Below, one piece after another: positions 1 to 64,000 of a stretch of 64,000 nucleotides of DNA (position 1 is its first letter; every line of letters begins with the position of its first letter). The notes below the pieces were generated by a model. It saw nothing but the letters and a program-made list of their open reading frames with translations. It did not search any database and was not told where the DNA came from. Source of the DNA: Bacillota bacterium (GTDB lineage: Bacteria > Bacillota > Clostridia > Oscillospirales > Oscillospiraceae); assembly GCA_030535235.1 (NCBI GenBank), contig JAUNCL010000002.1:79731-143730 (forward strand), given 5' to 3'. Both the position numbers and the translations under genes were made by a program.

Positions 1-500
1 AGGTCGGGGATCACATAGGGGAAGACGCACATCCCCAGGGTCCCCAGCAGGGTGGTGGTGTTGCCGCCGCTGGTGTACACCTGGATGAACCAGAGGGTGC
101 CGAAGGCGTAGCAGACCACCAGACCCAGGACCATGGCCAGGACCATCATCAGGGGCTTGGTCCCCAGCTTGGCGGTCACAGCCCAGTAGACCAGGGCGGA
201 GGCCAAAAAGCCGATGAGATAGCCGCCGGTGACCCCCAGCAGGGCGCCGGCTCCGGCGGAGAACCCGGCAAAGACCGGCAGGCCCACCAGGCCCAGCAGC
301 AGGTAGAGCAGGACGGCAATGGTCCCACGGCGGCCTCCCAGCAGCCCCAGGGCGGCAAAGATCCCGAAGGTCTGGAGGGTGAAGGGCACGGGGCCAAAGG
401 GAACGGTAATCCACGCACAGACCGCAATCAGGGCCGCCATCAGGGCGATGTAGGCCAGGTCCCGGACCTTGGCGTGGGAAGTCATAACAGCAGCAGACAT
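1..500 (-). CDS. bioY: BioY biotin transporter substrate-specific subunit (3' end cut by window edge)
   Basis: BioY is the membrane S-component that captures biotin for import, alone or with an ECF energizing module. Reading from the ATG at 500, about 166 residues are visible and the C-terminus lies outside the window. The characteristic N-terminal block VPFGPVPFTLQTFG is followed by hydrophobic segments and the glycine-rich GLPVFAGFSAGAGALLGVTG loop typical of the family. A GAGG ribosome site lies about 9 bases upstream; a second in-frame ATG at 485 is less well placed. The upstream BirA-type operator independently supports a biotin role. Divergent neighbours do not share its function. The family call is very secure. 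Confidence 0.93.
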   Translation of the reverse strand, partial: MSAAVMTSHAKVRDLAYIALMAALIAVCAWITVPFGPVPFTLQTFGIFAALGLLGGRRGTIAVLLYLLLGLVGLPVFAGFSAGAGALLGVTGGYLIGFLASALVYWAVTAKLGTKPLMMVLAMVLGLVVCYAFGTLWFIQVYTSGGNTTTLLGTLGMCVFPYVIPD

Positions 501-534
501 AACAAAAGACCTCGCTTCCGAACAGGATGAGGCG

Positions 535-563
535 AGTATAGCACGGGCTGTTTTGATTGTCAA
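535..563 (-). promoter_or_regulatory. bioY promoter
   Basis: On the minus strand TTGACA (558-563) and TATACT (535-540) are separated by exactly 17 bases, a near-consensus sigma-A promoter. The -35 element lies inside the left half of the BirA-type operator, so bound repressor would block polymerase. Confidence 0.85.
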
Positions 564-589
564 CCGCATGAGCATTTTTGGTTGACAAT
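556..589. promoter_or_regulatory. BirA-type biotin operator
   Basis: ATTGTCAACC (556-565) and GGTTGACAAT (580-589) form a perfect 10-base inverted repeat with a 14-base spacer. This matches the known BirA operator form in Firmicutes (TTGTnAACC, about 14-16 bases, GGTTnACAA). It overlaps the -35 box of bioY, as expected for repression by biotinylated BirA. The birA gene is not in the window. Confidence 0.85.
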
Positions 590-604
590 AGAGAATTTTT
601 CCGG

Positions 605-1105
605 TCAATGGGCCTTCAGCTTATCCAGGTGGGACAAAATAATCTGGGTCAGATAGCCGGTGAAGGCCCCGGTGATGATGCCGGCCACCAGCAGGACGGG
701 GGCGTACCAGGCCACGGCGGCGGTGCCGGAGATGGCGATGGCCACCGCCAACTGCCCGGCGTTGTGGCCGATGGCCCCCAGGACGCTGAGGATCCAGATC
801 TGGTTCCGCTTCACCAGGGGTTTCAGCAGGGACATGACCACCCAGCACAGCAGGCCGCCGGCCAGGCTGTAGGCCATGGCCATGACGCTGCCGGTGATGA
901 CATTTCCCAGGAAGATCCGGACCACCAGGATGGCCCCGGCCTCCCGCCAGCCCAGGGTCCAGAGAGCAAAGAGGGTGATGACGTTGGCGATGCCCAGCTT
1001 CACGCCGGGGACGGCGAAGGGCAGAGGGACCTGGGCCTCCACCAGAAAGACGATCATGGAAATGGCCGTGAGCATGGCCATGTAGGTGAGTTTTTTGACA
1101 TTCAT
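605..1105 (-). CDS. Gx transporter family membrane protein (heptaprenyl diphosphate synthase component I-like)
   Basis: This 166-residue integral membrane protein has about five hydrophobic segments. It matches the family annotated either as Gx transporter or as component I of heptaprenyl diphosphate synthase: N-terminal MNVKKLTYMAMLTAISM, then VPGVKLGIANVITLFAL and a GAIGHNAGQL motif. The resemblance to S-components suggests small-molecule uptake, but the substrate is unknown. The ATG at 1105 has GGAG 7 bases upstream; an in-frame ATG at 1147 would add 14 residues but has no ribosome site. It follows the NusG-domain-II gene on the same strand, a pairing commonly seen in Clostridia, so the two are probably co-transcribed. 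Fold assignment is secure, function is not. Confidence 0.85.
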   Translation of the reverse strand: MNVKKLTYMAMLTAISMIVFLVEAQVPLPFAVPGVKLGIANVITLFALWTLGWREAGAILVVRIFLGNVITGSVMAMAYSLAGGLLCWVVMSLLKPLVKRNQIWILSVLGAIGHNAGQLAVAIAISGTAAVAWYAPVLLVAGIITGAFTGYLTQIILSHLDKLKAH

Positions 1106-1156
1106 GGGGTTACTCCATCGTAATATGAGAGGTTGGCTGTATAACAAACGCAGGGC

Positions 1157-1205
1157 GGGCCGATGTGGTCATCGGCCCCTAAGAAATGGGTGGTTCCTTC
1201 TCGGC
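1157..1205. repeat. Dispersed hairpin repeat, family B copy 1
   Basis: GGGCCGATG and CATCGGCCC form a hairpin (1157-1179), followed by the conserved tail AAATGGGTGGTTCCTTCTCG. Related copies occur at 11069 and 54773 and diverged ones at 9129 and 12733. It fills most of the gap between the two minus-strand genes. Confidence 0.75.
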
Positions 1206-1221
1206 GGAACGGGTGCGGACC

Positions 1222-1563
1222 TCACTGCACCTCCACCACCAGGCGGTTGGGCAGGCAGACGATGGGGTCGGCGGTCTGGCTGGTGGGGCCGTGGCGGACG
1301 CAGATCTGGTCCGGGCAGGTGGCCTCCTCCATGAAGACCGTCCCGTCCCGGATGGTCACCACGTTCCGCAGGCCGGTCTCCCCCTCGTAGACTAGGGTGC
1401 AGTCCTCGCTGAGGGGATAGGTCCCCTGGACCTGGTCGTTCCAGGTGATCCGGACCTGACCGCCCTCCTCCCGGGCGGAGCGGACAAAGACCATGCCGGC
1501 GATCCCGGCGGCCAGCAGCAGGCCGAGGACGACCAGCCAGACCTTGGTGGATTTGCCTTTCAT
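1222..1563 (-). CDS. NusG domain II-containing protein
   Basis: This 113-residue protein has one N-terminal membrane anchor (residues about 7-27) and an extracytoplasmic domain of the NusG_II family. That domain carries the conserved EATCPDQICVRHGP segment near its end and LPNRLVVEV at the C-terminus. The biochemical role of these stand-alone domains is not established; they often sit beside Gx-transporter genes or electron-transport flavoprotein genes, and here the next gene is the Gx protein. The start at 1563 has a strong GGAGG site 7 bases upstream. A much longer open frame running upstream antisense to the ATPase is an artefact; only this terminal part is real. Confidence 0.88.
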   Translation of the reverse strand: MKGKSTKVWLVVLGLLLAAGIAGMVFVRSAREEGGQVRITWNDQVQGTYPLSEDCTLVYEGETGLRNVVTIRDGTVFMEEATCPDQICVRHGPTSQTADPIVCLPNRLVVEVQ

Positions 1564-1606
1564 AACGCACCTCCGGGGAGAACAGGATCCCAAAAAAGAT
1601 AAAAAT

Positions 1607-1635
1607 AGTTTACTGCATCCAGGGCAGAATAGCAA
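1607..1635 (-). promoter_or_regulatory. Promoter for NusG-II / Gx genes
   Basis: On the minus strand TTGCTA (1630-1635) and TAAACT (1607-1612) are spaced 17 bases, about 45 bases upstream of the start codon at 1563. Confidence 0.65.
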
Positions 1636-1660
1636 GTGTTTTATGGCGGCGAAAGCCCCC

Positions 1661-1689
1661 TTGACAACCGGGAAAAAATAGGATACACT
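1661..1689 (+). promoter_or_regulatory. Promoter of the riboswitch-ATPase transcript
   Basis: TTGACA (1661-1666) and TACACT (1684-1689) have a 17-base spacer. Transcription would start near 1696, just ahead of the conserved riboswitch core. Confidence 0.8.
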
Positions 1690-1695
1690 TGCCAT

Positions 1696-1826
1696 TAGTG
1701 AAAAGGGAGTAGCTGGCACAGAACTGTGTACCCGCGGCGTCAATACGGGCGTGGCCCCGCTTCGGGTTGAAATGGCGAGACTTTTGCAGGCAATGGGAGC
1801 ATTGCAGGCAAAAGGGCTCGTTTTTT
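1696..1826 (+). promoter_or_regulatory. yybP-ykoY (manganese) riboswitch with terminator platform
   Basis: The leader carries the hallmark conserved blocks of this class: GGGAGTAGC (1705-1713), CGTCAATACGGGC (about 1738-1750) and GGCGAGACTTTTGC (1774-1787). Known members bind Mn2+ and usually switch on export genes. The expression platform is visible: CTTTTGC (1781-1787), within the last conserved block, pairs with GCAAAAG (1808-1814), with an inner CAAT/ATTG stem, followed by six T (1821-1826). This is an intrinsic terminator that competes with the aptamer. I infer an ON switch: metal-bound aptamer sequesters the shared strand and allows read-through into the ATPase gene. Folding and ligand specificity were not computed. 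Confidence 0.88.
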
Positions 1827-1878
1827 GTTTTTCTGGGCCCTCCAGCCTACCTCCAGATACAGAAAGGAAGGGTTTCCT

Positions 1879-4461
1879 ATGCAAAAAGAAATTTGGCAGC
1901 AGACCGGGGAGGAGCTGCTGTCCGGCCTGGACAGCGGCCCCGGCGGGCTCACCGCCCAGGAGGCCGCCCGGCGGCTGAAGCAGCACGGCCCCAACGAACT
2001 GCGGGAAGGGGGCAAGAAGAGCACCGCCCGGATCTTCTTCGAGCAGTTCCTGGATTTCCTGGTCATCATCCTCATTGTCGCCGCCGTGGTCTCCGCCGTC
2101 CTGGGGGACGTGGAGAGCATGGTGGTCATCCTGGCGGTCATCACCATGAACGCCATCCTGGGCACCGTCCAGACCGTGAAGGCCGAGGCCTCCCTGGACA
2201 GCCTGAAACAGATGTCCGCCCCCACGGCCAAGGTCCTGCGGGACGGCAGCGTCCTCCAGATCCCCGGCCGGGAGGTGGTCCCCGGGGACATCGTCCTCCT
2301 GGAAGCCGGGGACGCCGTCTGCGCCGACGGCCGTCTGCTGGAGTGCGCCAGCCTGAAAACCGCCGAGGCCGCCCTCACCGGCGAGAGCCTGCCGGTGGAA
2401 AAGACCACCGACGTCATCGAGGGGGACGCGGCCCTGGGGGACCGGAAGAATCTGGTCTTCTCCGGCTCCTTCGTCACCTACGGCCGGGGCAGGTTCCTGG
2501 TCACCGGCACCGGCATGAACACGGAAATGGGCAAGATCGCCGCCCTGCTGAAGTCCACGTCGGAGAAAAAGACCCCCCTCCAGGTGAGCCTGGACCAGTT
2601 CGGCAAAAAGCTCTCGGTCGGCATCCTCATCCTCTGCGCCGTCATCTTCGCCGTGAGTGTCCTGGTCCAGGGGGAGAGCGTCATGAGCGCCTTCCTCTTC
2701 GCCGTGGCCCTGGCGGTGGCCGCCATCCCCGAGGCCCTCAGCTCCATCGTCACCATCGTGCTCTCCTTCGGCACCCGGAAGATGGCCCAGGAAAACGCCG
2801 TCATCCGCAAGCTCCAGGCGGTGGAGGGCCTGGGCAGCGTGTCGGTCATCTGCTCTGACAAGACCGGCACCCTCACCCAGAACCGGATGACCGTCCGGCA
2901 GCTCTTTGTCAACGGAAAAACCATCCCCGCCGCTGAGGCTGATTTCAAGGATTCCGCCCAGGAGGCCCTCCTGCGGACCGCCCTGCTGTGCAGCGACGCC
3001 ACCATCAACGAGAAGGGGGAGATCGGCGACCCCACCGAGACCGCCCTGGTCCGGCTGGGGGAGGACTTCGGCTTTGACGAGGACGCCGTCCGGGCCAACT
3101 GGCCCCGGCTGGGAGAGCTGCCCTTTGACTCCGACCGGAAGCTCATGTCCACCGTCCACCGGTTCTCTGGGGGCCTGATGCTCATGACCAAGGGGGCCGT
3201 GGATGTCCTGCTGGACCGGACCATTCTGGGCCCCGGAGAGCGGGAGGAGATCGAGGCCGCCAACCAGGCCTTCTCCGACCAGGGCCTCCGGGTGCTGGCC
3301 TTCGCCTGCCGCCCCCTGGAGACCCCCGAGGTCACCCTGGAGGACGAGCGGGACATGCTCTTCCTGGGCCTCATCGCCATGATGGACCCCCCCAGGGAGG
3401 AGTCCAAGGCCGCCGTGGCCCACTGCATCTCCGCCGGTATCCGGCCCATCATGATCACCGGCGACCATGTGGTCACCGCCTCGGCCATCGCCCGGGAGAT
3501 CGGCATCCTCACCCCCGACACCAAGGCCGTGGAGGGGTCGGTCATCGAGACCATGAGCGACGAGGCGCTGCGGGGCTTCGTCCCCGAGGTGTCGGTCTAC
3601 GCCCGGGTGTCCCCGGAGCATAAGATCCGCATCGTCCGGGCCTGGCAGGAGCGGGGCTCCCTGGTGGCCATGACCGGCGACGGGGTCAACGACGCCCCCG
3701 CCCTGAAGCAGGCCGACATCGGCGTGGCCATGGGCATCACCGGCACCGAGGTGGCCAAGGACGCCGCCGGCATGGTCCTCACCGACGACAACTTCGCCAC
3801 CATCGTCCAGGCGGTGAAGAACGGCCGGAACGTCTACGCCAACATCCGCCGCTCCATCCAGTTCCTGCTGTCGGGCAACATGGCCGGCATCCTCACCGTG
3901 CTGTACGCCTCCCTGCTGAGTCTGCCCGTCCCCTTTGCGGCGGTCCACCTGCTGTTCATTAACCTGCTCACCGACTCCCTGCCCGCCATCGCCCTGGGCC
4001 TGGAGCCCCACACCGATGCCGTCATGCGCGAAAAACCCCGGCCCCGGAACGAGGGCATCCTCACCCGGGACTTCCTCACCAACGTGGGCCTGGAGGGCCT
4101 GGTCATCGCCGCCGCCACGGTGGCCGCCTTCTACCTGGGCCTGAACGAGGGGGGCCACGCCATGGCCATGACCATGGCCTTTGCCACCCTCTGCCTGTCC
4201 CGGCTGTTCCACGGTTTTAATTGCAAGGGGGCGGAGCCGGTCCTTTTCACGAAACGCTTTTGGAACAACCCCTCCCTGCTGGGGGCCTTCCTCATCGGCG
4301 CGGTCCTGCTGTTCGCCGTGCTGCTGGTCCCGCCCCTGGCCGGTGTCATGCAGGCCGTGGCCCTGCCCCGGCGTCTCCTCCTGGCCATCCCCGGCCTGGC
4401 CATCGGCAGTATGCTGGTCATCCAGCTTCTGAAGGCCCTTCGGACAAAAAGAAAGAAGTAA
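1879..4461 (+). CDS. P-type cation ATPase (P2-type; probable Mn2+/Ca2+ exporter)
   Basis: This 860-residue protein is a complete P2-type ATPase that exports a divalent cation at the expense of ATP. Visible in order: N-terminal cation-ATPase domain, actuator motif TGES (167-170), membrane metal-site segment AAIPEAL in place of the usual PEGL, phosphorylation motif DKTGTLT with D327, nucleotide-binding domain, hinge TGDGVND (599-605), and the TM6 motif FINLLTDSLPA with the N and D ligands of calcium pumps. Sequence alone would say Ca2+ pump; the upstream manganese riboswitch argues for Mn2+ export or mixed specificity. The ATG at 1879 has AGGAAGG upstream; an earlier ATG at 1825 lies in the riboswitch terminator and is rejected. 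It ends at its own terminator. Confidence 0.93.
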   Translation: MQKEIWQQTGEELLSGLDSGPGGLTAQEAARRLKQHGPNELREGGKKSTARIFFEQFLDFLVIILIVAAVVSAVLGDVESMVVILAVITMNAILGTVQTVKAEASLDSLKQMSAPTAKVLRDGSVLQIPGREVVPGDIVLLEAGDAVCADGRLLECASLKTAEAALTGESLPVEKTTDVIEGDAALGDRKNLVFSGSFVTYGRGRFLVTGTGMNTEMGKIAALLKSTSEKKTPLQVSLDQFGKKLSVGILILCAVIFAVSVLVQGESVMSAFLFAVALAVAAIPEALSSIVTIVLSFGTRKMAQENAVIRKLQAVEGLGSVSVICSDKTGTLTQNRMTVRQLFVNGKTIPAAEADFKDSAQEALLRTALLCSDATINEKGEIGDPTETALVRLGEDFGFDEDAVRANWPRLGELPFDSDRKLMSTVHRFSGGLMLMTKGAVDVLLDRTILGPGEREEIEAANQAFSDQGLRVLAFACRPLETPEVTLEDERDMLFLGLIAMMDPPREESKAAVAHCISAGIRPIMITGDHVVTASAIAREIGILTPDTKAVEGSVIETMSDEALRGFVPEVSVYARVSPEHKIRIVRAWQERGSLVAMTGDGVNDAPALKQADIGVAMGITGTEVAKDAAGMVLTDDNFATIVQAVKNGRNVYANIRRSIQFLLSGNMAGILTVLYASLLSLPVPFAAVHLLFINLLTDSLPAIALGLEPHTDAVMREKPRPRNEGILTRDFLTNVGLEGLVIAAATVAAFYLGLNEGGHAMAMTMAFATLCLSRLFHGFNCKGAEPVLFTKRFWNNPSLLGAFLIGAVLLFAVLLVPPLAGVMQAVALPRRLLLAIPGLAIGSMLVIQLLKALRTKRKK

Positions 4462-4477
4462 GGCAAACGAACTACCT

Positions 4478-4508
4478 CCCCCGCATCCGTCAGGATGCGG
4501 GGGTCTTT
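4478..4508 (+). terminator. Intrinsic terminator after the P-type ATPase
   Basis: CCCCCGCATCC and GGATGCGGGGG form an 11-base perfect stem with a 4-base loop, followed by TCTTT. Confidence 0.8.
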
Positions 4509-4636
4509 GCGTTCCGGGGAGTGAGGAAACCGGGCATTTAACAGAAAACAGGTTTTTGATTTAACATAGAAGGTCTATCCTGTGCACAGAAAGGGATGTG
4601 CCGGGTCTTCTTCTCCGGCTCATCCGGGAGGAAATC

Positions 4637-5539
4637 ATGAAACAAGCTGTCATTGACATTGGCTCCAACTCCATGCGGCTGACCGTCTATGAAACCAACG
4701 CCGGTTCCTTCATCGTCCTGTTCAAGGATAAGGTCATGGCCGGTCTGGCGGGATATGTGGAGGAGGGAGTTCTTAGCCGGGAGGGCATCGCCCGGGCCTG
4801 CCAGGGCCTGCTGTCCTTCCAGGCGGTACTGGAGGCCCTGGACATCCGCCGGGCGGCGGTCTTTGCCACGGCCTCCCTGCGCAACATCAAAAACACCCGC
4901 CAGGCCGTCTCCCTCCTGGAAGCCGCCGCCGGTTTCCCCATAGAAGTCCTCTCCGGCGAGGAGGAGGCCCACCTGGGCTATGCAGGGTCCATGGTGGAGC
5001 TGGCCCTCAGCGACGGGGTCTTCGTGGACATCGGCGGGGCCAGCACGGAGATCGTCCGGTTTTCCAACGGGGGGATTCTCAGCGCCCATAGCTGCCCGGT
5101 AGGCTCCTTAAAGCTCTACCGTGACCATGTGAAAAAAATCCTGCCCGGCCAGCAGGCACTGGACCGCATGGACCAGGCCATCCGCCAGGCCGTGGACGGA
5201 GTTATCCAGAAGCCCCGGGCCAGGAGCCTGCCCCTGGCCTGCGTAGGCGGGACCGCCCGGGCCTGCCTGAGGATGGCCCGGGCGGTTTACGGCCTGCCGG
5301 AGACCACCAACCGGGTCTCCGCCCGGCAGGTGGAGGACCTGTGCACCCTGCTCACCGGGTCCCAGAAAAAAGCGGCCGACCTCATCCTGAAGCAGGAGCC
5401 GGACCGCATCCACACCATGATCCCCGGTCTTCTCATCCTCCGCCATCTGATAGAGGGCTTCGGAGCCGGGGAGATCGTGGTGAGCAAATACGGCGTACGG
5501 GAGGGTTATCTATGCAAAAAGATACTCAAGGTCTCCTGA
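4637..5539 (+). CDS. ppx: Ppx/GppA family exopolyphosphatase
   Basis: This 300-residue protein belongs to the sugar-kinase/actin-fold Ppx/GppA phosphatases, which remove terminal phosphate from polyphosphate or (p)ppGpp. Visible motifs: phosphate-1 loop VIDIGSNSMRLTVYE at the N-terminus, the FATASLRNIKN block, the catalytic-glutamate region EEAHLGYAG, and phosphate-2 loop DIGGASTEI. It lacks the extra C-terminal domains of the long enterobacterial Ppx, so it is a short form. The start at 4637 has GGAGG 5-6 bases upstream. Its last 28 bases overlap ppk1, indicating translational coupling. Polyphosphate rather than guanosine substrate is inferred from that neighbour. Confidence 0.9.
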   Translation: MKQAVIDIGSNSMRLTVYETNAGSFIVLFKDKVMAGLAGYVEEGVLSREGIARACQGLLSFQAVLEALDIRRAAVFATASLRNIKNTRQAVSLLEAAAGFPIEVLSGEEEAHLGYAGSMVELALSDGVFVDIGGASTEIVRFSNGGILSAHSCPVGSLKLYRDHVKKILPGQQALDRMDQAIRQAVDGVIQKPRARSLPLACVGGTARACLRMARAVYGLPETTNRVSARQVEDLCTLLTGSQKKAADLILKQEPDRIHTMIPGLLILRHLIEGFGAGEIVVSKYGVREGYLCKKILKVS

Positions 5540-7662
5540 CCGACTATACCTATACCCAGAACCGGGAGCTGAGCTGGCTCCGGTTCAACCAGCGGGTCCT
5601 GGAGGAGGCTGCCGACGAGACCGTGCCGCCCCTGGAGCGGCTGAAATTCATTGCCATCTTTACCAGCAACCTGGACGAGTTCTTTATGGTCCGGGTGGGC
5701 AGCCTCCTGGATCTGGCCGCCGTCTCCCCCAACTCGGTGGACAGCAAAAGCGGCATGAACCCCTGCCAGCAGCTCAAGGCCATCTATGACACCGTCCCCA
5801 GATTGGTGGAGACCAAGGGACAGCTTTACCGCCGGGTCAGCGCTCGGCTGGAAAAGGAAGGGATCCGAGATTTAACCTACAAGGAGTTGACTGCCAAAGA
5901 AAAAGACTTCACTGCTGATTATTTCCGCTCCAATGTCCTGCCCATCCTGTCCCCCCAGATCGTAGGCCTCCACCACCCCAGCCCCCATCTGGTGAACAAA
6001 GCCCTGTACGTGGCCGCCCTGCTGCGGAACAAGAGCGGAAAAAAGTCCCTGGGCTTCATTCCCGTCCCCCCGTCTCTCCCCTCTCTGGTGCTTCTGCCGG
6101 AAAGCCGGGGCCGCTTCCTGCGGATCGAGACCATCCTTCGCCAATGGGCCCCCACTCTCTTTGGAAAGTACAAGGTGGAGGAGACCTGCCTCATCTGCGC
6201 CACCCGCAACGCCGACCTGAGTTTCGACACAGATAAGTTCGAGGACAACGAGGAGGACTTCCGCCTGCGAATGACCAAGCTCCTGAAAAAGCGGGCAAAC
6301 CAGTCCATCGTCCGGCTGGAGGTGAACCAGAAGCCCTCCCAGGCCATGGCAGATCTCCTCTCCGGCCTCTTCCCTGTGGAGAACGGTCAGGTCTGCTATG
6401 ACCCCGCCCCCCTGACCATGGGCTATGTCTACGACCTGGAAAAGTCCCTGGGCGAGGACCTGCGAAGGAACCTCACCTACCCCCCCTATACCCCCCGGTG
6501 GCCCGAGGACCTGATCCCTAACCAGAGCATGATCGACCAGATCCGCCGGAAGGACCGGCTTCTCTTCTTCCCCTACGACTCCGTGGACCCCTTCCTGCGG
6601 CTTCTGTCCGAGGCCTCAGAGCGGCCCGACGTGGCCTCCATCAAGATCACCATCTACCGGCTGGCCTCTGCCTCCAAGATCGCCCGGATTCTCTGCCGGG
6701 CTGCGGAGAACAGCAAGGAGGTGGTGGTCCTGATGGAGCTGCGGGCCCGGTTCGATGAGGCCAACAACATCGCCTGGTCCAAGATGCTGGAAGAGGCCGG
6801 CTGCAAGGTCATCTATGGCATCGAAAATTTCAAGTGCCACAGCAAGCTCTGTCTCATCACCCTCCGGGACAAGGAGGGCACCCACTACATCACCCAGGTA
6901 GGCACCGGCAACTACAACGAAAAGACCAGCGCCCTCTATACCGACCTGAGCGTCATGACTGCCTCCCCGGTCATCGGCGCCGATGGGGCGGCCTTCTTCC
7001 GCAATATGCTCACCGACAACCTGGAGGGGGAATATGAAGCCCTCCTGGTGGCTCCCAACTCCCTGAAGGACCAGCTTTGCCGGCGGATCGACGGCCAGAT
7101 CGCCAGAGGGAAAGAGGGCTACATCTGCATCAAGGCCAACTCCGTCACCGAACGGGAGGTCATCGACAAGCTCCGGGAGGCCTCCCAGGCGGGGGTGGAG
7201 ATCGAGATGATCATCCGGGGTATCTGCTGCCTGCGGCCGGAGGTCCTGTTAAAGACCGAAAACATCCACATCACCTCCATCGTGGGCCGATACCTGGAAC
7301 ACGCCCGAATTTATGCCTTCGGTCGGGGAAAGGATGCCGAATATTTCATCGCCTCCGCCGACCTGATGACCCGCAATCTCCAGCGGCGGGTGGAAATCGC
7401 CTGCCCTGTCTGGGACGAGGAGATCAAGGAGCAGCTCCGGTACATCCTGGACACCCAGCTTCGGGACACTGCCAAGGCCTCCTTCCTCCAGGCCAGCGGC
7501 ACCTATCTGCGAAAGGAGCCCGGGAAGCTGCCTGCCCTGGACAGCCAGGCGGAGTTTATGCAGACCTCCCTCCACCGGCCGGAGTCCGTTCCCCTTCCCC
7601 AGGAAAAGACATCTCTCCTGAAAGGCCTTCTGGACTGGCTGAAAAAGCCCCGGGCATCTTGA
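5512..7662 (+). CDS. ppk1: Polyphosphate kinase 1
   Basis: This 716-residue, full-length PPK1 reversibly makes polyphosphate from ATP through a phosphohistidine. It opens with the N-terminal domain signature NRELSWLRFNQRVLEEA and NLDEFFMVRVG. The autophosphorylated histidine is H443 in NFKCHSKLC, and the C-terminal catalytic half carries the second-histidine region around YLEHARIYAFG and SADLMTRNLQRRVE. The start at 5512 lies inside ppx with GGGAGG upstream, so synthesis and breakdown enzymes are expressed as one unit. A stretch of about 70 bases follows before the DUF1292 gene, with no clear terminator. Confidence 0.96.
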   Translation: MQKDTQGLLTDYTYTQNRELSWLRFNQRVLEEAADETVPPLERLKFIAIFTSNLDEFFMVRVGSLLDLAAVSPNSVDSKSGMNPCQQLKAIYDTVPRLVETKGQLYRRVSARLEKEGIRDLTYKELTAKEKDFTADYFRSNVLPILSPQIVGLHHPSPHLVNKALYVAALLRNKSGKKSLGFIPVPPSLPSLVLLPESRGRFLRIETILRQWAPTLFGKYKVEETCLICATRNADLSFDTDKFEDNEEDFRLRMTKLLKKRANQSIVRLEVNQKPSQAMADLLSGLFPVENGQVCYDPAPLTMGYVYDLEKSLGEDLRRNLTYPPYTPRWPEDLIPNQSMIDQIRRKDRLLFFPYDSVDPFLRLLSEASERPDVASIKITIYRLASASKIARILCRAAENSKEVVVLMELRARFDEANNIAWSKMLEEAGCKVIYGIENFKCHSKLCLITLRDKEGTHYITQVGTGNYNEKTSALYTDLSVMTASPVIGADGAAFFRNMLTDNLEGEYEALLVAPNSLKDQLCRRIDGQIARGKEGYICIKANSVTEREVIDKLREASQAGVEIEMIIRGICCLRPEVLLKTENIHITSIVGRYLEHARIYAFGRGKDAEYFIASADLMTRNLQRRVEIACPVWDEEIKEQLRYILDTQLRDTAKASFLQASGTYLRKEPGKLPALDSQAEFMQTSLHRPESVPLPQEKTSLLKGLLDWLKKPRAS

Positions 7663-7732
7663 CAGCCCCTGCCTCCAGCCCATATAATCAAGGCAGGAAA
7701 TCATGCGGAATCCCGCGGAAAGAAGGCATACT

Positions 7733-8035
7733 ATGGCTGAGATCATTGATATTTCCGGCAATGCGCCCGAGGAGGAGGAGAACATCTTCCTGCTGGAGGA
7801 CGAAAACGGCAACGAAGTCCCCTTTGAGTTCGTGGACCTGATGGAGTACGAGGGGGAGGAGTACCTCTTCCTGCTGCCCGTCCAGGACGACGACGGCGAG
7901 GTGGTCATCCTCCATGTGGACATGGTGGACGGCGACGAGGAGGCCTACAGCGGCGTGGAGAGCGACGAGCTGCTCACCATCCTCTTCAACCTGTTCAAGG
8001 AAAAGTACCAGGACGTATACGAGTTTGAAGACTAA
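7733..8035 (+). CDS. DUF1292 family acidic protein
   Basis: This 100-residue, strongly acidic protein matches the DUF1292 family (YrzB-like), with the recurring pattern of FLLEDENGNEVPFEFVDLMEY then EYLFLLPV and a conserved IL(F/H)V core. Function of the family is unknown; in many Firmicutes the gene sits near translation or RNA genes. The ATG at 7733 has GAAGG 7 bases upstream and gives the usual family N-terminus; an in-frame ATG at 7703 also has a plausible site and would add ten residues. It ends ahead of a good terminator. Confidence 0.85.
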   Translation: MAEIIDISGNAPEEEENIFLLEDENGNEVPFEFVDLMEYEGEEYLFLLPVQDDDGEVVILHVDMVDGDEEAYSGVESDELLTILFNLFKEKYQDVYEFED

Positions 8036-8041
8036 GCAAAG

Positions 8042-8070
8042 GGCGGACGCGGCAGCGTCCGCCGTTTCTT
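8042..8070 (+). terminator. Intrinsic terminator after DUF1292 gene
   Basis: GGCGGACGC and GCGTCCGCC form a 9-base stem around GGCA, followed by GTTTCTT. Confidence 0.75.
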
Positions 8071-8106
8071 ATATATCAGAACCATAGTAATGTCCTCCAC
8101 GTTCCG

Positions 8107-8156
8107 CCCTCTCAGTCAGCTTCGCTGACAGCTCTCCCAGAGGGAGAGCCAAGGGG
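8107..8156. repeat. Family A palindromic element, half copy (A1)
   Basis: The sequence CCCTCTCAGTCAGC continues through a small stem to CTCTCCCAGAGGGAGAGCC. It is one half of the larger symmetrical element seen complete at 12835, 12974, 29960 and 56742. Confidence 0.75.
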
Positions 8157-8192
8157 CAAAAAATCCCCCATGGATCACTCCATGGGGGATTT
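8155..8192 (-). terminator. Intrinsic terminator after hbd
   Basis: AAATCCCCCATGGA (8161-8174) and its exact complement (8179-8192) form a 14-base stem; read on the minus strand it is followed by a run of T, so it ends the crt-hbd transcript. Confidence 0.85.
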
Positions 8193-8224
8193 GAAAACGT
8201 TATTTTGTTAAACCGGGCTGAGGA

Positions 8225-9073
8225 TTAATACTTGTAGAAGCCCTCGCCGGTCTTGCGGCCCAGCAGGCCTGCGCGGACCATCTTCTTCATGGTCAGAGCG
8301 GGACGATACTTGGAGTCGCCGGTCTCGGTGAAGATGGTCTCCATGATAGCCAGGCAGATGTCCAGACCAACCAGGTCGGCCAGAGCCAGGGGGCCCATCT
8401 TGTGGTTAGCACCGTACATCATAGCGGTGTCGATGTCTTCCTTGGAAGCGATGCCGTTCTCCAGGACGATGATAGCCTCGTTGATCATGGGGAACAGGAT
8501 GCGGTTGACAACGAAGCCGGGAGCCTCGCCGACCTCGACGGGGGACTTGCCGATCTCAGCAGCGCAGTCATAGACAGCCTGGAAGGTCTCGTCGTTGGTA
8601 CGAGCGCCGCGGATGACCTCGACCAGCTTCATAGCGGGAGCGGGGTTGAAGAAGTGCATGCCCAGGACCTTCTCAGGACGCTTGGTAGCAGCAGCGATAG
8701 CGGTGATGGAGATGGAGGAGGTGTTGGAAGCCAGGATGGTCTCGGGCTTGCACAGCTCGTCCAGTTCCTTGAAGATGCTCTTCTTGATGTCCAGAACTTC
8801 GATAGCAGCCTCAACGACCAGGTCGCAGTCAGCGGCGTCAGCCAGCTCCAGGGTGTAGGTCACGCGGCCCAGGATAGCAGCCTTCTCTTCCTCGGTGATC
8901 TTGCCCTTGGCGACCTTCTTCTCCATGTTCTTGGTCAGGACGCCCTCGCCGCGCTGAATGAAAGCCTCGGCGATGTCGCGGACGATGACGGTCTTGCCAG
9001 CCTCAGCGAAAACCTGAGCGATGCCCATGCCCATGGTGCCGGCGCCCAGGACCATGATCTTATTGATAGCCAT
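8225..9073 (-). CDS. hbd: 3-hydroxybutyryl-CoA dehydrogenase
   Basis: This 282-residue enzyme reduces acetoacetyl-CoA to 3-hydroxybutyryl-CoA, the second step from acetyl-CoA to butyrate. The N-terminal Rossmann dinucleotide motif [14 protein letters not shown] is followed by the catalytic block [13 protein letters not shown], which holds the active-site histidine, then [17 protein letters not shown] and the C-terminal helical domain ending [11 protein letters not shown]. Length is typical of the single-domain clostridial enzyme. The start at 9073 has a perfect AGGAGG site. It lies 105 bases downstream of crt on the same strand and is probably co-transcribed; the gap carries a hairpin repeat that may alter relative expression. 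Confidence 0.96.
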
Positions 9074-9128
9074 GATAGTGTTCCTCCTAAATGAAGTATA
9101 TAAAAAATATTTTTTGACAAAGTAAGGT

Positions 9129-9158
9129 AGGGGGCGATCCTTCAATCGCCCCCTACAG
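9129..9158. repeat. Hairpin repeat between crt and hbd (family B-like)
   Basis: GTAGGGGGCGAT and a near-exact complement form a long hairpin around CCTTC. It resembles the element at 12733-12768, which has the same GGGGCGATT stem. In an operon gap it could stabilise the upstream crt message or reduce read-through to hbd. Confidence 0.65.
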
Positions 9159-9178
9159 AAAAGCAAGGGGGTCGGGGA

Positions 9179-9955
9179 TTAGCGGTTCTTGAACTTCTCC
9201 AGCTTACGCTTCTCCACGAAGGCCTTCATAGCGTCCTTCTGGTCCTCGGTGCCGAAGCAGGTGGCGAAGGCCAGAGCCTCGTAGGTGACGGCGGTGTTGA
9301 TGTCGCAGTCGATGCCGCGGCGCAGAGCCATCTTGGAAGTGCGGATAGCAACCTGAGCCTTGGCAGCGATCTTCTCAGCCATGGCGATGGCGGCGTCCAT
9401 CAGCTCCTCAGCGGGGACAACGTGGTTGACCATGCCGATCTTCTCAGCCTGCTTGGCGTCGATGGTATCGGCGGTGAAAATCAGCTCCATAGCGGGGCCG
9501 GTGCCGATGATACGAGCCATACGCTGGGTGCCGCCGAAGCCGGGGATGATGCCCAGGCCAACTTCGGGCTGGCCGAACTTTGCCTTCTCGGAAGCGATAC
9601 GGATATCGCAGGCCAGGGACAGCTCGCAGCCGCCGCCCAGAGCAAAGCCGTTGACAGCAGCGATGGTGGGCTTGGGGAACATGTCCACGCGCATCAGCAG
9701 GCCGTTGCCCAGCTCGGAGAAGGACAGACCTTCCTCCACGTTCATGTGTGCCATCTCGCCGATGTCGGCGCCGGCGACGAAGGCGCGGCCTGCGCCGGTG
9801 ATGATGACGACATAGACGTCGTCGTCGTGCTCGACCTGGTCCAGAGCCTTGGTCAGGTCAGCGAAAACTGCGGAGCTCAGAGCGTTCAGAGCCTCGGGAC
9901 GGTTCATGGTGATGATACCAATGTTGCCCTGCTTGGTTACTTCTACGAAAGCCAT
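9179..9955 (-). CDS. crt: Enoyl-CoA hydratase / crotonase
   Basis: This 258-residue crotonase dehydrates 3-hydroxybutyryl-CoA to crotonyl-CoA, the step after Hbd. The oxyanion-hole segments are present: AFVAGADIGEMAHM and NGFALGGGCELSLACDIRIAS. Two catalytic glutamates are in place, in the second of these segments and in GQPEVGLGIIPGFGGTQ. Length is standard. The ATG at 9955 has GGAGG 7 bases upstream. Thiolase, butyryl-CoA dehydrogenase and EtfAB, often clustered with it, are not in this window, so the pathway is split over several loci. Confidence 0.95.
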   Translation of the reverse strand: MAFVEVTKQGNIGIITMNRPEALNALSSAVFADLTKALDQVEHDDDVYVVIITGAGRAFVAGADIGEMAHMNVEEGLSFSELGNGLLMRVDMFPKPTIAAVNGFALGGGCELSLACDIRIASEKAKFGQPEVGLGIIPGFGGTQRMARIIGTGPAMELIFTADTIDAKQAEKIGMVNHVVPAEELMDAAIAMAEKIAAKAQVAIRTSKMALRRGIDCDINTAVTYEALAFATCFGTEDQKDAMKAFVEKRKLEKFKNR

Positions 9956-10040
9956 TGTGTTACCTCCTAAAAATTGGGGATACGATCCAATCGAAATTGG
10001 TTATACGGTCGCTTTTCACCCGTATAAAACTGTCGAAGTT

Positions 10041-10069
10041 AGTATACTTCAATTTTTCCAGCGGTACAA
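10041..10069 (-). promoter_or_regulatory. crt-hbd promoter
   Basis: On the minus strand TTGTAC (10064-10069) and TATACT (10041-10046) are spaced 17 bases. The -10 element is flanked by an interrupted inverted repeat, GAAGT and ACTTC (10035-10050), a possible operator. Start of transcription would be near 10034, leaving a leader of about 80 bases. Confidence 0.65.
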
Positions 10070-10140
10070 GGTTAATTTGTTCGATGATTTACCTAAAAAA
10101 TAAGAAATAAAAGCTTCATTTCTGTTAACTTTTGGTGCAT

Positions 10141-10166
10141 GATTTATGTCAGAATTGACATAAATC
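10141..10166. promoter_or_regulatory. Perfect palindrome upstream of crt and hpf
   Basis: GATTTATGTC and GACATAAATC are exact complements around AGAATT, a 10-base inverted repeat in the roughly 450-base gap between divergent crt and hpf. It has no T tract and looks like a regulator site. The rest of the gap holds the two promoters and a GC-rich stretch near 10180-10230, with no gene. Confidence 0.55.
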
Positions 10167-10283
10167 TGTCGAACGGGGCAGGCCGGCCGGAGGGGCACGA
10201 CCGGCGGGCAGCGGACCGCCCGCCTCCATTGTGCTAAATCGCTAAAATCAAGAGGAAAATTCTCAGAAATATGGTATTTTTAC

Positions 10284-10312
10284 TTGAAAAGCAGGAGGGA
10301 ATGTGGTATCAT
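10284..10312 (+). promoter_or_regulatory. hpf promoter
   Basis: TTGAAA (10284-10289) and TATCAT (10307-10312) are spaced 17 bases. The leader to the start codon is about 85 bases. Confidence 0.65.
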
Positions 10313-10402
10313 ACAGATGAAGGAAAAGGAAGACTATTTCGATCAGGACAAACCGTAGACGAGACGCAGAAGACCTGCCGGTTTCAGAAAGGAGTAGTCA
10401 TT

Positions 10403-10948
10403 ATGAAGATCACATTTTCCGCCAAAGAAATGACCGTCCCCACCAGGGTCTACAGCCACGCAGAGCAGAGGATCAACGAACTGACCCCCCTGTTCCGGAC
10501 GGAACCGGAAGCCGTTGTCGTGTTCAGCGCGGAGAAGGGAAAGCATGTGATTGAGCTCACCATCCTTTCCGGCTCCACCATCATCCGGGTGGTGGAGAAA
10601 ACCGCCGACATGATGGTGTCCGTGGACGCCGCCGTGTCCTCCGTCCGCCGCCAGCTGCGGAAGAACCGCTCCAGACTGAGCAGCCAGCTCAACATCGACG
10701 CCTTCGAGAAGGACACCGACGAGCTCATCTTCATCCCTGAGGTGGACCGCTTCGACTCCCCCGCCTATCAGGTGGTGCGCTCCAAGCAGTTCGAGTTCAG
10801 CCCCATGTCCGTGGAGGAGGCCATCCTCCAGATGAACCTCATCGGCCACGCTTTCTTCGCGTTCCGCAACGAGGAACGGGACAACGCCTTCTCCGTGGTG
10901 TACCGCCGCAACGACGGCGGCTATGGCATCCTCGTGGATAAAACCTGA
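10403..10948 (+). CDS. hpf: Ribosome hibernation-promoting factor, long form
   Basis: This 181-residue protein is a long HPF: an N-terminal ribosome-binding domain (residues about 1-105; MKITFSAKEMTVPTRVYSHAEQRI and the basic SSVRRQLRKNRSRLSSQL) and a C-terminal dimerisation domain (from about 120; VVRSKQFEFSPMSVEEAILQM and GYGILVDKT). Long HPF pairs 70S ribosomes into inactive 100S dimers in stationary phase or stress. The ATG at 10403 is preceded by AAAGGAG; an open upstream frame to 10271 covers the promoter and is not coding. Confidence 0.95.
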   Translation: MKITFSAKEMTVPTRVYSHAEQRINELTPLFRTEPEAVVVFSAEKGKHVIELTILSGSTIIRVVEKTADMMVSVDAAVSSVRRQLRKNRSRLSSQLNIDAFEKDTDELIFIPEVDRFDSPAYQVVRSKQFEFSPMSVEEAILQMNLIGHAFFAFRNEERDNAFSVVYRRNDGGYGILVDKT

Positions 10949-10986
10949 CTTTTTATCGAGGCAAAACAGAACATCGATGCATAGAA

Positions 10987-11015
10987 CGCAGCCCGGGCCA
11001 TCGGCCCGGGCTGCG
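10987..11015 (+). terminator. Hairpin after hpf, possible terminator
   Basis: CGCAGCCCGGGCC and its exact complement form a 13-base stem with a 3-base loop. Only a weak T tract follows (TGCAGTTT), so termination efficiency is uncertain. Confidence 0.55.
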
Positions 11016-11068
11016 TGCAGTTTGTGAACCGTCCCAGGCAGGGAACGGGCATACCCCTTCCGCGGATC

Positions 11069-11141
11069 GGGCCGATGTGGTCATCGGCCCCTACAAGGGT
11101 TTGCACTACAACAAACTTTGTCGTAGGGGCCCTCAGGCATG
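11069..11141. repeat. Dispersed hairpin repeat, family B copy 2
   Basis: The hairpin GGGCCGATG / CATCGGCCC (11069-11091) is identical to copies at 1157 and 54773. Its right arm also pairs with a downstream GTAGGGGCC near 11133-11141, making a nested larger inverted repeat. It occupies the gap between hpf and the flippase gene. Confidence 0.7.
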
Positions 11142-11189
11142 AATCCCGCCTTTCGCTCATAGAGTAGAGCCGATAAGGGGGGTGAGCCA

Positions 11190-12704
11190 ATGGGCGCTGT
11201 GGTGATGCTGACCGTCACGGGAATCCTGTCCCAGCTGGTGGGGTTTGTCTATCGGGTGTGTCTCACCCGCCTGGCCGGGGCGGAGATCCTGGGGCTGTAT
11301 CAGCTCATCCTGCCGGTCTACTCGGTCCTCCTCTCCCTCACCTCTGTGGGCCTCACCACGGCGGTCTCCAACCTGTCCGCCCGGTATGAGGCCCTGGGCA
11401 ACCGCCGGGCCATCCACCAGCTCCGGGGGCAGGCCATCCGGCTCTTTTTCCTCCTGGCCATCCTCCCCTGCGGCCTTTTGCTGGTCTTTTCCGACGGGGC
11501 CTCGGTCTATCTCCTGGGGGACGCCAGGACCCGGCTGGGGCTTCTCCTGCTGGTCCCCTGCCTCCTCCTCACCGGCACCGAGAACCTCCACAAGCACTAC
11601 TTTTACGGCACCGGCCGGGTGACCCCCGCCGCCCTCACCGAGCTGGCCGAGCAGGTCTTAAAGGCCGTCTTTATCCTGGGCCTTTTCGTGCTCATCCAAC
11701 CCTCCGGCCCGGAGAAGGCCGTGGGGGTCATCGTCCTGGGCATGGTCTTTTGCGAGGTCCTCTCTGCCCTCACCCAGCTGGTTCTCTTCCGGGCCTATCT
11801 GGGGCCTCCCGGCAGGCTGCGGGGGGAAGGGTTGGAAAACGCCGCCCTCCGGCGGCAGATCGGCGGCATTGCCCTCCCCCTGGGCCTGGCCGCCCTTTTG
11901 GGGAACCTCATCTCCTCGGCCAACGCCGTCCTCATCCCCCGGCTGCTGGTGCTGGGGGGCATGGACCAGGGCGAAGCCGTGTCCGCCTACGGGGTCACCT
12001 TCGGCATGACCCTGCCCATGCTGATGCTCCCCACCGCCTTCCTCAGCGCCCTGGGCCTGGTCCTCACCCCTAAGCTCTCCCGCTATTCCGCCCTGGGGAA
12101 GCAGGAGGCCATCCGCCGCCAGGTCCGCCGGTCGGTGGAGATCGCCAACCGCATCCTCATCCCCGCCCTGGCTCTGCTGGCGGTGCTGGGCTCGGCCATC
12201 GGGGTGGCCCTCTACAAGGAGCCGGGGGTGGCCGACCACCTCTCCCTGCTGGCCCTGGGAGTCCTCTTCTCCTGCTGGCAGTCCCTCTTCTCCTGGGTCC
12301 TCAACGGGGTGGGCCGGCAGGGGGCCTCCGCCGCCATTGCCCTAATGTGCGACGGGCTCCAGCTCCTCCTCACCTGCCTGACCGTGGGCCGGTTCGGCCT
12401 GGGGGGCTACGCCGTCAGCTTCGCGGCGGCCTCCCTGCTGGGGGCCGTTCTCACCTGGAGGGTGGTTTCCCGGGAAATCGGCCTCAGGCTGCCGGTCTTT
12501 TCCTGGTTCGCCGCCCCCACCCTGGCCGCCTGTCTGGCCGCCTCCTGCGGGGACCTGATGGAGACCGCCCTCCTCCGGGGCGGGCTGGAGTCCCTTCCGG
12601 CGGCCTGCGGGGCCATGGTGTTCGGCCTGCTGCTCTATGTGGCCGGGCTGGAGGCCATGGGCGTGGGGCAGCGAGAGCATGATCGCTCCCCACGGCTCCC
12701 CTGA
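11190..12704 (+). CDS. SpoVB-like oligosaccharide/lipid flippase (MOP superfamily)
   Basis: This 504-residue polytopic protein (about 14 membrane segments) matches the SpoVB/MurJ-like polysaccharide-biosynthesis exporters: TVTGILSQLVGFVYRVCLTRLAGAEILGLYQ at the N-terminus in two near-family blocks, then GLTTAVSNLSARY. Relatives flip lipid-linked cell-wall or spore-cortex precursors. The start at 11190 has GGGGGGTGAG upstream. The last residues (from about REHDRSPRLP) and the stop codon lie within a family A repeat (12694-12719), so the original C-terminus has probably been replaced by repeat sequence. Which of several paralogues this is cannot be told from the window. Confidence 0.85.
   Translation: MGAVVMLTVTGILSQLVGFVYRVCLTRLAGAEILGLYQLILPVYSVLLSLTSVGLTTAVSNLSARYEALGNRRAIHQLRGQAIRLFFLLAILPCGLLLVFSDGASVYLLGDARTRLGLLLLVPCLLLTGTENLHKHYFYGTGRVTPAALTELAEQVLKAVFILGLFVLIQPSGPEKAVGVIVLGMVFCEVLSALTQLVLFRAYLGPPGRLRGEGLENAALRRQIGGIALPLGLAALLGNLISSANAVLIPRLLVLGGMDQGEAVSAYGVTFGMTLPMLMLPTAFLSALGLVLTPKLSRYSALGKQEAIRRQVRRSVEIANRILIPALALLAVLGSAIGVALYKEPGVADHLSLLALGVLFSCWQSLFSWVLNGVGRQGASAAIALMCDGLQLLLTCLTVGRFGLGGYAVSFAAASLLGAVLTWRVVSREIGLRLPVFSWFAAPTLAACLAASCGDLMETALLRGGLESLPAACGAMVFGLLLYVAGLEAMGVGQREHDRSPRLP
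12465..12478. promoter_or_regulatory. Candidate Noc-binding site within flippase gene
   Basis: GTTTCCCGGGAAAT matches 13 of 14 positions of the Bacillus subtilis Noc-binding consensus ATTTCCCGGGAAAT. Noc sites commonly lie in genes. The matching noc gene is at 22468. Assignment is by consensus only. Confidence 0.45.
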
Positions 12705-12719
12705 GAGGGGAGGCATTGG
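12694..12719. repeat. Family A fragment overlapping the flippase stop codon
   Basis: GGCTCCCCTGAGAGGGGAGG is the terminal hairpin of family A. The TGA stop of the flippase gene (12702-12704) lies in its loop. Confidence 0.7.
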
Positions 12720-12732
12720 CGTTGGTCCACCA

Positions 12733-12768
12733 CCCACCTGTTTTGTAGGGGCGATTCATGAATCGCCC
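12733..12768. repeat. Hairpin repeat, family B variant
   Basis: CCACCCACCTGTTTTGTAG leads into GGGCGATTCATGAATCGCCC (12749-12768), a perfect 20-base palindrome. The leading part is the reverse of the AAATGGGTGGTT tail of copies 1 and 3, so this is an inverted, diverged member. Confidence 0.65.
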
Positions 12769-12834
12769 GTGCTGCGTGGAGGGTAACTGCCACGTTTCGG
12801 GCGCTTCGCGATGGGGTAGATCGTATGCCCCCCC

Positions 12835-12960
12835 TTGGCTCCCCCTCTGGGGGAGCTGGCACGGCGAAGCCGTGACTGAGAGGGCAAATCACTGCCGATA
12901 CAGAGCTGCCCTCTCCGTCACCGCCTCCGGCGGTGCCACCTCCCCCAAAGGGGGAGGCAA
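12835..12960. repeat. Family A palindromic element, complete copy (A2)
   Basis: Left half: terminal hairpin GGCTCCCCCTCTGGGGGAGC, inner hairpin CACGGCGAAGCCGTG, then ACTGAGAGGG. A 24-base centre follows. Right half: CCCTCTCCGTC, inner hairpin ACCGCCTCCGGCGGT, terminal hairpin CCTCCCCCAAAGGGGGAGG in one block. The halves are inverted relative to each other. No coding capacity. With A3 it fills most of the 480-base gap before tadA. Confidence 0.85.
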
Positions 12961-12973
12961 GATACCGCCCCTG

Positions 12974-13123
12974 TGGCTCCCCTGTGAGGGGAGCTGGCAA
13001 CCGAAGGCTGACTGAGGGGTGCTATCGTTGGGGATATTGCGTCGTACCGGTACGACGTAGAAACCGGCAGGATAGCACCCCACCACCGCCTCCGGCGGTC
13101 CCCCTCCCCTTGCAGGGGAGGCA
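12974..13123. repeat. Family A palindromic element, complete copy (A3)
   Basis: A second complete element, 13 bases after A2 and diverged from it: terminal hairpin GGCTCCCCTGTGAGGGGAGC, GGGGTGCTATC paired with GATAGCACCCC, inner hairpin ACCGCCTCCGGCGGT, and a GGGGAGG end. Its centre contains the palindrome CGTCGTACCGGTACGACG. Confidence 0.8.
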
Positions 13124-13130
13124 TAGCATC

Positions 13131-13159
13131 TTGCCACGCTGTCTGAAATCCGGTACAAT
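13131..13159 (+). promoter_or_regulatory. tadA promoter
   Basis: TTGCCA (13131-13136) and TACAAT (13154-13159) are spaced 17 bases, immediately after repeat A3. Confidence 0.7.
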
Positions 13160-13188
13160 AGAGAAAACCACCCAAGGAGGAAGCCCCC

Positions 13189-13662
13189 ATGGAACACACC
13201 GACTACATGCGAGAAGCCCTGCTCCTGGCCCGGGAGGCTTACGAGGCCGGGGAGGTCCCGGTGGGCTGCGTCATCGTGAAGGACGGCCGCATCGTGGGCC
13301 GGGGGCGCAACCGGCGAGAGGAGAAGCAGTCCGCCCTCTCCCACGCCGAGCTGGAGGCCATCGACGACGCCTGCCGGACCCTGGGGGGCTGGCGACTGAA
13401 GGACACCAGCCTCTATGTGACCCTGGAGCCCTGCCCCATGTGCGCCGGGGGGATCATCTCCGCCCGGATCCCCGCTGTCTACTACGGGGCCAAGGACCGG
13501 GACTTCGGGGCCTGCGGCTCCATCCTGAACCTCTTTGAGGAGGCGTTCCGCCACCACCCCAAGATCGTGGGGCACATCCTGGAGGACGAGTGCAGGGCGC
13601 TGCTGCAAACCTTTTTTGCCCAGGTCCGGGAGAAAAGACCGGAAAACTTAAAGCTTTTGTAA
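13189..13662 (+). CDS. tadA: tRNA-specific adenosine deaminase
   Basis: This 157-residue zinc deaminase converts A34 to inosine in tRNA-Arg(ACG). The catalytic HAE (in LSHAELEAID) and the zinc-binding PCPMCAG motif are both intact, and EVPVGCVIV is the usual first beta strand. The length is normal. The ATG at 13189 has AGGAGG upstream. The gene is monocistronic, between tandem repeat elements with its own promoter and a terminator at 13753. Confidence 0.95.
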   Translation: MEHTDYMREALLLAREAYEAGEVPVGCVIVKDGRIVGRGRNRREEKQSALSHAELEAIDDACRTLGGWRLKDTSLYVTLEPCPMCAGGIISARIPAVYYGAKDRDFGACGSILNLFEEAFRHHPKIVGHILEDECRALLQTFFAQVREKRPENLKLL

Positions 13663-13752
13663 CATTTCTGGGCTTTTTTTGTAACATGTCTCTGTTATGA
13701 TACGCTTGCAAGAGTCAAGAAAGCTTCTTTTCATTTTTTAACCTTCCGAGAG

Positions 13753-13790
13753 CAAGGGCAGCGAGTGGTTTCCGCTGCCCTTGTCCTTTT
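13753..13790 (+). terminator. Intrinsic terminator downstream of tadA
   Basis: CAAGGGCAGCG and CGCTGCCCTTG form an 11-base stem followed by TCCTTTTTTG. It lies 90 bases past tadA; the sequence between (13663-13752) is AT-rich and shows no gene. Confidence 0.8.
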
Positions 13791-13799
13791 TTGTCCCCA

Positions 13800-13828
13800 T
13801 TGACATCCACCGCCCCCACGGGCATAAT
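13800..13828 (+). promoter_or_regulatory. Promoter for the EamA transporter
   Basis: TTGACA (13800-13805) and CATAAT (13823-13828) are spaced 17 bases. Transcription should start near 13835. Confidence 0.75.
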
Positions 13829-13845
13829 AAGAGAATAGAAATACA

Positions 13846-13870
13846 GGGACCCCGTCAGGGTCCCCTTTTT
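13846..13870 (+). terminator. Terminator hairpin inside the EamA leader
   Basis: GGGACCC (13846-13852) and GGGTCCC (13858-13864) flank a 5-base loop and are followed by CTTTTT. It begins about 11 bases after the predicted transcription start and ends 14 bases before the start codon, so it would act on the EamA transcript itself. Confidence 0.65.
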
Positions 13871-13883
13871 AGGATGTGATGGA

Positions 13884-14771
13884 ATGCAGCCTGCTGTCAA
13901 GGGCCACCTGCTGGCCTTTCTCGCCGTGGTCATCTGGGGCATGACCTTTATTTCCTCCAAGGTCCTGGTGGGGCTTCTGGACCCCTACTGGTACATTGTC
14001 ATCCGCTTTCTCATCGCCTGGGGCTTCCTCTTCCTTCTCTCCCCCAGGCCCATGAAGCTGCTGCCCAGGGCCCAGGAGGGGAGAGCCATCCTCTGCGGCA
14101 TCGCCGGGGTGACGCTCTACTATATCTTCCAGAACGTGGCGCTGGTGTACGGCACCGCCTCCAACACCGGGGTCATCACCGCCTCCTCTCCCCTGTTCAC
14201 CGCCCTGATCCTGTGGCTCTTCGGGCGAAAGGTAAAGCTCTCCCCCCTGTTCTTCCTGGGCTTCCTCCTGTGCATCGGCGGGGTGGCGGCCATCTCCTTC
14301 GGCGGAGGCGGCGGGGAGCTCCACCTGCTGGGGGACGCCTTCGCCCTGGCCTCGGCCGTGGCCTGGGGCATCTACTGCACCCTCATCGGCGGAACCGAGT
14401 CGTATGGGCTGTCGGAGCTTCAGATCACCCGGAAGGTCTTTTTCTGGGGGACGCTCCTCTCCTTCCCGGCGGCCCTCCTTCTGGGGGAGCCGGTGCCGGC
14501 GGAGACCTTCACCCAGGGGGGCCTGCCCTTCTGGGGCAACCTGCTCTTCGTGGCCCTGGGCTCCTCGGCCCTGTGCTACCTCTTCTGGGGCAAGGCCACC
14601 AACCTCATCGGCGCGGTGACCACCAGCGTGTACCTCTACCTCATCCCCGTGGTGTCGGTGGTGGGCTCCGCCCTCATCCTGGGGGAGCCGGTGACTGTGG
14701 TGACGGTGGCCGCCATCGGCGCCATCTTCGTGGGGCTCTTCCTCTCCCAGAAGGGGAATGTGCCGGTGTGA
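13884..14771 (+). CDS. EamA/DMT family transporter
   Basis: This 295-residue protein has ten predicted membrane segments in two EamA repeats, as in the drug/metabolite exporter superfamily: VVIWGMTFISSKVLVG and NVALVYGTASNTGVITA in the first repeat, LASAVAWGIYCTLIGG and LGSSALCYLFWGKA in the second. Substrates of this family vary (amino acids, nucleobases, drugs) and cannot be assigned here. The start at 13884 has only a moderate ribosome site (AGGATG). A terminator in the leader suggests regulated read-through. Confidence 0.88.
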   Translation: MQPAVKGHLLAFLAVVIWGMTFISSKVLVGLLDPYWYIVIRFLIAWGFLFLLSPRPMKLLPRAQEGRAILCGIAGVTLYYIFQNVALVYGTASNTGVITASSPLFTALILWLFGRKVKLSPLFFLGFLLCIGGVAAISFGGGGGELHLLGDAFALASAVAWGIYCTLIGGTESYGLSELQITRKVFFWGTLLSFPAALLLGEPVPAETFTQGGLPFWGNLLFVALGSSALCYLFWGKATNLIGAVTTSVYLYLIPVVSVVGSALILGEPVTVVTVAAIGAIFVGLFLSQKGNVPV

Positions 14772-14828
14772 GTTTATTGACGGCGCAAGTAATGCCTCTA
14801 CACGAAAGGGTTGCTTTCCCTCTGAATC

Positions 14829-14873
14829 AAACAGACCCGCCGGGGACAACAACGGTCCCCGGCGGGTCTGTTT
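14829..14873 (+). terminator. Strong hairpin terminator, repeat family C copy 1
   Basis: AAACAGACCCGCCGGGGAC pairs with its exact complement over 19 bases around a 7-base loop. The same hairpin with the flank TTTGCAGCATT occurs at 22308, so it is a dispersed terminator-like module rather than a gene-specific one. Confidence 0.75.
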
Positions 14874-14918
14874 GCAGCATTCCGAACCCATGCCCGTTCC
14901 CTGCATGGGAAGCCCATC

Positions 14919-14949
14919 AAAAAAGCCTCCCCGGATCGGGGAGGCTTTT
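14919..14949 (-). terminator. Terminator after the CoA-transferase gene
   Basis: AAAAGCCTCCCC and GGGGAGGCTTTT form a 12-base stem around GGATC. On the minus strand it is followed by further T, ending the transferase transcript; it could act in both directions. Confidence 0.8.
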
Positions 14950-14979
14950 GAAAATCGTATGTCGTTGAGACAGGGTGGA

Positions 14980-16320
14980 TTACCGCTTGTTGGAGCGTCT
15001 CCAGATGCCCATCTTCTCTGCGTCCTTGATCAGCTCGTCGCGGAACTGGGGGTGAGCGATGGAGATGATCTTGTCGGCGCGCTCCCAGGTGTTCAGGCCC
15101 TTCAGGTTGATCATGCCGTACTCGGTGACCAGGTACTGAACGGTGGAACGGGGGTCGGTGCAGATGGAGCCGTTGGTCAGGGTGGGGACGATGCGGCTCT
15201 TCAGGTTGCCGTTCTTGTCGGTCATGGTGGAGGACAGGCAGATGAAGGACTTACCGCCGTTGGACAGGTAAGCGCCCATGACGAAGTCCAGCTGGCCGCC
15301 GGTGCCGGAGATGTGCTTGATGCCGGCGGACTCGGCGTTCACCTGACCGAACAGGTCCAGGTCCACGATGTTGTTGATGGAGATGAACTTGTCCAGCTGA
15401 GCGATGACGCGGACGTCGTTGGTGTAGTCAACGGGAGCGCCCAGGACATCGGGGTTCTTGTTGACGTAGTCATACAGCTTCTTGGTGCCGGCGGCGAAGG
15501 CGAAGACCTGACGGCCATAGTCCAGAGTCTTGTTCTTGCCGTTGATCTTGCCGGCCTTGGCGATGTCAACGAAGGCGTCGACATACATCTCGGTGTGGAC
15601 GCCCAGGTCCTTCAGGTCGGACTCAGCGATCAGAGCGCCGACGGTGTTGGGCATGCCGCCGATACCCAGCTGCAGGCAGGCGCCGTTGGGGATCTCGGGC
15701 ACGATCAGGTTGGCCACGGTGCGGTCCACGTCGGTGGGGGGCACGGAGCCCAGCTCGGGGATGGAGGGGTTGTCGCCTTCCACGACCATGGTGACATCCT
15801 GGATGTTGACCTCGGTCTTGTACAGGCCGTAGACCTGGGGCATATTCTCGTTGACCTCAACGATGATGCACTTGGCGCGGGCGCACATGTCATACAGGTG
15901 GGAGGGAGCCAGGGACAGGGAGAAGTTGCCGTGCTCGTCCATGGGGGGAACCTGCATCATGACCACGTCCACGGGGTCCAGGTTCTCGCGATAGAAGCGG
16001 GGCAGCTCGGAGTATCTCATGGGAGAGAACCAGCCCATGCCCTTGCCGATGATCTTGCGGTCAATGCCGGAGCAGTGCCAGGAGTGCCAGGCGAAGTGCT
16101 CGCCGGCGTCGTCGGCCTTGGCGATCTCGGGCATCCACATGGTGACGCCGCCGCGGACCTTGACGTCCTCCAGCTCATTCTGGCGGGCGGCCAGGGCCTT
16201 GTCCAGAGCCACGGGGTGGTTGGTGCACCAGGTGTAGTCCACCCAGTCACCGGACTTGACGACCTTGACGGCCTCTTCGGCGGTGGTCAGCTTGCTGTTG
16301 TACAGTGCCTGAAAATCCAT
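14980..16320 (-). CDS. but: Butyryl-CoA:acetate (4-hydroxybutyrate-type) CoA-transferase
   Basis: This 446-residue family I CoA-transferase probably moves CoA from butyryl-CoA to acetate, the final step of butyrate formation. Two blocks used to recognise gut butyrate producers are present: [10 protein letters not shown] and [11 protein letters not shown]. The putative catalytic glutamate is E244 in GVHTEM, near the position of Glu238 in the 4-hydroxybutyrate enzyme. [20 protein letters not shown] forms the C-terminal CoA site. Sequence does not separate butyryl-CoA from 4-hydroxybutyryl-CoA specificity; nearby crt-hbd favours the former. The start at 16320 has GGAG upstream. Confidence 0.85.
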
Positions 16321-16383
16321 CGTTTTAGTCTCCTTTTCAAAAAATAAAAGAATGAAAAATGGGGTAAAAAAATAATCACGCTC

Positions 16384-16412
16384 AGTTTAACGGCCGAGTC
16401 AAAAAATGTCAA
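16384..16412 (-). promoter_or_regulatory. CoA-transferase promoter
   Basis: On the minus strand TTGACA (16407-16412) and TAAACT (16384-16389) are spaced 17 bases, giving a leader of about 55 bases. Confidence 0.65.
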
Positions 16413-16540
16413 GAAAAACTGTGCTTTTTCCCGAATTTTCGAGCTTTCTTTTTCCCCATGGAAAAACCTGTCGTAAAATGACACAAAAACCTCCGGGGAA
16501 GCCCCGGGTTTTCCGTGATTTTTTTGTTGTCATTCCCATC

Positions 16541-16569
16541 TTGAAAGGGGTCACGAGATGCAGTAGAAT
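16541..16569 (+). promoter_or_regulatory. xpt promoter
   Basis: TTGAAA (16541-16546) and TAGAAT (16564-16569) are spaced 17 bases. The 60-base leader shows no purine-riboswitch core. A CCGGGG / CCCCGG hairpin followed by T lies just upstream (16492-16520) and may insulate it. Confidence 0.65.
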
Positions 16570-16636
16570 TAAGTATTACCACAGGAAAGAAACTGCGCCC
16601 AGGCGCGTGAAATTCAGACAGAGAGGGGACTTTGCG

Positions 16637-17221
16637 TTGGAAAAGCTGAAAGAGCGTATTCGTGAAGAGGGAAAGATCCGGGGGAGCAACGAGATCCTGA
16701 AGGTGGACAGCTTTCTGAACCACCAGATGGACGTGGCCTTCCTGGAGGAGATCGGACAGGCCTTCCGGGACCGGTTTGCCGACTGTCAGGTGGACCGCAT
16801 CCTGACCATCGAGGCCTCAGGCATCGCCATTGCCTACGGGGCGGCCCGGGCCTTCGGCAACCTGCCGCTGGTCTTTGCCAAGAAGAACAAGACCAAGAAC
16901 ATCGCCGGGGATGTGTACATCAGCCAGGTGGAGTCCTTCACCCAGAGCAAGCGCCCCTATAACATTTTCGTCTCCAAGGACTTCCTCCACGCCGGGGAAA
17001 AGGTCCTCATCATCGACGATTTCCTGGCCAACGGCAGCGCCCTCCACGCCCTCATCGAGATCGTCCGCCAGGCCGGCGCCGAGGTGGTGGGGGCAGGCAT
17101 CGTGATCGAGAAGGCCTTCCAGCCCGGCGGCGAGCTCCTCCGGGGTGAGGGCGTCCGGGTGGAGTCCCTGGCCCGGATCCAGTCCATGAGCGAGGAGACC
17201 GGCGTGGTCTTCTGCGACTGA
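16637..17221 (+). CDS. xpt: Xanthine phosphoribosyltransferase
   Basis: This 194-residue salvage enzyme makes XMP from xanthine and PRPP. The TTG at 16637 is chosen as start: it has GAGGGG upstream and gives the family N-terminus with EKLKERIREEG. The PRPP-binding loop is VLIIDDFLANGSALHAL, preceded by the substrate segment FAKKNKTKN, and KVDSFLNHQMD is the Xpt-specific N-terminal motif. The following genes encode a nucleoside/purine-type ABC importer, so uptake and salvage are linked; a GC hairpin without a T tract (17222-17240) separates them. Confidence 0.93.
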   Translation: MEKLKERIREEGKIRGSNEILKVDSFLNHQMDVAFLEEIGQAFRDRFADCQVDRILTIEASGIAIAYGAARAFGNLPLVFAKKNKTKNIAGDVYISQVESFTQSKRPYNIFVSKDFLHAGEKVLIIDDFLANGSALHALIEIVRQAGAEVVGAGIVIEKAFQPGGELLRGEGVRVESLARIQSMSEETGVVFCD

Positions 17222-17317
17222 GGGGGGGTGAACCCCCCCGCCCGTTCCATTCATTCCGGCGTCTGCCGTTATGAAGCCGCAGCCAGCGGCAAATAAATAA
17301 TAGGAGGAATCCAAACA

Positions 17318-18481
17318 ATGAAAAAGCGTATTCTTGCTCTGCTCATGGCCGGCCTGCTGACCATGGGCCTGGCCGCCTGCGGCGGCGACACCTCCGGCGA
17401 GACGGAAGAGCCCAGCGGCGAGGCCGCTGAGACCGCCGGCATCGCCGCAGAGGACCTGAAGGTGGGCCTCATCCTGGTGGGGGAAGCCGCCGACGCCTAT
17501 AACAAGAACCACATCGAGGGCATGCAGGCCGCCTGCGAGACCCTGGGCCTGGACTATGACACCCAGGTGGTGGTGAAGGCCAACATCGGCGAGGACTCCA
17601 CCTGCGCCGACGCCATCGGCGAGCTGATCGACGCCGGCTGCCAGGCCATCTTTGCCAACTCCTTCGGCCATGAGCAGTACATGGTGGAGTTTGCTCCCGA
17701 CTATCCCGAGATCCAGTTCTGCCACGCCACCGGCTTCCAGAGCGCCAGCGACGAACTGGACAACACCCACAACTACTTCTCCAAGATCTATGAGGCCCGC
17801 TACCTGTCCGGCATCGCCGCCGGTCTGAAGACCGAGAGCAACGTCCTGGGCTATGTGGCCGCCAAGCCCTACGCCGAGGTCATCTCCGGCTACACCGCCT
17901 TCTATCTGGGCGCCAGAAGCGTGAACCCCGACGTGACCATGCTGGTCAACTACACCAACGAGTGGTCCGACGCCACCAAGGAAGCCACCAACGCCCAGGC
18001 TCTGATCGACCAGGGCTGCGACGTGATCTCCCAGCACTCCGACACCTCCGCCCCCGCCACCACCGCCGAGACCAACGGCGTCTTCGCCGTGGGCTACAAC
18101 GACGACATGATCTCCGTGGCCCCCAACGCCGCCCTGGTCTCCGCCCGCATCAACTGGGGCGCTTACTATGAGTACGCCCTGAACTGCCTGCTGGCCGGCG
18201 AGGCCATCGACCAGGATTGGTGCGGCAGCTACGCCGAGGGCGCCTGCTACCTGTCCGACCTGAACGAGGCCGTCATCGCTGACGGCACCAAGGAGGCCAT
18301 CGAGGCCGCCGCCGCCGGCATCGCCGACGGGTCTGTCCAGGTCTTTGCCGGTCCTCTCCACGGCGTGAACGCCGACGGCGAGGAGCTGAACCTGGCTGAG
18401 GGCGAGTTCTACGCCGAGAATGAGAACTCCTCCGCCCCCTCCTTTGCTTATATTATTGACGGCATCACCGTCCTGTCCTGA
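17318..18481 (+). CDS. BMP family ABC transporter substrate-binding lipoprotein
   Basis: This 387-residue lipoprotein has a signal peptide with lipobox LAAC (C21), an acidic linker, and a BMP/Med domain of the periplasmic-binding type I fold (AEDLKVGLILVG, EGMQAACETLGL, NSFGHEQYM, YLSGIAAGLKTES, QHSDTSAPATTA). Family members bind nucleosides or purines. With the ATPase and two permeases downstream it forms a complete importer. AGGAGG precedes the ATG. A hairpin after the gene may raise its message relative to the membrane components, as is usual for binding proteins. Confidence 0.92.
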   Translation: MKKRILALLMAGLLTMGLAACGGDTSGETEEPSGEAAETAGIAAEDLKVGLILVGEAADAYNKNHIEGMQAACETLGLDYDTQVVVKANIGEDSTCADAIGELIDAGCQAIFANSFGHEQYMVEFAPDYPEIQFCHATGFQSASDELDNTHNYFSKIYEARYLSGIAAGLKTESNVLGYVAAKPYAEVISGYTAFYLGARSVNPDVTMLVNYTNEWSDATKEATNAQALIDQGCDVISQHSDTSAPATTAETNGVFAVGYNDDMISVAPNAALVSARINWGAYYEYALNCLLAGEAIDQDWCGSYAEGACYLSDLNEAVIADGTKEAIEAAAAGIADGSVQVFAGPLHGVNADGEELNLAEGEFYAENENSSAPSFAYIIDGITVLS

Positions 18482-18496
18482 GTTTTACCGGGATCT

Positions 18497-18532
18497 CCCG
18501 TGCATCCCTGCTCCCCGGCAGGGGTGCACGGG
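18497..18532 (+). terminator. Hairpin between binding-protein and ATPase genes
   Basis: CCCGTGCA (18497-18504) and TGCACGGG (18525-18532) enclose a GC-rich inner stem and are followed by only a weak T tract (GTTCCTTT). It is likely a message-stabilising or partial terminator in the importer operon. Confidence 0.55.
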
Positions 18533-18536
18533 GTTC

Positions 18537-18550
18537 CTTTCCCGGGAAAC
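18537..18550. promoter_or_regulatory. Candidate Noc-binding site
   Basis: CTTTCCCGGGAAAC contains the 12-base palindromic core TTTCCCGGGAAA of the Noc consensus, in the gap after the BMP gene. The two end positions differ. Confidence 0.4.
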
Positions 18551-18648
18551 GGCGCAGGAAAGCCAGCGGACCGCCGCCGGTTTTCCTGTGTCCTTTCCAG
18601 ACCCATAAAAGAGAAACGAAGAGAAGAGAAAAGAAAGAGGTGAATCTC

Positions 18649-20196
18649 TTGCAGTCAGTCAACGCCGTGGAACTGCGGAACGTGACCAAGACCTTTGGCA
18701 GCGTGGTGGCCAACAACAACGTGAGCCTGTCCATCAAAAAGGGAGAGATCCTGGCCCTTTTGGGTGAGAACGGCAGCGGCAAGACCACCCTGATGAATAT
18801 GCTGGCGGGCATCTATTTCCCCGACAACGGACAGATCCTGGTGGACGGGAAGGAGGCAGCCATCCGCTCCCCCAAGGACGCCCTGGACCTGAAGATCGGC
18901 ATGATCCACCAGCACTTCAAGCTGGTGGATGTGTTCACCGCCGCGGAGAACATCGTGCTGGGCCTGAAGGAGAAGGGGAAGTTTGACCGGAAGGCCATCT
19001 CCCGGCAGATCCGGGAGATCAGCGCCCGGTACGGCTTCGACCTGGACCCGGACAAGAAGATCTACGACATGGCCGTCTCGGAAAAGCAGACGGTGGAGAT
19101 CATCAAGGTCCTCTACCGGGGGGCCGACATCCTTATCCTGGACGAGCCCACCGCCGTCCTGACCCCCCAGGAGACAGAGAAGCTCTTCGCCGTCCTGCGG
19201 AACATGAAGGCCGACGGCAAGGCCATCGTCATCATCACCCACAAGCTCAACGAGGTCATGGCCATCTCCGACCGGGTGTCCATCCTCCGCAAGGGGGAGT
19301 ATATCGACACCGTGGAGACCCGCACCACCAACTCCCAGGCCCTCACCGACATGATGGTGGGCCGGGCTGTGACCCTGAACATCGACCGGCCCCAGCCGGA
19401 GAACCCCCAGCGGCGGCTGGTGGTGAAGGACCTGACCTGCCTGGACGGCCAGGGGGTCAAGGTCCTGGACGGGGTCTCCTTCTCCGCCATGGGCGGGGAG
19501 ATCCTGGGCATTGCCGGCATCGCCGGCTCCGGCCAGAAGGAGCTGTGCGAGGCCATCGCCGGCCTCCACCCGGTCTCCAGCGGCCAGATCCTCTACAGCA
19601 ATCCCAGGGACCCGGACCAGGTGGAGTCCCTGGTGGGCCGCTCCCCCATGGAGATCCGGAACCTGGGGGTGAGCCTGGCCTTCGTCCCCGAGGACCGGCT
19701 GGGCATGGGCCTGGTGGGCTCCATGGGCATGACCGGCAACATGATGCTGAAAAGCTACGACCGGGGCGGCCGCTTCTTCCCGGACACCAAGCCCTTCCGC
19801 ACCCTGGCCGAGGAGATCCGGGAAAAGCTGGAGGTGGTCACCCCCAGCATCAACACCCCCGTCCGGAAGCTCTCCGGCGGCAACGTCCAGAAGGTGCTGG
19901 TGGGCCGTGAGATCGCCTCCGCCCCCGCCCTGCTCATGGCCGCCTACCCGGTGCGGGGCCTGGACATCAACGCCTCCTACACCATCTACCGCCTGCTCAA
20001 CGAGCAAAAGGCCAAGGGTGTGGCGGTGATCTACGTGGGCGAGGACCTGGACGTACTGCTGGAGCTGTGCGACCGGATCCTGGTCCTGTGCGGCGGCAAG
20101 GTCAGCGGCATCGCCGACGGCCGCACCGTGACCAAGGAAGAGATCGGCCTGATGATGACCCAAGTGGGGGAGGTGCGCGACCATGACGGAACGTAA
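18649..20196 (+). CDS. Nucleoside/purine ABC transporter ATP-binding protein (two-domain)
   Basis: This protein of about 515 residues carries two ABC domains in tandem, as in BMP-type (NupO/YufO) and sugar importers. The first domain has Walker A GENGSGKTT and Walker B LILDEPTAV but a degenerate signature (MAVSEKQTVEI). The second has a Walker A-like GIAGSGQKE, signature LSGGNVQK and a degenerate Walker B ending RGLDI. Such asymmetry is normal in the family. A TTG start at 18649 has AAAGAGGTG 6-8 bases upstream and is preferred over GTG at 18640, which lies inside that site. It overlaps the first permease by 14 bases. Confidence 0.92.
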   Translation: MQSVNAVELRNVTKTFGSVVANNNVSLSIKKGEILALLGENGSGKTTLMNMLAGIYFPDNGQILVDGKEAAIRSPKDALDLKIGMIHQHFKLVDVFTAAENIVLGLKEKGKFDRKAISRQIREISARYGFDLDPDKKIYDMAVSEKQTVEIIKVLYRGADILILDEPTAVLTPQETEKLFAVLRNMKADGKAIVIITHKLNEVMAISDRVSILRKGEYIDTVETRTTNSQALTDMMVGRAVTLNIDRPQPENPQRRLVVKDLTCLDGQGVKVLDGVSFSAMGGEILGIAGIAGSGQKELCEAIAGLHPVSSGQILYSNPRDPDQVESLVGRSPMEIRNLGVSLAFVPEDRLGMGLVGSMGMTGNMMLKSYDRGGRFFPDTKPFRTLAEEIREKLEVVTPSINTPVRKLSGGNVQKVLVGREIASAPALLMAAYPVRGLDINASYTIYRLLNEQKAKGVAVIYVGEDLDVLLELCDRILVLCGGKVSGIADGRTVTKEEIGLMMTQVGEVRDHDGT

Positions 20197-21307
20197 GCAC
20201 AGCCAGCGGGAGCCCCTGGTCCGCCTGGCCAAGCGGGAGGACCTGAGCCGGGGGAAGAAGTGGGCCATCCGCCTGGGGGCCATCCTGCTGGCTCTGGTGG
20301 TGGGCTCCCTGTTCATCCTGGTGCTGGGGCACAACCCCCTGGCGGTCTATCAGGAGATCCTCACCGGTTCCCTGGGGGGACCCTCCGCCCGGCGGGTCAC
20401 CGTCCGGCTGGCCATCCCCCTGCTGGGGGCCGCCCTGGCCATCGCCCCCGCCTTTAAGATGAAGTTCTGGAACATCGGCGCCGAGGGCCAGATCATGGCC
20501 GGCGCCATCGGGGCCACCTACTTTGCCCTGTTCTGGGGAGACACCCTTCCCAAGCCCGTCCTCCTGCCGGTGATGGCCCTGGCCAGCATCGTGGTGGGCG
20601 GCATCTGGGGCCTGATCCCCGCCTTCTTCAAGGCCCGGTGGGGCACCAACGAGACCCTGTTCACCCTGATGCTCAACTACATCGCCCTGGGCATTGAGAG
20701 CTATTTGCAGAACGGCCCCTGGAAGGACCCCTCCGGCACGGGCTTCCCCATTATTGCCCGGTTTGGTGAGAGCGCCCGGCTGCCCAAGGTCTTCGGGGTC
20801 CACGTGGGCTGGATCATTGTGCTGCTGCTCACGGTAGGGATTTTCGTCTACATGAAGTACAGCAAGCACGGCTACGAGATCTCCGTGGTGGGCGAGAGCG
20901 AGAGCACCGCCCGCTACGCCGGCATGAACGTGAGGAAGATCATCATGCGCACCATGTTCCTCTCCGGCGCCATTGCCGGTCTCATGGGCTTCCTGGTGGT
21001 GTCCGGCGCGGACTACACCCTGAACACCGGCACCTCCGGCGGCGTGGGCTTCACCGCCATTATCGTGGCCTGGCTGGCCCACCTGAACCCCTTCGCCATG
21101 GTTCTCATTGCCGGTCTGCTGGCAGTGCTCACCAAGGGCTCCAACGCCATCCAGACCAGCTTCAAGATCCCCGCCTCGGCGGCGGACGTGCTCTCGGCCA
21201 TCATCCTGTTCTTCATGCTGGGCTGCGAGTTCTTCATCAACTACCGGCTGATCTTCCGGCGCAGCGGCTCCGCCGCCCCGGAGAAAGGAGGGGACGGAAA
21301 TGAATAA
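20183..21307 (+). CDS. Nucleoside/purine ABC transporter permease 1
   Basis: This 374-residue permease belongs to the BPD_transp_2 family (YufP/NupP-like). The first transmembrane segment is around residues 28-50, and the typical motifs AFKMKFWNIGAEGQIMAGA and SVVGESESTARYAGMN are visible; the latter is the coupling region that contacts the ATPase. It overlaps genes on both sides (14 and 8 bases), so the importer is translationally coupled. Substrate is inferred from the BMP subunit and xpt. Confidence 0.92.
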   Translation: MTERKHSQREPLVRLAKREDLSRGKKWAIRLGAILLALVVGSLFILVLGHNPLAVYQEILTGSLGGPSARRVTVRLAIPLLGAALAIAPAFKMKFWNIGAEGQIMAGAIGATYFALFWGDTLPKPVLLPVMALASIVVGGIWGLIPAFFKARWGTNETLFTLMLNYIALGIESYLQNGPWKDPSGTGFPIIARFGESARLPKVFGVHVGWIIVLLLTVGIFVYMKYSKHGYEISVVGESESTARYAGMNVRKIIMRTMFLSGAIAGLMGFLVVSGADYTLNTGTSGGVGFTAIIVAWLAHLNPFAMVLIAGLLAVLTKGSNAIQTSFKIPASAADVLSAIILFFMLGCEFFINYRLIFRRSGSAAPEKGGDGNE

Positions 21308-22289
21308 CCTCATCAACTTCCTCACCGCCGGCATCCTAGCGGCAGCCCCTCTCCTCTTCGGCGTGCTGGGCGAGCTTCTCACGGAGAAGTCCGGCAGCCT
21401 GAACCTGGGCGTGGAGGGCATGATGTTCATGGGCGGCATCGCCGGCATCATGGGCCCCTACTACTACGAAAAGGCCGGGGGGACCAACCCCTATGTGGCC
21501 CTGGTCATCGCCCTGGTGTGCGCTCTGGTGTGCGCGGGGCTGGGCGCCCTGGTGTTCTCGGTGCTCACCATCACCCTCCGGGCCAACCAGAACGTCACCG
21601 GTCTGGCCCTGACCATGTTCGGCACCGGCTTTGGCAACTACTTCGGGGAGGCCATCGGCCACGCCGACCCCTCCGGCTTCCTGTCGGTGAGCGCCTCGGT
21701 GAAGAGCCTGTTCAACAGCCCCGTGTTCCCGGATCCCCTGGTAAACCTGCCGGTGGTGGGCAAGCTCCTGTTCTCCCACAACTTCATGGTCTACCTGGCG
21801 GTCATCCTGGCAATGATCCTGGCCTACGTCCTGGGCCGGACCCGGACGGGCCTGAACCTGCGTTCCGTGGGGGAAAGCCCCGCCACCGCCGACGCGGCGG
21901 GCATCAGTGTCACCAAGTACCGGTATCTGGCCGCCGTCATCGGCGGGGCCATCACCGGCCTGGGGGGCCTGTATCTGGTGATGAACGCCGCTGCCGGCGT
22001 GGGCGGCGCCTGGGTCCACGGCTGCATCGACGGCTACGGCTGGCTGGCGGTGGCTCTGGTGATCTTCGCCGTGTGGAGCCCCACCCGCGCCCTGTGGTGC
22101 TCCCTCATCTTCGGCGGGCTGGCCTGCATGCGGTACTACTACCCCATCTCCTTCATCCCCGCCTCCATCTACGACATCGTGCCCTACATCGTCACCGCCG
22201 TGGTGCTGGTCTTCGTGAGCCTGAAGCACAGCCGCTCCAACCAGCCCCCGGAGAGCCTGGGCCTGAGCTATTTCCGCGAGGAGCGCTGA
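21300..22289 (+). CDS. Nucleoside/purine ABC transporter permease 2
   Basis: This 329-residue second permease (YufQ/NupQ-like) has about nine membrane segments and the motifs EKSGSLNLGVEGMMFMGG near the N-terminus and SVGESPATADAAGIS at the ATPase contact. It ends the importer operon, 18 bases before a family C hairpin. Together with the first permease it would form the heterodimeric channel. Confidence 0.92.
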   Translation: MNNLINFLTAGILAAAPLLFGVLGELLTEKSGSLNLGVEGMMFMGGIAGIMGPYYYEKAGGTNPYVALVIALVCALVCAGLGALVFSVLTITLRANQNVTGLALTMFGTGFGNYFGEAIGHADPSGFLSVSASVKSLFNSPVFPDPLVNLPVVGKLLFSHNFMVYLAVILAMILAYVLGRTRTGLNLRSVGESPATADAAGISVTKYRYLAAVIGGAITGLGGLYLVMNAAAGVGGAWVHGCIDGYGWLAVALVIFAVWSPTRALWCSLIFGGLACMRYYYPISFIPASIYDIVPYIVTAVVLVFVSLKHSRSNQPPESLGLSYFREER

Positions 22290-22307
22290 CTGCATAAGAA
22301 TAAAAAC

Positions 22308-22348
22308 ACAGACCCGCCGGGGACCATTGTTGTCCCCGGCGGGTCTGT
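22308..22348 (+). terminator. Strong hairpin terminator, repeat family C copy 2
   Basis: ACAGACCCGCCGGGGAC and its exact complement form a 17-base stem around CATTGTT, followed by TTTGCAGCATT. Stem and flank match the copy at 14829. It ends the importer operon. Confidence 0.75.
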
Positions 22349-22467
22349 TTGCAGCATTTATTTGGTGAAAAAAATTTCCCCTCGACAGACTTCCCAAAAC
22401 TTTTCTTCCATAAAATGGTAATCTTTGGCTGTACTTTGGAAGGAGGCACTGAAAGGAGGACAAGCCA

Positions 22468-23289
22468 ATGCCGGTTCTGTATAAGCGTGGACTTTTAGAG
22501 AGCACCCGGGTCACGATGCTCTCCCCTGATTACATTTCCCCCAATCCCGACCAACCCCGCCGTTATTTTGACCCCGACGGATTGACAGAGCTGGCGGACA
22601 GCATCCGTGTTCACGGCATCCTCCAGCCCCTCACCGTCCGCCGGAAGGGCGGCGGGCGGTATGAACTCATCGCCGGGGAGCGCCGCCTCCGGGCGGCGGT
22701 CATCTGCGGTCTGCGGGAAGTCCCCTGTCTCATCATGGATGTGGACCGGGAAAACTCCTGTCTTCTGGCCCTCATCGAAAACCTCCAGCGGCGGGACCTG
22801 GACTTCTGGGAGGAGGCCAAGGCCCTGGAACGCCTGATCCGGGTCTACGGGCTCTCCCAGGAGGAGGCCGCCGCCAAGGTGGGCAAGTCCCAGTCGGCGG
22901 TGGCCAACAAGCTCCGGCTCCTGCGGCTGCCGGAGGACGTTCTGGAGCTGCTGCGGAAGAACGGGTTCTCCGAGCGCCACGCCCGGACCCTTCTCCGCCT
23001 GCCCACCCCCGAGTCCCAAAAGGAAGTGGCCACCCTGCTGGTCAAGGAGGGCTGGACGGTGGCCCGAACGGAGCAATATGTGGAGGAGCTCCTGCAGGCC
23101 GACGTCCGGGCCAAAAAGGCCCCCCGCCGTCCCCTCTTTATCCGGGACGTCCGGTTTTTCCTGAACACCCTGGACCACAGCCTCACGGTCATGCGGTCCG
23201 CCGGGGTGAACGCCCAGTGCAGACGGGAGGAGGAGGGCGATGATCTTCTGCTGACCATTCGTATTCCCAAGGCCAAAGCCCCTGTCTGA
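22468..23289 (+). CDS. noc: Nucleoid occlusion protein Noc (ParB/Spo0J paralogue)
   Basis: This 273-residue ParB-family CTPase has the ParB core: PNPDQPRRYFD, the CTP-binding GERRLRAA and ENLQRRDLDFWEEA, then the helix-turn-helix AAAKVGKSQSAVANKLRLL. The recognition helix reads QS...NK where true ParB proteins read RP...N(non-K), and ERHAR replaces GHGR; these are the differences known to switch specificity from parS to Noc sites. Noc keeps division septa away from the chromosome. The gene stands just upstream of parA-parB, the usual Bacillus-like arrangement. The start has AGGAGG upstream. The N-terminal amphipathic membrane helix of Bacillus Noc is not obvious. Confidence 0.82.
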   Translation: MPVLYKRGLLESTRVTMLSPDYISPNPDQPRRYFDPDGLTELADSIRVHGILQPLTVRRKGGGRYELIAGERRLRAAVICGLREVPCLIMDVDRENSCLLALIENLQRRDLDFWEEAKALERLIRVYGLSQEEAAAKVGKSQSAVANKLRLLRLPEDVLELLRKNGFSERHARTLLRLPTPESQKEVATLLVKEGWTVARTEQYVEELLQADVRAKKAPRRPLFIRDVRFFLNTLDHSLTVMRSAGVNAQCRREEEGDDLLLTIRIPKAKAPV

Positions 23290-23325
23290 AGCACGTTTTC
23301 CTTGCGCCTTCCCTTTCTTTTCCTC

Positions 23326-23351
23326 ATGGATGTTTCACGTGAAACATCCAT
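23326..23351. promoter_or_regulatory. parS centromere site 1
   Basis: TGTTTCACGTGAAACA (23331-23346) is a perfect match to the bacterial parS consensus, embedded in a 26-base perfect palindrome. It lies between noc and parA and would nucleate ParB loading and spreading. Confidence 0.95.
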
Positions 23352-23384
23352 ATTTTTTACCCCGATTCTTTTCCTGCCTCCCTC

Positions 23385-23413
23385 TTGCAAAACGGCTGTT
23401 CAATCGGTATAAT
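23385..23413 (+). promoter_or_regulatory. parA-parB promoter
   Basis: TTGCAA (23385-23390) and TATAAT (23408-23413) are spaced 17 bases. parS site 1 lies 39 bases upstream, so ParB bound there could affect its own operon. Confidence 0.8.
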
Positions 23414-23471
23414 ATAGGTCTACACCCCATGATTGCGGAATTTTGCGGAACAACGGGAAGAAGGGATGACC

Positions 23472-24245
23472 ATGGCGAAAACCATTGCCTTTGTCAATCA
23501 GAAAGGCGGCGTGGGCAAGACCACCAGCTGCGTCAATCTGGGGGCCTGCCTGCAGACGGCCGGCGCCCGGGTGCTGATCTGTGATTTTGACCCCCAGGGC
23601 AATGCCACCTCAGGCTTCGGCGTGGACAAGGGGGCGGTGTTTCCCACGGTCTACGATGTCCTCATCAGCGGCGCCCCGGTGGAAAACGGCATTGTTCAGA
23701 CCCCCTACGCCGACGTCCTGCCGGCCAACAAGTCTCTGGCCGGCGCCTCGGTGGAGATGATCGGCATGAACCGGCGGGAGTATTTGTTGAAGGACGCCCT
23801 GGGCAAGGTGGTGGAGAACTATGACTTTATTCTCATTGACTGCCCGCCCTCCCTGGAGCTGCTCACCCTCAACTGCCTCTGCGCCGCCGATTCGGTGCTG
23901 GTCCCCGTCCAGTGCGAATACTACGCCCTGGAGGGTCTCAGCGACCTGCTCTCCACGGTGCGCATCGTCAAGAGCCGTCTGAACCCCGACATCCAGCTGG
24001 AGGGTCTCCTGCTGACCATGTACGACGGCCGGACCAACCTCTCCATGCAGGTGGCCGAGGAGGTCAAGCGCCATTTCCCCGGAAAAGTCTTCGCCACCGT
24101 CATCCCCCGGAACGTCCGCCTGTCCGAGGCCCCCAGCCACGGCAAGCCGGTGAACGCCTATGACAGCTCCTCCCGGGGGGCGGCGTCCTACAAGCTGCTG
24201 GCCGAGGAATTTTTGAAGCAGAATCCCATCGAAAGGAAGGAATAA
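23472..24245 (+). CDS. parA: Chromosome partitioning ATPase ParA (Soj)
   Basis: This 257-residue deviant-Walker ATPase has KGGVGKTTSCVNLG (Walker A'), DFDPQGNATSG (A'' region) and YDFILIDCPPSL (Walker B). It uses ATP-dependent DNA binding to segregate ParB-bound origins. The ATG at 23472 has GAAGG 8 bases upstream; ATGs at 23433 and 23466 are in frame but less well placed. It is followed 3 bases later by parB. Proximity to two parS sites and rsmG indicates the origin region. Confidence 0.95.
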   Translation: MAKTIAFVNQKGGVGKTTSCVNLGACLQTAGARVLICDFDPQGNATSGFGVDKGAVFPTVYDVLISGAPVENGIVQTPYADVLPANKSLAGASVEMIGMNRREYLLKDALGKVVENYDFILIDCPPSLELLTLNCLCAADSVLVPVQCEYYALEGLSDLLSTVRIVKSRLNPDIQLEGLLLTMYDGRTNLSMQVAEEVKRHFPGKVFATVIPRNVRLSEAPSHGKPVNAYDSSSRGAASYKLLAEEFLKQNPIERKE

Positions 24246-24248
24246 GAC

Positions 24249-25124
24249 ATGGCCTTAGGAAGAGGTCTGGATGCCCTGCTGGGCGACAGTTCCCTGCAAA
24301 CCCAGCAGGGCGGCTCGGTGACCCTCCCCATCTCCCAGGTGGAGCCGGGCCTGAACCAGCCGAGAAAACACTTTGACGAGGAAGCCCTGGCCCAGCTGGC
24401 CGAATCCATCCGTCAGCACGGCGTATTACAGCCCCTGACGGTCCGGCGGCTGGCCACGGGCAGCTATCAGATCATCGCCGGGGAGCGCCGCTGGCGGGCC
24501 GCCCGGATGGCCGGCCTGAGCCAGGTCCCCGCCATGATCATCGAGGCCGACGACCGGAAGGTCATGGAACTGGGCCTCATCGAAAACCTCCAGCGAGAGG
24601 ACCTGAACCCCATGGAGGAGGCGGCAGGATACCGCACCCTCATCAAGGACTACGGCCTCACCCAGGAGGAGGCCGCCCGGCGGGTGAGCAAATCCCGCCC
24701 GGCGGTGGCCAACGCCATGCGTCTGCTGGCCCTCCCCCAGGAGGTCCAGCAGCTCATTGAACAGGGCGATCTCTCCGCCGGTCACGGCCGAGCCCTTCTG
24801 TCCCTCCCCAGCGAAGCGGCCCAGATCGCCTTCGCCCAGGAGATCCTGGACGAGGGCTACTCCGTCCGGGAGACCGAGGCGCGCATCCGCCAACTCCTCC
24901 AGGAGGAGGAGCCCCCTGCCGCCCCGGCGAAGCAGGAGACCCCTCCCCGGCCTGCCTATTTTAAGGAGGCGGAGCGGCAGCTCACCGCCGGCCTCGGCCG
25001 GAAGGTGACCATCTCCCAGGGGAAGAAAAAGGGGAAAATTGCCCTGGAATTTTACGATCAGGAGGATCTGGAGGCCCTCATGAAGGCCCTGGAGACCCTC
25101 CCCGGAAGGGAGGCGGAAGGTTGA
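24249..25124 (+). CDS. parB: Chromosome partitioning protein ParB (Spo0J)
   Basis: This 291-residue centromere-binding CTPase clamp has the N-terminal ALGRGLDALLGD that stimulates ParA, the CTP motif GERRWRAARMAG and ENLQREDLNPMEEA, and the parS-type recognition helix SKSRPAVANAMRLL with SAGHGRALL. It thus differs from Noc at the specificity positions. The C-terminal dimerisation domain ends around residue 285. The ATG at 24249 has GGAAGG upstream. The stop codon overlaps the TTG start of the next gene. Confidence 0.95.
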   Translation: MALGRGLDALLGDSSLQTQQGGSVTLPISQVEPGLNQPRKHFDEEALAQLAESIRQHGVLQPLTVRRLATGSYQIIAGERRWRAARMAGLSQVPAMIIEADDRKVMELGLIENLQREDLNPMEEAAGYRTLIKDYGLTQEEAARRVSKSRPAVANAMRLLALPQEVQQLIEQGDLSAGHGRALLSLPSEAAQIAFAQEILDEGYSVRETEARIRQLLQEEEPPAAPAKQETPPRPAYFKEAERQLTAGLGRKVTISQGKKKGKIALEFYDQEDLEALMKALETLPGREAEG

Positions 25125-25642
25125 ATCCCGAAGAATCTAAGCAGACGGAGGAGACTCCCTCTGTCCCCGAAGGCCCCAAGGCCAGCAAAAAGCCGGCCCC
25201 CAAGCGTCTGAGCAAAAGCCGCCCGGTGACGGTCTATCTGGTGATCCTGTTCATCGTGGCCCTGCTCCTGCTGGTGATGTCCTTCTTCATGCAGCAGCGG
25301 AGCCACCAGGCCCTGACGGACCTGAACGAATCCATGTCCGCCAGCCAGGACCTGACCACCCTGCAGATGGACAAGCAGCGGCTGGAATTTGAGCTGCAAC
25401 AGACCAAGGATGACCTTGTTCAGACTCAGAAGGCCCTGGAAAAAGCAGAAAAAGAGGCCCAGGCCCTGGAGTGGCTTCGTCAGATGGAGGCCGCCGCCCG
25501 GACCTCCTACTCTGAGCTGAAAACGTTGGTGGAGCAGTTCGAGGAGACCGGTCTGGCCGACTTCCTCCCCACCCAATCGGCAGTGGAGGGCAAGGACTCC
25601 CCCGCAGACGCCTACCGCACCATCTATGCCATGATTTATTAA
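25121..25642 (+). CDS. Membrane-anchored coiled-coil protein of unknown function
   Basis: This 173-residue protein starts with TTG at 25121, overlapping the parB stop codon by four bases, with GGAGG and GGAAGG upstream. A charged, proline-rich cytoplasmic tail (residues 1-37) precedes one transmembrane helix (about 38-58, VYLVILFIVALLLLVMSFFM) and a coiled coil of about 70 residues (75-145) rich in E, K, Q and L, which should be extracytoplasmic. I recognise no family. The architecture recalls divisome or anchoring proteins, and its position in the parAB operon beside parS site 2 suggests a link to chromosome or septum placement; that is inference. Confidence 0.75.
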   Translation: MNPEESKQTEETPSVPEGPKASKKPAPKRLSKSRPVTVYLVILFIVALLLLVMSFFMQQRSHQALTDLNESMSASQDLTTLQMDKQRLEFELQQTKDDLVQTQKALEKAEKEAQALEWLRQMEAAARTSYSELKTLVEQFEETGLADFLPTQSAVEGKDSPADAYRTIYAMIY

Positions 25643-25672
25643 GGCGTGTTTGAAAAACGTTAATATGCCCAT

Positions 25673-25688
25673 TGTTTCACGTGAAACA
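25673..25688. promoter_or_regulatory. parS centromere site 2
   Basis: TGTTTCACGTGAAACA, identical to site 1, lies 2.3 kb downstream at the other end of the parA-parB operon, in the leader of serS. Confidence 0.95.
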
Positions 25689-25742
25689 TGGAGAAAAAGA
25701 GAGTGTAACCCTACGCAATTTCATTTATGAGGTGATATAACC

Positions 25743-27032
25743 ATGCTGGACATCAAACGCATCAAGGAAGACCCCGACAAAGTAAAGGCTGGTTTGCGGG
25801 CCAAGGAAGTCAACTGTGACGCAGAGATCGACCGTATCCTGGAGCTGGACAAGGAGCGCCGGGACGTCATCTACGCCACCGAGCAGATGAAGGCCGAGCA
25901 GAACAAGGTCTCCAAGACCATCCCCCAGCTGAAGAAGGCCGGCGAGGACACCGCCCCCATCTTCAAGCGCATGGGCGAGCTGAAGAACGAGATCGCCGCC
26001 AACGACGAGAAGCTCCGCACCGTGGAGGCCGAGTACCGCACCCTGATGCTCTCCCTGCCCAACCTGCCCGACGAGGACCTGAAGCCCGGCGGCAAGGAGA
26101 ACAACGAACCCCTGCGCTACTTCGGCGAGCCCCACAAGTTCGACTTCGAGCCCAAGCACCACGTGGACCTGTGCACCGACCTGGGCTTCATTGACTACCC
26201 CCGGGGCGTGAAGCTGGCCGGTTCCGGCTTCTGGATGTACACCGGCATGGGTGCCCGGCTGGAGTGGGCCCTGCTGAACTACTTCATCGACACCCACCTG
26301 GCCGACGGCTACGAGTTCATCCTGCCCCCCCACATGCTGGAGTACCAGTGCGGCGAGACCGCCGGTCAGTTCCCCAAGTTCGCCGACGAGGTCTATAAGA
26401 TCCAGAACCCCACCGACGACCGCACCCACTATATGCTGCCCACCGCCGAAGCCGCCCTGGCCAGCATCTACCGGGACGAGATCCTCAGCGAGGCCGACCT
26501 GCCCAAGAAGCTCTTCGCCTACACCCCCTGCTTCCGCCGGGAGGCCGGTTCCGCCCGTGCCGAGGAGCGGGGCATGGTCCGCGGCCACCAGTTCAATAAG
26601 GTGGAGATGTTCCAATTCACCCGCCCCGAGGACTCCGACGACGCCTTCGACGAGCTGGTCACCAAGGCCGAAAATCTGGTGAAGGGCCTGGGCTTCCACT
26701 TCCGCACCGTGAAGCTGGCCGCCGGCGACTGCTCCGCCTCCATGGCCCGGACCTACGACATTGAGATCCAGATCCCCTCCATGCAGGGGTATAAGGAGGT
26801 CTCCTCTGTGTCCAACGCCCGGGACTACCAGGCCCGCCGGGGCAACATCCGCTTCCGCCGGGAGAGCACCGGCAAGCCCGAGTTCCTCCACACCCTGAAC
26901 GGCTCCGGCCTGGCCACCAGCCGCATCTTCCCCGCCATGGTCGAACAGAATCAGTTGGCTGACGGTTCGATTAAGGTGCCCGAGGTCCTTCAGAAGTACC
27001 TGGGCGGCCTTGAGGTGATTTCCAAGAAGTGA
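25743..27032 (+). CDS. serS: Serine-tRNA ligase
   Basis: This 429-residue class II synthetase charges tRNA-Ser. It has the N-terminal tRNA-binding coiled coil (residues about 1-105) and the class II catalytic core: motif 2 in TPCFRREAGSARAEERGMVRGHQFNKVEMF and motif 3 in LNGSGLATSRIFPAMVE, both with the expected arginines. The start at 25743 has GAGGTGA upstream. No T-box is visible in the 100-base leader, which holds parS site 2. Length and motifs are canonical. Confidence 0.97.
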   Translation: MLDIKRIKEDPDKVKAGLRAKEVNCDAEIDRILELDKERRDVIYATEQMKAEQNKVSKTIPQLKKAGEDTAPIFKRMGELKNEIAANDEKLRTVEAEYRTLMLSLPNLPDEDLKPGGKENNEPLRYFGEPHKFDFEPKHHVDLCTDLGFIDYPRGVKLAGSGFWMYTGMGARLEWALLNYFIDTHLADGYEFILPPHMLEYQCGETAGQFPKFADEVYKIQNPTDDRTHYMLPTAEAALASIYRDEILSEADLPKKLFAYTPCFRREAGSARAEERGMVRGHQFNKVEMFQFTRPEDSDDAFDELVTKAENLVKGLGFHFRTVKLAAGDCSASMARTYDIEIQIPSMQGYKEVSSVSNARDYQARRGNIRFRRESTGKPEFLHTLNGSGLATSRIFPAMVEQNQLADGSIKVPEVLQKYLGGLEVISKK

Positions 27033-27099
27033 CCCTCCCCTGTGTCGCCCTCTTGCAACGACAAAAACAAAAAATACAGAAATGGAAAGGACGATCGTT

Positions 27100-27600
27100 A
27101 TGGCAGAAGAAAAGGTAACCACCTCCGCTGTCAAAAAGGCCCGGGGCTTTTTTGGTGAATTTAGGGAGTTCATCAACCGGGGCAACGTAATGGACATGGC
27201 CGTCGGTGTCATCATCGCCACCGCCTTCGGCAAGATCACCACCTCTCTGGTCAACGACGTGGTCATGCCCGCCATCGGCTATTTCTTTGGTGGCACCGAC
27301 CTGTCCAAGCTGAACATCATCCTCAAGCCCGAGGTCATTGACGCGGCCACCAAGGAGGTTTTGGAGCCCGCCGTGGCCATCGGCATCGGCACCTTCCTGA
27401 CCACCATCATTGACTTCCTGCTGGTGGCTCTGGTGGTGTTCTGTGTCATCAAGTTCATGAACTCCGCCAAGGATAAGATGGAAGCCATGAAGAAAAAGGA
27501 GGCTGAGGAGGCCGCCGAGGAAGAGGCAGCCCCCGAGCCCTCCGCCGAAGAAAAGCTCCTCATGGAGATCCGCGACCTGCTGAAGGAGCAGAAGCAGTAA
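27100..27600 (+). CDS. mscL: Large-conductance mechanosensitive channel
   Basis: This 166-residue protein is MscL, the pentameric tension-gated pore that releases solutes on osmotic downshock. EFINRGNVMDMAVGVIIATAF is split here as helix N1 and the glycine-rich pore TM1; TM2 lies around TFLTTIIDFLLVALVVFCVIK; the C-terminal helix is acidic and somewhat longer than usual. The ATG at 27100 has GAAAGGA upstream; an ATG at 27082 has no ribosome site. It begins a run with a small membrane protein and rsmG. Confidence 0.95.
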   Translation: MAEEKVTTSAVKKARGFFGEFREFINRGNVMDMAVGVIIATAFGKITTSLVNDVVMPAIGYFFGGTDLSKLNIILKPEVIDAATKEVLEPAVAIGIGTFLTTIIDFLLVALVVFCVIKFMNSAKDKMEAMKKKEAEEAAEEEAAPEPSAEEKLLMEIRDLLKEQKQ

Positions 27601-27616
27601 CCGGAAGGAGGACCCC

Positions 27617-27802
27617 ATGGAACCCGACAAGCGCCCCCAGGAGCCGACCCCGGAGGAATCCCCTCTCCTGGAGAATAAGGAGACCTTTCGGCCCGCCAGC
27701 CGCTCCACCCGCATCAAGGCCTGGATCGGCGTGGCCGCCATGATCCTGCTGACCATCGGCTACTTTTATGTGTTCTACTCCGGACAGATCATCAACTGGT
27801 GA
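27617..27802 (+). CDS. Small single-pass membrane protein
   Basis: This 61-residue protein has a polar proline/glutamate-rich N-terminus and one hydrophobic helix (residues about 35-55, WIGVAAMILLTIGYFYVFY). The start has a strong AAGGAGG site 7 bases upstream, and it sits 16 bases after mscL and 14 bases before rsmG, so it is almost certainly translated in that operon. I recognise no family and assign no function. Confidence 0.75.
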   Translation: MEPDKRPQEPTPEESPLLENKETFRPASRSTRIKAWIGVAAMILLTIGYFYVFYSGQIINW

Positions 27803-27816
27803 GGAGAGGTAACCCC

Positions 27817-28536
27817 ATGACAGAAGAACGGAAACAGGAGCTCCGGGTGGGCCTGACCCACCTGGGGCTCACCCCCACAGAGCAGGCGCTGGAGCAGCTC
27901 AGCCGCTACTGCGACCTGCTCCTGGAAAAGAATCAGGTGATGAACCTGACCGCCATCACCGACCCCGCCGAGGTGGTCAGACTCCACTTCCTGGACAGCG
28001 CCGCCCTCCTGCCCACCCGGGCCTTGACGGGAAAGAAGGTCATCGACGTGGGTACCGGCGCCGGCTTCCCCGGCCTGGTGCTGAAGATCCTGGACCCCTC
28101 CATCCGCCTGACCCTCCTGGACACCCTGGGCAAGCGGATGGACTGGCTGGAGGAGGTAGCCGCTGACCTGGGTCTGGAGGGCATCACCTTCTGCAAGGGC
28201 CGGGCCGAGGAGCTCTCCCACCAGAAGGAGCACCGGGACCAGTATGACGCCGCCGTCTCCCGGGCCCTGGCCCCCATGCCCATGCTGGCGGAGCTCTGCC
28301 TGCCCTATGTAAAGCCGGGCGGTCTTTTCTTCGCCATGAAGAGCAACAAGACCGACGAGGAGATCCAGTCCGCCGAGGAGATCATCGCCAAGCTGGGGGG
28401 CCAAAAGCCCTTCGTCATGGATTATCCGGTCCCCGGCACCGAGGTTTACCACCGGATCGTGACCGTTTCCAAGGCCGGGAACACCCCAAAAGGCTATCCC
28501 AGGAAGTGGACCCGGATAAAGGAAACGAAAGGATAG
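27817..28536 (+). CDS. rsmG: 16S rRNA (guanine527-N7)-methyltransferase
   Basis: This 239-residue methyltransferase (RsmG/GidB) modifies G527 in the 530 loop of 16S rRNA. The SAM-binding motif I is KVIDVGTGAGFPGLVLKI, followed by DTLGKRMDWLEEV and VSRALAPMPMLAELCLPYV. NQVMNLTAIT near residue 50 is family-typical. The ATG at 27817 has GGAGAGG upstream; an in-frame GTG at 27799 is rejected. Loss of RsmG gives low-level streptomycin resistance in other species. It is often origin-proximal, consistent with parAB nearby. Confidence 0.95.
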   Translation: MTEERKQELRVGLTHLGLTPTEQALEQLSRYCDLLLEKNQVMNLTAITDPAEVVRLHFLDSAALLPTRALTGKKVIDVGTGAGFPGLVLKILDPSIRLTLLDTLGKRMDWLEEVAADLGLEGITFCKGRAEELSHQKEHRDQYDAAVSRALAPMPMLAELCLPYVKPGGLFFAMKSNKTDEEIQSAEEIIAKLGGQKPFVMDYPVPGTEVYHRIVTVSKAGNTPKGYPRKWTRIKETKG

Positions 28537-28565
28537 GTTTTTTTAGTATCTTTGCACAAAAATAG

Positions 28566-28594
28566 TTGCAACTTTCATGAAAATGTGCTAAGCT
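28566..28594 (+). promoter_or_regulatory. Promoter for MinD-like gene
   Basis: TTGCAA (28566-28571) and TAAGCT (28589-28594) are spaced 17 bases. Confidence 0.55.
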
Positions 28595-28621
28595 GGAACA
28601 GAAGTTTCGGGAGGAATGGCT

Positions 28622-29359
28622 GTGGGTACTGTAATCGTCATTACATCCGGAAAAGGCGGCACAGGGAAGACCTCCCTGGCCGGCGGCGTGGGCGTCGCCC
28701 TGGCCCTGCAGGGACATTCTGTCCTCTGCATCGACGGGGATGTGGGCCTGCGCAACCTGGACATCACCCTGGGCATGGCCGACGCGGCGCTGATGGATTT
28801 CAGCGACGTCATCGCCGGCCGGTGTGACCTGGACCGGGCCGTTGCCCCGCACCCGACTGTTTCAAACCTTTTTCTGCTCACCGCGCCCCTGACCCTGCCG
28901 GAGGATTTTCCCGGTGAGGATGCCGTCCGGAGCCTGTTGGATCAGGCCCGGGAACGGTTTGATTACATCCTCATCGACTCCCCTGCCGGTTTGGGCGAGA
29001 GCTTCCGCCTGGCTGTCTGCGGGGCGGACCGGGCCATTGTGGTGGCAGTGAGCGATCCCTCTTCCCTCCGTGACGCCCAGCGGGTGGTCACCCAGCTCAG
29101 CCACATCGAGACCGTCCACCTGGTGGTCAACCGGGTCCGGCTCCGGCTCCTGCGGCGGTTGGGGCTCACCATCGACGACGCCATGGACACCGCCGGCCTG
29201 CCCCTGCTGGGCTTGGTGCCGGAGGACCCCCAGGTCACCCTGGCGGCGGGAAGCGGCCGGCCCCTGCTCCAGACCGATGGGCGGGGCGCTGCCCGGGCCT
29301 TTGGGAACATCGCCCGCCGCATCGCCGGCGAGCAGGTCCCCCTGATGCGGATCTGGTGA
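28622..29359 (+). CDS. MinD/ParA-family ATPase (septum-site determining protein-like)
   Basis: This protein of about 245 residues has the deviant Walker A SGKGGTGKTSLAGG, the MinD-type switch DGDVGLRNLDITLGM, and Walker B YILIDSPAGL. GGGAGG lies 2 bases before ATG 28616 but at a good 8 bases before GTG 28622, so the GTG start is preferred; it also gives the MinD-like N-terminus MGTVIVITSGKGG. MinD positions the division site with MinC; no MinC or MinE gene is nearby and the C-terminal amphipathic helix is not typical, so a divergent MinD or another ParA relative is possible. Confidence 0.82.
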   Translation: MGTVIVITSGKGGTGKTSLAGGVGVALALQGHSVLCIDGDVGLRNLDITLGMADAALMDFSDVIAGRCDLDRAVAPHPTVSNLFLLTAPLTLPEDFPGEDAVRSLLDQARERFDYILIDSPAGLGESFRLAVCGADRAIVVAVSDPSSLRDAQRVVTQLSHIETVHLVVNRVRLRLLRRLGLTIDDAMDTAGLPLLGLVPEDPQVTLAAGSGRPLLQTDGRGAARAFGNIARRIAGEQVPLMRIW

Positions 29360-29439
29360 GAAACAGACGAACCATTCCTCGATTAAAGTTTGCGCGTGTC
29401 CGCCCCCAAAGGCGGCCCGCAGGGAAAGGATGAGCCTGA

Positions 29440-29856
29440 ATGAATATCGCTTTGATGAGTCACGACCACAAGAAAGAGCTGATGGTCCAGTTCTGTATCG
29501 CCTACTGCGGCATTTTGTCCAAGCATACCGTCTGCGCCACCAACAGCACCGGCCGTCTCGTTGCGGAAGCCACCGGCCTGCCCGTCCGTCTGTTCCTGTC
29601 TCACGCCCACGGCGGCAGCCAGCAGATCGGCGCCCGGATCGCCTACAACGAGATCGACATGGTCCTCTTCTTCTCCGACCCCCGGTCCAGCGACCTGGAC
29701 CCGGACCTGAAGTACATCAACCAGATGTGTGACCAGTACAACATCCCCTTCGCCACCAACGTGGCCACCGCCGAGATCCTCATTCACGGCCTGGAGCGGG
29801 GCGACCTGGACTGGAGAGAGATCATCAATCCCTCCATCAAGCCGGTCACTGTGTAA
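29440..29856 (+). CDS. mgsA: Methylglyoxal synthase
   Basis: This 138-residue enzyme converts dihydroxyacetone phosphate to methylglyoxal and phosphate, a bypass of lower glycolysis when phosphate is short. It has the family start NIALMSHDHKKELMVQFC, the phosphate-binding ATNSTGRLV, and the catalytic aspartate region MVLFFSDPRSSDLDPD, near the family GGxQQIGARI loop (GGSQQIGARIAYNEID). The ATG at 29440 has AAAGGATGAG upstream. A strong terminator follows. Confidence 0.95.
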   Translation: MNIALMSHDHKKELMVQFCIAYCGILSKHTVCATNSTGRLVAEATGLPVRLFLSHAHGGSQQIGARIAYNEIDMVLFFSDPRSSDLDPDLKYINQMCDQYNIPFATNVATAEILIHGLERGDLDWREIINPSIKPVTV

Positions 29857-29876
29857 ACGATACAGCCTGAGAGATC

Positions 29877-29923
29877 AAAAATGCGTCCTCGTTCCGGAAA
29901 TCAGGGACGAAGACGCATTTTTT
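29877..29923 (+). terminator. Intrinsic terminator after mgsA
   Basis: AAAAATGCGTC pairs with GACGCATTTTT around an inner CGTTCC / GGGACG stem, with six T at the end. Confidence 0.85.
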
Positions 29924-29959
29924 AAGACAGATTTTTGGAATGGGACTGGGGGCTTCCCC

Positions 29960-30125
29960 TTGCCTCCCCCTCTGGGGGAGGTGTCTTTGGTCCGACAGGT
30001 CCAAAGACGGAGAGGGCGACACGGTCTGACAGGCGTTTCTCCATCCTTTCCATAGAGCAGTCCACCCCCTGATTTACCCTCTCAGTCACGGCTGCGCCGT
30101 GCCAGCTCTCCCAGAGGGAGAGCCA
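29960..30125. repeat. Family A palindromic element, complete copy (A4)
   Basis: Left end: GCCTCCCCCTCTGGGGGAGG hairpin, inner CTTTGG/CCAAAG stem, then ACGGAGAGGG. Right end: CCCTCTCAGTCACGGCTGC, inner CACGGCTGCGCCGTG stem, and CTCTCCCAGAGGGAGAG. The centre is longer (about 70 bases) than in other copies. It fills the mgsA-hisS gap. Confidence 0.85.
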
Positions 30126-30162
30126 GGAGAATACAAAAACCACAAGAAAGCGAGGTCCTACC

Positions 30163-31524
30163 ATGGATCGTATCAAGCCCCGGACGCTGTCCGGTTTTAT
30201 GGAACTCCTCCCCGCCCCCCAGATGCAGTTTGAGCGGATGCTGGAGAGTCTGCGCACCACCTACTCCCTCTACGGGTTCACCCCCCTGGACACCCCCGTC
30301 ATCGAGTCGGCGGAGATCCTCCTGGCCAAGGGCGGCGGCGAGACCGAGAAGCAGATCTACCGCTTCACCAAGGGGGACAGCGACCTGGCCCTGCGGTTCG
30401 ACCTGACCGTTCCCCTGGCCAAGTATGTGGCCCTGAACTACGGCCACCTGACCTTCCCCTTCCGCCGCTACCAGATCGGCAAGGTCTACCGGGGGGAGCG
30501 GGCCCAGCGGGGCCGCTTCCGGGAGTTCTACCAGTGCGACATCGACGTGATCGGCGACGGCAAGCTGGACATCTCCAACGAGGCCGAGATCCCCTCCATC
30601 ATCTACAACGCCTTCCGGTCCATGGGCCTGGAGCGGTTCAAGATCCGGGTGAACAACCGGAAGATCCTCACCGGCTTCTACGACATGCAGGGCCTGGGGG
30701 ACCAGTCCGCCGACATCATGCGCACCGTGGACAAGCTGGACAAGATCGGCCCCGACAAGGTCCGGGACCTGCTCATCGAGTCCGGCGTGTCCCGGGAGGC
30801 CGCCGGGGAGATCCTGAAATTCATCGCCATCACCGGCTCCAACCAGGAGGTTCTCACCGCCCTGGAGGGCTACCGGGGCCGGAACGAGACCTTCGACCAG
30901 GGCGTGGACGAGCTGGCCACCGTGGTGAAGTATCTGGCCGCCTTCGGCGTCCCCGAGGAGAACTTCGCTGTGGATCTGACCATCGCCCGGGGCCTGGACT
31001 ACTACACCGGCACCGTCTATGAGACCGTCATGCTGGACCACCCGGAGATCGGCTCCATCTGCTCCGGCGGCCGCTACGACAACCTGGCCGGGTACTATAT
31101 CGACAAGCCCCTCCCCGGCGTGGGCATCTCCATCGGCCTGACCCGCCTGTTCTACGTCCTGGGCGAGCAGGGCTACTTCAACGAGGACATGGTCACTGCC
31201 CCCACCGATGTGCTGGTGCTGCCCATGACCGACGACCTGGCCCCTGCCATCTCCTTCGCCACCCTCCTGCGGACCAGCGGCGTCCGTGCCCAGGTCTACG
31301 GCGAGCAGAAGAAGTTCAAGGCCAAGATGAGCTATGCCGACAAGCTGAAAATCCCCTATGTGGTCTTCCTGGGAGAGGATGAGATCAGCCAGGGCGTGGT
31401 GAAGGTCAAGGACATGACCACCGGCGACCAGCAGGCCCTCTCCCCCGAGGAGGCCGTGGCCCTCATCCGGGCCAGCAAGGAGAAGCTGGCCCAGCAGAAG
31501 CCCATTCAGGAGAAGCAGGCATGA
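30163..31524 (+). CDS. hisS: Histidine-tRNA ligase
   Basis: This 453-residue class II synthetase charges tRNA-His. Motif 1 region is FTPLDTPVIESAEIL, motif 2 QIGKVYRGERAQRGRFREFYQCDIDVIG, with histidine-specific ARGLDYYTGTVYE and the motif 3 segment PGVGISIGLTRL. A C-terminal anticodon-binding domain (from about residue 345, TDVLVLPM) distinguishes it from the HisZ regulatory paralogue. The ATG at 30163 follows family A element A4. Its stop overlaps the start of the next gene. Confidence 0.95.
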   Translation: MDRIKPRTLSGFMELLPAPQMQFERMLESLRTTYSLYGFTPLDTPVIESAEILLAKGGGETEKQIYRFTKGDSDLALRFDLTVPLAKYVALNYGHLTFPFRRYQIGKVYRGERAQRGRFREFYQCDIDVIGDGKLDISNEAEIPSIIYNAFRSMGLERFKIRVNNRKILTGFYDMQGLGDQSADIMRTVDKLDKIGPDKVRDLLIESGVSREAAGEILKFIAITGSNQEVLTALEGYRGRNETFDQGVDELATVVKYLAAFGVPEENFAVDLTIARGLDYYTGTVYETVMLDHPEIGSICSGGRYDNLAGYYIDKPLPGVGISIGLTRLFYVLGEQGYFNEDMVTAPTDVLVLPMTDDLAPAISFATLLRTSGVRAQVYGEQKKFKAKMSYADKLKIPYVVFLGEDEISQGVVKVKDMTTGDQQALSPEEAVALIRASKEKLAQQKPIQEKQA

Positions 31525-31985
31525 AGGGGCAGGTGCAGAAGGTCGTCGTTCTCCTCCTCTTTGTGGTCTGCCTGGGGGCTATCTTCCTCTGCCTGCCAAG
31601 GGACTTTGAAAAGACCATGGGCGGCGGGTTCGACCCGGAAAGGGTGGAGAAGATTCAAGTGGATCTGCTGCCTGTGGGTGGTCAGGCGCCTCTGGGCGTG
31701 ACCCTCCAACAGGGGGACGAGGAATTCGGAAAGCTGCTGGCCCTCCTTGAAAAACCCACCTATTCCCGCACGGTCAGCAAGAGCGACGAGATCACCCTGG
31801 GCTATGAGGTCAAGCTGAGCTTTGCCACCAGCGAGGCCTGGGCCTGGCAGTATCAGTTCATGGGCGGCAAGCTGGTGGAGGTGGGGCCCTCCGGCCAGAC
31901 CAAGACCTATCAGATCTCCGGCGGAGAGGAGAGCCAGCAGGCCATTCTGGACTACCTCCTGACCCTGGAGCCGGAGCCGTCGTGA
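31521..31985 (+). CDS. Small anchored extracytoplasmic protein, paralogue 1
   Basis: This 154-residue protein has one N-terminal membrane helix (about 8-25) and an exported domain with the opening MGGGFDPERVEKIQVDLL. It resembles the next gene, which has the same length, anchor and a matching AMGYDFDPAQV block, so the two are tandem paralogues. It overlaps hisS by four bases (ATGA). No family is recognised and nothing suggests a role in tRNA charging; the operon position may only be a convenient promoter. Confidence 0.72.
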   Translation: MKGQVQKVVVLLLFVVCLGAIFLCLPRDFEKTMGGGFDPERVEKIQVDLLPVGGQAPLGVTLQQGDEEFGKLLALLEKPTYSRTVSKSDEITLGYEVKLSFATSEAWAWQYQFMGGKLVEVGPSGQTKTYQISGGEESQQAILDYLLTLEPEPS

Positions 31986-32001
31986 CGGGGAAAGGAGAGC
32001 C

Positions 32002-32466
32002 ATGAAGAAGCTATCCACCAAGCACAAGATCGCCCTTGTGGAGATCGTGATCGTGATCCTCCTGGCGGTCTGGATTTTCTCCCCCAAAAGCCTCCAGAGC
32101 GCCATGGGCTATGACTTTGACCCCGCCCAGGTGACGGCAGTCACCGCCGTTCTGTCCGGGGACCAGGAGATCCACGTGGACCTGGACGAGGCTGACCCGG
32201 CCATCGGGGAGCTGATGACCCTGCTGGAGAGCAGCCGCTACCGTCCCCAGGGGGACGGCGGGCTGCCCCAGGGACAGGGGTTGGACCACCGGGTGACCCT
32301 ATTCCTCCGCCAGGCGTCCAAGGTGTACACCATCACCTTCTCCGGCGGCGATCAGATGGACTTCCGGGGCAGCGGTGAGGAGGGCATCCGGGCCTTCCGC
32401 CCCACAGAGGGACTCCCCTTCCAGCAGGAGATTTTGGATCTGCTGCTGGAGCAGACCCAAAATTGA
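32002..32466 (+). CDS. Small anchored extracytoplasmic protein, paralogue 2
   Basis: This 154-residue protein has an N-terminal anchor (about 10-27) and a domain beginning AMGYDFDPAQVTAVTAVL, similar to paralogue 1 in spacing and in its C-terminal helix (QQEILDLLLEQ versus QQAILDYLLTL). GGAGAG precedes the ATG. It ends 82 bases before aspS, and the aspS promoter starts directly after its stop codon. Function unknown. Confidence 0.72.
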   Translation: MKKLSTKHKIALVEIVIVILLAVWIFSPKSLQSAMGYDFDPAQVTAVTAVLSGDQEIHVDLDEADPAIGELMTLLESSRYRPQGDGGLPQGQGLDHRVTLFLRQASKVYTITFSGGDQMDFRGSGEEGIRAFRPTEGLPFQQEILDLLLEQTQN

Positions 32467-32474
32467 ATTTTTTC

Positions 32475-32503
32475 TTGACCCCTTTGCCAACCTGGCGTAT
32501 TCT
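32475..32503 (+). promoter_or_regulatory. aspS promoter
   Basis: TTGACC (32475-32480) and TATTCT (32498-32503) are spaced 17 bases. The leader is about 38 bases, too short for a T-box. Confidence 0.7.
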
Positions 32504-32547
32504 TATACTACTACTACCGAATCAACTGACAATGGAGTGAACAACCA

Positions 32548-34356
<1,809 letters not shown>

Positions 34357-34376
34357 TCCACAGCCTGTGGAAAAGA

Positions 34377-34410
34377 ACAAGCCCGGACGGCGCAGGCCGT
34401 CCGGGCTTGT
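34377..34410 (+). terminator. Terminator between aspS and the amidase gene
   Basis: ACAAGCCCGGACGGC and its exact complement form a 15-base stem with loop GCAG. It lies between convergent genes and may serve both. Confidence 0.8.
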
Positions 34411-34428
34411 GTGTTGCTGCAGGATGAT

Positions 34429-35250
34429 TTACTTCAATTTTTCCGTCCGGTACAGGTCGGTCCGCCGGCCTGCCAGGATGGGGATCTGGCCCCGGTACTT
34501 GGCCAGGTCGTCCAGGTCGATGTCCACCACCCGGACCCCCTCCTTCTCGTCCAGCTGGGCGATGACGTCGCCCCAGGGGTTGCACACCAGGGAGTGGCCG
34601 TAGGCCACATAGGAGGCCTCGGTGTCCCGGGCGGGAGAGCAGCCGGCCACGAAGCACTGGTTGTCCAGGGCCCGCATCCGGAAGGCCAGCTCCCAGTGGA
34701 TGGGGCCGGTGGTCATGTTGAAGGCGGCGGGGATGACGATGAGCTGGGCCCCCATGTCCCCCATGACCCGGAAGAAGTCGGAGAAGCGGATGTCGAAGCA
34801 GATGGCCACGCCGATTTTTCCGTACTCGGTGTCCACCACGGTGAAGGAATCCCCGGCGGTGAGGGTGTCGGACTCCATGAACCGCTGGCCGCCGGGTACG
34901 TCGATGTCGAAGAGGTGGACCTTCCGGTGGCGGGCCAGCTCCTTCCCCTCCGGGGAGAAGATGTAGCTGGTGTTGTAGATCTTCCCCGCCTCCAGCTCGG
35001 GGACGGAGCCGCCGATGAGGTAGATGCCCAGCTCCCTGGCGATGCCCGACAGGAACTGCCAGCTCTCGCCCCCGGCGGGTTCGCCGTAGCGGGGGAAGCA
35101 GGCGTTTTCGTAGGGGCAGTTGAACATCTCCGGCAGGGTGACGATGTTGGCCCCCTGGGCGGCGGCCTGACGGATCAGCTCCCCGGCGTGGCGGAGGTTT
35201 TCCCCCTTGTCGGCGGTGACGTGCATCTGGCAGATACCTAATTTGAACAT
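34429..35250 (-). CDS. Carbon-nitrogen hydrolase (nitrilase superfamily, omega-amidase-like)
   Basis: This 273-residue enzyme has the nitrilase catalytic triad: glutamate in VTLPEMFNCPYE, lysine in RHRKVHLFDID and cysteine in GVAICFDIRFSDFF. These contexts are closest to Nit2/omega-amidase, which hydrolyses alpha-ketoglutaramate and alpha-ketosuccinamate, but substrate is not fixed by sequence. The ATG at 35250 has AAAGGAG upstream; the open frame extends further but crosses a repeat and terminator. It is separated from cysK by about 200 bases and probably has its own promoter. Confidence 0.88.
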   Translation of the reverse strand: MFKLGICQMHVTADKGENLRHAGELIRQAAAQGANIVTLPEMFNCPYENACFPRYGEPAGGESWQFLSGIARELGIYLIGGSVPELEAGKIYNTSYIFSPEGKELARHRKVHLFDIDVPGGQRFMESDTLTAGDSFTVVDTEYGKIGVAICFDIRFSDFFRVMGDMGAQLIVIPAAFNMTTGPIHWELAFRMRALDNQCFVAGCSPARDTEASYVAYGHSLVCNPWGDVIAQLDEKEGVRVVDIDLDDLAKYRGQIPILAGRRTDLYRTEKLK

Positions 35251-35340
35251 AGCAAAGCTCCTTTCTGGGCGGTTTTTTCTGGTTTGACTGTACCATACTT
35301 TTCCCCCGGACGCAAGGAAAAGCCTTGCAGCGTTTCCAGC

Positions 35341-35360
35341 GGAACGGGCATGCCCGTTCC
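35341..35360. repeat. 20-base palindrome, dispersed
   Basis: GGAACGGGCATGCCCGTTCC is a perfect palindrome. Variants of ATGCCCGTTCCCT(A/G)CAT occur near 14890 and, inverted, near 11030, always in gaps. Confidence 0.55.
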
Positions 35361-35405
35361 CTACATAGGAGTGTTCGGCGTTTTCCACGACGTTCTCGAT
35401 AAACG

Positions 35406-35433
35406 AAAAGCCGACCCCTGAAGGTCGGCTTTT
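35406..35433 (-). terminator. Terminator after cysK
   Basis: AAAAGCCGACC and GGTCGGCTTTT form an 11-base stem; on the minus strand CTTTTCGTTT follows. It ends the metY-cysK transcript. Confidence 0.8.
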
Positions 35434-35452
35434 CCGGAAGGTGTTTCGTTGT

Positions 35453-36385
35453 TTATTCCCCGAACAGCGGGGTGGAGAGGTAGCGGTCGCCAGTGTCGGG
35501 CAGGAGGACCACGATGGTCTTGCCCTCGTTCTCCGGCCGCTGGGCCAGCTGGATGCCGGCCCACACTGCCGCGCCGGAGGAGATGCCCACCAGGACGCCC
35601 TCTTCCCTGCCCACGGCCCGGCCGGTCTCAAAGGCGTTGTCGTTGGACACGGGGATGATCTCGTCGTAGACCTTGGTGTCCAGCACGTCGGGGACGAAGC
35701 CCGCGCCGATGCCCTGGATCTTGTGGGCGCCGGCCTTCCCCTGGGAGAGAACGGGGGAGTCGGCAGGCTCCACGGCCACCACCTGCACCTGGGGCTTCTG
35801 CTCCTTCAGATACTGACCGGTGCCGGTGACGGTGCCGCCGGTGCCTACGCCGGCCACGAAGATGTCCACCTGGCCGTCGGTGTCCGCCCAGATCTCCGGG
35901 CCGGTGGACCCGTAGTGGGCCTTGGGGTTGGCGGGGTTCACGAACTGGCCGGGAATGAAGCTGCCGGGGATCTCCTTTGCCAGCTCCTCGGCCTTGGCGA
36001 TGGCCCCCTTCATGCCCTTGGCCCCCTCGGTGAGGACCAGCTCGGCCCCGTAGGCCTTCATCAGCTGGCGGCGCTCCACGGACATGGTCTCGGGCATGAC
36101 GATGATGGTCCGGTAGCCCCGGGCGGCGGCCACGGAGGCCAGGCCGATGCCGGTGTTGCCGGAGGTGGGCTCGATGATCACCGAGCCGGCCTTCAGCTTG
36201 CCCTCCGCCTCAGCCTGGTCGATCATGGCCTTGGCAATGCGGTCCTTCACGGAACCGGCGGGGTTCAGGTATTCCAGCTTGGCCAGAACCTTGGCCTTCA
36301 GGCCCAGGCGCTGTTCGATATGGGTGAGCTCCAGCAGCGGGGTGCCGCCGATGAGCTGGTCTGCGGAAGTATAGATGCGTGCCAT
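35453..36385 (-). CDS. cysK: Cysteine synthase A (O-acetylserine sulfhydrylase)
   Basis: This 310-residue PLP enzyme makes cysteine from O-acetylserine and sulfide. The PLP lysine is in [14 protein letters not shown], the substrate loop is [11 protein letters not shown], and the phosphate-binding [12 protein letters not shown] is intact; SSGAAVWAG is near the C-terminus. It follows metY by 13 bases on the minus strand, with GGAGG before its start, so the two sulfhydrylases form an operon. Regulation by sulfur or Fe-S status is suggested by the operator at the shared promoter region. Confidence 0.95.
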
Positions 36386-36398
36386 GATCGTTTCCTCC

Positions 36399-37682
36399 TT
36401 ATTTCAATGCGGCGAAGCCCTGTTCCAGGTCCGCGATGATGTCGTCGATGTGCTCGGTGCCGATGGACAGCCGGATGGTGTTGGGCTTAATGCCCTGGTC
36501 GGCCAGCTCCTCGGCGGTGAGCTGGGAGTGGGTGGTGGTGGCCGGGTGGATGACCAGGCTCTTCACGTCGGCCACGTTGGCCAGCAGGGAGAAGATGGTC
36601 AGGTGGTCAATGAAGGCGTGGGCCTCCTTCTGGCCCCCCTTGACCTCAAAGGTGAAGATGGACCCGCCGCCGTTGGGGAAATACTTCTGGTACAGGGCGT
36701 GGTCGGGGTGGTCAGGCAGAGAGGGGTGGTTGACCTTTTCCACCAGGGGGTGGTTGGACAGGTACTCCACCACCTTTTTCGTGTTCTCGGCGTGGCGCTC
36801 CAGCCGCAAGGAGAGGGTCTCCACCCCCTGGAGGAGCAGGAAGGCGTTGAAGGGGGAGATGGCGGCGCCGGTGTCCCGCAGGAGGATGGCCCGGATGTAG
36901 GTCACATAGGCGGCGGGGCCCACGGCGTCCACGAAGGACACCCCGTGGTAGCTGGGGTTGGGGTCGGCGATGGGGCCGAACTTGCCAGAAGCCTTCCAGT
37001 CGAACTTGCCGGAGTCCACGATAACGCCGCCCAGGGAGGTGCCGTGGCCGCCGATGAACTTGGTGGCCGAGTGGACCACGATGTCAGCCCCGTGCTCGAT
37101 GGGCCGGATCAGGTAGGGGGTGCCGAAGGTGTTGTCAATGACCAGGGGCAGGCCGTGCTTGTGGGCGATGGCCGCCACGGCGTCGATGTCGGGAATATCG
37201 GAGTTGGGGTTGCCCAGGGTCTCCAGGTAGACCGCCTTGGTGTTGGGCCGGATGGCGCCCTCCACTGCCGCCAGGTCGTGGGCGTCCACGAAGGTGGTGT
37301 CGATGCCGTACTGGGGCAGGGTGTGGGCCAGCAGGTTGTAGCTGCCGCCGTAGATGGTCTTCTGGGCCACGATGTGGTCCCCCTTCTGGGCCAGGGCCTG
37401 GATGGCGTAGGTGATGGCGGCGGCGCCGGAGGCCACGGCCAGGGCGGCCACACCGCCCTCCAGAGCGGCGATGCGCTTCTCCAGCACATCCTGGGTGGAG
37501 TTGGTCAGGCGGCCGTAGATGTTGCCGGGGTCGGCCAGCCCAAACCGGGCGGCGGCGTGGGCGGAGTCCCGGAAGACGTAAGAGGTGGTCTGGTAAATGG
37601 GGACCGCCCGGGCGTCGGTGGCGGGGTCGGGGCTCTCCTGGCCCACGTGAAGCTGCAGGGTCTCGAATCTATAGTTTGCCAT
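36399..37682 (-). CDS. metY: O-acetylhomoserine sulfhydrylase
   Basis: This 427-residue Cys/Met-metabolism PLP enzyme makes homocysteine from O-acetylhomoserine and sulfide. Landmarks: [30 protein letters not shown] (a variant of the usual NP block), the PLP lysine in [18 protein letters not shown], and the C-terminal [15 protein letters not shown]. The subgroup assignment rests on length and the long [11 protein letters not shown] insertion. The ATG at 37682 has GAAAGGAAG upstream. The leader is about 175 bases and shows no SAM riboswitch core. Confidence 0.93.
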
Positions 37683-37863
37683 GATAGGGTACTTCCTTTC
37701 TTATTTGTATATCGTGTTTTCTGTTTTGGATGGGTTTGTGGTTCAGCCGGGACAGCGACAAGCGATACACATTCGTCCGAAGCGGAAGTTGGCCCGTAAC
37801 AGGGCGGTAAATAAACGTCTCAAAACCAATTACCTACCTTTCGTGTGGCTTTTGGATGTTCGC

Positions 37864-37892
37864 AGTATAACCCCTAAATCCTATTATGTCAA
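37864..37892 (-). promoter_or_regulatory. metY-cysK promoter
   Basis: On the minus strand TTGACA (37887-37892) and TATACT (37864-37869) are spaced 17 bases, a near-consensus promoter. The rest of the 370-base gap between metY and nifS contains no gene. Confidence 0.85.
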
Positions 37893-37896
37893 TAGG
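37880..37896. promoter_or_regulatory. Putative operator at metY promoter
   Basis: CCTATTATGTCAATAGG is an interrupted palindrome. Read on the minus strand it is CCTATTGACATAATAGG and covers the -35 box. The nifS promoter carries CCTATTGACTTTATAGG at the same position. An Rrf2-type (CymR/IscR-like) regulator is an inference from the controlled genes. Confidence 0.6.
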
Positions 37897-37970
37897 GAAA
37901 ATGAAATTTTTTCAAAAAAAGCATGGGCCGGGATCCTTCTGGATAAAATGGATTCGGTACTTTATAATTC

Positions 37971-37987
37971 CCTATTGACTTTATAGG
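37971..37987. promoter_or_regulatory. Putative operator at nifS promoter
   Basis: CCTATTGACTTTATAGG, extended by one base on each side to a 19-base interrupted palindrome, covers the nifS -35 box. It differs at two positions from the site at the metY promoter. Confidence 0.6.
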
Positions 37988-38003
37988 GTTAATGTGGTAT
38001 TCT
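37975..38003 (+). promoter_or_regulatory. nifS-nifU promoter
   Basis: TTGACT (37975-37980) and TATTCT (37998-38003) are spaced 17 bases. Confidence 0.8.
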
Positions 38004-38052
38004 GCAATCAACCTAATAAACAAGTAGGATTTAAGCCCAAGGAGGTTCCCCT

Positions 38053-39243
38053 ATGAGAATATATGCGGACAACGCCGCCACCACGAAAATGAGTCCCACT
38101 GCCATCGCCGCCATGCTCCCCTATCTCACCGAGCACTATGGCAACCCCTCCTCCCTCCACACCATCGGCCAGCAGGCCAACGAGGCCCTGGAGGGGGCCA
38201 GAGGGGTGGTGGCCCAGTGCCTCAACGCCCGCCCGGACGAGATCTATTTCACCTCCGGCGGCAGCGAGGCCGACAACCAGGCCATCCGCTCCGCCGCCAA
38301 AAACGGCGCCCGGCAGGGCAAGAAACACATTATTTCCACAGCCTTTGAGCACCACGCCGTCCTCCACACCCTGAACGCCCTGGCCCAGGAGGGCTTTGAG
38401 ATCACCCTGCTGGACGTCCACGAGGACGGAGTGGTCACCCCCGAGGAGGTGGCCGCCGCCATCCGGGAGGACACCTGCCTGGTGACCATCATGTACGCCA
38501 ACAACGAGATCGGCTCCATCCAGCCCATCCCGGAGATCGGCGCCCTGTGCAAGGAGCGGAAGATCCCCTTCCACACCGACGCCGTCCAGGCCGCCGGCCA
38601 CCTGGCCATCGACGTGAAGGCCCAGAACATCGACATGCTCTCCCTCTCCGGCCACAAGTTCCACGGCCCCAAGGGGGTTGGCGTCCTCTATGTGCGAAAG
38701 GGCCTCCAGCTCCACTCCCTCATTGAAGGGGGCGCCCAGGAGCGGAGAAAGCGGGCAGGCACCGAGAACATTGCCGGCATCGTCTCCCTGGCGGCGGCGC
38801 TGAAGGAGTCCTGCGACCACCTGGAGGAGAACGCCGCCAAGGTCTCCGCCCTGCGGGACAAGCTCATTGCCGGGCTGACGGCCATCCCCCACTCCATCCT
38901 GAACGGACACCCCACCCACCGCCTGCCGGGCAACGTGAACCTGTGCTTCGAGGGCATCGAGGGGGAGTCCCTCCTGCTGCTGCTGGACGACAAGGGCATC
39001 TGCGCCTCCTCCGGCTCGGCCTGCACCTCCGGGTCCCTGGACCCCAGCCATGTGCTGCTGGCCATCGGGCGGCCCCATGAGATCGCCCACGGCTCCCTCC
39101 GCCTGTCCCTGTGCGAGTGGAACACCGAAGAAGAGGTGGACTACATGCTGGCGGAGATCCCCAAGGTGGTTGACTATTTACGAAACATGTCCCCCCTGTG
39201 GCGGGCCATGGAGAAAGGAGAAAAACCCTATGTTATACAGTGA
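38053..39243 (+). CDS. nifS: Cysteine desulfurase (NifS/IscS group I)
   Basis: This 396-residue PLP enzyme takes sulfur from cysteine for Fe-S cluster assembly. It starts with the clostridial NifS signature RIYADNAATTKMSPTA; the PLP lysine is in SLSGHKFHGPKG and the persulfide cysteine in CASSGSACTSG, in the short-loop group I context. The ATG at 38053 has AAGGAGG upstream. Its end overlaps nifU by 14 bases, coupling desulfurase to scaffold. It opposes metY-cysK, which supply its substrate cysteine. Confidence 0.95.
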   Translation: MRIYADNAATTKMSPTAIAAMLPYLTEHYGNPSSLHTIGQQANEALEGARGVVAQCLNARPDEIYFTSGGSEADNQAIRSAAKNGARQGKKHIISTAFEHHAVLHTLNALAQEGFEITLLDVHEDGVVTPEEVAAAIREDTCLVTIMYANNEIGSIQPIPEIGALCKERKIPFHTDAVQAAGHLAIDVKAQNIDMLSLSGHKFHGPKGVGVLYVRKGLQLHSLIEGGAQERRKRAGTENIAGIVSLAAALKESCDHLEENAAKVSALRDKLIAGLTAIPHSILNGHPTHRLPGNVNLCFEGIEGESLLLLLDDKGICASSGSACTSGSLDPSHVLLAIGRPHEIAHGSLRLSLCEWNTEEEVDYMLAEIPKVVDYLRNMSPLWRAMEKGEKPYVIQ

Positions 39244-39652
39244 AAAGGTCATGGACCACTTCCGCAACCCCCGGAATGTGGGCTCCATTGAGAACGCCGA
39301 CGGCGTGGGCGAAGTGGGCAACGCCAAGTGCGGCGATATCATGAAAATTTACCTGAAGATCGACGACAACGTGGTCACCGATGTGAAGTTCGAGACCTTC
39401 GGCTGCGGCTCAGCCATCGCCTCCTCCTCCATGGCCACCGAGATGATCAAGGGCAAGCCCCTGAACGAGGTCATGGAGCTGACCAACAAGGCCGTGGTCC
39501 AGGCCCTGGACGGCCTGCCCGCCCACAAGCTCCACTGCTCCGTCCTGGCGGAGGAGGCCGTGAAGTCCGCCCTGAAGGACTATTACGATAAGAACGGCAT
39601 CGCATACGACCCCAAGCAGTTCCCCGACCTCAGCTGCGAGAGCTGCCACTGA
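39230..39652 (+). CDS. nifU: Fe-S cluster assembly scaffold NifU/IscU
   Basis: This 140-residue scaffold receives sulfur from NifS and iron to build clusters. All three cluster cysteines are visible, in NAKCGDIMK (with the adjacent aspartate), FGCGSAIASSS and LHCSVLAEEAV. It is the short clostridial NifU/IscU form, ending in a cysteine-containing LSCESCH tail. The ATG at 39230 has AAAGGAG upstream and lies inside nifS. A strong terminator follows. Confidence 0.95.
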   Translation: MLYSEKVMDHFRNPRNVGSIENADGVGEVGNAKCGDIMKIYLKIDDNVVTDVKFETFGCGSAIASSSMATEMIKGKPLNEVMELTNKAVVQALDGLPAHKLHCSVLAEEAVKSALKDYYDKNGIAYDPKQFPDLSCESCH

Positions 39653-39741
39653 GCAGCCCTCTCCGGCTTCGCTCTGTAGAGCTCAGCCACCTTTGCTCCC
39701 GCTGAACCCGAAGGGCTGGAACCACGCCCCCGCGCTCTTTT

Positions 39742-39778
39742 CCCCCCTTTTCTCCGGAGAAAAGGGGGGCTTTTGTTG
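39742..39778 (+). terminator. Terminator after nifU
   Basis: CCCCCCTTTTCTCC and GGAGAAAAGGGGGG form a 28-base perfect palindrome followed by CTTTTGTTG. Confidence 0.8.
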
Positions 39779-39840
39779 CCTGGATCTTATCCTTCGGGGA
39801 CGGCGGGAGGATCCCCCAAAATTCCAGGGGAAAACCCTCG

Positions 39841-39869
39841 TTGACTTTACTTTTTCCCTATGGTATCCT
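39841..39869 (+). promoter_or_regulatory. HD-GYP gene promoter
   Basis: TTGACT (39841-39846) and TATCCT (39864-39869) are spaced 17 bases. Confidence 0.7.
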
Positions 39870-39899
39870 TTCCCTATCAAAGAAAAAGGAGGGATTCCC

Positions 39900-41078
39900 G
39901 TGGAAATTGCCGACCGCCTGCTCCGTGATTTTGAAATGGATGCCGATCGCCGCATGGCATACATCTGCCGGGTGATGGTGGGACTGATGGCGCTGACCGT
40001 TCTCCTGAACCTGATCGGCATCTTTCGGCTCCCCTCCCTGCTGTACCCGATCATGCTCTTCGCCGTGGTCATCATGTTCTTCCCCACCATTCTGTATGAT
40101 GTGCTTCACTTCCACAGCAAATGGCTGCGCTGGTTCGTCCTGACCCTGATGGTCCTCATGTCCGGCGCGCTCTATGCCATTCTCTCCTACCATGTCATCA
40201 TCATGCTGGTCTTCCCGGTGACGGTGTCCTGCCTCTACTGCAACCGGGCCAGCGTGCTCTACACCACCATTCTCTCCCTGCCGGTGCTGGTGGTCAGCCA
40301 CCTGACCGCCTTCTATCTGAACGTGGTCCCCGACGAGCCTCTGGTCACCCTCCGGGGGGTCCTGTGCTACGGAATCCTCCCCCGGGCCATCGAGCTCATC
40401 GCCATCTCCGTGATCTGCCTCAGCGTCACCGGCAAGCTCCAGCGGCTCATCTCCGCCCTGATCCTGAAGAACAAGGAGCTCTACGACGACCAGCAGATCC
40501 TGGTCTACGGCCTGGCCGAGATCGTGGAGGCCCGCAGCCGGGAGACCGGCCAGCATGTCAAGCGGGTGGCAGCCTACACCCGCGTTCTGTGCAAAGCCAT
40601 GGGGCTTCCCGATGAGACCTGCGAAAAGGTCAGCGTAGCCAGTATGCTCCACGACGTGGGCAAGCTGGGGGTGCCGGAAAGCATCCTGCAAAAGCCCGGC
40701 CGCCTGACCCCTGAGGAGTTCCGGGTCATCCAGACCCATGTGGACTACGGCGGCAATCTGCTCCAGAACGCCCCCGGTGAGATCCTCCAGATCGCCGCCC
40801 GCATCGCCCGGCAGCACCACGAGCGCTACGACGGCGGCGGCTACCAGAAAGGCCTCCGGAACGAGGAGATCGACCGCTATGCCGCCTGCGTGGCCATTGC
40901 CGACGTCTTTGACGCCCTGGTCAGCAGGCGCTGCTACAAGGAACCCTGGCCCCCCGAGGAGGCCCGGGCCGAGATCCTGTCCCAGGCGGGCAAGCAGTTT
41001 GACCCCGACCTCACTGCCCTCTTTGACCAGCACTTCGATGAATTCCTGGCGGTTATGGAGCAGTACCCTGACCAATAA
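39900..41078 (+). CDS. Membrane HD-GYP domain protein (c-di-GMP phosphodiesterase-like)
   Basis: This 392-residue protein has a GTG start at 39900 with AGGAGG upstream. The N-terminal half (residues about 20-180) holds five or six membrane helices of no recognised sensor family. A short coiled region (ILKNKELYDDQQILVYG) leads to an HD-GYP domain with HD in SMLHDVGKLGVPESIL and the HH pair in RQHHERYDGGGYQKGL. The signature reads GYQ, not GYP, and other metal ligands (HVKRVAAYT, DVFDALVSRRCYK) are present. It is probably metal-binding; hydrolysis of cyclic di-GMP is likely but the altered GYP leaves a sensory-only role possible. Confidence 0.85.
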   Translation: MEIADRLLRDFEMDADRRMAYICRVMVGLMALTVLLNLIGIFRLPSLLYPIMLFAVVIMFFPTILYDVLHFHSKWLRWFVLTLMVLMSGALYAILSYHVIIMLVFPVTVSCLYCNRASVLYTTILSLPVLVVSHLTAFYLNVVPDEPLVTLRGVLCYGILPRAIELIAISVICLSVTGKLQRLISALILKNKELYDDQQILVYGLAEIVEARSRETGQHVKRVAAYTRVLCKAMGLPDETCEKVSVASMLHDVGKLGVPESILQKPGRLTPEEFRVIQTHVDYGGNLLQNAPGEILQIAARIARQHHERYDGGGYQKGLRNEEIDRYAACVAIADVFDALVSRRCYKEPWPPEEARAEILSQAGKQFDPDLTALFDQHFDEFLAVMEQYPDQ

Positions 41079-41089
41079 AGGAGAACCCT

Positions 41090-41896
41090 ATGGCCAACCC
41101 CATCCCCATCACGGATTTCAACGACCCGGCCCTGGACGTTTTCGCCCGGCTGTCCGAGGCCCAGCTTCTCAACCGGGAACACCCTGAGGAGGGGCTGTTC
41201 ATTGCCGAGAGCCCCCGGGTCATCGGCCGGGCTCTGGACGCCGGGCTCACCCCTGTGTCCTTCCTGGCGGAGGACAAGCACGTGGAGGGGGAGGCCCGGG
41301 AGATCCTGGCCCGGTGCGGGGACATCCCCGTGTACACCGCCCCCTTCCATGTCCTCACCCAGCTCACCGGCTTCCAGCTCACCCGGGGGATGCTCTGCGC
41401 CATGGGCCGCCCTCCCCTGCCCCCGGTGGAGGCCGTCTGCGCCCAGGCCCGCCGGGTGGCCGTCTTAGAGGACGTGATGAACCCCACCAACGTGGGGGCC
41501 ATCTTCCGCTCCGCCGCCGCCCTGAACATGGACGCCCTCCTGCTGACCCCCGGGTGCAGCGACCCCCTCTACCGCCGGGCCATCCGGGTGAGCATGGGCA
41601 CCGTCTTCCAGCTCCCCTGGACCTTCCTGGAGCCCGGCTGGCCGGAGCAGCTTCACGCCCTGGGCTTCCGCACCGCCGCCATGGCCCTCCGGGAGGACTC
41701 CCTGTCCATCCGGGACCCCCGGCTCCGGGCGGAGGAAAAGCTGGCGGTGGTTCTTGGCACCGAGGGGGACGGGTTAGCCCCCGCCACCATCGCCGCCTGC
41801 GACTACACGGTGCGCATCCCCATGTCCCACGGGGTGGACTCCCTCAACGTAGCCGCCGCCTCCGCCGTGGCCTTCTTTCAGCTGGGTGAACCCTGA
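41090..41896 (+). CDS. TrmH/SpoU family RNA 2'-O-methyltransferase
   Basis: This 268-residue protein is a SPOUT-class methyltransferase. An N-terminal substrate-binding part precedes the knot domain with motif 1 LEDVMNPTNVGAIFRSAAAL, motif 2 VVLGTEGDGL and motif 3 IPMSHGVDSLNVAAASAV. It is either an rRNA or a tRNA enzyme; motif 3 with MSHGVDSLNV rather than MxGxxxSLNVS does not settle which. The start has AAAGGAG upstream, 11 bases after the HD-GYP gene, so they may share a transcript. Confidence 0.88.
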   Translation: MANPIPITDFNDPALDVFARLSEAQLLNREHPEEGLFIAESPRVIGRALDAGLTPVSFLAEDKHVEGEAREILARCGDIPVYTAPFHVLTQLTGFQLTRGMLCAMGRPPLPPVEAVCAQARRVAVLEDVMNPTNVGAIFRSAAALNMDALLLTPGCSDPLYRRAIRVSMGTVFQLPWTFLEPGWPEQLHALGFRTAAMALREDSLSIRDPRLRAEEKLAVVLGTEGDGLAPATIAACDYTVRIPMSHGVDSLNVAAASAVAFFQLGEP

Positions 41897-41901
41897 CATA
41901 C

Positions 41902-41940
41902 AAAAAATCCTCCCTTGAAAAGAAAAAGGGAGGATTTTTT
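41902..41940. terminator. Bidirectional terminator between SpoU and deoC genes
   Basis: AAAAAATCCTCCCTT and AAGGGAGGATTTTTT are exact complements over 15 bases around a 9-base loop, with T runs in both directions, between convergent genes. Confidence 0.9.
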
Positions 41941-41941
41941 C

Positions 41942-42589
41942 TTACTTCCGGGCCTCTCCCACCAGGGCGGAGGCCCCCAGGCGGTCGGCGCCCAGGTCCA
42001 GGTAGGCCTGGCCGTCCTCCAGGGTGCGGATGCCCCCGGAGGCCTTCAGGCCGATGTGGGGGGCCAGGTTCGCCCGGAGAAGGGCCACATCTTCCTGCGT
42101 GGCGCCCCCGGTGCCGAAGCCGGTGGAGGTCTTCAAATAGTCCGCCCCGCCCTTCTCCACCACCTGGCAGAGCTTGACCTTCTCCAGGTCGGTGAGCTGG
42201 CAGGTCTCGATGATGACCTTCAGGGGCCGGCCCAGGCAGGCGGCCTTGACGGCCTTGATCTCCTCGATGAGGTCGGCCCACTTGCGCTCCTTCACCAGGC
42301 CCAGATTGATGACCATGTCAATCTCGCTGGCCCCGTTCTCCACGGCGTCCTTGGTCTCGAAGATCTTGCTGGCGGTGGTGCTGTAGCCGTTGGGGAAGCC
42401 GATGACCGTGCAGATCTTCAGATATCCCTGGACATAGTCGGCGGCGGCCTTCACGAAGGCGGGCGGGATGCAGGCCGTGGCGCAGCCGAACTCCATGGCC
42501 TCGTCGCAGAGGGTCTTGATCTGCTCCCAGGTGGCCTCGGGCTTCAGCAGGGTGTGGTCCACATGGCTGAGAATGTTGGCAATATCCAT
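41942..42589 (-). CDS. deoC: Deoxyribose-phosphate aldolase
   Basis: This 215-residue class I aldolase cleaves 2-deoxyribose 5-phosphate to glyceraldehyde 3-phosphate and acetaldehyde, the last step of deoxynucleoside breakdown. The Schiff-base lysine is in ADYLKTSTGFGTGGAT, the second lysine in HIGLKASGGIRTLED, and EIDMVINLG holds the proton-relay aspartate. The start at 42589 is preceded by AAAAGGAGCG. No other deo gene is adjacent. Confidence 0.95.
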   Translation of the reverse strand: MDIANILSHVDHTLLKPEATWEQIKTLCDEAMEFGCATACIPPAFVKAAADYVQGYLKICTVIGFPNGYSTTASKIFETKDAVENGASEIDMVINLGLVKERKWADLIEEIKAVKAACLGRPLKVIIETCQLTDLEKVKLCQVVEKGGADYLKTSTGFGTGGATQEDVALLRANLAPHIGLKASGGIRTLEDGQAYLDLGADRLGASALVGEARK

Positions 42590-42632
42590 ACAATCGCTCC
42601 TTTTCGACGGGGGTTGCCCCCGAATTTCCGAG

Positions 42633-43583
42633 TTATCTCAACGAGAGGCTGTTGTTCAGCAGGTGGGAGGAGTACAGAAAGAGGACGTCCTGGCCGCGGA
42701 AGTCCACGTAATCCCCCAGCAGGTAGGAGGGCAGGTAGCGCAGGTCCACCAGGGTGATCCTGGCATAGCTCTCGGTCAGGAGAGGGGCCAGACTGCTGCC
42801 GAAGGAGTCCCGGAACAAGATCAGCTCCCGGTCGGTGGCGGCCTGGGGGTTCTCCAGGGTCATCAGCCCCTGGGGGCCGGAGAGAAAGAGGTCGTAGGGC
42901 TCCCGTCCCCAGGCGGCGGCCTTGTCGTAGACCACCCCCGGCCGGGGACGGCCCATCAGGTCATAGCAGGTGACCGTGGTTCCCTCTAAGGCAGGGCCGG
43001 TGAGATAGCAGAGGGACTCCGGCGGGATGGGCAGGTCCCGGCCCCGCAGGTCCACCCCCCGGAAGTCCTCGGTGAGGGTCTGAACGGTGTAGCCCGCCCC
43101 GGTAAAGGGGACCCCCATGGCCCCGGCCAGATACCGGGCCGTGGGCAGAAGGGCCTCCTGCCGCCAGTGGACATCGGTGCGGTAGTAGTCCTCCAGGGTC
43201 ACCACGCCGGTCAGGTCGATGGTCTCCAGGAAGGGGGCCTGGCGGGTGATGGCCGCCGCCAGCTCCCGGCAATCCAGGTTGGGCCGGGAGCCTGCCAGGA
43301 AGGCGTGCTTGCCGGGGATGACCGCCAGCCAGCACTGCCCGCCGGATTTCTCCAAATAGTCGTCATAAATGGACTGAAAGACCCCTGCCGCGTGGTCGGC
43401 CATGGCGGGCTCCAGCCGGGGCTCCGCCCGGACCAGATGGTCCCCCACCCGGTAGAGGCCGTCAGGCTCCTGCCGGTCAAAGACCTCCAGGGCGGTCAGG
43501 GAGGACAGGGAGGTCCAGCCCCCCAGCAGGAGGACCGTGACCAGGGTAAGGGCCGTGAGACAGATCCGTTTCCCTGTCATCAT
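42633..43583 (-). CDS. DHHW-motif protein (AlgX/AlgJ-like, SGNH-type)
   Basis: This protein of about 316 residues has an N-terminal signal/anchor (GKRICLTALTLVTVLLLGG) and a domain resembling the DHHW/alginate O-acetylation proteins. YRTDVHWRQEA is the motif block, where H-W follows D-V rather than D-H, and LILFRDSFGSSLAPLL is the SGNH-like block with the D-S pair. Relatives work with an MBOAT acyltransferase to acetylate cell-surface polysaccharide; no MBOAT gene is nearby. Start at 43583 (or 43580) overlaps the stop of the upstream lipoprotein gene, so the two are coupled. An ATG at 43601 is rejected for want of a ribosome site. Confidence 0.75.
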   Translation of the reverse strand: MMTGKRICLTALTLVTVLLLGGWTSLSSLTALEVFDRQEPDGLYRVGDHLVRAEPRLEPAMADHAAGVFQSIYDDYLEKSGGQCWLAVIPGKHAFLAGSRPNLDCRELAAAITRQAPFLETIDLTGVVTLEDYYRTDVHWRQEALLPTARYLAGAMGVPFTGAGYTVQTLTEDFRGVDLRGRDLPIPPESLCYLTGPALEGTTVTCYDLMGRPRPGVVYDKAAAWGREPYDLFLSGPQGLMTLENPQAATDRELILFRDSFGSSLAPLLTESYARITLVDLRYLPSYLLGDYVDFRGQDVLFLYSSHLLNNSLSLR

Positions 43584-44329
43584 GCGAACTTCTCGGGGCA
43601 CATGAGGAAGAAGACCTTGTTGCCGGACTGGGACACCACCAGCTCGTCGGCCTCGGTGCAGATGTTCCAGCGGAGGTCGGCGGCGTTTTTCAGGGTCTGG
43701 CAGAAAGCGGCGCCGTCGGTGGAGGCGTCCAGGGTGAACACGTAGCCCAGGAAGGGGATGGTACCGATGGCGGGGCCGAAGGAGGCCCCCTCGGCAAAGC
43801 CGGTGATCTCGGTGTTGCCAAAGCCCATCAGCAGGCCGGGCTCCACCTCCATGGTCATGGGCATGAAGGGGATGCTCTCATGGGCAATGACCCGGTTGGC
43901 CACATCCAGGGCGGAGCCGGAGTGGTCGGCCTGGAAGACCCCTTTCAGGGTCTGGCCCACGGTGGCGGCGGTCTCCGGCTGGCTGGGGGGATCGGCGGGC
44001 TTTTCTGCCGGCTTCTCCGCAGGCTTCTCTGCGGGCTTCTCCTGGGGCTTGGTGGCAGGGGTCTGAGGCTTGGTGGCGGCGGGGGAGTTGCTCTCCGGCT
44101 TGGCGGGGGGATTGGTCTCCCCCTGGGTCTCCTCCCCGGCGGGAGCCTCCTCGGGGGTCTCCTCCTCCTGGGGCTCCTCGGTCTCTTCGGTCTCCTGGGG
44201 GTCGGCGGGGGTCTCCTCCACCACGGACAGGGGGATCTCCTCCTCGGTCTCGGGGGCGTCGCCGCCGCAGGCGGTGAGGGACAGGGTCAGGGCGGCCAGC
44301 AGGGCCAGCAGAATCATCAGCTTCTTCAT
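43580..44329 (-). CDS. Lipoprotein with low-complexity linker
   Basis: This 249-residue lipoprotein has lipobox LTAC (C21), an acidic E/T/P-rich stretch (24-75), a P/K/A-rich linker with tandem EKPA repeats (about 85-115), and a globular C-terminal domain of about 130 residues (from GQTLKGVFQADH) that I do not recognise. The linker should span the cell wall. The gene is directly upstream of and overlaps the DHHW gene, suggesting joint action at the surface. GAAAGGAAAG precedes the ATG. Confidence 0.78.
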   Translation of the reverse strand: MKKLMILLALLAALTLSLTACGGDAPETEEEIPLSVVEETPADPQETEETEEPQEEETPEEAPAGEETQGETNPPAKPESNSPAATKPQTPATKPQEKPAEKPAEKPAEKPADPPSQPETAATVGQTLKGVFQADHSGSALDVANRVIAHESIPFMPMTMEVEPGLLMGFGNTEITGFAEGASFGPAIGTIPFLGYVFTLDASTDGAAFCQTLKNAADLRWNICTEADELVVSQSGNKVFFLMCPEKFA

Positions 44330-44355
44330 GGTGTCGTTTCTTTCCTTTCAATGTG

Positions 44356-44463
44356 TTACAGGGACTGGTGGGTGACCGTCTGGTTGGGCCGGAAGGTTTC
44401 CCCTCTCCCGATGACGGCGGACCTGTTCCCATGGGAGAGGATATGCACATTATGTGTCTTCAT
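44356..44463 (-). CDS. Candidate small ORF (35 residues) upstream of the lipoprotein gene
   Basis: An ATG at 44463 with a perfect AGGAGG six bases upstream opens a 35-residue frame starting MKTHNVHILSHGNRSAV and ending at TAA 44356, 26 bases before the lipoprotein start. It lies downstream of a good promoter. The peptide is basic and histidine-rich with no hydrophobic segment. It could be a leader peptide for the lipoprotein-DHHW operon or a free microprotein. Only the ribosome site and position support it. Confidence 0.5.
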   Translation of the reverse strand: MKTHNVHILSHGNRSAVIGRGETFRPNQTVTHQSL

Positions 44464-44507
44464 AGGGTCCTCCTGTCTCTAACATGGGAAAAGCATAATT
44501 AGAATTT

Positions 44508-44536
44508 ATTATAGCATAGTTCTCCCGCCGCCGCAA
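44508..44536 (-). promoter_or_regulatory. Promoter for small ORF-lipoprotein-DHHW operon
   Basis: On the minus strand TTGCGG (44531-44536) and TATAAT (44508-44513) are spaced 17 bases. Confidence 0.65.
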
Positions 44537-44573
44537 TGGGTGGAAAAATGAGGAAGTCCAGCCAATGCCCCCA

Positions 44574-44596
44574 TTGGCTCCCCTGCCAGGGGAGGC
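44574..44596. repeat. Family A fragment (A8)
   Basis: TTGGCTCCCCTGCCAGGGGAGGC is the terminal hairpin of family A without the rest of the element. Confidence 0.6.
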
Positions 44597-44627
44597 TTTC
44601 GGCCCCCATGGCTCTCCGAAAAAAACC

Positions 44628-44656
44628 TTGCAAAAATAAAAAAACTGGGGTAAACT
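44628..44656 (+). promoter_or_regulatory. MATE gene promoter
   Basis: TTGCAA (44628-44633) and TAAACT (44651-44656) are spaced 17 bases. Transcription should start near 44663. Confidence 0.7.
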
Positions 44657-44678
44657 AACTCTTGGTGTGTTGCCGAAA

Positions 44679-44722
44679 GGCGTAAGTCCAGCTAATTCTG
44701 GACTTACGCCTTTTTTCTTTTT
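44679..44722 (+). terminator. Terminator hairpin inside the MATE leader
   Basis: GGCGTAAGTCCAG (44679-44691) and its exact complement (44698-44710) form a 13-base stem followed by TTTTTTCTTTTTT. It lies between promoter and ribosome site, starting about 15 bases after the predicted transcription start, so the gene needs read-through. Confidence 0.8.
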
Positions 44723-44739
44723 TCAGGAGGTATCAAATT

Positions 44740-46155
44740 ATGGAACAATCTGTGCAAACCCCCATGGGGACCGCCCCGGTGGGAAAGCTCATGCGCTCCA
44801 TGGGCCTGCCCATCATCCTCTCCATGATGATCCAGGCCCTGTACAACATCGTGGACAGCGCCTTCGTCTCCAACATGACCGGCGGGGAGGCCGCCCTCAA
44901 CGCCCTGACCCTGGCCTTTCCCGTCCAGATGCTCATGGTGGCCGTGAGCATCGGCACCGGCGTGGGGGTCAACGTCCTGGTGGCCAAGAACCTGGGCCAG
45001 GGAGACAGCGAGAAGGCTGCCCAGGCGGCGGGCAACGGCCTCTTCCTGGGGCTGGTCCTCACCCTTGTCTTTCTGGTCTTCGGCCTGACGGGGGTACGGC
45101 CCTATGCCGCCAGCCAGACCGCCAACCCGGAGATCCTGGCCCTGACTATCACTTACCTGCGCATCTGCTGCGTGGCGTCCTTCGGCATTATCCTCTTCGG
45201 CATCTTTGAAAAGCTCCTCCAGGCCACCGGCCTGGCCAAGTTTTCCACCATCGCCCAGATCGCCGGTGCCGTGACCAACCTCGTCCTGGACCCCATCATG
45301 ATCTACGGGCTTTTGGGCTGCCCCGCCCTGGGGATCACCGGGGCGGCTCTGGCCACGGTCCTCGGCCAGGTGGTCTCCTTCGCCCTGGCCCTTCTCTTCC
45401 ACCTCACCGCCAACAAGCTGGTGAAAAGCGGCCTGGCCTATGTCCGCCCCCGGGGGCGGATCATCCGGGGAATCTACCGGATCGGCCTGCCGGCTATCCT
45501 GGCCCAGGCCCTCATGTCCCTCATGACCTACGGCATCAACCGCATCCTGGTGGGGGTCAGCGAAGCCATGGTCACCGCCTACGGCCTCTACTATAAGCTC
45601 CAGCAGTTCGTCCTCTTCGCCGCCTTCGGCCTCCGGGACGCCATCACCCCCATCGTCTCCTTCGCCCACGGCATGGGCAGCCGGAGCCGCATCACCCAGG
45701 GCATGAAGTACGGCATCGGCTGCACCCTGACCATCATGGCCGTGGGCATGGCCGTCCTCCTCCTCTTCGCCCGGCCCCTGTGGGGGCTCTTCGGCCTGTC
45801 CGGGGCCACCCAGGCCCTGTGCGTCAGCGCCGCCCGGGTCATCTCCCTGAGCTTCCTCTTCGCCGGGTTCAACGTGGCCCTCCAGGGGATCTTTCAGGCC
45901 ATGGACCGGGGCGGGTCCTCCCTCGTCCTGTCGGTCTGCCGGCAGATCCTCTTCGTCCTCCCGGTGGCCTGGGGCCTGGCCCGGCTGGTCTCCCCTGACC
46001 TGTCCAACGCCTGGGTGGTGTGGCTGACCTTCCCCATTGCCGAGGGCCTTACCGCCGCCATCGCCGGGGGCCTGCTGGTCCGGCTGTACCAAACCGCCAT
46101 CCGGCCCATGCAGCCCCGTGCCGGAAATCCTGCGGATTCTCCCAAAAAACCGTGA
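44740..46155 (+). CDS. MATE family multidrug efflux transporter
   Basis: This 471-residue protein has 12 predicted membrane helices in two MatE repeats. Family features include MRSMGLPIILSMMIQALYNIVDSAFVS near the N-terminus, here in two overlapping blocks, LLQATGLAKFSTIAQIAGAVTNLVLDPIMI, and a symmetric second half with LPAILAQALMSLM. MATE proteins export drugs or metabolites with Na+ or H+. AGGAGG lies 8 bases before the ATG, immediately after the leader terminator, an arrangement compatible with induction by attenuation. Substrate unknown. Confidence 0.92.
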   Translation: MEQSVQTPMGTAPVGKLMRSMGLPIILSMMIQALYNIVDSAFVSNMTGGEAALNALTLAFPVQMLMVAVSIGTGVGVNVLVAKNLGQGDSEKAAQAAGNGLFLGLVLTLVFLVFGLTGVRPYAASQTANPEILALTITYLRICCVASFGIILFGIFEKLLQATGLAKFSTIAQIAGAVTNLVLDPIMIYGLLGCPALGITGAALATVLGQVVSFALALLFHLTANKLVKSGLAYVRPRGRIIRGIYRIGLPAILAQALMSLMTYGINRILVGVSEAMVTAYGLYYKLQQFVLFAAFGLRDAITPIVSFAHGMGSRSRITQGMKYGIGCTLTIMAVGMAVLLLFARPLWGLFGLSGATQALCVSAARVISLSFLFAGFNVALQGIFQAMDRGGSSLVLSVCRQILFVLPVAWGLARLVSPDLSNAWVVWLTFPIAEGLTAAIAGGLLVRLYQTAIRPMQPRAGNPADSPKKP

Positions 46156-46313
46156 GAAAGACGCAGTTCTTGCAGCTTTGACCCTTCTTTTCCCGCAAAA
46201 AAAGTAAAAAAACCGGGTTTTCCCGTTCCTTTCTCCCGCATCCTGTGGTATGATAGCAAATCGTGAGTTATTTTCCCCTGCAACCAAAATCCAACCATAA
46301 CAGGAGGCCACGT

Positions 46314-47555
46314 ATGAGTGGAACAAGAGAGAAAAAGAAACTGTCCCTGACCACCTGGATCGCTCTGGGTCTGGTCCTGGGCGTCATCGCGGGTCTCGCC
46401 TTCCAGGGCGCCCCCGACATCGCCACAGAGTATATCAAGCCCTTCGGCACCATCTATCTGAACCTCATCAAGATGGTGGTGGTCCCCGTGGTGCTGCTGT
46501 CCATTATGCAGGGCATCGTCTCCCTGCAGGATGTGCGGAAGGTGGGCTCCATCGGCGTGAAGACCATCTGCTTCTACCTGGTCACCACCGCCGTGGCCAT
46601 CACCCTGGGCCTGGTCATGGCCAACCTCCTCCAGGTGGGGGCGGGCTACACCATCGCCACCGAGGGCCTGAGCTACGAGGCCGCCGAGGCCCCCAGCCTC
46701 ATGGAGACCATCGTGAACATCTTCCCCTCCAACTTCTTCCAGCCCCTGGCTGACGCCACCATGCTCCAGGTCATTGTCATCGCCCTGTTCTTCGGCTTCG
46801 GCATCATCCTGGCCGGGGAGAAGGGCAAGCTGGCCAAGGATCTGGTGGACAGCTGCGCCGAGGTCAGCTTTAAGGTCATGTTTATGATCCTGAAGCTCTC
46901 CCCCATCGGCGTCTTCGCCCTGATCTGCCCCGTGGTGGCCTCCAACGGCCCCGACGTGCTGCTCCCCCTGCTGAAGGTCATCCTGGTAGCCTACGCTGCC
47001 TACATCCTCCACATGATCGTGACCTACTCCACCGCCGTGAAGCTGGCCTCCGGCATGAGCCCCCTGAAGTTCTTTAAGGGCATGTCTGAGCCCATCCTCT
47101 TCGCCTTCTCCTCCGCCTCCAGCGTGGGCACCCTGCCCTTCAACCTGGACGCCACCCAGCAGATGGGCGCCCGCAAGGAGATCTCCTCCTTCGTGCTGCC
47201 CCTGGGCGCCACCATCAACATGGACGGCACCGCCATCTACCAGGGTGTGTGCGCTATCTTCATCGCCCAGATCTTCGGGGTGGACCTGACCATGGCCCAG
47301 CAGCTCACCATCATCCTGACGGCCACCCTGGCCTCCATCGGCACCGCCGGCGTCCCCGGGGCGGGCATGATCATGCTGGCCATGGTGCTGGAGTCCGTGG
47401 GCCTGCCCCTGGAGGGCATCGCCCTGGTGGCCGGCATCGACCGCATTCTGGACATGGGCCGCACCACCGTCAACATCACCGGCGACGCCGCCTGCACCAT
47501 GTGCGTGGACGCCTGGGAAAAGAAGCGGGAGGCCAGAAAGCAGAAGACCGCCTGA
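46314..47555 (+). CDS. Dicarboxylate/amino acid:cation symporter (SDF/DAACS family)
   Basis: This 413-residue transporter belongs to the GltP/DctA family. The reentrant loop 1 is SSASSVGTLPFNL, the Na+/substrate motif is ATINMDGTAIYQG, and reentrant loop 2 is around ASIGTAGVPGAGMIML; DRILDMGRTTVNITGD is the conserved TM8 with the substrate-binding arginine region. Substrates are typically glutamate, aspartate or C4-dicarboxylates. The ATG at 46314 has AGGAGG upstream. A strong terminator marks the boundary to the AT-rich island. Confidence 0.93.
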   Translation: MSGTREKKKLSLTTWIALGLVLGVIAGLAFQGAPDIATEYIKPFGTIYLNLIKMVVVPVVLLSIMQGIVSLQDVRKVGSIGVKTICFYLVTTAVAITLGLVMANLLQVGAGYTIATEGLSYEAAEAPSLMETIVNIFPSNFFQPLADATMLQVIVIALFFGFGIILAGEKGKLAKDLVDSCAEVSFKVMFMILKLSPIGVFALICPVVASNGPDVLLPLLKVILVAYAAYILHMIVTYSTAVKLASGMSPLKFFKGMSEPILFAFSSASSVGTLPFNLDATQQMGARKEISSFVLPLGATINMDGTAIYQGVCAIFIAQIFGVDLTMAQQLTIILTATLASIGTAGVPGAGMIMLAMVLESVGLPLEGIALVAGIDRILDMGRTTVNITGDAACTMCVDAWEKKREARKQKTA

Positions 47556-47590
47556 GCCCAGGTTTCCCTGAAAGACCACCCATAAATAAC

Positions 47591-47640
47591 AAATTGCCGG
47601 TCAAAGCAAGCTGTTTCTTGCTTTGACCGGCAATTTTTTC
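47591..47640 (+). terminator. Strong terminator at left edge of the AT-rich island
   Basis: AAATTGCCGGTCAAAGCAAG and its exact complement form a 20-base stem around CTGTTT, with a T run. It ends the symporter transcript. Confidence 0.9.
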
Positions 47641-47691
47641 AATCATTTATCGGTTCCATCCCATGGGAAAGGAAAATCTAATGTGATATCA

Positions 47692-47723
47692 ACGGCGGGC
47701 CCAAACTTAACCGGGCCCGCCGT
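47692..47723. terminator. GC-rich hairpin in island margin
   Basis: ACGGCGGGCCC and GGGCCCGCCGT form an 11-base stem with a 10-base loop, followed by AATTTTG on the plus strand. Nothing coding lies between this and the symporter terminator. Confidence 0.6.
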
Positions 47724-47774
47724 AATTTTGTAGGTGGGTGATTATTAAGCACTTACAGCTTCTTCGACAGACTG

Positions 47775-47817
47775 AAAACAACGCCGTGAGAGGAAAATCC
47801 TCTCACGGCGTTGTTTT
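47775..47817. terminator. Strong bidirectional terminator-like palindrome
   Basis: AAAACAACGCCGTGAGAGGA and its exact complement form a 20-base stem around a 3-base loop with T-rich ends. On the minus strand it would terminate the zinc-ribbon transcript. Confidence 0.75.
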
Positions 47818-47905
47818 GATGATGTAGATGCATTAGTGTGCTACCCCATATGCAATACAGTAGAGTAAATCATAGCCAATACACCACCATACAAAGCCCC
47901 AGCCC

Positions 47906-48019
47906 TTAAGGTTTATCGTCAATTTGCAGGCCACATCGCGGACATCTATGCCCGCCCCAGGGGCCTTGGCTTCTTGAGTAGGTCATAGGTGTACCGCATT
48001 TCGGACAATAAAAAGTCAT
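47906..48019 (-). CDS. Zinc-ribbon microprotein (37 residues)
   Basis: From the ATG at 48019, with AAGGAG 7-8 bases upstream, a 37-residue protein carries two C-x2-C knuckles, FYCPKCGTPM and HRCPRCGLQI, spaced as in zinc ribbons. In the -1 frame past its end the sequence continues as a hydrophobic, tryptophan-rich segment (KGWGFVWWCIGYDLLYC and on to a stop at 47833), so the gene may be a frameshifted longer zinc-ribbon/membrane protein or two overlapping microproteins. Direct function unknown. Confidence 0.6.
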   Translation of the reverse strand: MTFYCPKCGTPMTYSRSQGPWGGHRCPRCGLQIDDKP

Positions 48020-48291
48020 GTTAATATCTCCTTAGTATTTATTTGTTTAGAATACGAAAGATAAAACGGATATAGGTTTTATCATGAGCATATTACTCAT
48101 GGTGTACCACCACCTTATTTTTGATTTCTTTTGCTTACAATCGCATTATCTCACGAAAATTGGATTTCGTAAACTGTAATAGAGTTTTTTGTTTCGGTGA
48201 TCAGTAATATATTTTGTAAATTAATATATCCATAAAGTGTCCTGTTAGGTGTACTATATTACAACCAAAGGCTAAAGATTTAGGATAAGTG

Positions 48292-48323
48292 TCAAAAAGG
48301 CAGTCCCCATTAAGGAGACTGCC
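48292..48323 (-). terminator. Terminator overlapping the stop of the 550-residue gene
   Basis: GGCAGTC and GACTGCC pair around the stop codon region, with TTTTT following on the minus strand (48294-48298). The 290 bases between 48020 and 48309 are AT-rich and otherwise hold only promoter-like sequence. Confidence 0.65.
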
Positions 48324-49962
48324 AAAGAGTTTCGGTAATCCTCATGAGATTTTGTTGATCACGAGTGAAACAATTTCCCAGGAAGTTAACTAATTCCGTT
48401 CGTGTTAAATCTAATGCATCTAAAAGTGATTTTTCATCCCAATTTATTGCTTTTTTGATATTTTCATCTATCATACGCAAAAAAGAAATGAGACCATCCA
48501 CCCGGGCTATAGCGTCTCGACAAGATGTTTCGTCATCTTGTAATTTGTAGAAAGTCTCATACACATCTAATAATCTTTGACGTATATTTTGGATTGATTG
48601 ACGATATACAATCGTTTCTTTTATCTCATCAGAAATTATGTAGTTATACGGCTTCCATTTTTTCGTTTTAGGATGCTGTATTGAATTATCAAGTATTGAC
48701 TGAACAGTTTCTATTGGCAACAATTTACCAAATAAATATATTTGTTGTATCTTTCGAATTTCTTGTTCTTTTTCATCAAGATGCTCGAACGAAATTTGCA
48801 ACTCAATATCCAATTGCAAGCATGACAGATATAGTGTCAAATTTTGACTCTTATAACTCAGGTTTGTCGCCCAAATATCCTCAAATTCAGATATAAAAGG
48901 TGTGGTTGTATGTTTATCCCTGAAGATACTTACTGGTACTGGATACGTTCGATGGATATTAGTATTTGTACTATAAAAGTACGGTTTCGTAAGAACATAA
49001 AAATCAGGTTCATTAGTAGTTGAGGGAGCATATTTACTTGCCCATATAGTTTTATGTAAGATAGGAATGTCGCAGATTTCTACATGTAAATTATTATAAA
49101 TAGATTGAAGATGAATCAAATGTTCTAAAATATTGATATACGAATCAATTTCATCAAAATCACAATCATATTTATTCCAAATAAGTCTATTCTTGTCACT
49201 TATAGAAGACATAACAAGGCGTACAATAGAACCGTTTTCCAGCAAATCAAAACTGTTATCGTAGAATAGCTTTAATATGTCGCTTCCTTGCCGAGCCATG
49301 ATTCCAATATTTAATACTGTCTCTTCCGATCCGGACAGGACTTCCTTTAAAAAAGCGGTCTCATTCATCCCTTCCAACGTCGTATTCGAACCTTTATACA
49401 AACAAGAAACAGCACTCGGCTCATCCTTGTTATTTTTATTATCTTCACCAGTACCGCTGATACCGTTAGTCTCTGTCTCACTACTAGTAGTGCTTAGCTC
49501 GTTTATCGCTGAGATAAGCAGAATTTTGGACATGCATTTGGCCCATTCACTTTTATCTTTTTTCTCCATCATTCGATTAGCAATGGTAAACGCGGTGTCA
49601 CCTTGCTCAAAGGAAAATACCTTTCCAAAAAGTAATTTCTGCTGGTCACTGGTCGCATAATCTTGAATAATATTCTTTAAGAAATCTCCAAACAACGGGT
49701 CAGAAAACGACCTCGGATCCTTGATTAACTCCAAAAAAGTATCAGATATGCGCTCTTGTTCAAGAATAATATAAGCACAATGTTTTTTGGGTAATTGCGC
49801 CTCTCCGTTGAAGTATCTGGACGCATTGCTTGGATCAGTATTACGCAACTTGTTATCGTTCTCAAAGATTTTCTGAAAGTATCGACCTTTCTCGTTTCTC
49901 ATAGAAACAAAACATTCTATTGACTTTTCAAAGAAATCTTTAAATTTTATAGTATTTGCCAT
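48310..49962 (-). CDS. Unrecognised 550-residue island protein, possible regulator/sensor
   Basis: I do not recognise this family. The ATG at 49962 has GGAGG upstream; an open frame reaching 50025 covers the operator repeats and is rejected. The N-terminal third is helical and contains DPSNASRYFNGEAQLPKKH, which reads like a helix-turn-helix/XRE recognition segment. A polar, Ser/Thr/Asn-rich linker (about 165-200) separates it from a mixed domain (from NIGIMARQGSDILKLF through VEICDIPILHKTIWASKYAP) that loosely recalls the sensor domains of PLD-like fold found behind HTH domains. The C-terminal part is helical. There is no Walker motif, no transmembrane segment. Divergence from the microprotein operon and the repeats between them suggest it controls that operon. 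Confidence 0.75.
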   Translation of the reverse strand: MANTIKFKDFFEKSIECFVSMRNEKGRYFQKIFENDNKLRNTDPSNASRYFNGEAQLPKKHCAYIILEQERISDTFLELIKDPRSFSDPLFGDFLKNIIQDYATSDQQKLLFGKVFSFEQGDTAFTIANRMMEKKDKSEWAKCMSKILLISAINELSTTSSETETNGISGTGEDNKNNKDEPSAVSCLYKGSNTTLEGMNETAFLKEVLSGSEETVLNIGIMARQGSDILKLFYDNSFDLLENGSIVRLVMSSISDKNRLIWNKYDCDFDEIDSYINILEHLIHLQSIYNNLHVEICDIPILHKTIWASKYAPSTTNEPDFYVLTKPYFYSTNTNIHRTYPVPVSIFRDKHTTTPFISEFEDIWATNLSYKSQNLTLYLSCLQLDIELQISFEHLDEKEQEIRKIQQIYLFGKLLPIETVQSILDNSIQHPKTKKWKPYNYIISDEIKETIVYRQSIQNIRQRLLDVYETFYKLQDDETSCRDAIARVDGLISFLRMIDENIKKAINWDEKSLLDALDLTRTELVNFLGNCFTRDQQNLMRITETLWQSP

Positions 49963-49994
49963 ATAGGCCTCCGTATACTCTACATATGATCCTA

Positions 49995-50020
49995 GTGTAA
50001 CTATGTGTAATTCAGTGTAA
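49995..50020. promoter_or_regulatory. Three GTGTAA direct repeats with 10-base period
   Basis: GTGTAA occurs at 49995, 50005 and 50015, exactly one helical turn apart. The array lies 33-58 bases upstream of the 550-residue gene; read on the minus strand the copies (TTACAC) overlap a possible -10 (TACACT). This is the layout of an iterated operator for a regulator binding one face of DNA. Confidence 0.65.
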
Positions 50021-50063
50021 CACATATAGAGATACTACCGCAAGAACTTAATTACAAAAAATA

Positions 50064-50077
50064 TTACAGATCTGTAA
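50064..50077. promoter_or_regulatory. 14-base palindrome in divergent promoter region
   Basis: TTACAGATCTGTAA is a perfect palindrome whose arms share TTAC/GTAA with the direct repeats. It lies between the repeat array and the microprotein promoter. Confidence 0.55.
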
Positions 50078-50098
50078 AAAAGAGATCTGGTTTACAAT

Positions 50099-50126
50099 TT
50101 GAAAAGATAATTTGATATGATACAAT
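50099..50126 (+). promoter_or_regulatory. Promoter of the microprotein operon
   Basis: TTGAAA (50099-50104) and TACAAT (50121-50126) are spaced 16 bases. The 115-base leader can form CCCGC/GCGGG and CGATAT...ATATCG stems. Confidence 0.6.
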
Positions 50127-50245
50127 ATCTTTGCCCGCAAAAAGCGGGAAACAGCGATATGAGGGTATATACATATCAATTATTTACCTCTTATATCGAA
50201 TAATACAGGCTAAAAAATTCTAAGAGAAAGGTAACGGTGATTTTT

Positions 50246-50377
50246 ATGGGAAAAAATAATGGTGCTGGTCGTGCAAGCGGATGCGGTTGTTACTGCCAGG
50301 GCTTTAAAGGTCCTGACGGAAAAATTTATTGTTGGGACTGTTACTATAAGCGGTTTGGCTGTTATCCGGCAAAGTGA
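50246..50377 (+). CDS. Cysteine-rich microprotein 1 (43 residues)
   Basis: A 43-residue frame from the ATG at 50246, with AAAGGTAACGGTG upstream (a moderately spaced site). It has six cysteines at 13, 15, 17, 29, 32 and 39, in SGCGCYCQGF and GKIYCWDCYYKRFGCY. The GxxYC-x2-CYY part resembles microprotein 2. The composition fits a small metal-binding domain, or a disulfide- or modification-bearing peptide. It is the first gene after the promoter. Confidence 0.6.
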   Translation: MGKNNGAGRASGCGCYCQGFKGPDGKIYCWDCYYKRFGCYPAK

Positions 50378-50457
50378 AGCATAAAAATTAAGTAAGATAG
50401 GGCATCATCAACTGATGATAGCTTGGTGGCGTCCCTGCTTTTATGGAGGGTTCACTT

Positions 50458-50565
50458 ATGATTACCTACTGCTTTAAGGGTGCTAAGACATACCGTCATG
50501 GAACCCCTTTTTGCAAACATTGCTATTATTGCACCAACAAATGGGTCAACGCCATTTTGGAATGA
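50458..50565 (+). CDS. Cysteine-rich microprotein 2 (35 residues)
   Basis: A 35-residue frame from the ATG at 50458 with GGAGG 7 bases upstream. It has cysteines at 5, 19, 22 and 25 in HGTPFCKHCYYCTNKW, sharing G-x2-[FY]-C-x2-C-Y-Y with microprotein 1. Its stop is 11 bases before the YbjN-like gene, whose AAAGGAG site overlaps the end. A small hairpin lies between the two microprotein genes. Confidence 0.6.
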   Translation: MITYCFKGAKTYRHGTPFCKHCYYCTNKWVNAILE

Positions 50566-50576
50566 AAGGAGATTGA

Positions 50577-51071
50577 ATGAGAAAAATCAACCATACTATC
50601 GTTCAGGCGATTTACAAGATGTTTACCGAGGACAACTGGACGTTCCAGTATTCCGAAGAAAAGGGCCTTTTTCATTTTAATTTGGCCATCGAAGGACGAC
50701 TCAAATCGTTGAAGTACAACATCTTGGTAAGAGAAGACGGGTTTACTGTGTACGCAAACAGCCCTATTGGAGCAGACGCAACATCTCAATCCAGCATTGC
50801 TCGAATGTCCGAACTCACCACAAGAATTAACTATGGGATGTGGTTCTGTAACTTTGAACATGACATGAGAGATGGCGAACTCAGGTTAAAGTGTCACATT
50901 ACATGTCAGGATGCCCCGTCCACAGCCACGATCCAAGAGAGTATCTTCTTTCCCGCGCTGGTATTCGAAAAGTACGAAAATGCAATCATCGTAGCTGCAT
51001 GTACAAACGAAAACATTGAAAAAGCAGTTGAAGAATGTGAAAACAAAAAACTGGAGGAGTTACTGCAATGA
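50577..51071 (+). CDS. YbjN-like domain protein (164 residues)
   Basis: This soluble 164-residue protein resembles the YbjN/secretion-chaperone-like fold: an N-terminal helix, FHFNLAIEGRLKSLKYNILVRED strands in two blocks, a middle helix with SSIARMSELTTRINYGMWFCNFEHD, then GELRLKCHITCQ and a long C-terminal helix. Such proteins often act as chaperone-like or signalling partners of small proteins. AAAGGAG precedes the ATG. The last codons overlap the start of the 59-residue peptide gene. Family assignment is from pattern, not alignment. Confidence 0.72.
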   Translation: MRKINHTIVQAIYKMFTEDNWTFQYSEEKGLFHFNLAIEGRLKSLKYNILVREDGFTVYANSPIGADATSQSSIARMSELTTRINYGMWFCNFEHDMRDGELRLKCHITCQDAPSTATIQESIFFPALVFEKYENAIIVAACTNENIEKAVEECENKKLEELLQ

Positions 51072-51247
51072 ATAAGGAAAAGACTCTGTCTAAAGTTGCC
51101 ACTGTAGCAAAGAAGAACGGCTTTACTAAGAAATTCATCGATAGCACGAAGTTTGTATCGAAGAACATTCTGTCTTTCATGATCAAGGGCGTGACTGCAG
51201 GCCTCGCCGCCGCGGTCTTTATCGCGTCTGGTGGCAAGTGGAGATAA
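51068..51247 (+). CDS. Basic amphipathic 59-residue peptide
   Basis: A 59-residue frame begins at 51068 inside the stop of the YbjN-like gene (ATGA overlap), with CTGGAGGAG about ten bases upstream. It is lysine-rich (NKEKTLSKVATVAKKNG, KKFIDSTKFVSK) and ends in a hydrophobic helix, IKGVTAGLAAAVFIASGG, and KWR. The profile fits a membrane-active or membrane-anchored peptide, possibly a client of the YbjN-like protein. No cysteine and no double-glycine leader. Confidence 0.62.
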   Translation: MNKEKTLSKVATVAKKNGFTKKFIDSTKFVSKNILSFMIKGVTAGLAAAVFIASGGKWR

Positions 51248-51274
51248 CATCAAATAATGCATCCAGATAGAATC

Positions 51275-51303
51275 AAGGGGCTGTAAAAAACAGCCCCTTT
51301 TAT
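51275..51303 (+). terminator. Terminator of the microprotein operon
   Basis: AAGGGGCTGT and ACAGCCCCTT form a 10-base stem around AAAAA, followed by TTA and T-rich sequence. It marks the right edge of the island. Confidence 0.85.
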
Positions 51304-51325
51304 TAAGCCTAAAGGCAAAAAACAA

Positions 51326-51361
51326 ACAGGTGGAGCTGCCGTTTTGGGCAACTCCACCTGT
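51326..51361 (-). terminator. Terminator after rubrerythrin
   Basis: ACAGGTGGAG and CTCCACCTGT pair around an inner GCC/GGC stem; on the minus strand TTGTTTTTTG follows. Confidence 0.8.
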
Positions 51362-51403
51362 AGGAAATGATTTCGTTGTAACAGCGAAGAACTGTCACGT
51401 TGC

Positions 51404-51937
51404 TTAGTAGTTGTCTGCCTTGATCTCGAAGTAGGCCTGGGGATATCCGCAGACGGGGCACTCGGCGGGAGCCTCGTCGCCATACTCCAGGTGACCGCAG
51501 TTGCGGCAGTACCACACCTTCACGGCGGGCTTCTTGAAGACCTCTTCGGCCTCCAGGTTCTCCACCAGCTTCAGGTAGCGCTCATAGTGGGACTTCTCGA
51601 TCTCACCCACGAAGGCGAACATGTCGGCGATGCGGTGGAAGCCCTCTTCCCGGGCCTCCTCAGCCATGCGCTTGTACATGTTGGTCCACTCCTCGTGCTC
51701 GCCCTCGGCGGCGGCCATCAGGTTCTCGGCGGTGGTGCCGATGCCGGAGAGCTCCTTGAACCACAACTTGGCGTGCTCCTTCTCGTTGCCGGCGGTCTCC
51801 TCAAAGAAAGCGGCGATCTGCTCATAGCCCTCCTTGCGGGCGACCTCTGCGAAGTAGGTGTACTTATTTCTTGCCTGGCTCTCACCGGCGAAGGCTTCCA
51901 TCAGGTTGGCCTCGGTCTTGCTGCCTTTCAGTTCCAT
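51404..51937 (-). CDS. rbr: Rubrerythrin
   Basis: This 177-residue non-haem iron protein reduces hydrogen peroxide in anaerobes. The N-terminal four-helix diiron domain carries the E-x2-H style ligands in AFAGESQARNKYTYFAEVA, EETAGNEKEHAKLW and FAFVGEIEKSHYERYL; the C-terminal rubredoxin-like domain has VWYCRNCGHLEYG and PAECPVCGYPQAYFEI. Length is canonical. The ATG at 51937 has AAAGGAG upstream. It lies directly beside the AT-rich island but matches the chromosome's base composition. Confidence 0.96.
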   Translation of the reverse strand: MELKGSKTEANLMEAFAGESQARNKYTYFAEVARKEGYEQIAAFFEETAGNEKEHAKLWFKELSGIGTTAENLMAAAEGEHEEWTNMYKRMAEEAREEGFHRIADMFAFVGEIEKSHYERYLKLVENLEAEEVFKKPAVKVWYCRNCGHLEYGDEAPAECPVCGYPQAYFEIKADNY

Positions 51938-52169
51938 AGTCGTTCTCCTTTCAAGGTAATGTTTCGGTAAATTCCATGGACAACATGGGATTTCTGATCT
52001 TGGTAACATCATAGCCCAAAATTCGTCCTTATACCGTGACTTTAACACATTTCCGGCAGAAATGACAAGAAAAATTTTGGATTTTTTCCTTCCGTTAAAA
52101 TCTGCGCGCCGGCGCATACTATGACAGCGGCTTTTGCCGACACCATCATGAAACAATCGGAGGGAATGT

Positions 52170-52664
52170 ATGTCTCGCATCATCATGACCGCCGCGCTGG
52201 TTCTTGCACTCGGTCTCACCGCCACCGGCTGCGGCGCCAACAACAACGCCTCCACCGCCGCCCACCGCTGGAACGACGGGGCCTACAACGCCCAGACCCA
52301 GCAGGGTCTCTCCCGGGGCGTGGGCCAGTCCGACGGCAGCTACTACGCCGACCGGGACGGCCGCGTGGACGGCTACCACGCCCGCTCCGCCGACGGCAGC
52401 CGGACCGGCCTGGGCAACGGCCTGACCAACGCCGGGGAGGACCTGGCCCGGGGGGCCGGGGCCGCCGCCCGGGGCGTGGGGGACGCCGTGGAGGACACCC
52501 TGGACGGGATCACCGGCGCCAACAACAGCGCAGCTGACAACGGCAGCAACAACGGCACCGCCAACAATGCCGCCGCCGACACCAACGCCGGCAGCGGCAT
52601 CAACGCCGGCAACAGCGTCAATCCTCCCATCGGCAGCAACAACCCCCGCACTGCCGCCGGGTAA
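52170..52664 (+). CDS. Hypothetical lipoprotein, low complexity
   Basis: This 164-residue protein has a lipoprotein signal peptide (lipobox ATGC, C21). The mature part is rich in N, G, A, D and S: a middle region with DGRVDGYHARSADGSRTG and a short amphipathic NAGEDLARGAGAAARGVGDAVEDTLDGI, then an Asn/Ala-rich disordered tail. It faintly recalls YhcN/YlaJ spore-cortex lipoproteins but not enough to assign. GGAGGGAATGT precedes the ATG. The 230 bases upstream (51938-52169) show no gene. Confidence 0.7.
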   Translation: MSRIIMTAALVLALGLTATGCGANNNASTAAHRWNDGAYNAQTQQGLSRGVGQSDGSYYADRDGRVDGYHARSADGSRTGLGNGLTNAGEDLARGAGAAARGVGDAVEDTLDGITGANNSAADNGSNNGTANNAAADTNAGSGINAGNSVNPPIGSNNPRTAAG

Positions 52665-52677
52665 ATGGGATCCTCGG

Positions 52678-52707
52678 TTGACAAATCCACCGGGGCTGTA
52701 GTATGAT
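52678..52707 (+). promoter_or_regulatory. dapF-dapL promoter
   Basis: TTGACA (52678-52683) and TATGAT (52702-52707) are spaced 18 bases. Transcription should start near 52714. Confidence 0.75.
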
Positions 52708-52723
52708 GGGCCCAACCAACAAT

Positions 52724-52768
52724 GGCGTTTCTCCGGGCGTAGTCTGCCCGGAGAAACGCCTCTTTTTT
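52724..52768 (+). terminator. Terminator hairpin inside the dapF leader
   Basis: GGCGTTTCTCCGGGC (52724-52738) and its exact complement (52746-52760) form a 15-base stem followed by TCTTTTTT. It starts about 10 bases after the predicted transcription start and ends 18 bases before the dapF start codon. No lysine riboswitch fits in the short leader. Confidence 0.8.
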
Positions 52769-52786
52769 ATTTTGGAGGTATCTGCT

Positions 52787-53578
52787 ATGCGCTTTACCAA
52801 AATGCACGGGCTGGGCAACGACTACTTATATGTCTACGGGGAGCCGGAAAACCCCGCCCAGGCCTCTGTCCTGCTGTCTGACCGCCACTTCGGGGCCGGG
52901 TCCGACGGCATGATCTGGATCTCCCCCTCCTCGGTGGCCGACTTCAAAATGCGCATCTTCAACGCCGACGGCAGCGAGGCCATGATGTGCGGCAACGGCA
53001 TCCGCTGCGTGGGGAAATACGTCTACGACAAGGGGTACACCACCAAGACCCACCTCACCGTGGAGACCCTGTCCGGCATCCGCACCCTAAAGCTCTTCCT
53101 CCGGGAGGGCCGGGTGGACCGGGTGGCGGTGGACATGGGCAAGGCCGTGGCCGGGGAGGACCTGACCCTGGACCTGGACGGTGAGACCGTCCGCTGCACC
53201 CCGGTGTCGGTGGGCAACCCCCACGCCGTCCTCTTTGTGGAGGACGCCCAGGCGGCTCCGGTGACCACCCTGGGCCCCAGGCTGGAGACCCATCCCGCCT
53301 TCCCCGGCGGGGTGAACGTGGAGTTCCTTCAGGTCCTGGGGGACAACCAGCTCCGCATGAGAGTCTGGGAGCGGGGCAGCGGCGTGACCATGGCCTGCGG
53401 CACCGGGGCCTGCGCCAGCGCCATGGCGGCGGTGGTCAGGGGCCTCTGCCGCCGGGAGGACCCCATCGCCGTCCACCTGGACGGGGGGACCCTCACCATT
53501 GCCATCGCCCCCGACGGCACCGTCACCATGACCGGCCCGGCGGAAACCATTTACGAAGGAGAGACTGCCCTATGCTGA
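52787..53578 (+). CDS. dapF: Diaminopimelate epimerase
   Basis: This 263-residue cofactor-independent epimerase converts LL- to meso-diaminopimelate for peptidoglycan and lysine. Both catalytic cysteines are in place: MMCGNGIRCVGKY and TMACGTGACASAM. KMHGLGNDYLYV opens the protein and VSVGNPHAVLF is the second-domain motif. The ATG at 52787 has GGAGG 8 bases upstream. It overlaps dapL by 7 bases, so the last two steps to meso-diaminopimelate are coupled. Confidence 0.96.
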   Translation: MRFTKMHGLGNDYLYVYGEPENPAQASVLLSDRHFGAGSDGMIWISPSSVADFKMRIFNADGSEAMMCGNGIRCVGKYVYDKGYTTKTHLTVETLSGIRTLKLFLREGRVDRVAVDMGKAVAGEDLTLDLDGETVRCTPVSVGNPHAVLFVEDAQAAPVTTLGPRLETHPAFPGGVNVEFLQVLGDNQLRMRVWERGSGVTMACGTGACASAMAAVVRGLCRREDPIAVHLDGGTLTIAIAPDGTVTMTGPAETIYEGETALC

Positions 53579-54765
53579 AACCCAACCTGCACTATCAGGA
53601 GCTGAAGGACTCCTATCTGTTCAACACCATTTATCAGAAGACCGACGCCTATCTGGCCGCCCACCCCGGGGAGAAGGTCTACAAGATGGGGGTGGGGGAT
53701 GTGTCCCTTCCCCTCTGCCCTGCCGTCATCCAGGCCCTCCACGACGGGGTGGAGGACCAGGGGAACCCGGACCGGTTCCACGGCTACATGCCTGAGCGGG
53801 GGGACCTCTCCCTCCGGGAGGCTGTTGCCGGGTATTACCGGGAGATGGGCGTGACCCGCTCGGCGGATGAGATCTTCATCTCCAGCGGGGCCTGCGACGA
53901 CCTGGGGGATCTCCTGGAGCTCTTCGACCGGGACAACAGGGTGCTTGTCACCGAGCCGGCCTACCCCGAGTATGTGGACACCAACCTGCTGGCCGGACGG
54001 GAGGTCCTTCACCTGGCCGCCGGGGAGGCCGACGGCTTCCTCCCCGCCCCGGACCCGGACATCCAGGCGGACATCCTCTACCTGTGCTCCCCCAACAACC
54101 CCACCGGGGCGGTGTACGACCGGGAGGGCCTGCAGGCCTGGGTGGACTACGCCAACCGCCAGGGGGCGGTGATCCTCTTCGACGCCGCCTATGAGAGCTT
54201 CATCCGGGAGCCTCAGTTCCCCCGCAGCATCTACGAGATCCCCGGGGCGGACACCTGCGCCATCGAGATCTGCTCCCTGTCCAAGACCGCCGGCTTCACC
54301 GGCACCCGGCTGGGCTACACCGTGGTGCCGGAGGCCCTGACCCGGATGGGGGTCAGCCTCAACGCCATGTGGGCCAGAAACCGGGAGACCCGGACCAACG
54401 GCGTGTCCTACATCCTCCAAAAGGGGGCGGCCGCCGTCTTTACCCCCCAGGGCCGGGAACAGATTCGTGCAAACCTCCGGGTGTACCAGGACAACGCCGA
54501 CCGGTTCATCGAGGTTCTGGACCAGGCGGGCATCTGGTACTGCGGCGGAAAGAACTCCCCCTACCTGTGGATGAAGTGCCCCGACGGCATGAGCGGCTGG
54601 GAATTCTTTGACTACCTGCTGGAGAAAATTCAGGTGGTGGGCATCCCCGGCGAGGGCTTCGGGGCCTGCGGCAAGGGCTACTTCCGCTTCTCCACCTTCG
54701 GCAGCCCCGAGGACACCAGGGAGGCCGCCCGGCGGCTGGCGGAGCTGCTGGGGAAGGGGAAATGA
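53572..54765 (+). CDS. dapL: LL-diaminopimelate aminotransferase
   Basis: This 397-residue PLP enzyme makes LL-diaminopimelate from tetrahydrodipicolinate and glutamate in one step, bypassing the acylated intermediates. Features: YKMGVGDVSLPLCPAVIQAL, CSPNNPTGAVYDREGLQ, the PLP lysine in EICSLSKTAGFTGTRLGY, and the C-terminal FRFSTFGSPEDTREAARRL. Distinction from other class I aminotransferases rests on GYMPERG and pairing with dapF. The start overlaps dapF and has AAGGAGAG upstream. Confidence 0.95.
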   Translation: MLKPNLHYQELKDSYLFNTIYQKTDAYLAAHPGEKVYKMGVGDVSLPLCPAVIQALHDGVEDQGNPDRFHGYMPERGDLSLREAVAGYYREMGVTRSADEIFISSGACDDLGDLLELFDRDNRVLVTEPAYPEYVDTNLLAGREVLHLAAGEADGFLPAPDPDIQADILYLCSPNNPTGAVYDREGLQAWVDYANRQGAVILFDAAYESFIREPQFPRSIYEIPGADTCAIEICSLSKTAGFTGTRLGYTVVPEALTRMGVSLNAMWARNRETRTNGVSYILQKGAAAVFTPQGREQIRANLRVYQDNADRFIEVLDQAGIWYCGGKNSPYLWMKCPDGMSGWEFFDYLLEKIQVVGIPGEGFGACGKGYFRFSTFGSPEDTREAARRLAELLGKGK

Positions 54766-54772
54766 GGGATCT

Positions 54773-54820
54773 GGGCCGATGTGGTCATCGGCCCCTCCAA
54801 AATGGGTGGTTCTTTCTCGA
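54773..54820. repeat. Dispersed hairpin repeat, family B copy 3
   Basis: GGGCCGATG / CATCGGCCC hairpin followed by CCAAAATGGGTGGTTCTTTC, closely matching copy 1 at 1157. It lies 8 bases after the dapL stop. Confidence 0.75.
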
Positions 54821-54869
54821 CCAACGGGGGCGGTGGAAACCGCTCCCGTTATTCTTCCCTCCCCCGCTC

Positions 54870-54898
54870 TTGCCTCGGCGTTTTCTCCGTGGTATAAT
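54870..54898 (+). promoter_or_regulatory. rapZ-whiA promoter
   Basis: TTGCCT (54870-54875) and TATAAT (54893-54898) are spaced 17 bases. Confidence 0.8.
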
Positions 54899-54936
54899 GG
54901 TATGATACGAAAATTTTGACCTTTGGGAGGTCCTCT

Positions 54937-55800
54937 ATGGAATTTATCATCATCTCCGGCCTGTCCGGCGCGGGCAAATCCTCCGCCGCCTCCTTTCTGG
55001 AAGACCTGGGCTTCTACTGCGTAGACAACCTCCCCGTGGCCCTCATCACCAACTTCGCCGGTCTCTGCATGGCCGGGGCAGGCTCTGGCAAATACAGCCG
55101 GGTGGCCCTGGTCACCGACATCCGCGGCGGCCAGACCTTCGACGAGCTCTTCCAGGCCCTGGACGAGCTGACCAGGATGCAGCTGGACTACCAGCTCCTC
55201 TTCGTGGAGGCCTCCGACGAGGTCATCATCAAGCGCTACAAGGAGACCCGCCACAACCATCCCCTCTGCCGCCAGGGCTACTCCCTGCCTGAGGCCATCC
55301 AGTTCGAGCGGACCGCCCTGGAGCCTGTTCGCCGCCGGGCCAGCCACATCCTGAACTCCACCGGCCTGAACCTCTCCAAGTTCCGGGGGGAGCTGCTGCG
55401 GCTCTTCGGCATGGGGGCCCCCAGCGAGGCCATCACCGTGTCGGTGACCTCCTTCGGCTTCAAGTACGGCATCCCCATCGACGCCGACCTGGTCTTCGAC
55501 GTGCGCTTCCTCCCCAACCCCTACTACATCCCCGAGCTGAAGGAGTGCACCGGCCTGGAGGAGTCTGTCCGCTCCTTCCTCTTCGGCTACCGCCAGACCC
55601 ACGAGTTCCTGCGGCACCTGGAGGAGCTTCTGGCCTTCCTGCTGCCCCAGTACGCCGAGGAGGGCAAGGCCTCCCTGGTCATCGCCATCGGCTGCACCGG
55701 GGGCCACCACCGCTCCGTGGCCGTGGCCCACGCCGTCACCGACTTTATCCGCCAGAAGGGCTACAGCGTGGAGGAACAGCACAGAGATATTTCCCGGTAA
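54937..55800 (+). CDS. rapZ: RNase adapter protein RapZ (YvcJ family)
   Basis: This 287-residue P-loop protein has Walker A SGLSGAGKSSAASFLED, the DNLPVALI segment, and the C-terminal GCTGGHHRSVAVAHAV motif. In enterobacteria RapZ guides RNase E to small RNAs that control amino-sugar synthesis; in Firmicutes (YvcJ) it is a nucleotide-binding protein of less clear role. The rapZ-whiA order is typical of Firmicutes, usually with yvcK between, which is absent here. The ATG at 54937 has GGGAGG upstream. Confidence 0.95.
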   Translation: MEFIIISGLSGAGKSSAASFLEDLGFYCVDNLPVALITNFAGLCMAGAGSGKYSRVALVTDIRGGQTFDELFQALDELTRMQLDYQLLFVEASDEVIIKRYKETRHNHPLCRQGYSLPEAIQFERTALEPVRRRASHILNSTGLNLSKFRGELLRLFGMGAPSEAITVSVTSFGFKYGIPIDADLVFDVRFLPNPYYIPELKECTGLEESVRSFLFGYRQTHEFLRHLEELLAFLLPQYAEEGKASLVIAIGCTGGHHRSVAVAHAVTDFIRQKGYSVEEQHRDISR

Positions 55801-55802
55801 AT
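55789..55802. promoter_or_regulatory. Candidate Noc-binding site at rapZ-whiA junction
   Basis: ATTTCCCGGTAAAT matches 13 of 14 positions of the Noc consensus and spans the rapZ stop codon. Confidence 0.4.
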
Positions 55803-55823
55803 ATTGGAAAGGGAGGAACCGCC

Positions 55824-56729
55824 ATGTCATTTGCCAGCGACGTCAAGGCCGAGCTCTGCCGGTCCAAGCTCTCCCGCAAGTGCTGCGCCCAGGCCGAGGC
55901 CTGCGGCGTGCTGCTCTACTGCAACCGCTTCTCCCACCGGGAGGTGAAGATCGTCACCGAGTCGGAGCCCTTCAGCCGCCGGCTCTCCGGTCTCTTTCAC
56001 AAGGCCTTCGGCCTGTCCTTTGACGAGAAGGGGGACCCGGACAGCCCCAAGCAGATCTTTACCATCACCGACCCCCACAAGCTGGAGCTGCTGTGGGACC
56101 GGTGCGCCTTCGACCCCGCCGGCCCCGCCCACCACATCAACTTCGGCCTGCTGGAGGAGACCCACTGCCGCCAGGCCTTCCTGCGGGGGGCCTTCCTGGC
56201 CGGCGGCTCGGTGACCGACCCCCTGAAGGGCTATCACCTGGAGCTGTCCACCACCCACCGGTCCGTGAGCCGGGAGATGACCACCCTCCTGCTGGAGCTG
56301 GGCTACGCCCCCAAGGAGGTGGTGCGGAAGGCCAACTACATCACCTACTTCAAGCAGAGCGAGGCGGTGGAGGACCTGCTCACCGCCATCGGCGCGCCGG
56401 TCTCCGCCATGGAGCTGATGAACGCCAAGGCGGAAAAGCTGCTGCGCAACGGGGTCAACCGCCGGGTCAACTGCGAGGCCGCCAACGTGGACAAAACCGT
56501 GGACGCCGCCCTGGAGCAGCGCCGGGCCATCCAGGCCATCCGGGAGGCCGGGGTCTTTGACGACCTGACCCCCAAGCTCCGGGAGGCCGCCCAGCTGCGG
56601 GAGGCCTACCCCGAGCTCTCCCTGTCCCAGCTGGCCGGTCTGTGCGACCCCCCGGTGACCAAGTCCTCCCTGAGCCACCGCCTCAGAAAGCTCATCGAGC
56701 TGAGCGGGAAGCTGGACGCGGAGGAATGA
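55824..56729 (+). CDS. whiA: DNA-binding protein WhiA
   Basis: This 301-residue protein has the degenerate LAGLIDADG-like N-terminal fold (MSFASDVKAELC, FLRGAFLAGGSVTDPLKGYHLE) and a C-terminal helix-turn-helix (LSQLAGLCDPPVTKSSLSHRLRKL). WhiA affects cell division and chromosome segregation in Bacillus and controls sporulation septation in actinomycetes. AGGGAGG precedes the ATG at 55824. It follows rapZ by 23 bases in the same transcript. A family A repeat begins 13 bases after the stop. Confidence 0.95.
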   Translation: MSFASDVKAELCRSKLSRKCCAQAEACGVLLYCNRFSHREVKIVTESEPFSRRLSGLFHKAFGLSFDEKGDPDSPKQIFTITDPHKLELLWDRCAFDPAGPAHHINFGLLEETHCRQAFLRGAFLAGGSVTDPLKGYHLELSTTHRSVSREMTTLLLELGYAPKEVVRKANYITYFKQSEAVEDLLTAIGAPVSAMELMNAKAEKLLRNGVNRRVNCEAANVDKTVDAALEQRRAIQAIREAGVFDDLTPKLREAAQLREAYPELSLSQLAGLCDPPVTKSSLSHRLRKLIELSGKLDAEE

Positions 56730-56741
56730 CGCACATCCCCC

Positions 56742-56872
56742 TTGCCTCTCCCTCTGGGAGAGGTGGATTCGGGCCACAGGCCCGAAGACGGAGAGAGCAG
56801 CTCTGTATCGGCAGTGATTTACCCTCTCAGTCACGGCTCCGCCGTGCCAGCTCCCCCAGAGGGGGAGCCAAG
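56742..56872. repeat. Family A palindromic element, complete copy (A5)
   Basis: Left half: GCCTCTCCCTCTGGGAGAGG, inner TTCGGGCC/GGCCCGAA stem, ACGGAGAG. Right half: CCCTCTCAGTC, inner CACGGCTCCGCCGTG, and GCTCCCCCAGAGGGGGAGC. It occupies most of the whiA to 56935 gap. Confidence 0.85.
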
Positions 56873-56934
56873 CCCCCAGCATACGGAAATTCTAAATTTC
56901 ACCATATCCATACCACAAAAAGGAGAAACACACC

Positions 56935-57372
56935 ATGAACCGTTATGAAAAAGCCATGGCCTACCACAAGCAGGGCTACAACTGCAACCAGTCCCTCCTG
57001 GCCGCCTTCGCTGACGTCACCGGTCTGGACGAGCAGACCAGCTTCGACCTGGGCGCCGGCTTCGGCGCCGGTATGTTCACCGGCGAGATCTGCGGCGCCA
57101 TCTCCAGCGCCGTGATGGTCCTGGGCCGGGCCACCCCCGTGGACCAGGACGACCCCGTGGCCAGCAAGCGCCGCACCGGCGCCCTGGCCAAGGAGTTCCA
57201 GAAGCGCTTTGAGGAGAAGTTCGGCAACCTCCGCTGCGCTCCCCTGCTGAAGACCGAGATCGCCCCCGATCTGTCCCCTGCCGCCCAGGCCATCGGCACC
57301 ACCAACCGCTGCGAGATCCTCATCCTCTCCGCCATGGAGATCGTGGAGGACATGCTGGCCCAGCGGGCCTGA
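56935..57372 (+). CDS. C_GCAxxG_C_C family redox protein
   Basis: This 145-residue protein matches the C-GCAxxG-C-C family of small putative redox-active proteins: YNCNQSLLAAF, then AGMFTGEICGAISSAVMVLG, and later LRCAPLL and NRCEILI cysteines. The usual GCA motif appears as GAGFGAGM, lacking its own cysteine, so one metal or redox ligand may be missing. Function of the family is unknown. AAAGGAG precedes the ATG. It ends 12 bases before dnaE. Confidence 0.85.
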   Translation: MNRYEKAMAYHKQGYNCNQSLLAAFADVTGLDEQTSFDLGAGFGAGMFTGEICGAISSAVMVLGRATPVDQDDPVASKRRTGALAKEFQKRFEEKFGNLRCAPLLKTEIAPDLSPAAQAIGTTNRCEILILSAMEIVEDMLAQRA

Positions 57373-57384
57373 TCCCCACCGCCT

Positions 57385-60300
57385 ATGGAGACCATGACCC
57401 CCTTCGTCCACCTCCATGTCCACTCGGAATACAGCCTCCTGGACGGCGCCTGCCGCATCCAGGGGCTGGTCCAGCGGGCCAGGGAGCTGGGGCAACCCGC
57501 CATCGCCCTCACCGACCACGGGGTCATGTACGGGGCGGTGGACTTCTACAAGGCCGCCAAGGCCGCCGGGATCAAACCCATCATCGGCTGTGAGGTCTAT
57601 GTGGCCCCCCGCACCCGCTTCGACAAGGAGCACAACCTGGACAACAACCCCCGGCACCTGGTCCTCCTCTGCCGGAACGAGACCGGCTACCGGAACCTCT
57701 GCGCTCTGGTGAGCCGGTCTTTCACCGAGGGCTTTTATGGCAAACCCCGGGTGGACATGGACCTGATCCGCCGCCACAGCGAGGGCCTCATCGCCCTCTC
57801 CGCCTGTCTGGCCGGGGAGGTCCCCCGGCGCATCCTGGCCGGGGACTACCAGGGGGCCAAGGCCCACGCCCTGGAGCTGCGGGAGATCTTTGGGGCCGAC
57901 GGCTTCTATCTGGAGCTCCAGGACCACAGGATCAAGGAGCAGAAGGAGGCCGCCCGGGGCATCCTGAAAATCCACCAGGAGACCGGCATCCCCCTGGTGG
58001 TCACCAACGACGCCCACTACCTCACCCGGGAGGACGCCGCCATCCAGGACGTCCTCCTCTGCGTCCAGACCGGCAAGACCGTGGAGGACCCCCACCGGAT
58101 GCGCTTCGAGACCGACGAGTTCTATCTGAAATCCGGTGAGGAGATGGCCGCCCTCTTCCCCCAGTGGCCGGAGGCCGTGGCCAACACCGTGAAAATCGCC
58201 GACCTGTGCAACATGGACTTCCAGTTCGGCACCTACCACTTACCTGAGTTCAAGCTCCCAGAGGGCTACACCGACGGGGACGCGTACTTTGAGACCCTCT
58301 GCCGCCAGGGGTTTGCCCGCCGCTACCCCAACGGCAGCCAGGAGTACGAGAAACAATTAGAATACGAGATGGCCATGATCCGCCGAATGGGCTTTGTGGA
58401 GTACTTTCTCATCGTCTCCGACTTCATCGGCTACGCCAAGAGCAAAAGCATCCCGGTAGGCCCGGGCCGCGGCTCCGCCGCCGGGTCCATGGTGGCCTAC
58501 TGCCTGGACATCACCGACGTGGACCCCATGAAGTACTCCCTGTATTTCGAGCGGTTTCTGAACCCGGAGCGGGTGTCCATGCCGGATATCGACGTGGACT
58601 TCTGCTACCGCCGCCGGGGAGAGGTCATCGACTATGTAAACCGGAAGTACGGCGCCGACCATGTGGCCCAGATCGTCACCTTCGGCACCATGGCCGCCAA
58701 GGGGGCCATCCGGGACGTGGGCCGGGCCCTGAACGTCCCCTACGCCCAGGTGGACGCCATCTCCAAGCAGGTCCCCAACTCCCTCCACATCACCCTGGAT
58801 CAGGCCCTCACCGTCTCCAAGCCCCTACGGGAGATGTACGAGTCCGACCCCACGGTGAAGAAGATCATCGACACCGCCAAGGGCCTGGAGGGCATGCCCC
58901 GCCACGCCTCCACCCACGCCGCCGGGGTGGTCATCACCCGGAACCCGGCGGACACCTACGTCCCCCTGGCCAAGAACGACGAGGCCATCGTCACCCAGTA
59001 CCCCATGACCACCCTGGAGGAGCTGGGCCTCCTAAAGATGGACTTTCTGGCCCTGCGGAACCTCACCGTCCTGGACGACGCCGTCCAGCTGGTGAAGGCC
59101 CACACCCCCGACTTCGACCTGAAAACCATCCCCGAGGACGACCCGGCCACCTTCCGGATGCTCTCCGACGGCAAGACCTGCGGCGTGTTCCAGATGGAAT
59201 CCGCCGGCATGACCGGGGTGTGCGTGGGCCTGAAGCCCAAGGACATCGAGGACATCACGGCCATCATCGCCCTCTACCGCCCCGGTCCCATGGACTCCAT
59301 CCCCCGGTTCATCGCCTCCAAGCACAACCCCGCCACGGTGACCTACAAGCACCCCTCCCTGATGCCCATCCTGGCCAACACCTACGGGTGCATCGTCTAC
59401 CAGGAGCAGGTCATCGAGATCTTCCGCCGCCTGGCCGGGTACTCTCTGGGCCAGGCAGACATGGTCCGCCGGGCCATGTCCAAGAAGAAGCTCAAGGACA
59501 TCGAGCGGGAGCGCTCCGCCTTCCTCCACGGGGACCCGGACCGGAACATCACCGGCTGCGCCGCCAACGGCATCCCCGAGGATGTGGCCATGAGCATCTA
59601 TGACGAGATCACCGACTTTGCCAACTACGCCTTCAACAAGGCCCACGCCGTGTGCTACGCCATCGTGGCCTACCAGACCGCCTGGTTCAAGTGCCACTAC
59701 CCCCGGGAGTACATGGCCGCCCTGCTGACCTCCGTGCTGGACTCCCAGGGCAAGATCGCCGAGTATATCACCGAATGCCGGGCCATGGGCATCAAGCTCC
59801 TGCCCCCCGACGTGAACCAGTCCGGCCCCCACTTCACCGTGGACGGGGACAACATCCGCTTCGGTCTGGCCGCCCTGAAGGGGGTGGGCCGGGGGGTCAC
59901 CCAGGAGATCATGGACCAGCGGGAGCAGGGCGGGCCCTTCCGCTCCTTCCCCGACTTCTGCCAGCGGATGCTGGACACCGACCTGAACAAGCGGGTGCTG
60001 GAGAGCCTCATCCGCTCCGGGGCCTTTGACGCCATGGGCCTCCGCCGGTCCCAGCTGCTGGACGCCTACGAGCAGTTCCTGGACGCCCTCATCCGCAACA
60101 AGCGAAAGAACCTGGAGGGGCAGTTCGACCTCTTCTCCACCGGCACCGGGGAGTCCGAGGTGGTGGAGCTGCGGCTGAAAAACATCCCGGAGTTCTCCCC
60201 CCAGGACCTGATGGCCATGGAGAAGGAGATCACCGGTCTCTACCTCTCCGGCCACCCCATGGACGCCTACCGGGAGGCCGCCCAGGCCGCCGGGGCGGTC

Positions 60301-60873
60301 CCCATCGGCATCATGATGGAGGACTTTGCCCAGCCCGACGGCCCCACCCGGTTCCAGGACGGGGACAAGGTCCTCCTGGCGGGCATCGTGGCCAGCGCCA
60401 AGACCAAGACCACCCGAAACAACTCCCTCATGTCCTATGTGGTCCTGGAGGACGACACCGGCTCGGTGGAGCTGCTGGCCTTCAACCGGGTGCTGGAGGA
60501 GAGCGGCAGCTACCTCCAGGCCAACGTGCCCATCCTCGCCGCCGGGCGGATCTCCGTCCGGGACGAGAAGGCCCCCCAGGTCATGTGCGACCGGGTGACC
60601 CCCCTGTCCCAGACCCCGGCGGGCCAGCCGGACTTCCGCCCCCGGCCCAAGCCCGGAACCCGGAAGGGGACCCTCTACCTGCGGCTGGAGTCCGAGAACG
60701 CCCCCCTGTTCCGGCGGGTGAAGGCCCTGCTCACCCTATTCCCCGGGGAAAGTCAGGCCGTCCTCTACTTCACCGACACCCAGCGGAAGCTGGGCGCCCG
60801 CTGCCTCCTCCACGACGCCCTCATCCAGGAGCTGGAAGAGCGGCTGGGGAAGGAGAACGTGGTGGTGAAGTGA
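57385..60873 (+). CDS. dnaE: DNA polymerase III alpha subunit
   Basis: This 1162-residue C-family polymerase has an N-terminal PHP domain ([28 protein letters not shown] in slightly varied form), the polymerase core with [23 protein letters not shown] in two blocks and [19 protein letters not shown] holding the catalytic aspartates, a tandem HhH region, and a C-terminal OB fold (about 985-1070). It lacks the proofreading exonuclease and zinc domain of PolC, so it is the DnaE1/DnaE3-type partner. The ribosome site is weak; starts at 57385 or 57394 are possible. Length is normal. Confidence 0.96.
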   Translation: [1162 protein letters not shown]

Positions 60874-60885
60874 CAGGCGGCATCG

Positions 60886-60993
60886 CCCTCTCCGTCTTTG
60901 GGCCTGGCGGCCCAAATCCACCTCCCCCAAAGGGGGAGGCAAGATACCGCCCCTCCACCGCTTCGCGGTCCCCCTCCCCTCAAAGAGGAGGTT
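60886..60993. repeat. Family A element, rearranged copy (A6)
   Basis: A right half (CCCTCTCCGTC, inner TTTGGGCC/GGCCCAAA stem, CCTCCCCCAAAGGGGGAGG) at 60886-60943 is followed by a second, partial right-type half (CCACCGCTTCGCGG, CCCTCCCC) to 60993. It starts 13 bases after the dnaE stop codon. Confidence 0.75.
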
Positions 60994-61020
60994 CAAACCA
61001 AAAGAAAGGAAGAATCTCTC

Positions 61021-62163
61021 ATGAAACGACTTCTCATCTGTCTTCTGACTCTGATCCTCTGCCTTTCCCTTGTCCCCGCCGCCCTGGCGGCCAAGACCTT
61101 CTCCGACGTACCCGGGAACCACTGGGCCTATTCCTATGTCTCCACCGCCGTCCAGAAGGGCTGGGTCAACGGCATGAGCGACAACCAGTACCAGCCTGGG
61201 GGAACGGTCACCGGCGCCCAGTTCCTCACCATGGTGGTCCGGGCCTTCTACCCCGGGGACATCCCCGCCGGGGTGGCCGACCCCTGGTACCAGCCCTATG
61301 TGACCGCCGGGGACAAGCACGGCCTCCGGACCGGCGCGGGCCTGTCCGCCGCCAAGGACCTCACCGCCGGCCTCACCCGGTACCAGATGGCCCAGGTCAT
61401 GGACAATCTCCTGTCCGCCGCCGGGGTTCGGGCTCCCGCCTCCTTCGACCCCGCCACCAGCATCGCCGACTGGTCCGCCGTCCCCGCCAGCTACCGGGAG
61501 AGCGTGGCCAACACCTACGGCCTGGGCCTGCTCACCGGCATGGATGACAAGGGCACCTTCGCCGGAACCAGCAGCATGAACCGGGCCCAGGCCGCCGCCG
61601 TCATGTGCCGCCTGGGCGACGCGGTCTCCGTCCAGTCCCCCGGCACCGACCCCGTCACCCCCGCCGACATGGTCTCCAACCAGGCCCTTCTGAACCAGGC
61701 CAATGCCCGATTTGAGGAGCAGTACTACTTCCTCTACGGCCTGGAACCCGGCGCTGTCTTTGACCAGGTCTGGGAGGTCGCCTTCGAAGCCCCCGGCCCG
61801 GAGGGCTACCCCGTCCCCTGGTTCCGGGTGACCGAGCCCGGCATGAACTCCATGGCGGATATCCAGCGGGTGTGGGAGACCTACTTCGCCCGGTCCTGGG
61901 CCATCCCCGCCAAGTACCTGGCATCCTATCGGGAGGCAAACGGCCGCCTGTACTCCTGCAACCAGGGGATCGGCGACGACATCACCATCCAGAGCATGAA
62001 GGTGGAAAAAATTCTCTCCCGCAGCGGCCAGAAGGCTACCCTCCTGGCCAAGGTCTATCACAGGGATCCCTGGAACGGTTCTACCTACACAGAAGACATC
62101 CTCTACAACATGATCTGGGAGGACGGCCAGTGGAAGTGCTCCGGCCTGACCTGGACCTATTGA
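61021..62163 (+). CDS. S-layer homology (SLH) domain surface protein
   Basis: This 380-residue exported protein has a signal peptide ending ALAA (about residue 23) and three SLH repeats (FSDVPGNHWAYSYVSTAVQKGWVNG; a middle repeat around DPWYQPYVTAGDKHGLRTG; SYRESVANTYGLGLLTGM), here quoted in parts, which bind pyruvylated secondary wall polymer. The C-terminal domain (about 225-380) reads like an IseA/NTF2-type fold with KVEKILSRSGQKATLLAKVY and GQWKCSGLTW. IseA inhibits cell-wall endopeptidases, so a wall-hydrolase inhibitor is one possibility, not shown. GAAAGGAAG precedes the ATG. Confidence 0.85.
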   Translation: MKRLLICLLTLILCLSLVPAALAAKTFSDVPGNHWAYSYVSTAVQKGWVNGMSDNQYQPGGTVTGAQFLTMVVRAFYPGDIPAGVADPWYQPYVTAGDKHGLRTGAGLSAAKDLTAGLTRYQMAQVMDNLLSAAGVRAPASFDPATSIADWSAVPASYRESVANTYGLGLLTGMDDKGTFAGTSSMNRAQAAAVMCRLGDAVSVQSPGTDPVTPADMVSNQALLNQANARFEEQYYFLYGLEPGAVFDQVWEVAFEAPGPEGYPVPWFRVTEPGMNSMADIQRVWETYFARSWAIPAKYLASYREANGRLYSCNQGIGDDITIQSMKVEKILSRSGQKATLLAKVYHRDPWNGSTYTEDILYNMIWEDGQWKCSGLTWTY

Positions 62164-62220
62164 CAGAGGTTGGGGGATAGAATCAATAAAAGGATATCCC
62201 GGCCCATCCCGCCGGGGTAT

Positions 62221-62271
62221 CTCTCCCTCCGCCCCTTCGGGGCACCTCCCTCATCAGAGGGAGGCAGAAGG
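62221..62271. repeat. Family A element, half copy (A7)
   Basis: CTCTCCCTCC, inner GCCCCTTCGGGGC hairpin and terminal CCTCCCTCATCAGAGGGAGG. Before it, GATATCCCGGC and GCCGGGGTATC form another hairpin. Together they fill the gap before cls. Confidence 0.7.
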
Positions 62272-62326
62272 GGTGGTCAAACACCCAATGTCTCATTCCT
62301 CATTCCAAAGAAAGGAGAGGTCTGCC

Positions 62327-63856
62327 ATGAACCCCATCAAAACTGCGTTCTCCCCCCGCCGTCAGCGGATGCTCTGGGTGATCCTCAGTATCCTGCTGCA
62401 GCTGGGTCTGGTCCTGGTGGTCCTCTTCTTCTTCAACCAGTATTTCGTTTACTTCTACTGGTTCTCCATTCTGGTCAGCGTGGTGGTGGCCCTGTACATC
62501 TCCACCCGGAACACCAAGCTGGCCTATAAGGTGGCCTGGATCATCCCCATCCTCCTGGTCCCGGTGGTGGGGGGCATCCTGTATATCTTCCTGGGAGGCG
62601 GCCGGAAGCTGAACTTCCAGCGGGGAGAGGCCCAGCGGACCTACCGCAAGCAGCTCCCCCCAAAGCTGGACAACATCGACCTGCTGCGCTACGGGGCCGA
62701 CGCCGCCCAGCAGGCCCTCTATCTGCAAAACGCCGCCCTCTGCCCCACCTACAGCAACACGGAAACCAAATACTTCTCCTCCGGCAAGGCCTTTTTCCCC
62801 GCCTTTTTGGAGGAGCTGAGCAAGGCCCAACGCTATATCTTCCTGGAGTATTTCATCATCGCCGACGGCTCCCTGTGGCAGGAGGTCTTGCCCATCCTCC
62901 GGGAGAAGGCGGACCAGGGGGTGGAGGTCCGGGTGATCTACGACGGCATCGGCTCCGCCAACACCCTGGACGAGGACTACCAGGAGGACCTGGAGGCCAT
63001 GGGTATCCACTGCCGCCCTTTCCAGCCCTTCCTGCCCATCCTGTCCATCCACCAGAACAACCGGGACCACCGGAAGCTCTGCGTCATTGACGGGGTCACC
63101 GGCTTCGTCAGCGGCCTGAACCTGGCCGACGAGTATATCGACCGGCTGAATCGCTTCGGCTATTGGAAGGACAACGCCCTCCTCCTCCGGGGAGAGGCGG
63201 TGTGGAGTCTCTCTGTCTTTTTCCTGGCCATGTGGGACGACCACCACACCCCCCGGTCGAATTTCGACTGGTTCCGCCCCCGGGAGCTGCCCCCCCTGGG
63301 CTCCGTCCAGGGGATCGTGACCCCCTACGCCGACACCCCCTTCCCCGAGGACACCGTCTGCGCCGACCTCCATTTGCAGATGATCACCAAGGCCAAGAAC
63401 TACCTCTTCCTCACCACCCCCTATCTGGTGCTGGACGAGACCATTTTCTCCGCCCTGTGTACCGCCGCACGGTCCGGGGTGGACGTGCGGGTGATGACCC
63501 CCCACATCCCGGACAAGAAAACCGTCTTTGCCGTCACCCAGTCCAACTACCCCGCCCTGCTGGCCGCCGGGGTGCGGATCTTCGAGTTCACCCCCGGCTT
63601 CCTCCACAGCAAAACCGTGGTGGCCGACGACCTCTACGCCTCGGTGGGGAGCTGCAACCTGGACTACCGGAGCTTCTTCCTCCAGTTTGAAAACGGCGTG
63701 TGGCTGTGCGGCACCGACACGGTGGAGGCCGTCCGGGACGATTTTCTGGAGACCATCCCCCTGTGCCAGGAGATCACCCCGGAGGACTGCAAGCACCTCT
63801 CCCCCTGGAAGCGGCTGCTGACCGCCCTCTACCGCCTGTTCTCCCCTCTGTTTTGA
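62327..63856 (+). CDS. cls: Cardiolipin synthase
   Basis: This 509-residue PLD-family enzyme joins two phosphatidylglycerols into cardiolipin. Two N-terminal membrane helices (about 12-60) plus a third near 75-95 anchor it; both catalytic HKD motifs are complete, HRKLCVIDG with SGLNLADEY, and FLHSKTVVADD with GSCNLDYRSF. The ATG at 62327 has AAAGGAGAGG upstream; an upstream in-frame ATG at 62273 lies in the repeat region and is rejected. It ends 91 bases before the tRNA gene, with no clear terminator between. Confidence 0.95.
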   Translation: MNPIKTAFSPRRQRMLWVILSILLQLGLVLVVLFFFNQYFVYFYWFSILVSVVVALYISTRNTKLAYKVAWIIPILLVPVVGGILYIFLGGGRKLNFQRGEAQRTYRKQLPPKLDNIDLLRYGADAAQQALYLQNAALCPTYSNTETKYFSSGKAFFPAFLEELSKAQRYIFLEYFIIADGSLWQEVLPILREKADQGVEVRVIYDGIGSANTLDEDYQEDLEAMGIHCRPFQPFLPILSIHQNNRDHRKLCVIDGVTGFVSGLNLADEYIDRLNRFGYWKDNALLLRGEAVWSLSVFFLAMWDDHHTPRSNFDWFRPRELPPLGSVQGIVTPYADTPFPEDTVCADLHLQMITKAKNYLFLTTPYLVLDETIFSALCTAARSGVDVRVMTPHIPDKKTVFAVTQSNYPALLAAGVRIFEFTPGFLHSKTVVADDLYASVGSCNLDYRSFFLQFENGVWLCGTDTVEAVRDDFLETIPLCQEITPEDCKHLSPWKRLLTALYRLFSPLF

Positions 63857-63883
63857 AAAATTTTGAAAGCTTGAAAAATCCTG

Positions 63884-63912
63884 TTGACAAATGAAGCGGA
63901 ATTTGGTATTAT
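63884..63912 (+). promoter_or_regulatory. tRNA promoter
   Basis: TTGACA (63884-63889) and TATTAT (63907-63912) are spaced 17 bases, about 35 bases ahead of the tRNA. Confidence 0.85.
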
Positions 63913-63947
63913 GAATCTCGTGCCTGGGGAGTACCTCGGGCAGACTC

Positions 63948-64000
63948 GGGAGCATAGCTCAGCTGGGAGAGCACATGCCTTACAAGCATGGGGTCACAGG
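63948..64000 (+). tRNA. tRNA-Val (anticodon TAC), 3' end cut by window edge
   Basis: Acceptor GGGAGCA, D-arm GCTCAGCTGGGAGAGC and anticodon arm CATGC-CTTACAA-GCATG are all canonical. The loop gives anticodon TAC, which reads valine codons. The variable region starts and the T arm lies beyond the window. Further tRNA genes may follow. Confidence 0.92.

What the first reader, a model, noticed from the sequence alone, without database searches (positions are those of the whole stretch)
47641..51303. AT-rich island with an unrecognised regulator-like gene and a microprotein operon
The base composition changes abruptly at both ends. Inside are a 550-residue protein that I cannot assign and, divergent from it, four tightly packed small genes: two related Cys-rich microproteins, a YbjN-like protein and a translationally overlapping basic peptide. 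There is also a zinc-ribbon microprotein. No mobility gene is visible. The compact, self-contained layout with its own operators looks like a functional cassette (peptide production, stress switch or defence), not decay. Function is inference.
Basis: partly seen in the sequence, partly recalled or inferred. Interest (0 to 1): 0.8.

Follow-up and report, generated by a model that had tools for sequence, protein, structure and literature searches.

The report
Foreign gene cassette in variable spot
A Clostridial bacterium carries a small AT-rich set of foreign genes, including one large protein with no relative that the searches could find, in a spot where three sister genomes carry other DNA; it looks like an ordinary acquired accessory cassette whose job is still unknown.

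Summary
In detail: 47571-51430 is a sharp AT-rich block (GC 38% against 63%) with a 550-aa gene facing a four-gene operon; five of six starts have strong ribosome sites, and a 10-bp-phased GTGTAA x3 array lies between. In the three sister genomes where the same flanking genes (symporter, rubrerythrin) are linked, they enclose 0.5 kb of unrelated DNA (two) or a different 10-kb lower-GC insert with a large serine recombinase (one): a plastic acquisition spot. The 550-aa protein has no convincing relative. The YbjN-like protein is a borderline Pfam YbjN member; in the six relatives whose neighbours I read, the other genes are missing. No search found the set elsewhere. 'Related microproteins' is weakly supported (p 0.015); the zinc-ribbon end may be damaged. 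Best reading: an acquired cassette in which an autoregulated orphan regulator controls a divergent operon, where a YbjN-type binding protein is translationally coupled to a basic membrane peptide. The island is well supported; the mechanism is inference.

The parts
47571..51430 (.). AT-rich acquired block filling the symporter-rubrerythrin interval
   Evidence: two-changepoint fit; absent from G465 and G475 at the same place
47591..47636 (.). strong hairpin just after the flanking symporter gene, probably its terminator
   Evidence: the scan lists it on the - strand; on + it is followed by a T run
47906..48019 (-). 37-aa zinc-ribbon microprotein (4 Cys), strong SD
   Evidence: generic zinc-ribbon Pfam hits, the 25 shown all under cut-off; SD AAGGAG
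47833..47934 (-). 33-aa hydrophobic frame overlapping the end of the zinc-ribbon gene in another frame, no SD; possibly a displaced membrane segment
48310..49962 (-). 550-aa orphan protein, probable regulator (HTH-like N-terminus by eye only; residues about 205-370 proposed as a sensor domain)
   Evidence: no credible family match; no relative; sub-significant similarity of residues 290-371 to the C-terminal domain of a TIR protein
48299..48323 (-). intrinsic terminator overlapping the 3' end of the 550-aa gene
49995..50020 (.). GTGTAA x3 direct repeat with 10-bp period just upstream of the 550-aa gene: candidate operator
50064..50077 (.). palindrome TTACAGATCTGTAA upstream of the operon promoter: candidate operator, chance level not tested
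50099..50126 (+). sigma-70-like promoter TTGAAA-16-TACAAT of the operon
   Evidence: 15 promoter-like sites in the region against 12.2 expected, so not above chance as a whole
50128..50240 (+). structured 5' leader with two stems (z -2.7), no credible Rfam family
50237..50377 (+). Cys-rich microprotein 1, 46 aa from GTG 50237, 6 Cys, net charge +5
50458..50565 (+). Cys-rich microprotein 2, 35 aa, 4 Cys, net charge +4
50577..51071 (+). YbjN-like protein, 164 aa
   Evidence: Pfam YbjN E 4e-4, 21.0 bits against cut-off 22; 37-40% identity to Flavonifractor and Pseudoflavonifractor proteins
51068..51247 (+). 59-aa basic peptide (+10) with one C-terminal hydrophobic segment, ATGA overlap with the YbjN gene
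51275..51299 (+). hairpin closing the operon (z -4.2 over 51250-51310); on + its T run is short of the scan's rule

Best explanation
A lineage-specific, horizontally acquired accessory cassette sits in a plastic interval between a symporter gene and a rubrerythrin gene in a Clostridial genus of the family to which Pseudoflavonifractor belongs. It encodes an orphan, probably DNA-binding regulator that tunes its own promoter through the 10-bp-phased GTGTAA array and, through the intergenic region, controls a divergent operon: two small Cys-rich, probably metal-binding proteins, a YbjN-type (type III chaperone fold) binding protein and, translationally coupled to it, a basic single-span membrane peptide that the YbjN-like protein probably binds until release. 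Shown here: composition, insertion relative to sister genomes, gene order, overlap, repeat array, YbjN relationship. Inferred: that the 550-aa protein is the regulator, that it binds these sites, the chaperone-client pairing, metal binding, and any stress or defence role.
For: Block and GC3 contrast. Same flanking genes about 0.5 kb apart in G465 and G475 with unrelated DNA between, and about 10 kb apart in G474, which carries a different lower-GC insert with a large serine recombinase beside rubrerythrin. SD sites and gene overlap. The three GTGTAA/TTACAC of the island all lie in the array. YbjN relationship, with the YbjN fold and partner-binding role taken from PMC5398634 (outline with abstract, section 15) and PMC3575483 (outline with abstract). 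A Blautia YbjN relative also overlaps a downstream small gene, by one base (L063 4001-4669 and 4669-4911), a loose parallel.
Against: No sequence evidence for a DNA-binding domain in the 550-aa protein. No recurrence of the set, so no evolutionary support that the genes work together. The other five YbjN relatives that I read show no coupled basic peptide. The Blautia relative itself does not match Pfam YbjN. GC3 differs within the block (0.32 to 0.60), so its parts may have different origins.
Confidence: 0.4

Rival explanations
1. The block is a remnant of a larger mobile insert that has lost its mobility genes and is decaying; the genes are cargo without a joint function.
For: The same spot holds a recombinase-bearing lower-GC insert in G474; the zinc-ribbon gene ends where a hydrophobic frame without its own SD overlaps it; the set was not found elsewhere.
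Against: The 550-aa frame and the four operon frames are intact, with SD sites, a promoter-like site, the array and closing hairpins. The block shares nothing clear with the G474 insert: tblastn of the six proteins gave only short hits at E 0.05 or worse there, blastn one 22-base match at E 0.037. I saw no mobile-element gene in the block.
Confidence: 0.3
2. A phage-defence or toxin-like module: the orphan protein senses a signal through a domain like that at the C-terminus of a TIR protein and switches on a membrane-active basic peptide held by the YbjN-like protein.
For: Residues 290-371 resemble the C-terminal domain of a TIR protein of G789 (E 0.004 for one genome; in the direct comparison BLASTP E 1e-5, 28% over 76 residues, hhalign probability 39%; global alignment of that half above all 2000 shuffles, z 9.2, but that half was picked by the search). 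The 59-aa peptide is basic with one hydrophobic span.
Against: With 391 genomes searched, about 1.6 hits of that E-value are expected by chance; the preceding half of the domain does not align better than shuffles (p 0.56); no PADLOC match for the regulator or operon proteins; the profile of both domains found only the own genome and one false hit in 219 genomes and nothing in viral contigs.
Confidence: 0.1
3. Assembly or binning artefact: foreign sequence joined into the contig.
For: Only the own genome has it among those searched; the assembly is in 51 contigs.
Against: Both ends are flanked by genes that are neighbours in G465 and G475 at 86-90% DNA identity; the only repeat pair near both ends is 14 nt at 86%, like other chance pairs in the list.
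Confidence: 0.05

Closest known systems
YbjN family (PF10722; AmyR, DR1245)
   Same: Profile match over nearly the whole family model (4-121 of 126) and clear homology to Clostridial YbjN proteins
   Different: Scores 1 bit under Pfam's cut-off; here it is third of four in a small-gene operon and overlaps a basic peptide gene, not standalone as in the Flavonifractor-type relatives
DUF5919 / PLD-like sensor domain of HTH regulators (the domain's company is my recall; the Pfam name was confirmed)
   Same: By-eye pattern of residues 205-370 (recalled, no positive test)
   Different: No match in the own genome or by hmmscan of that piece; hhalign to a weak Clostridial DUF5919-like set gave probability 0.9%
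TIR-domain protein of G789 (L048), C-terminal domain
   Same: 28% identity over 76 residues including a CDIP..H stretch and the closing FE..WA
   Different: No TIR domain here; similarity not significant after counting the genomes searched
Recombinase-bearing insert at the same spot in G474
   Same: Lower-GC DNA between the same flanking genes
   Different: About 10 kb, with large serine recombinase, TetR, sigma-70 region 4, flavodoxin/4Fe-4S and SLH proteins; no clear similarity to this block

Membership tests
YbjN (PF10722) | score over Pfam's gathering cut-off | tested here: not met
   21.0 bits against 22
YbjN (PF10722) | homology to accepted members along the length | tested here: met
   6 of 7 aligned sequences, this one among them, match PF10722 at E 0.01 or better, best 6e-12; the Blautia one does not; relatives are 20-39% identical to it
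YbjN (PF10722) | type III chaperone-like fold | not testable with these tools
   structure prediction off; profiles A2 and A4 find no PDB chain at E 1; the single sequence gives only a Thoeris ThsA chain at E 0.1, taken as chance
DUF5919-type sensor regulator | profile match in residues 205-370 | tested here: not met
HTH transcription factor | recognisable DNA-binding domain in the N-terminal 150 residues | tested here: inconclusive
   no Pfam or NCBIfam match there, one chance-level PDB hit at E 1; autoregulatory-looking array present
Genomic island | atypical composition | tested here: met
Genomic island | absent from the syntenic place in relatives | tested here: met
   G465, G475 and G474, the 3 of 15 other genus genomes where both flanking genes were found linked on one contig
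Genomic island with own mobility | integrase, recombinase, transposase or att repeats | tested here: not met
   none seen among the ORFs; end repeats no better than chance pairs
Known defence system | match to PADLOC models | tested here: not met
   nothing for five proteins; two weak generic hits for the zinc ribbon
RiPP / bacteriocin cluster | modification enzyme or exporter beside the precursor | tested here: not met
   none seen in the block

The most novel reading that the evidence does not exclude
The 550-aa protein founds a new regulator family whose sensor domain is shared with TIR effectors, and the divergent operon is a new chaperone-plus-membrane-peptide module that it switches on under attack or stress, spread rarely among Clostridia through the symporter-rubrerythrin spot.
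Probability: 0.12. Interest if true: 0.65.

Novelty: new member of a known kind. Interest (0 to 1): 0.3.

Why it matters
It documents a plastic acquisition spot in a Clostridial genus and an orphan regulator-plus-small-protein cassette in it. If the YbjN-like protein proves to hold the coupled basic peptide, it would suggest a function for YbjN proteins in Clostridia. As it stands, it is one of many acquired cassettes of unknown function.

Tried and rejected
Families: Pfam, NCBIfam, PHROGs, PADLOC for six proteins (microproteins 1 and 2 were given there as 41- and 40-aa frames, not the 46- and 35-aa ones) and for three regulator pieces. Regulator: nothing in Pfam, PHROGs or PADLOC; two NCBIfam hits far under cut-off (methyltransferase E 0.034, FliA E 0.22); its C-terminal piece alone gave Vps16_C (E 0.03) and PUL (E 0.16), far under cut-off. 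Microprotein hits Cytotoxic (E 0.2) and DUF1360 (E 0.31), basic-peptide hits BPD_transp_2 (0.029), photosystem I subunit XI (0.043) and a phrog (0.17), YbjN phrog (0.18): all weak.

Relatives of the 550-aa protein: order, 1 of 295 genomes, own only; class, own plus five weak hits of 391; family, 1 of 150, own only; these samples overlap. Genome contigs and viral contigs by 8-residue patterns: 36 and 9 stretches matched, none confirmed. Phages, plasmids, PDB (16): none; N-terminal piece in PDB: one hit at E 1. Of the five weak class hits, L048 is a TIR protein; by eye L049 is a spore stage II E-like protein, L051 an 892-aa frame of unknown kind and L052 a histidine-kinase-like protein; in L050 the matched strand has no frame of 60 aa without stops that looks like a gene. 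My first reading read only one strand, the wrong one for L051 and L052; one search corrected it. The same slip touched two of four zinc-ribbon hits (L070, L072), also corrected: by eye two hits (L070, L071) are inside MurT-like enzymes and two (L072, L073) in acidic zinc-ribbon proteins, so none tells whether the island's zinc ribbon once had a membrane tail (own plus four of 71 genomes).

Profile of L048 domain plus regulator domain: own genome and one false hit in a PLP-enzyme-like protein; in viral contigs 168 stretches, none confirmed; PDB none. L048 domain itself: only G789 of 97 genomes, none in plasmids or phages. DUF5919: four weak hits in 196 genomes, none in the own genome, none over cut-off, controls 0 of 14; one of the four (L058) is a frame opposite a MutY-like gene by eye. 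RNA families: six matches under E 5, none near its cut-off; Trp_leader at 50418 has 19.8 bits against 41. Microprotein 1: 1 of 345 genomes (own), one chance hit in plasmids (E 4), none in phages. Basic peptide: 45 stretches in viral contigs, none confirmed; none in plasmids. YbjN in viral contigs: 7 stretches, none confirmed. Whole block DNA: one 66-base hit at E 7e-3 in phages, none in plasmids, own genome self only. Microprotein 2 was not searched on its own outside the family libraries.

Literature: DUF5919 in 0 papers; HTH, PLD-like, sensor and TIR together in 0; the listings gave only the two YbjN papers of use. Alignment A3 contained a wrong-strand row (L006) and was replaced by A4.

Full report
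What was checked. The window is 64 kb of a 2.25-Mb, 51-contig genome. GC falls abruptly from about 63% to 38% between a dicarboxylate-type symporter gene (46263-47555; name by eye) and a rubrerythrin-like gene (51404-51943, minus strand; name by eye); the best two-changepoint fit is 47571-51430, nearly the interval between these two genes. The lowest 2-kb GC among stretches starting outside 44001-53000 is 0.5495. Third-position GC is 0.87-0.91 in the flanking genes, 0.32 in the 550-aa gene and 0.36-0.60 in the operon, so the block is foreign, and its two halves may have different histories.

Genes. The 550-aa frame starts best at 49962 (GGAGG upstream), not at 50025, and cannot be a chance frame. 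The facing operon runs: 46-aa Cys-rich protein (GTG 50237 best placed), 35-aa Cys-rich protein (50458), 164-aa YbjN-like protein (50577-51071), 59-aa basic peptide (51068-51247) whose ATG overlaps the YbjN stop by four bases. Counting the zinc ribbon, five of six starts have 5-6-nt SD strings; 7 of 141 ATGs in the island do, these five included. A TTGAAA-16-TACAAT promoter lies at 50099 (promoter-like matches as a whole are not above chance), followed by a 113-nt structured leader (z -2.7, 2 of 200 shuffles as stable) without a credible Rfam match. A hairpin closes the operon (z -4.2), and an intrinsic terminator closes the 550-aa gene. Upstream of the 550-aa gene, GTGTAA occurs three times at exactly 10-bp spacing; these are the only copies of the hexamer in the block on either strand, and 300 simulated sequences gave no comparable array. 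This is the layout expected of an autoregulated operator, but nothing shows which protein binds it. The two Cys-rich proteins share YC..FKG....G...C..CYY, significant only at p 0.015.

Where the block sits in relatives. Among 16 genus genomes (own included) rubrerythrin had a match in 16, one of them only at 61% identity, and the symporter in 9, of which 7 at 79% or more. Both were linked on one contig in three others: G465 and G475 have them about 0.5 kb apart with unrelated DNA between (flanks 86-90% identical), and G474 has them about 10 kb apart around a different, mostly lower-GC insert (0.32-0.56 in most 500-base steps) with a large serine recombinase next to rubrerythrin, TetR, a sigma-70 region 4 protein, a flavodoxin/4Fe-4S protein and an SLH protein. 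None of the three shares anything clear with the block (short hits of the zinc ribbon to the rubrerythrin gene's own zinc-binding end and other chance matches only). The spot is therefore plastic and has taken foreign DNA at least twice. The other 12 genomes are uninformative: symporter absent, weak, or on another contig.

What the proteins are. The 550-aa protein has no credible match in four family libraries and no convincing relative in the collections searched. The best class-wide hit is the C-terminal domain of a TIR protein, aligned to residues 290-371 (28% over 76 residues). Compared directly the pair looks good (BLASTP E 1e-5; z 9.2), but it was picked from 391 genomes at E 0.004 each, so about 1.6 such hits are expected by chance; the preceding half of the domain does not align above shuffles, and a joint profile found no bridge. 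I recall that HTH regulators with DUF5919 have a PLD-like sensor of this general pattern, but the tests of that were negative. So 'regulator' rests on layout and a by-eye HTH-like stretch, not on homology. The YbjN-like protein scores 21.0 bits against Pfam's 22, but 6 of 7 aligned sequences, itself included, match PF10722, so it is very probably a YbjN-family protein. [quoted passage not shown] PMC3575483, outline with abstract read).

Does the set recur? Not in what was searched. I read the neighbours of six distinct relatives (L005/L062, L006, L054, L061, L063, L064), by eye, over 0.8-4 kb on either side, with small frames read on one strand only; L065-L068 and the other plasmid record were not read. 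None has a Cys-rich CxxCYY protein, the basic peptide or the 550-aa protein in the part read. In the Flavonifractor MAG and Pseudoflavonifractor the gene stands alone between a DEAD-box helicase-like gene and an AzlC-like gene (names by eye). In a Blautia MAG (L063, GC 0.40) it overlaps a downstream 80-aa gene by one base, with an IS110-like gene upstream (by eye) and a DUF4062-TPR protein downstream, a loose parallel; that protein does not itself match Pfam YbjN. Microprotein 1 was found only in the own genome (1 of 345).

Mechanism. Most likely an autoregulated control protein with a divergent operon in which the YbjN-like protein binds the coupled basic membrane peptide, and the Cys-rich proteins bind metal. 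Layout and YbjN relationship are shown; binding, pairing and role are inferred. A decaying remnant of a larger insert is the main rival, favoured by the recombinase-bearing insert at the same spot in G474 and by the hydrophobic frame (47833-47934) that overlaps the end of the zinc-ribbon gene without a start signal of its own. I could not decide between a short intact zinc ribbon and a damaged longer one.

Verdict.

Noticed in passing
L042 (G475), 1236-1334, + strand: In G475 the same symporter-rubrerythrin interval holds an open frame for a 31-aa hydrophobic peptide with a short charged tail (no Pfam match), of the look of small membrane peptides of type I systems (recalled).
   Followed up: partly
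L074 (G474), about 200-10260: Same spot occupied by a 10-kb insert with large serine recombinase, TetR regulator, flavodoxin/4Fe-4S protein, sigma-70 region 4 protein and a 1336-aa SLH protein.
   Followed up: partly
L063, 4001-8494: Blautia MAG YbjN relative with a C-terminal extension and an overlapping small gene, upstream of a DUF4062-TPR protein.
   Followed up: partly
L048 (G789), 682-1728: TIR-domain protein whose roughly 150-aa C-terminal domain has no Pfam match and was found in no other of the 97 genomes searched.
   Followed up: partly
L055, L056, L057: Small family of proteins with hydrophobic N-termini and a domain weakly like DUF5919, in one Clostridial family.
   Followed up: no
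window 50128-50240: Two stable stem-loops in the operon leader (z -2.7), without a credible Rfam match; possible regulatory leader.
   Followed up: partly
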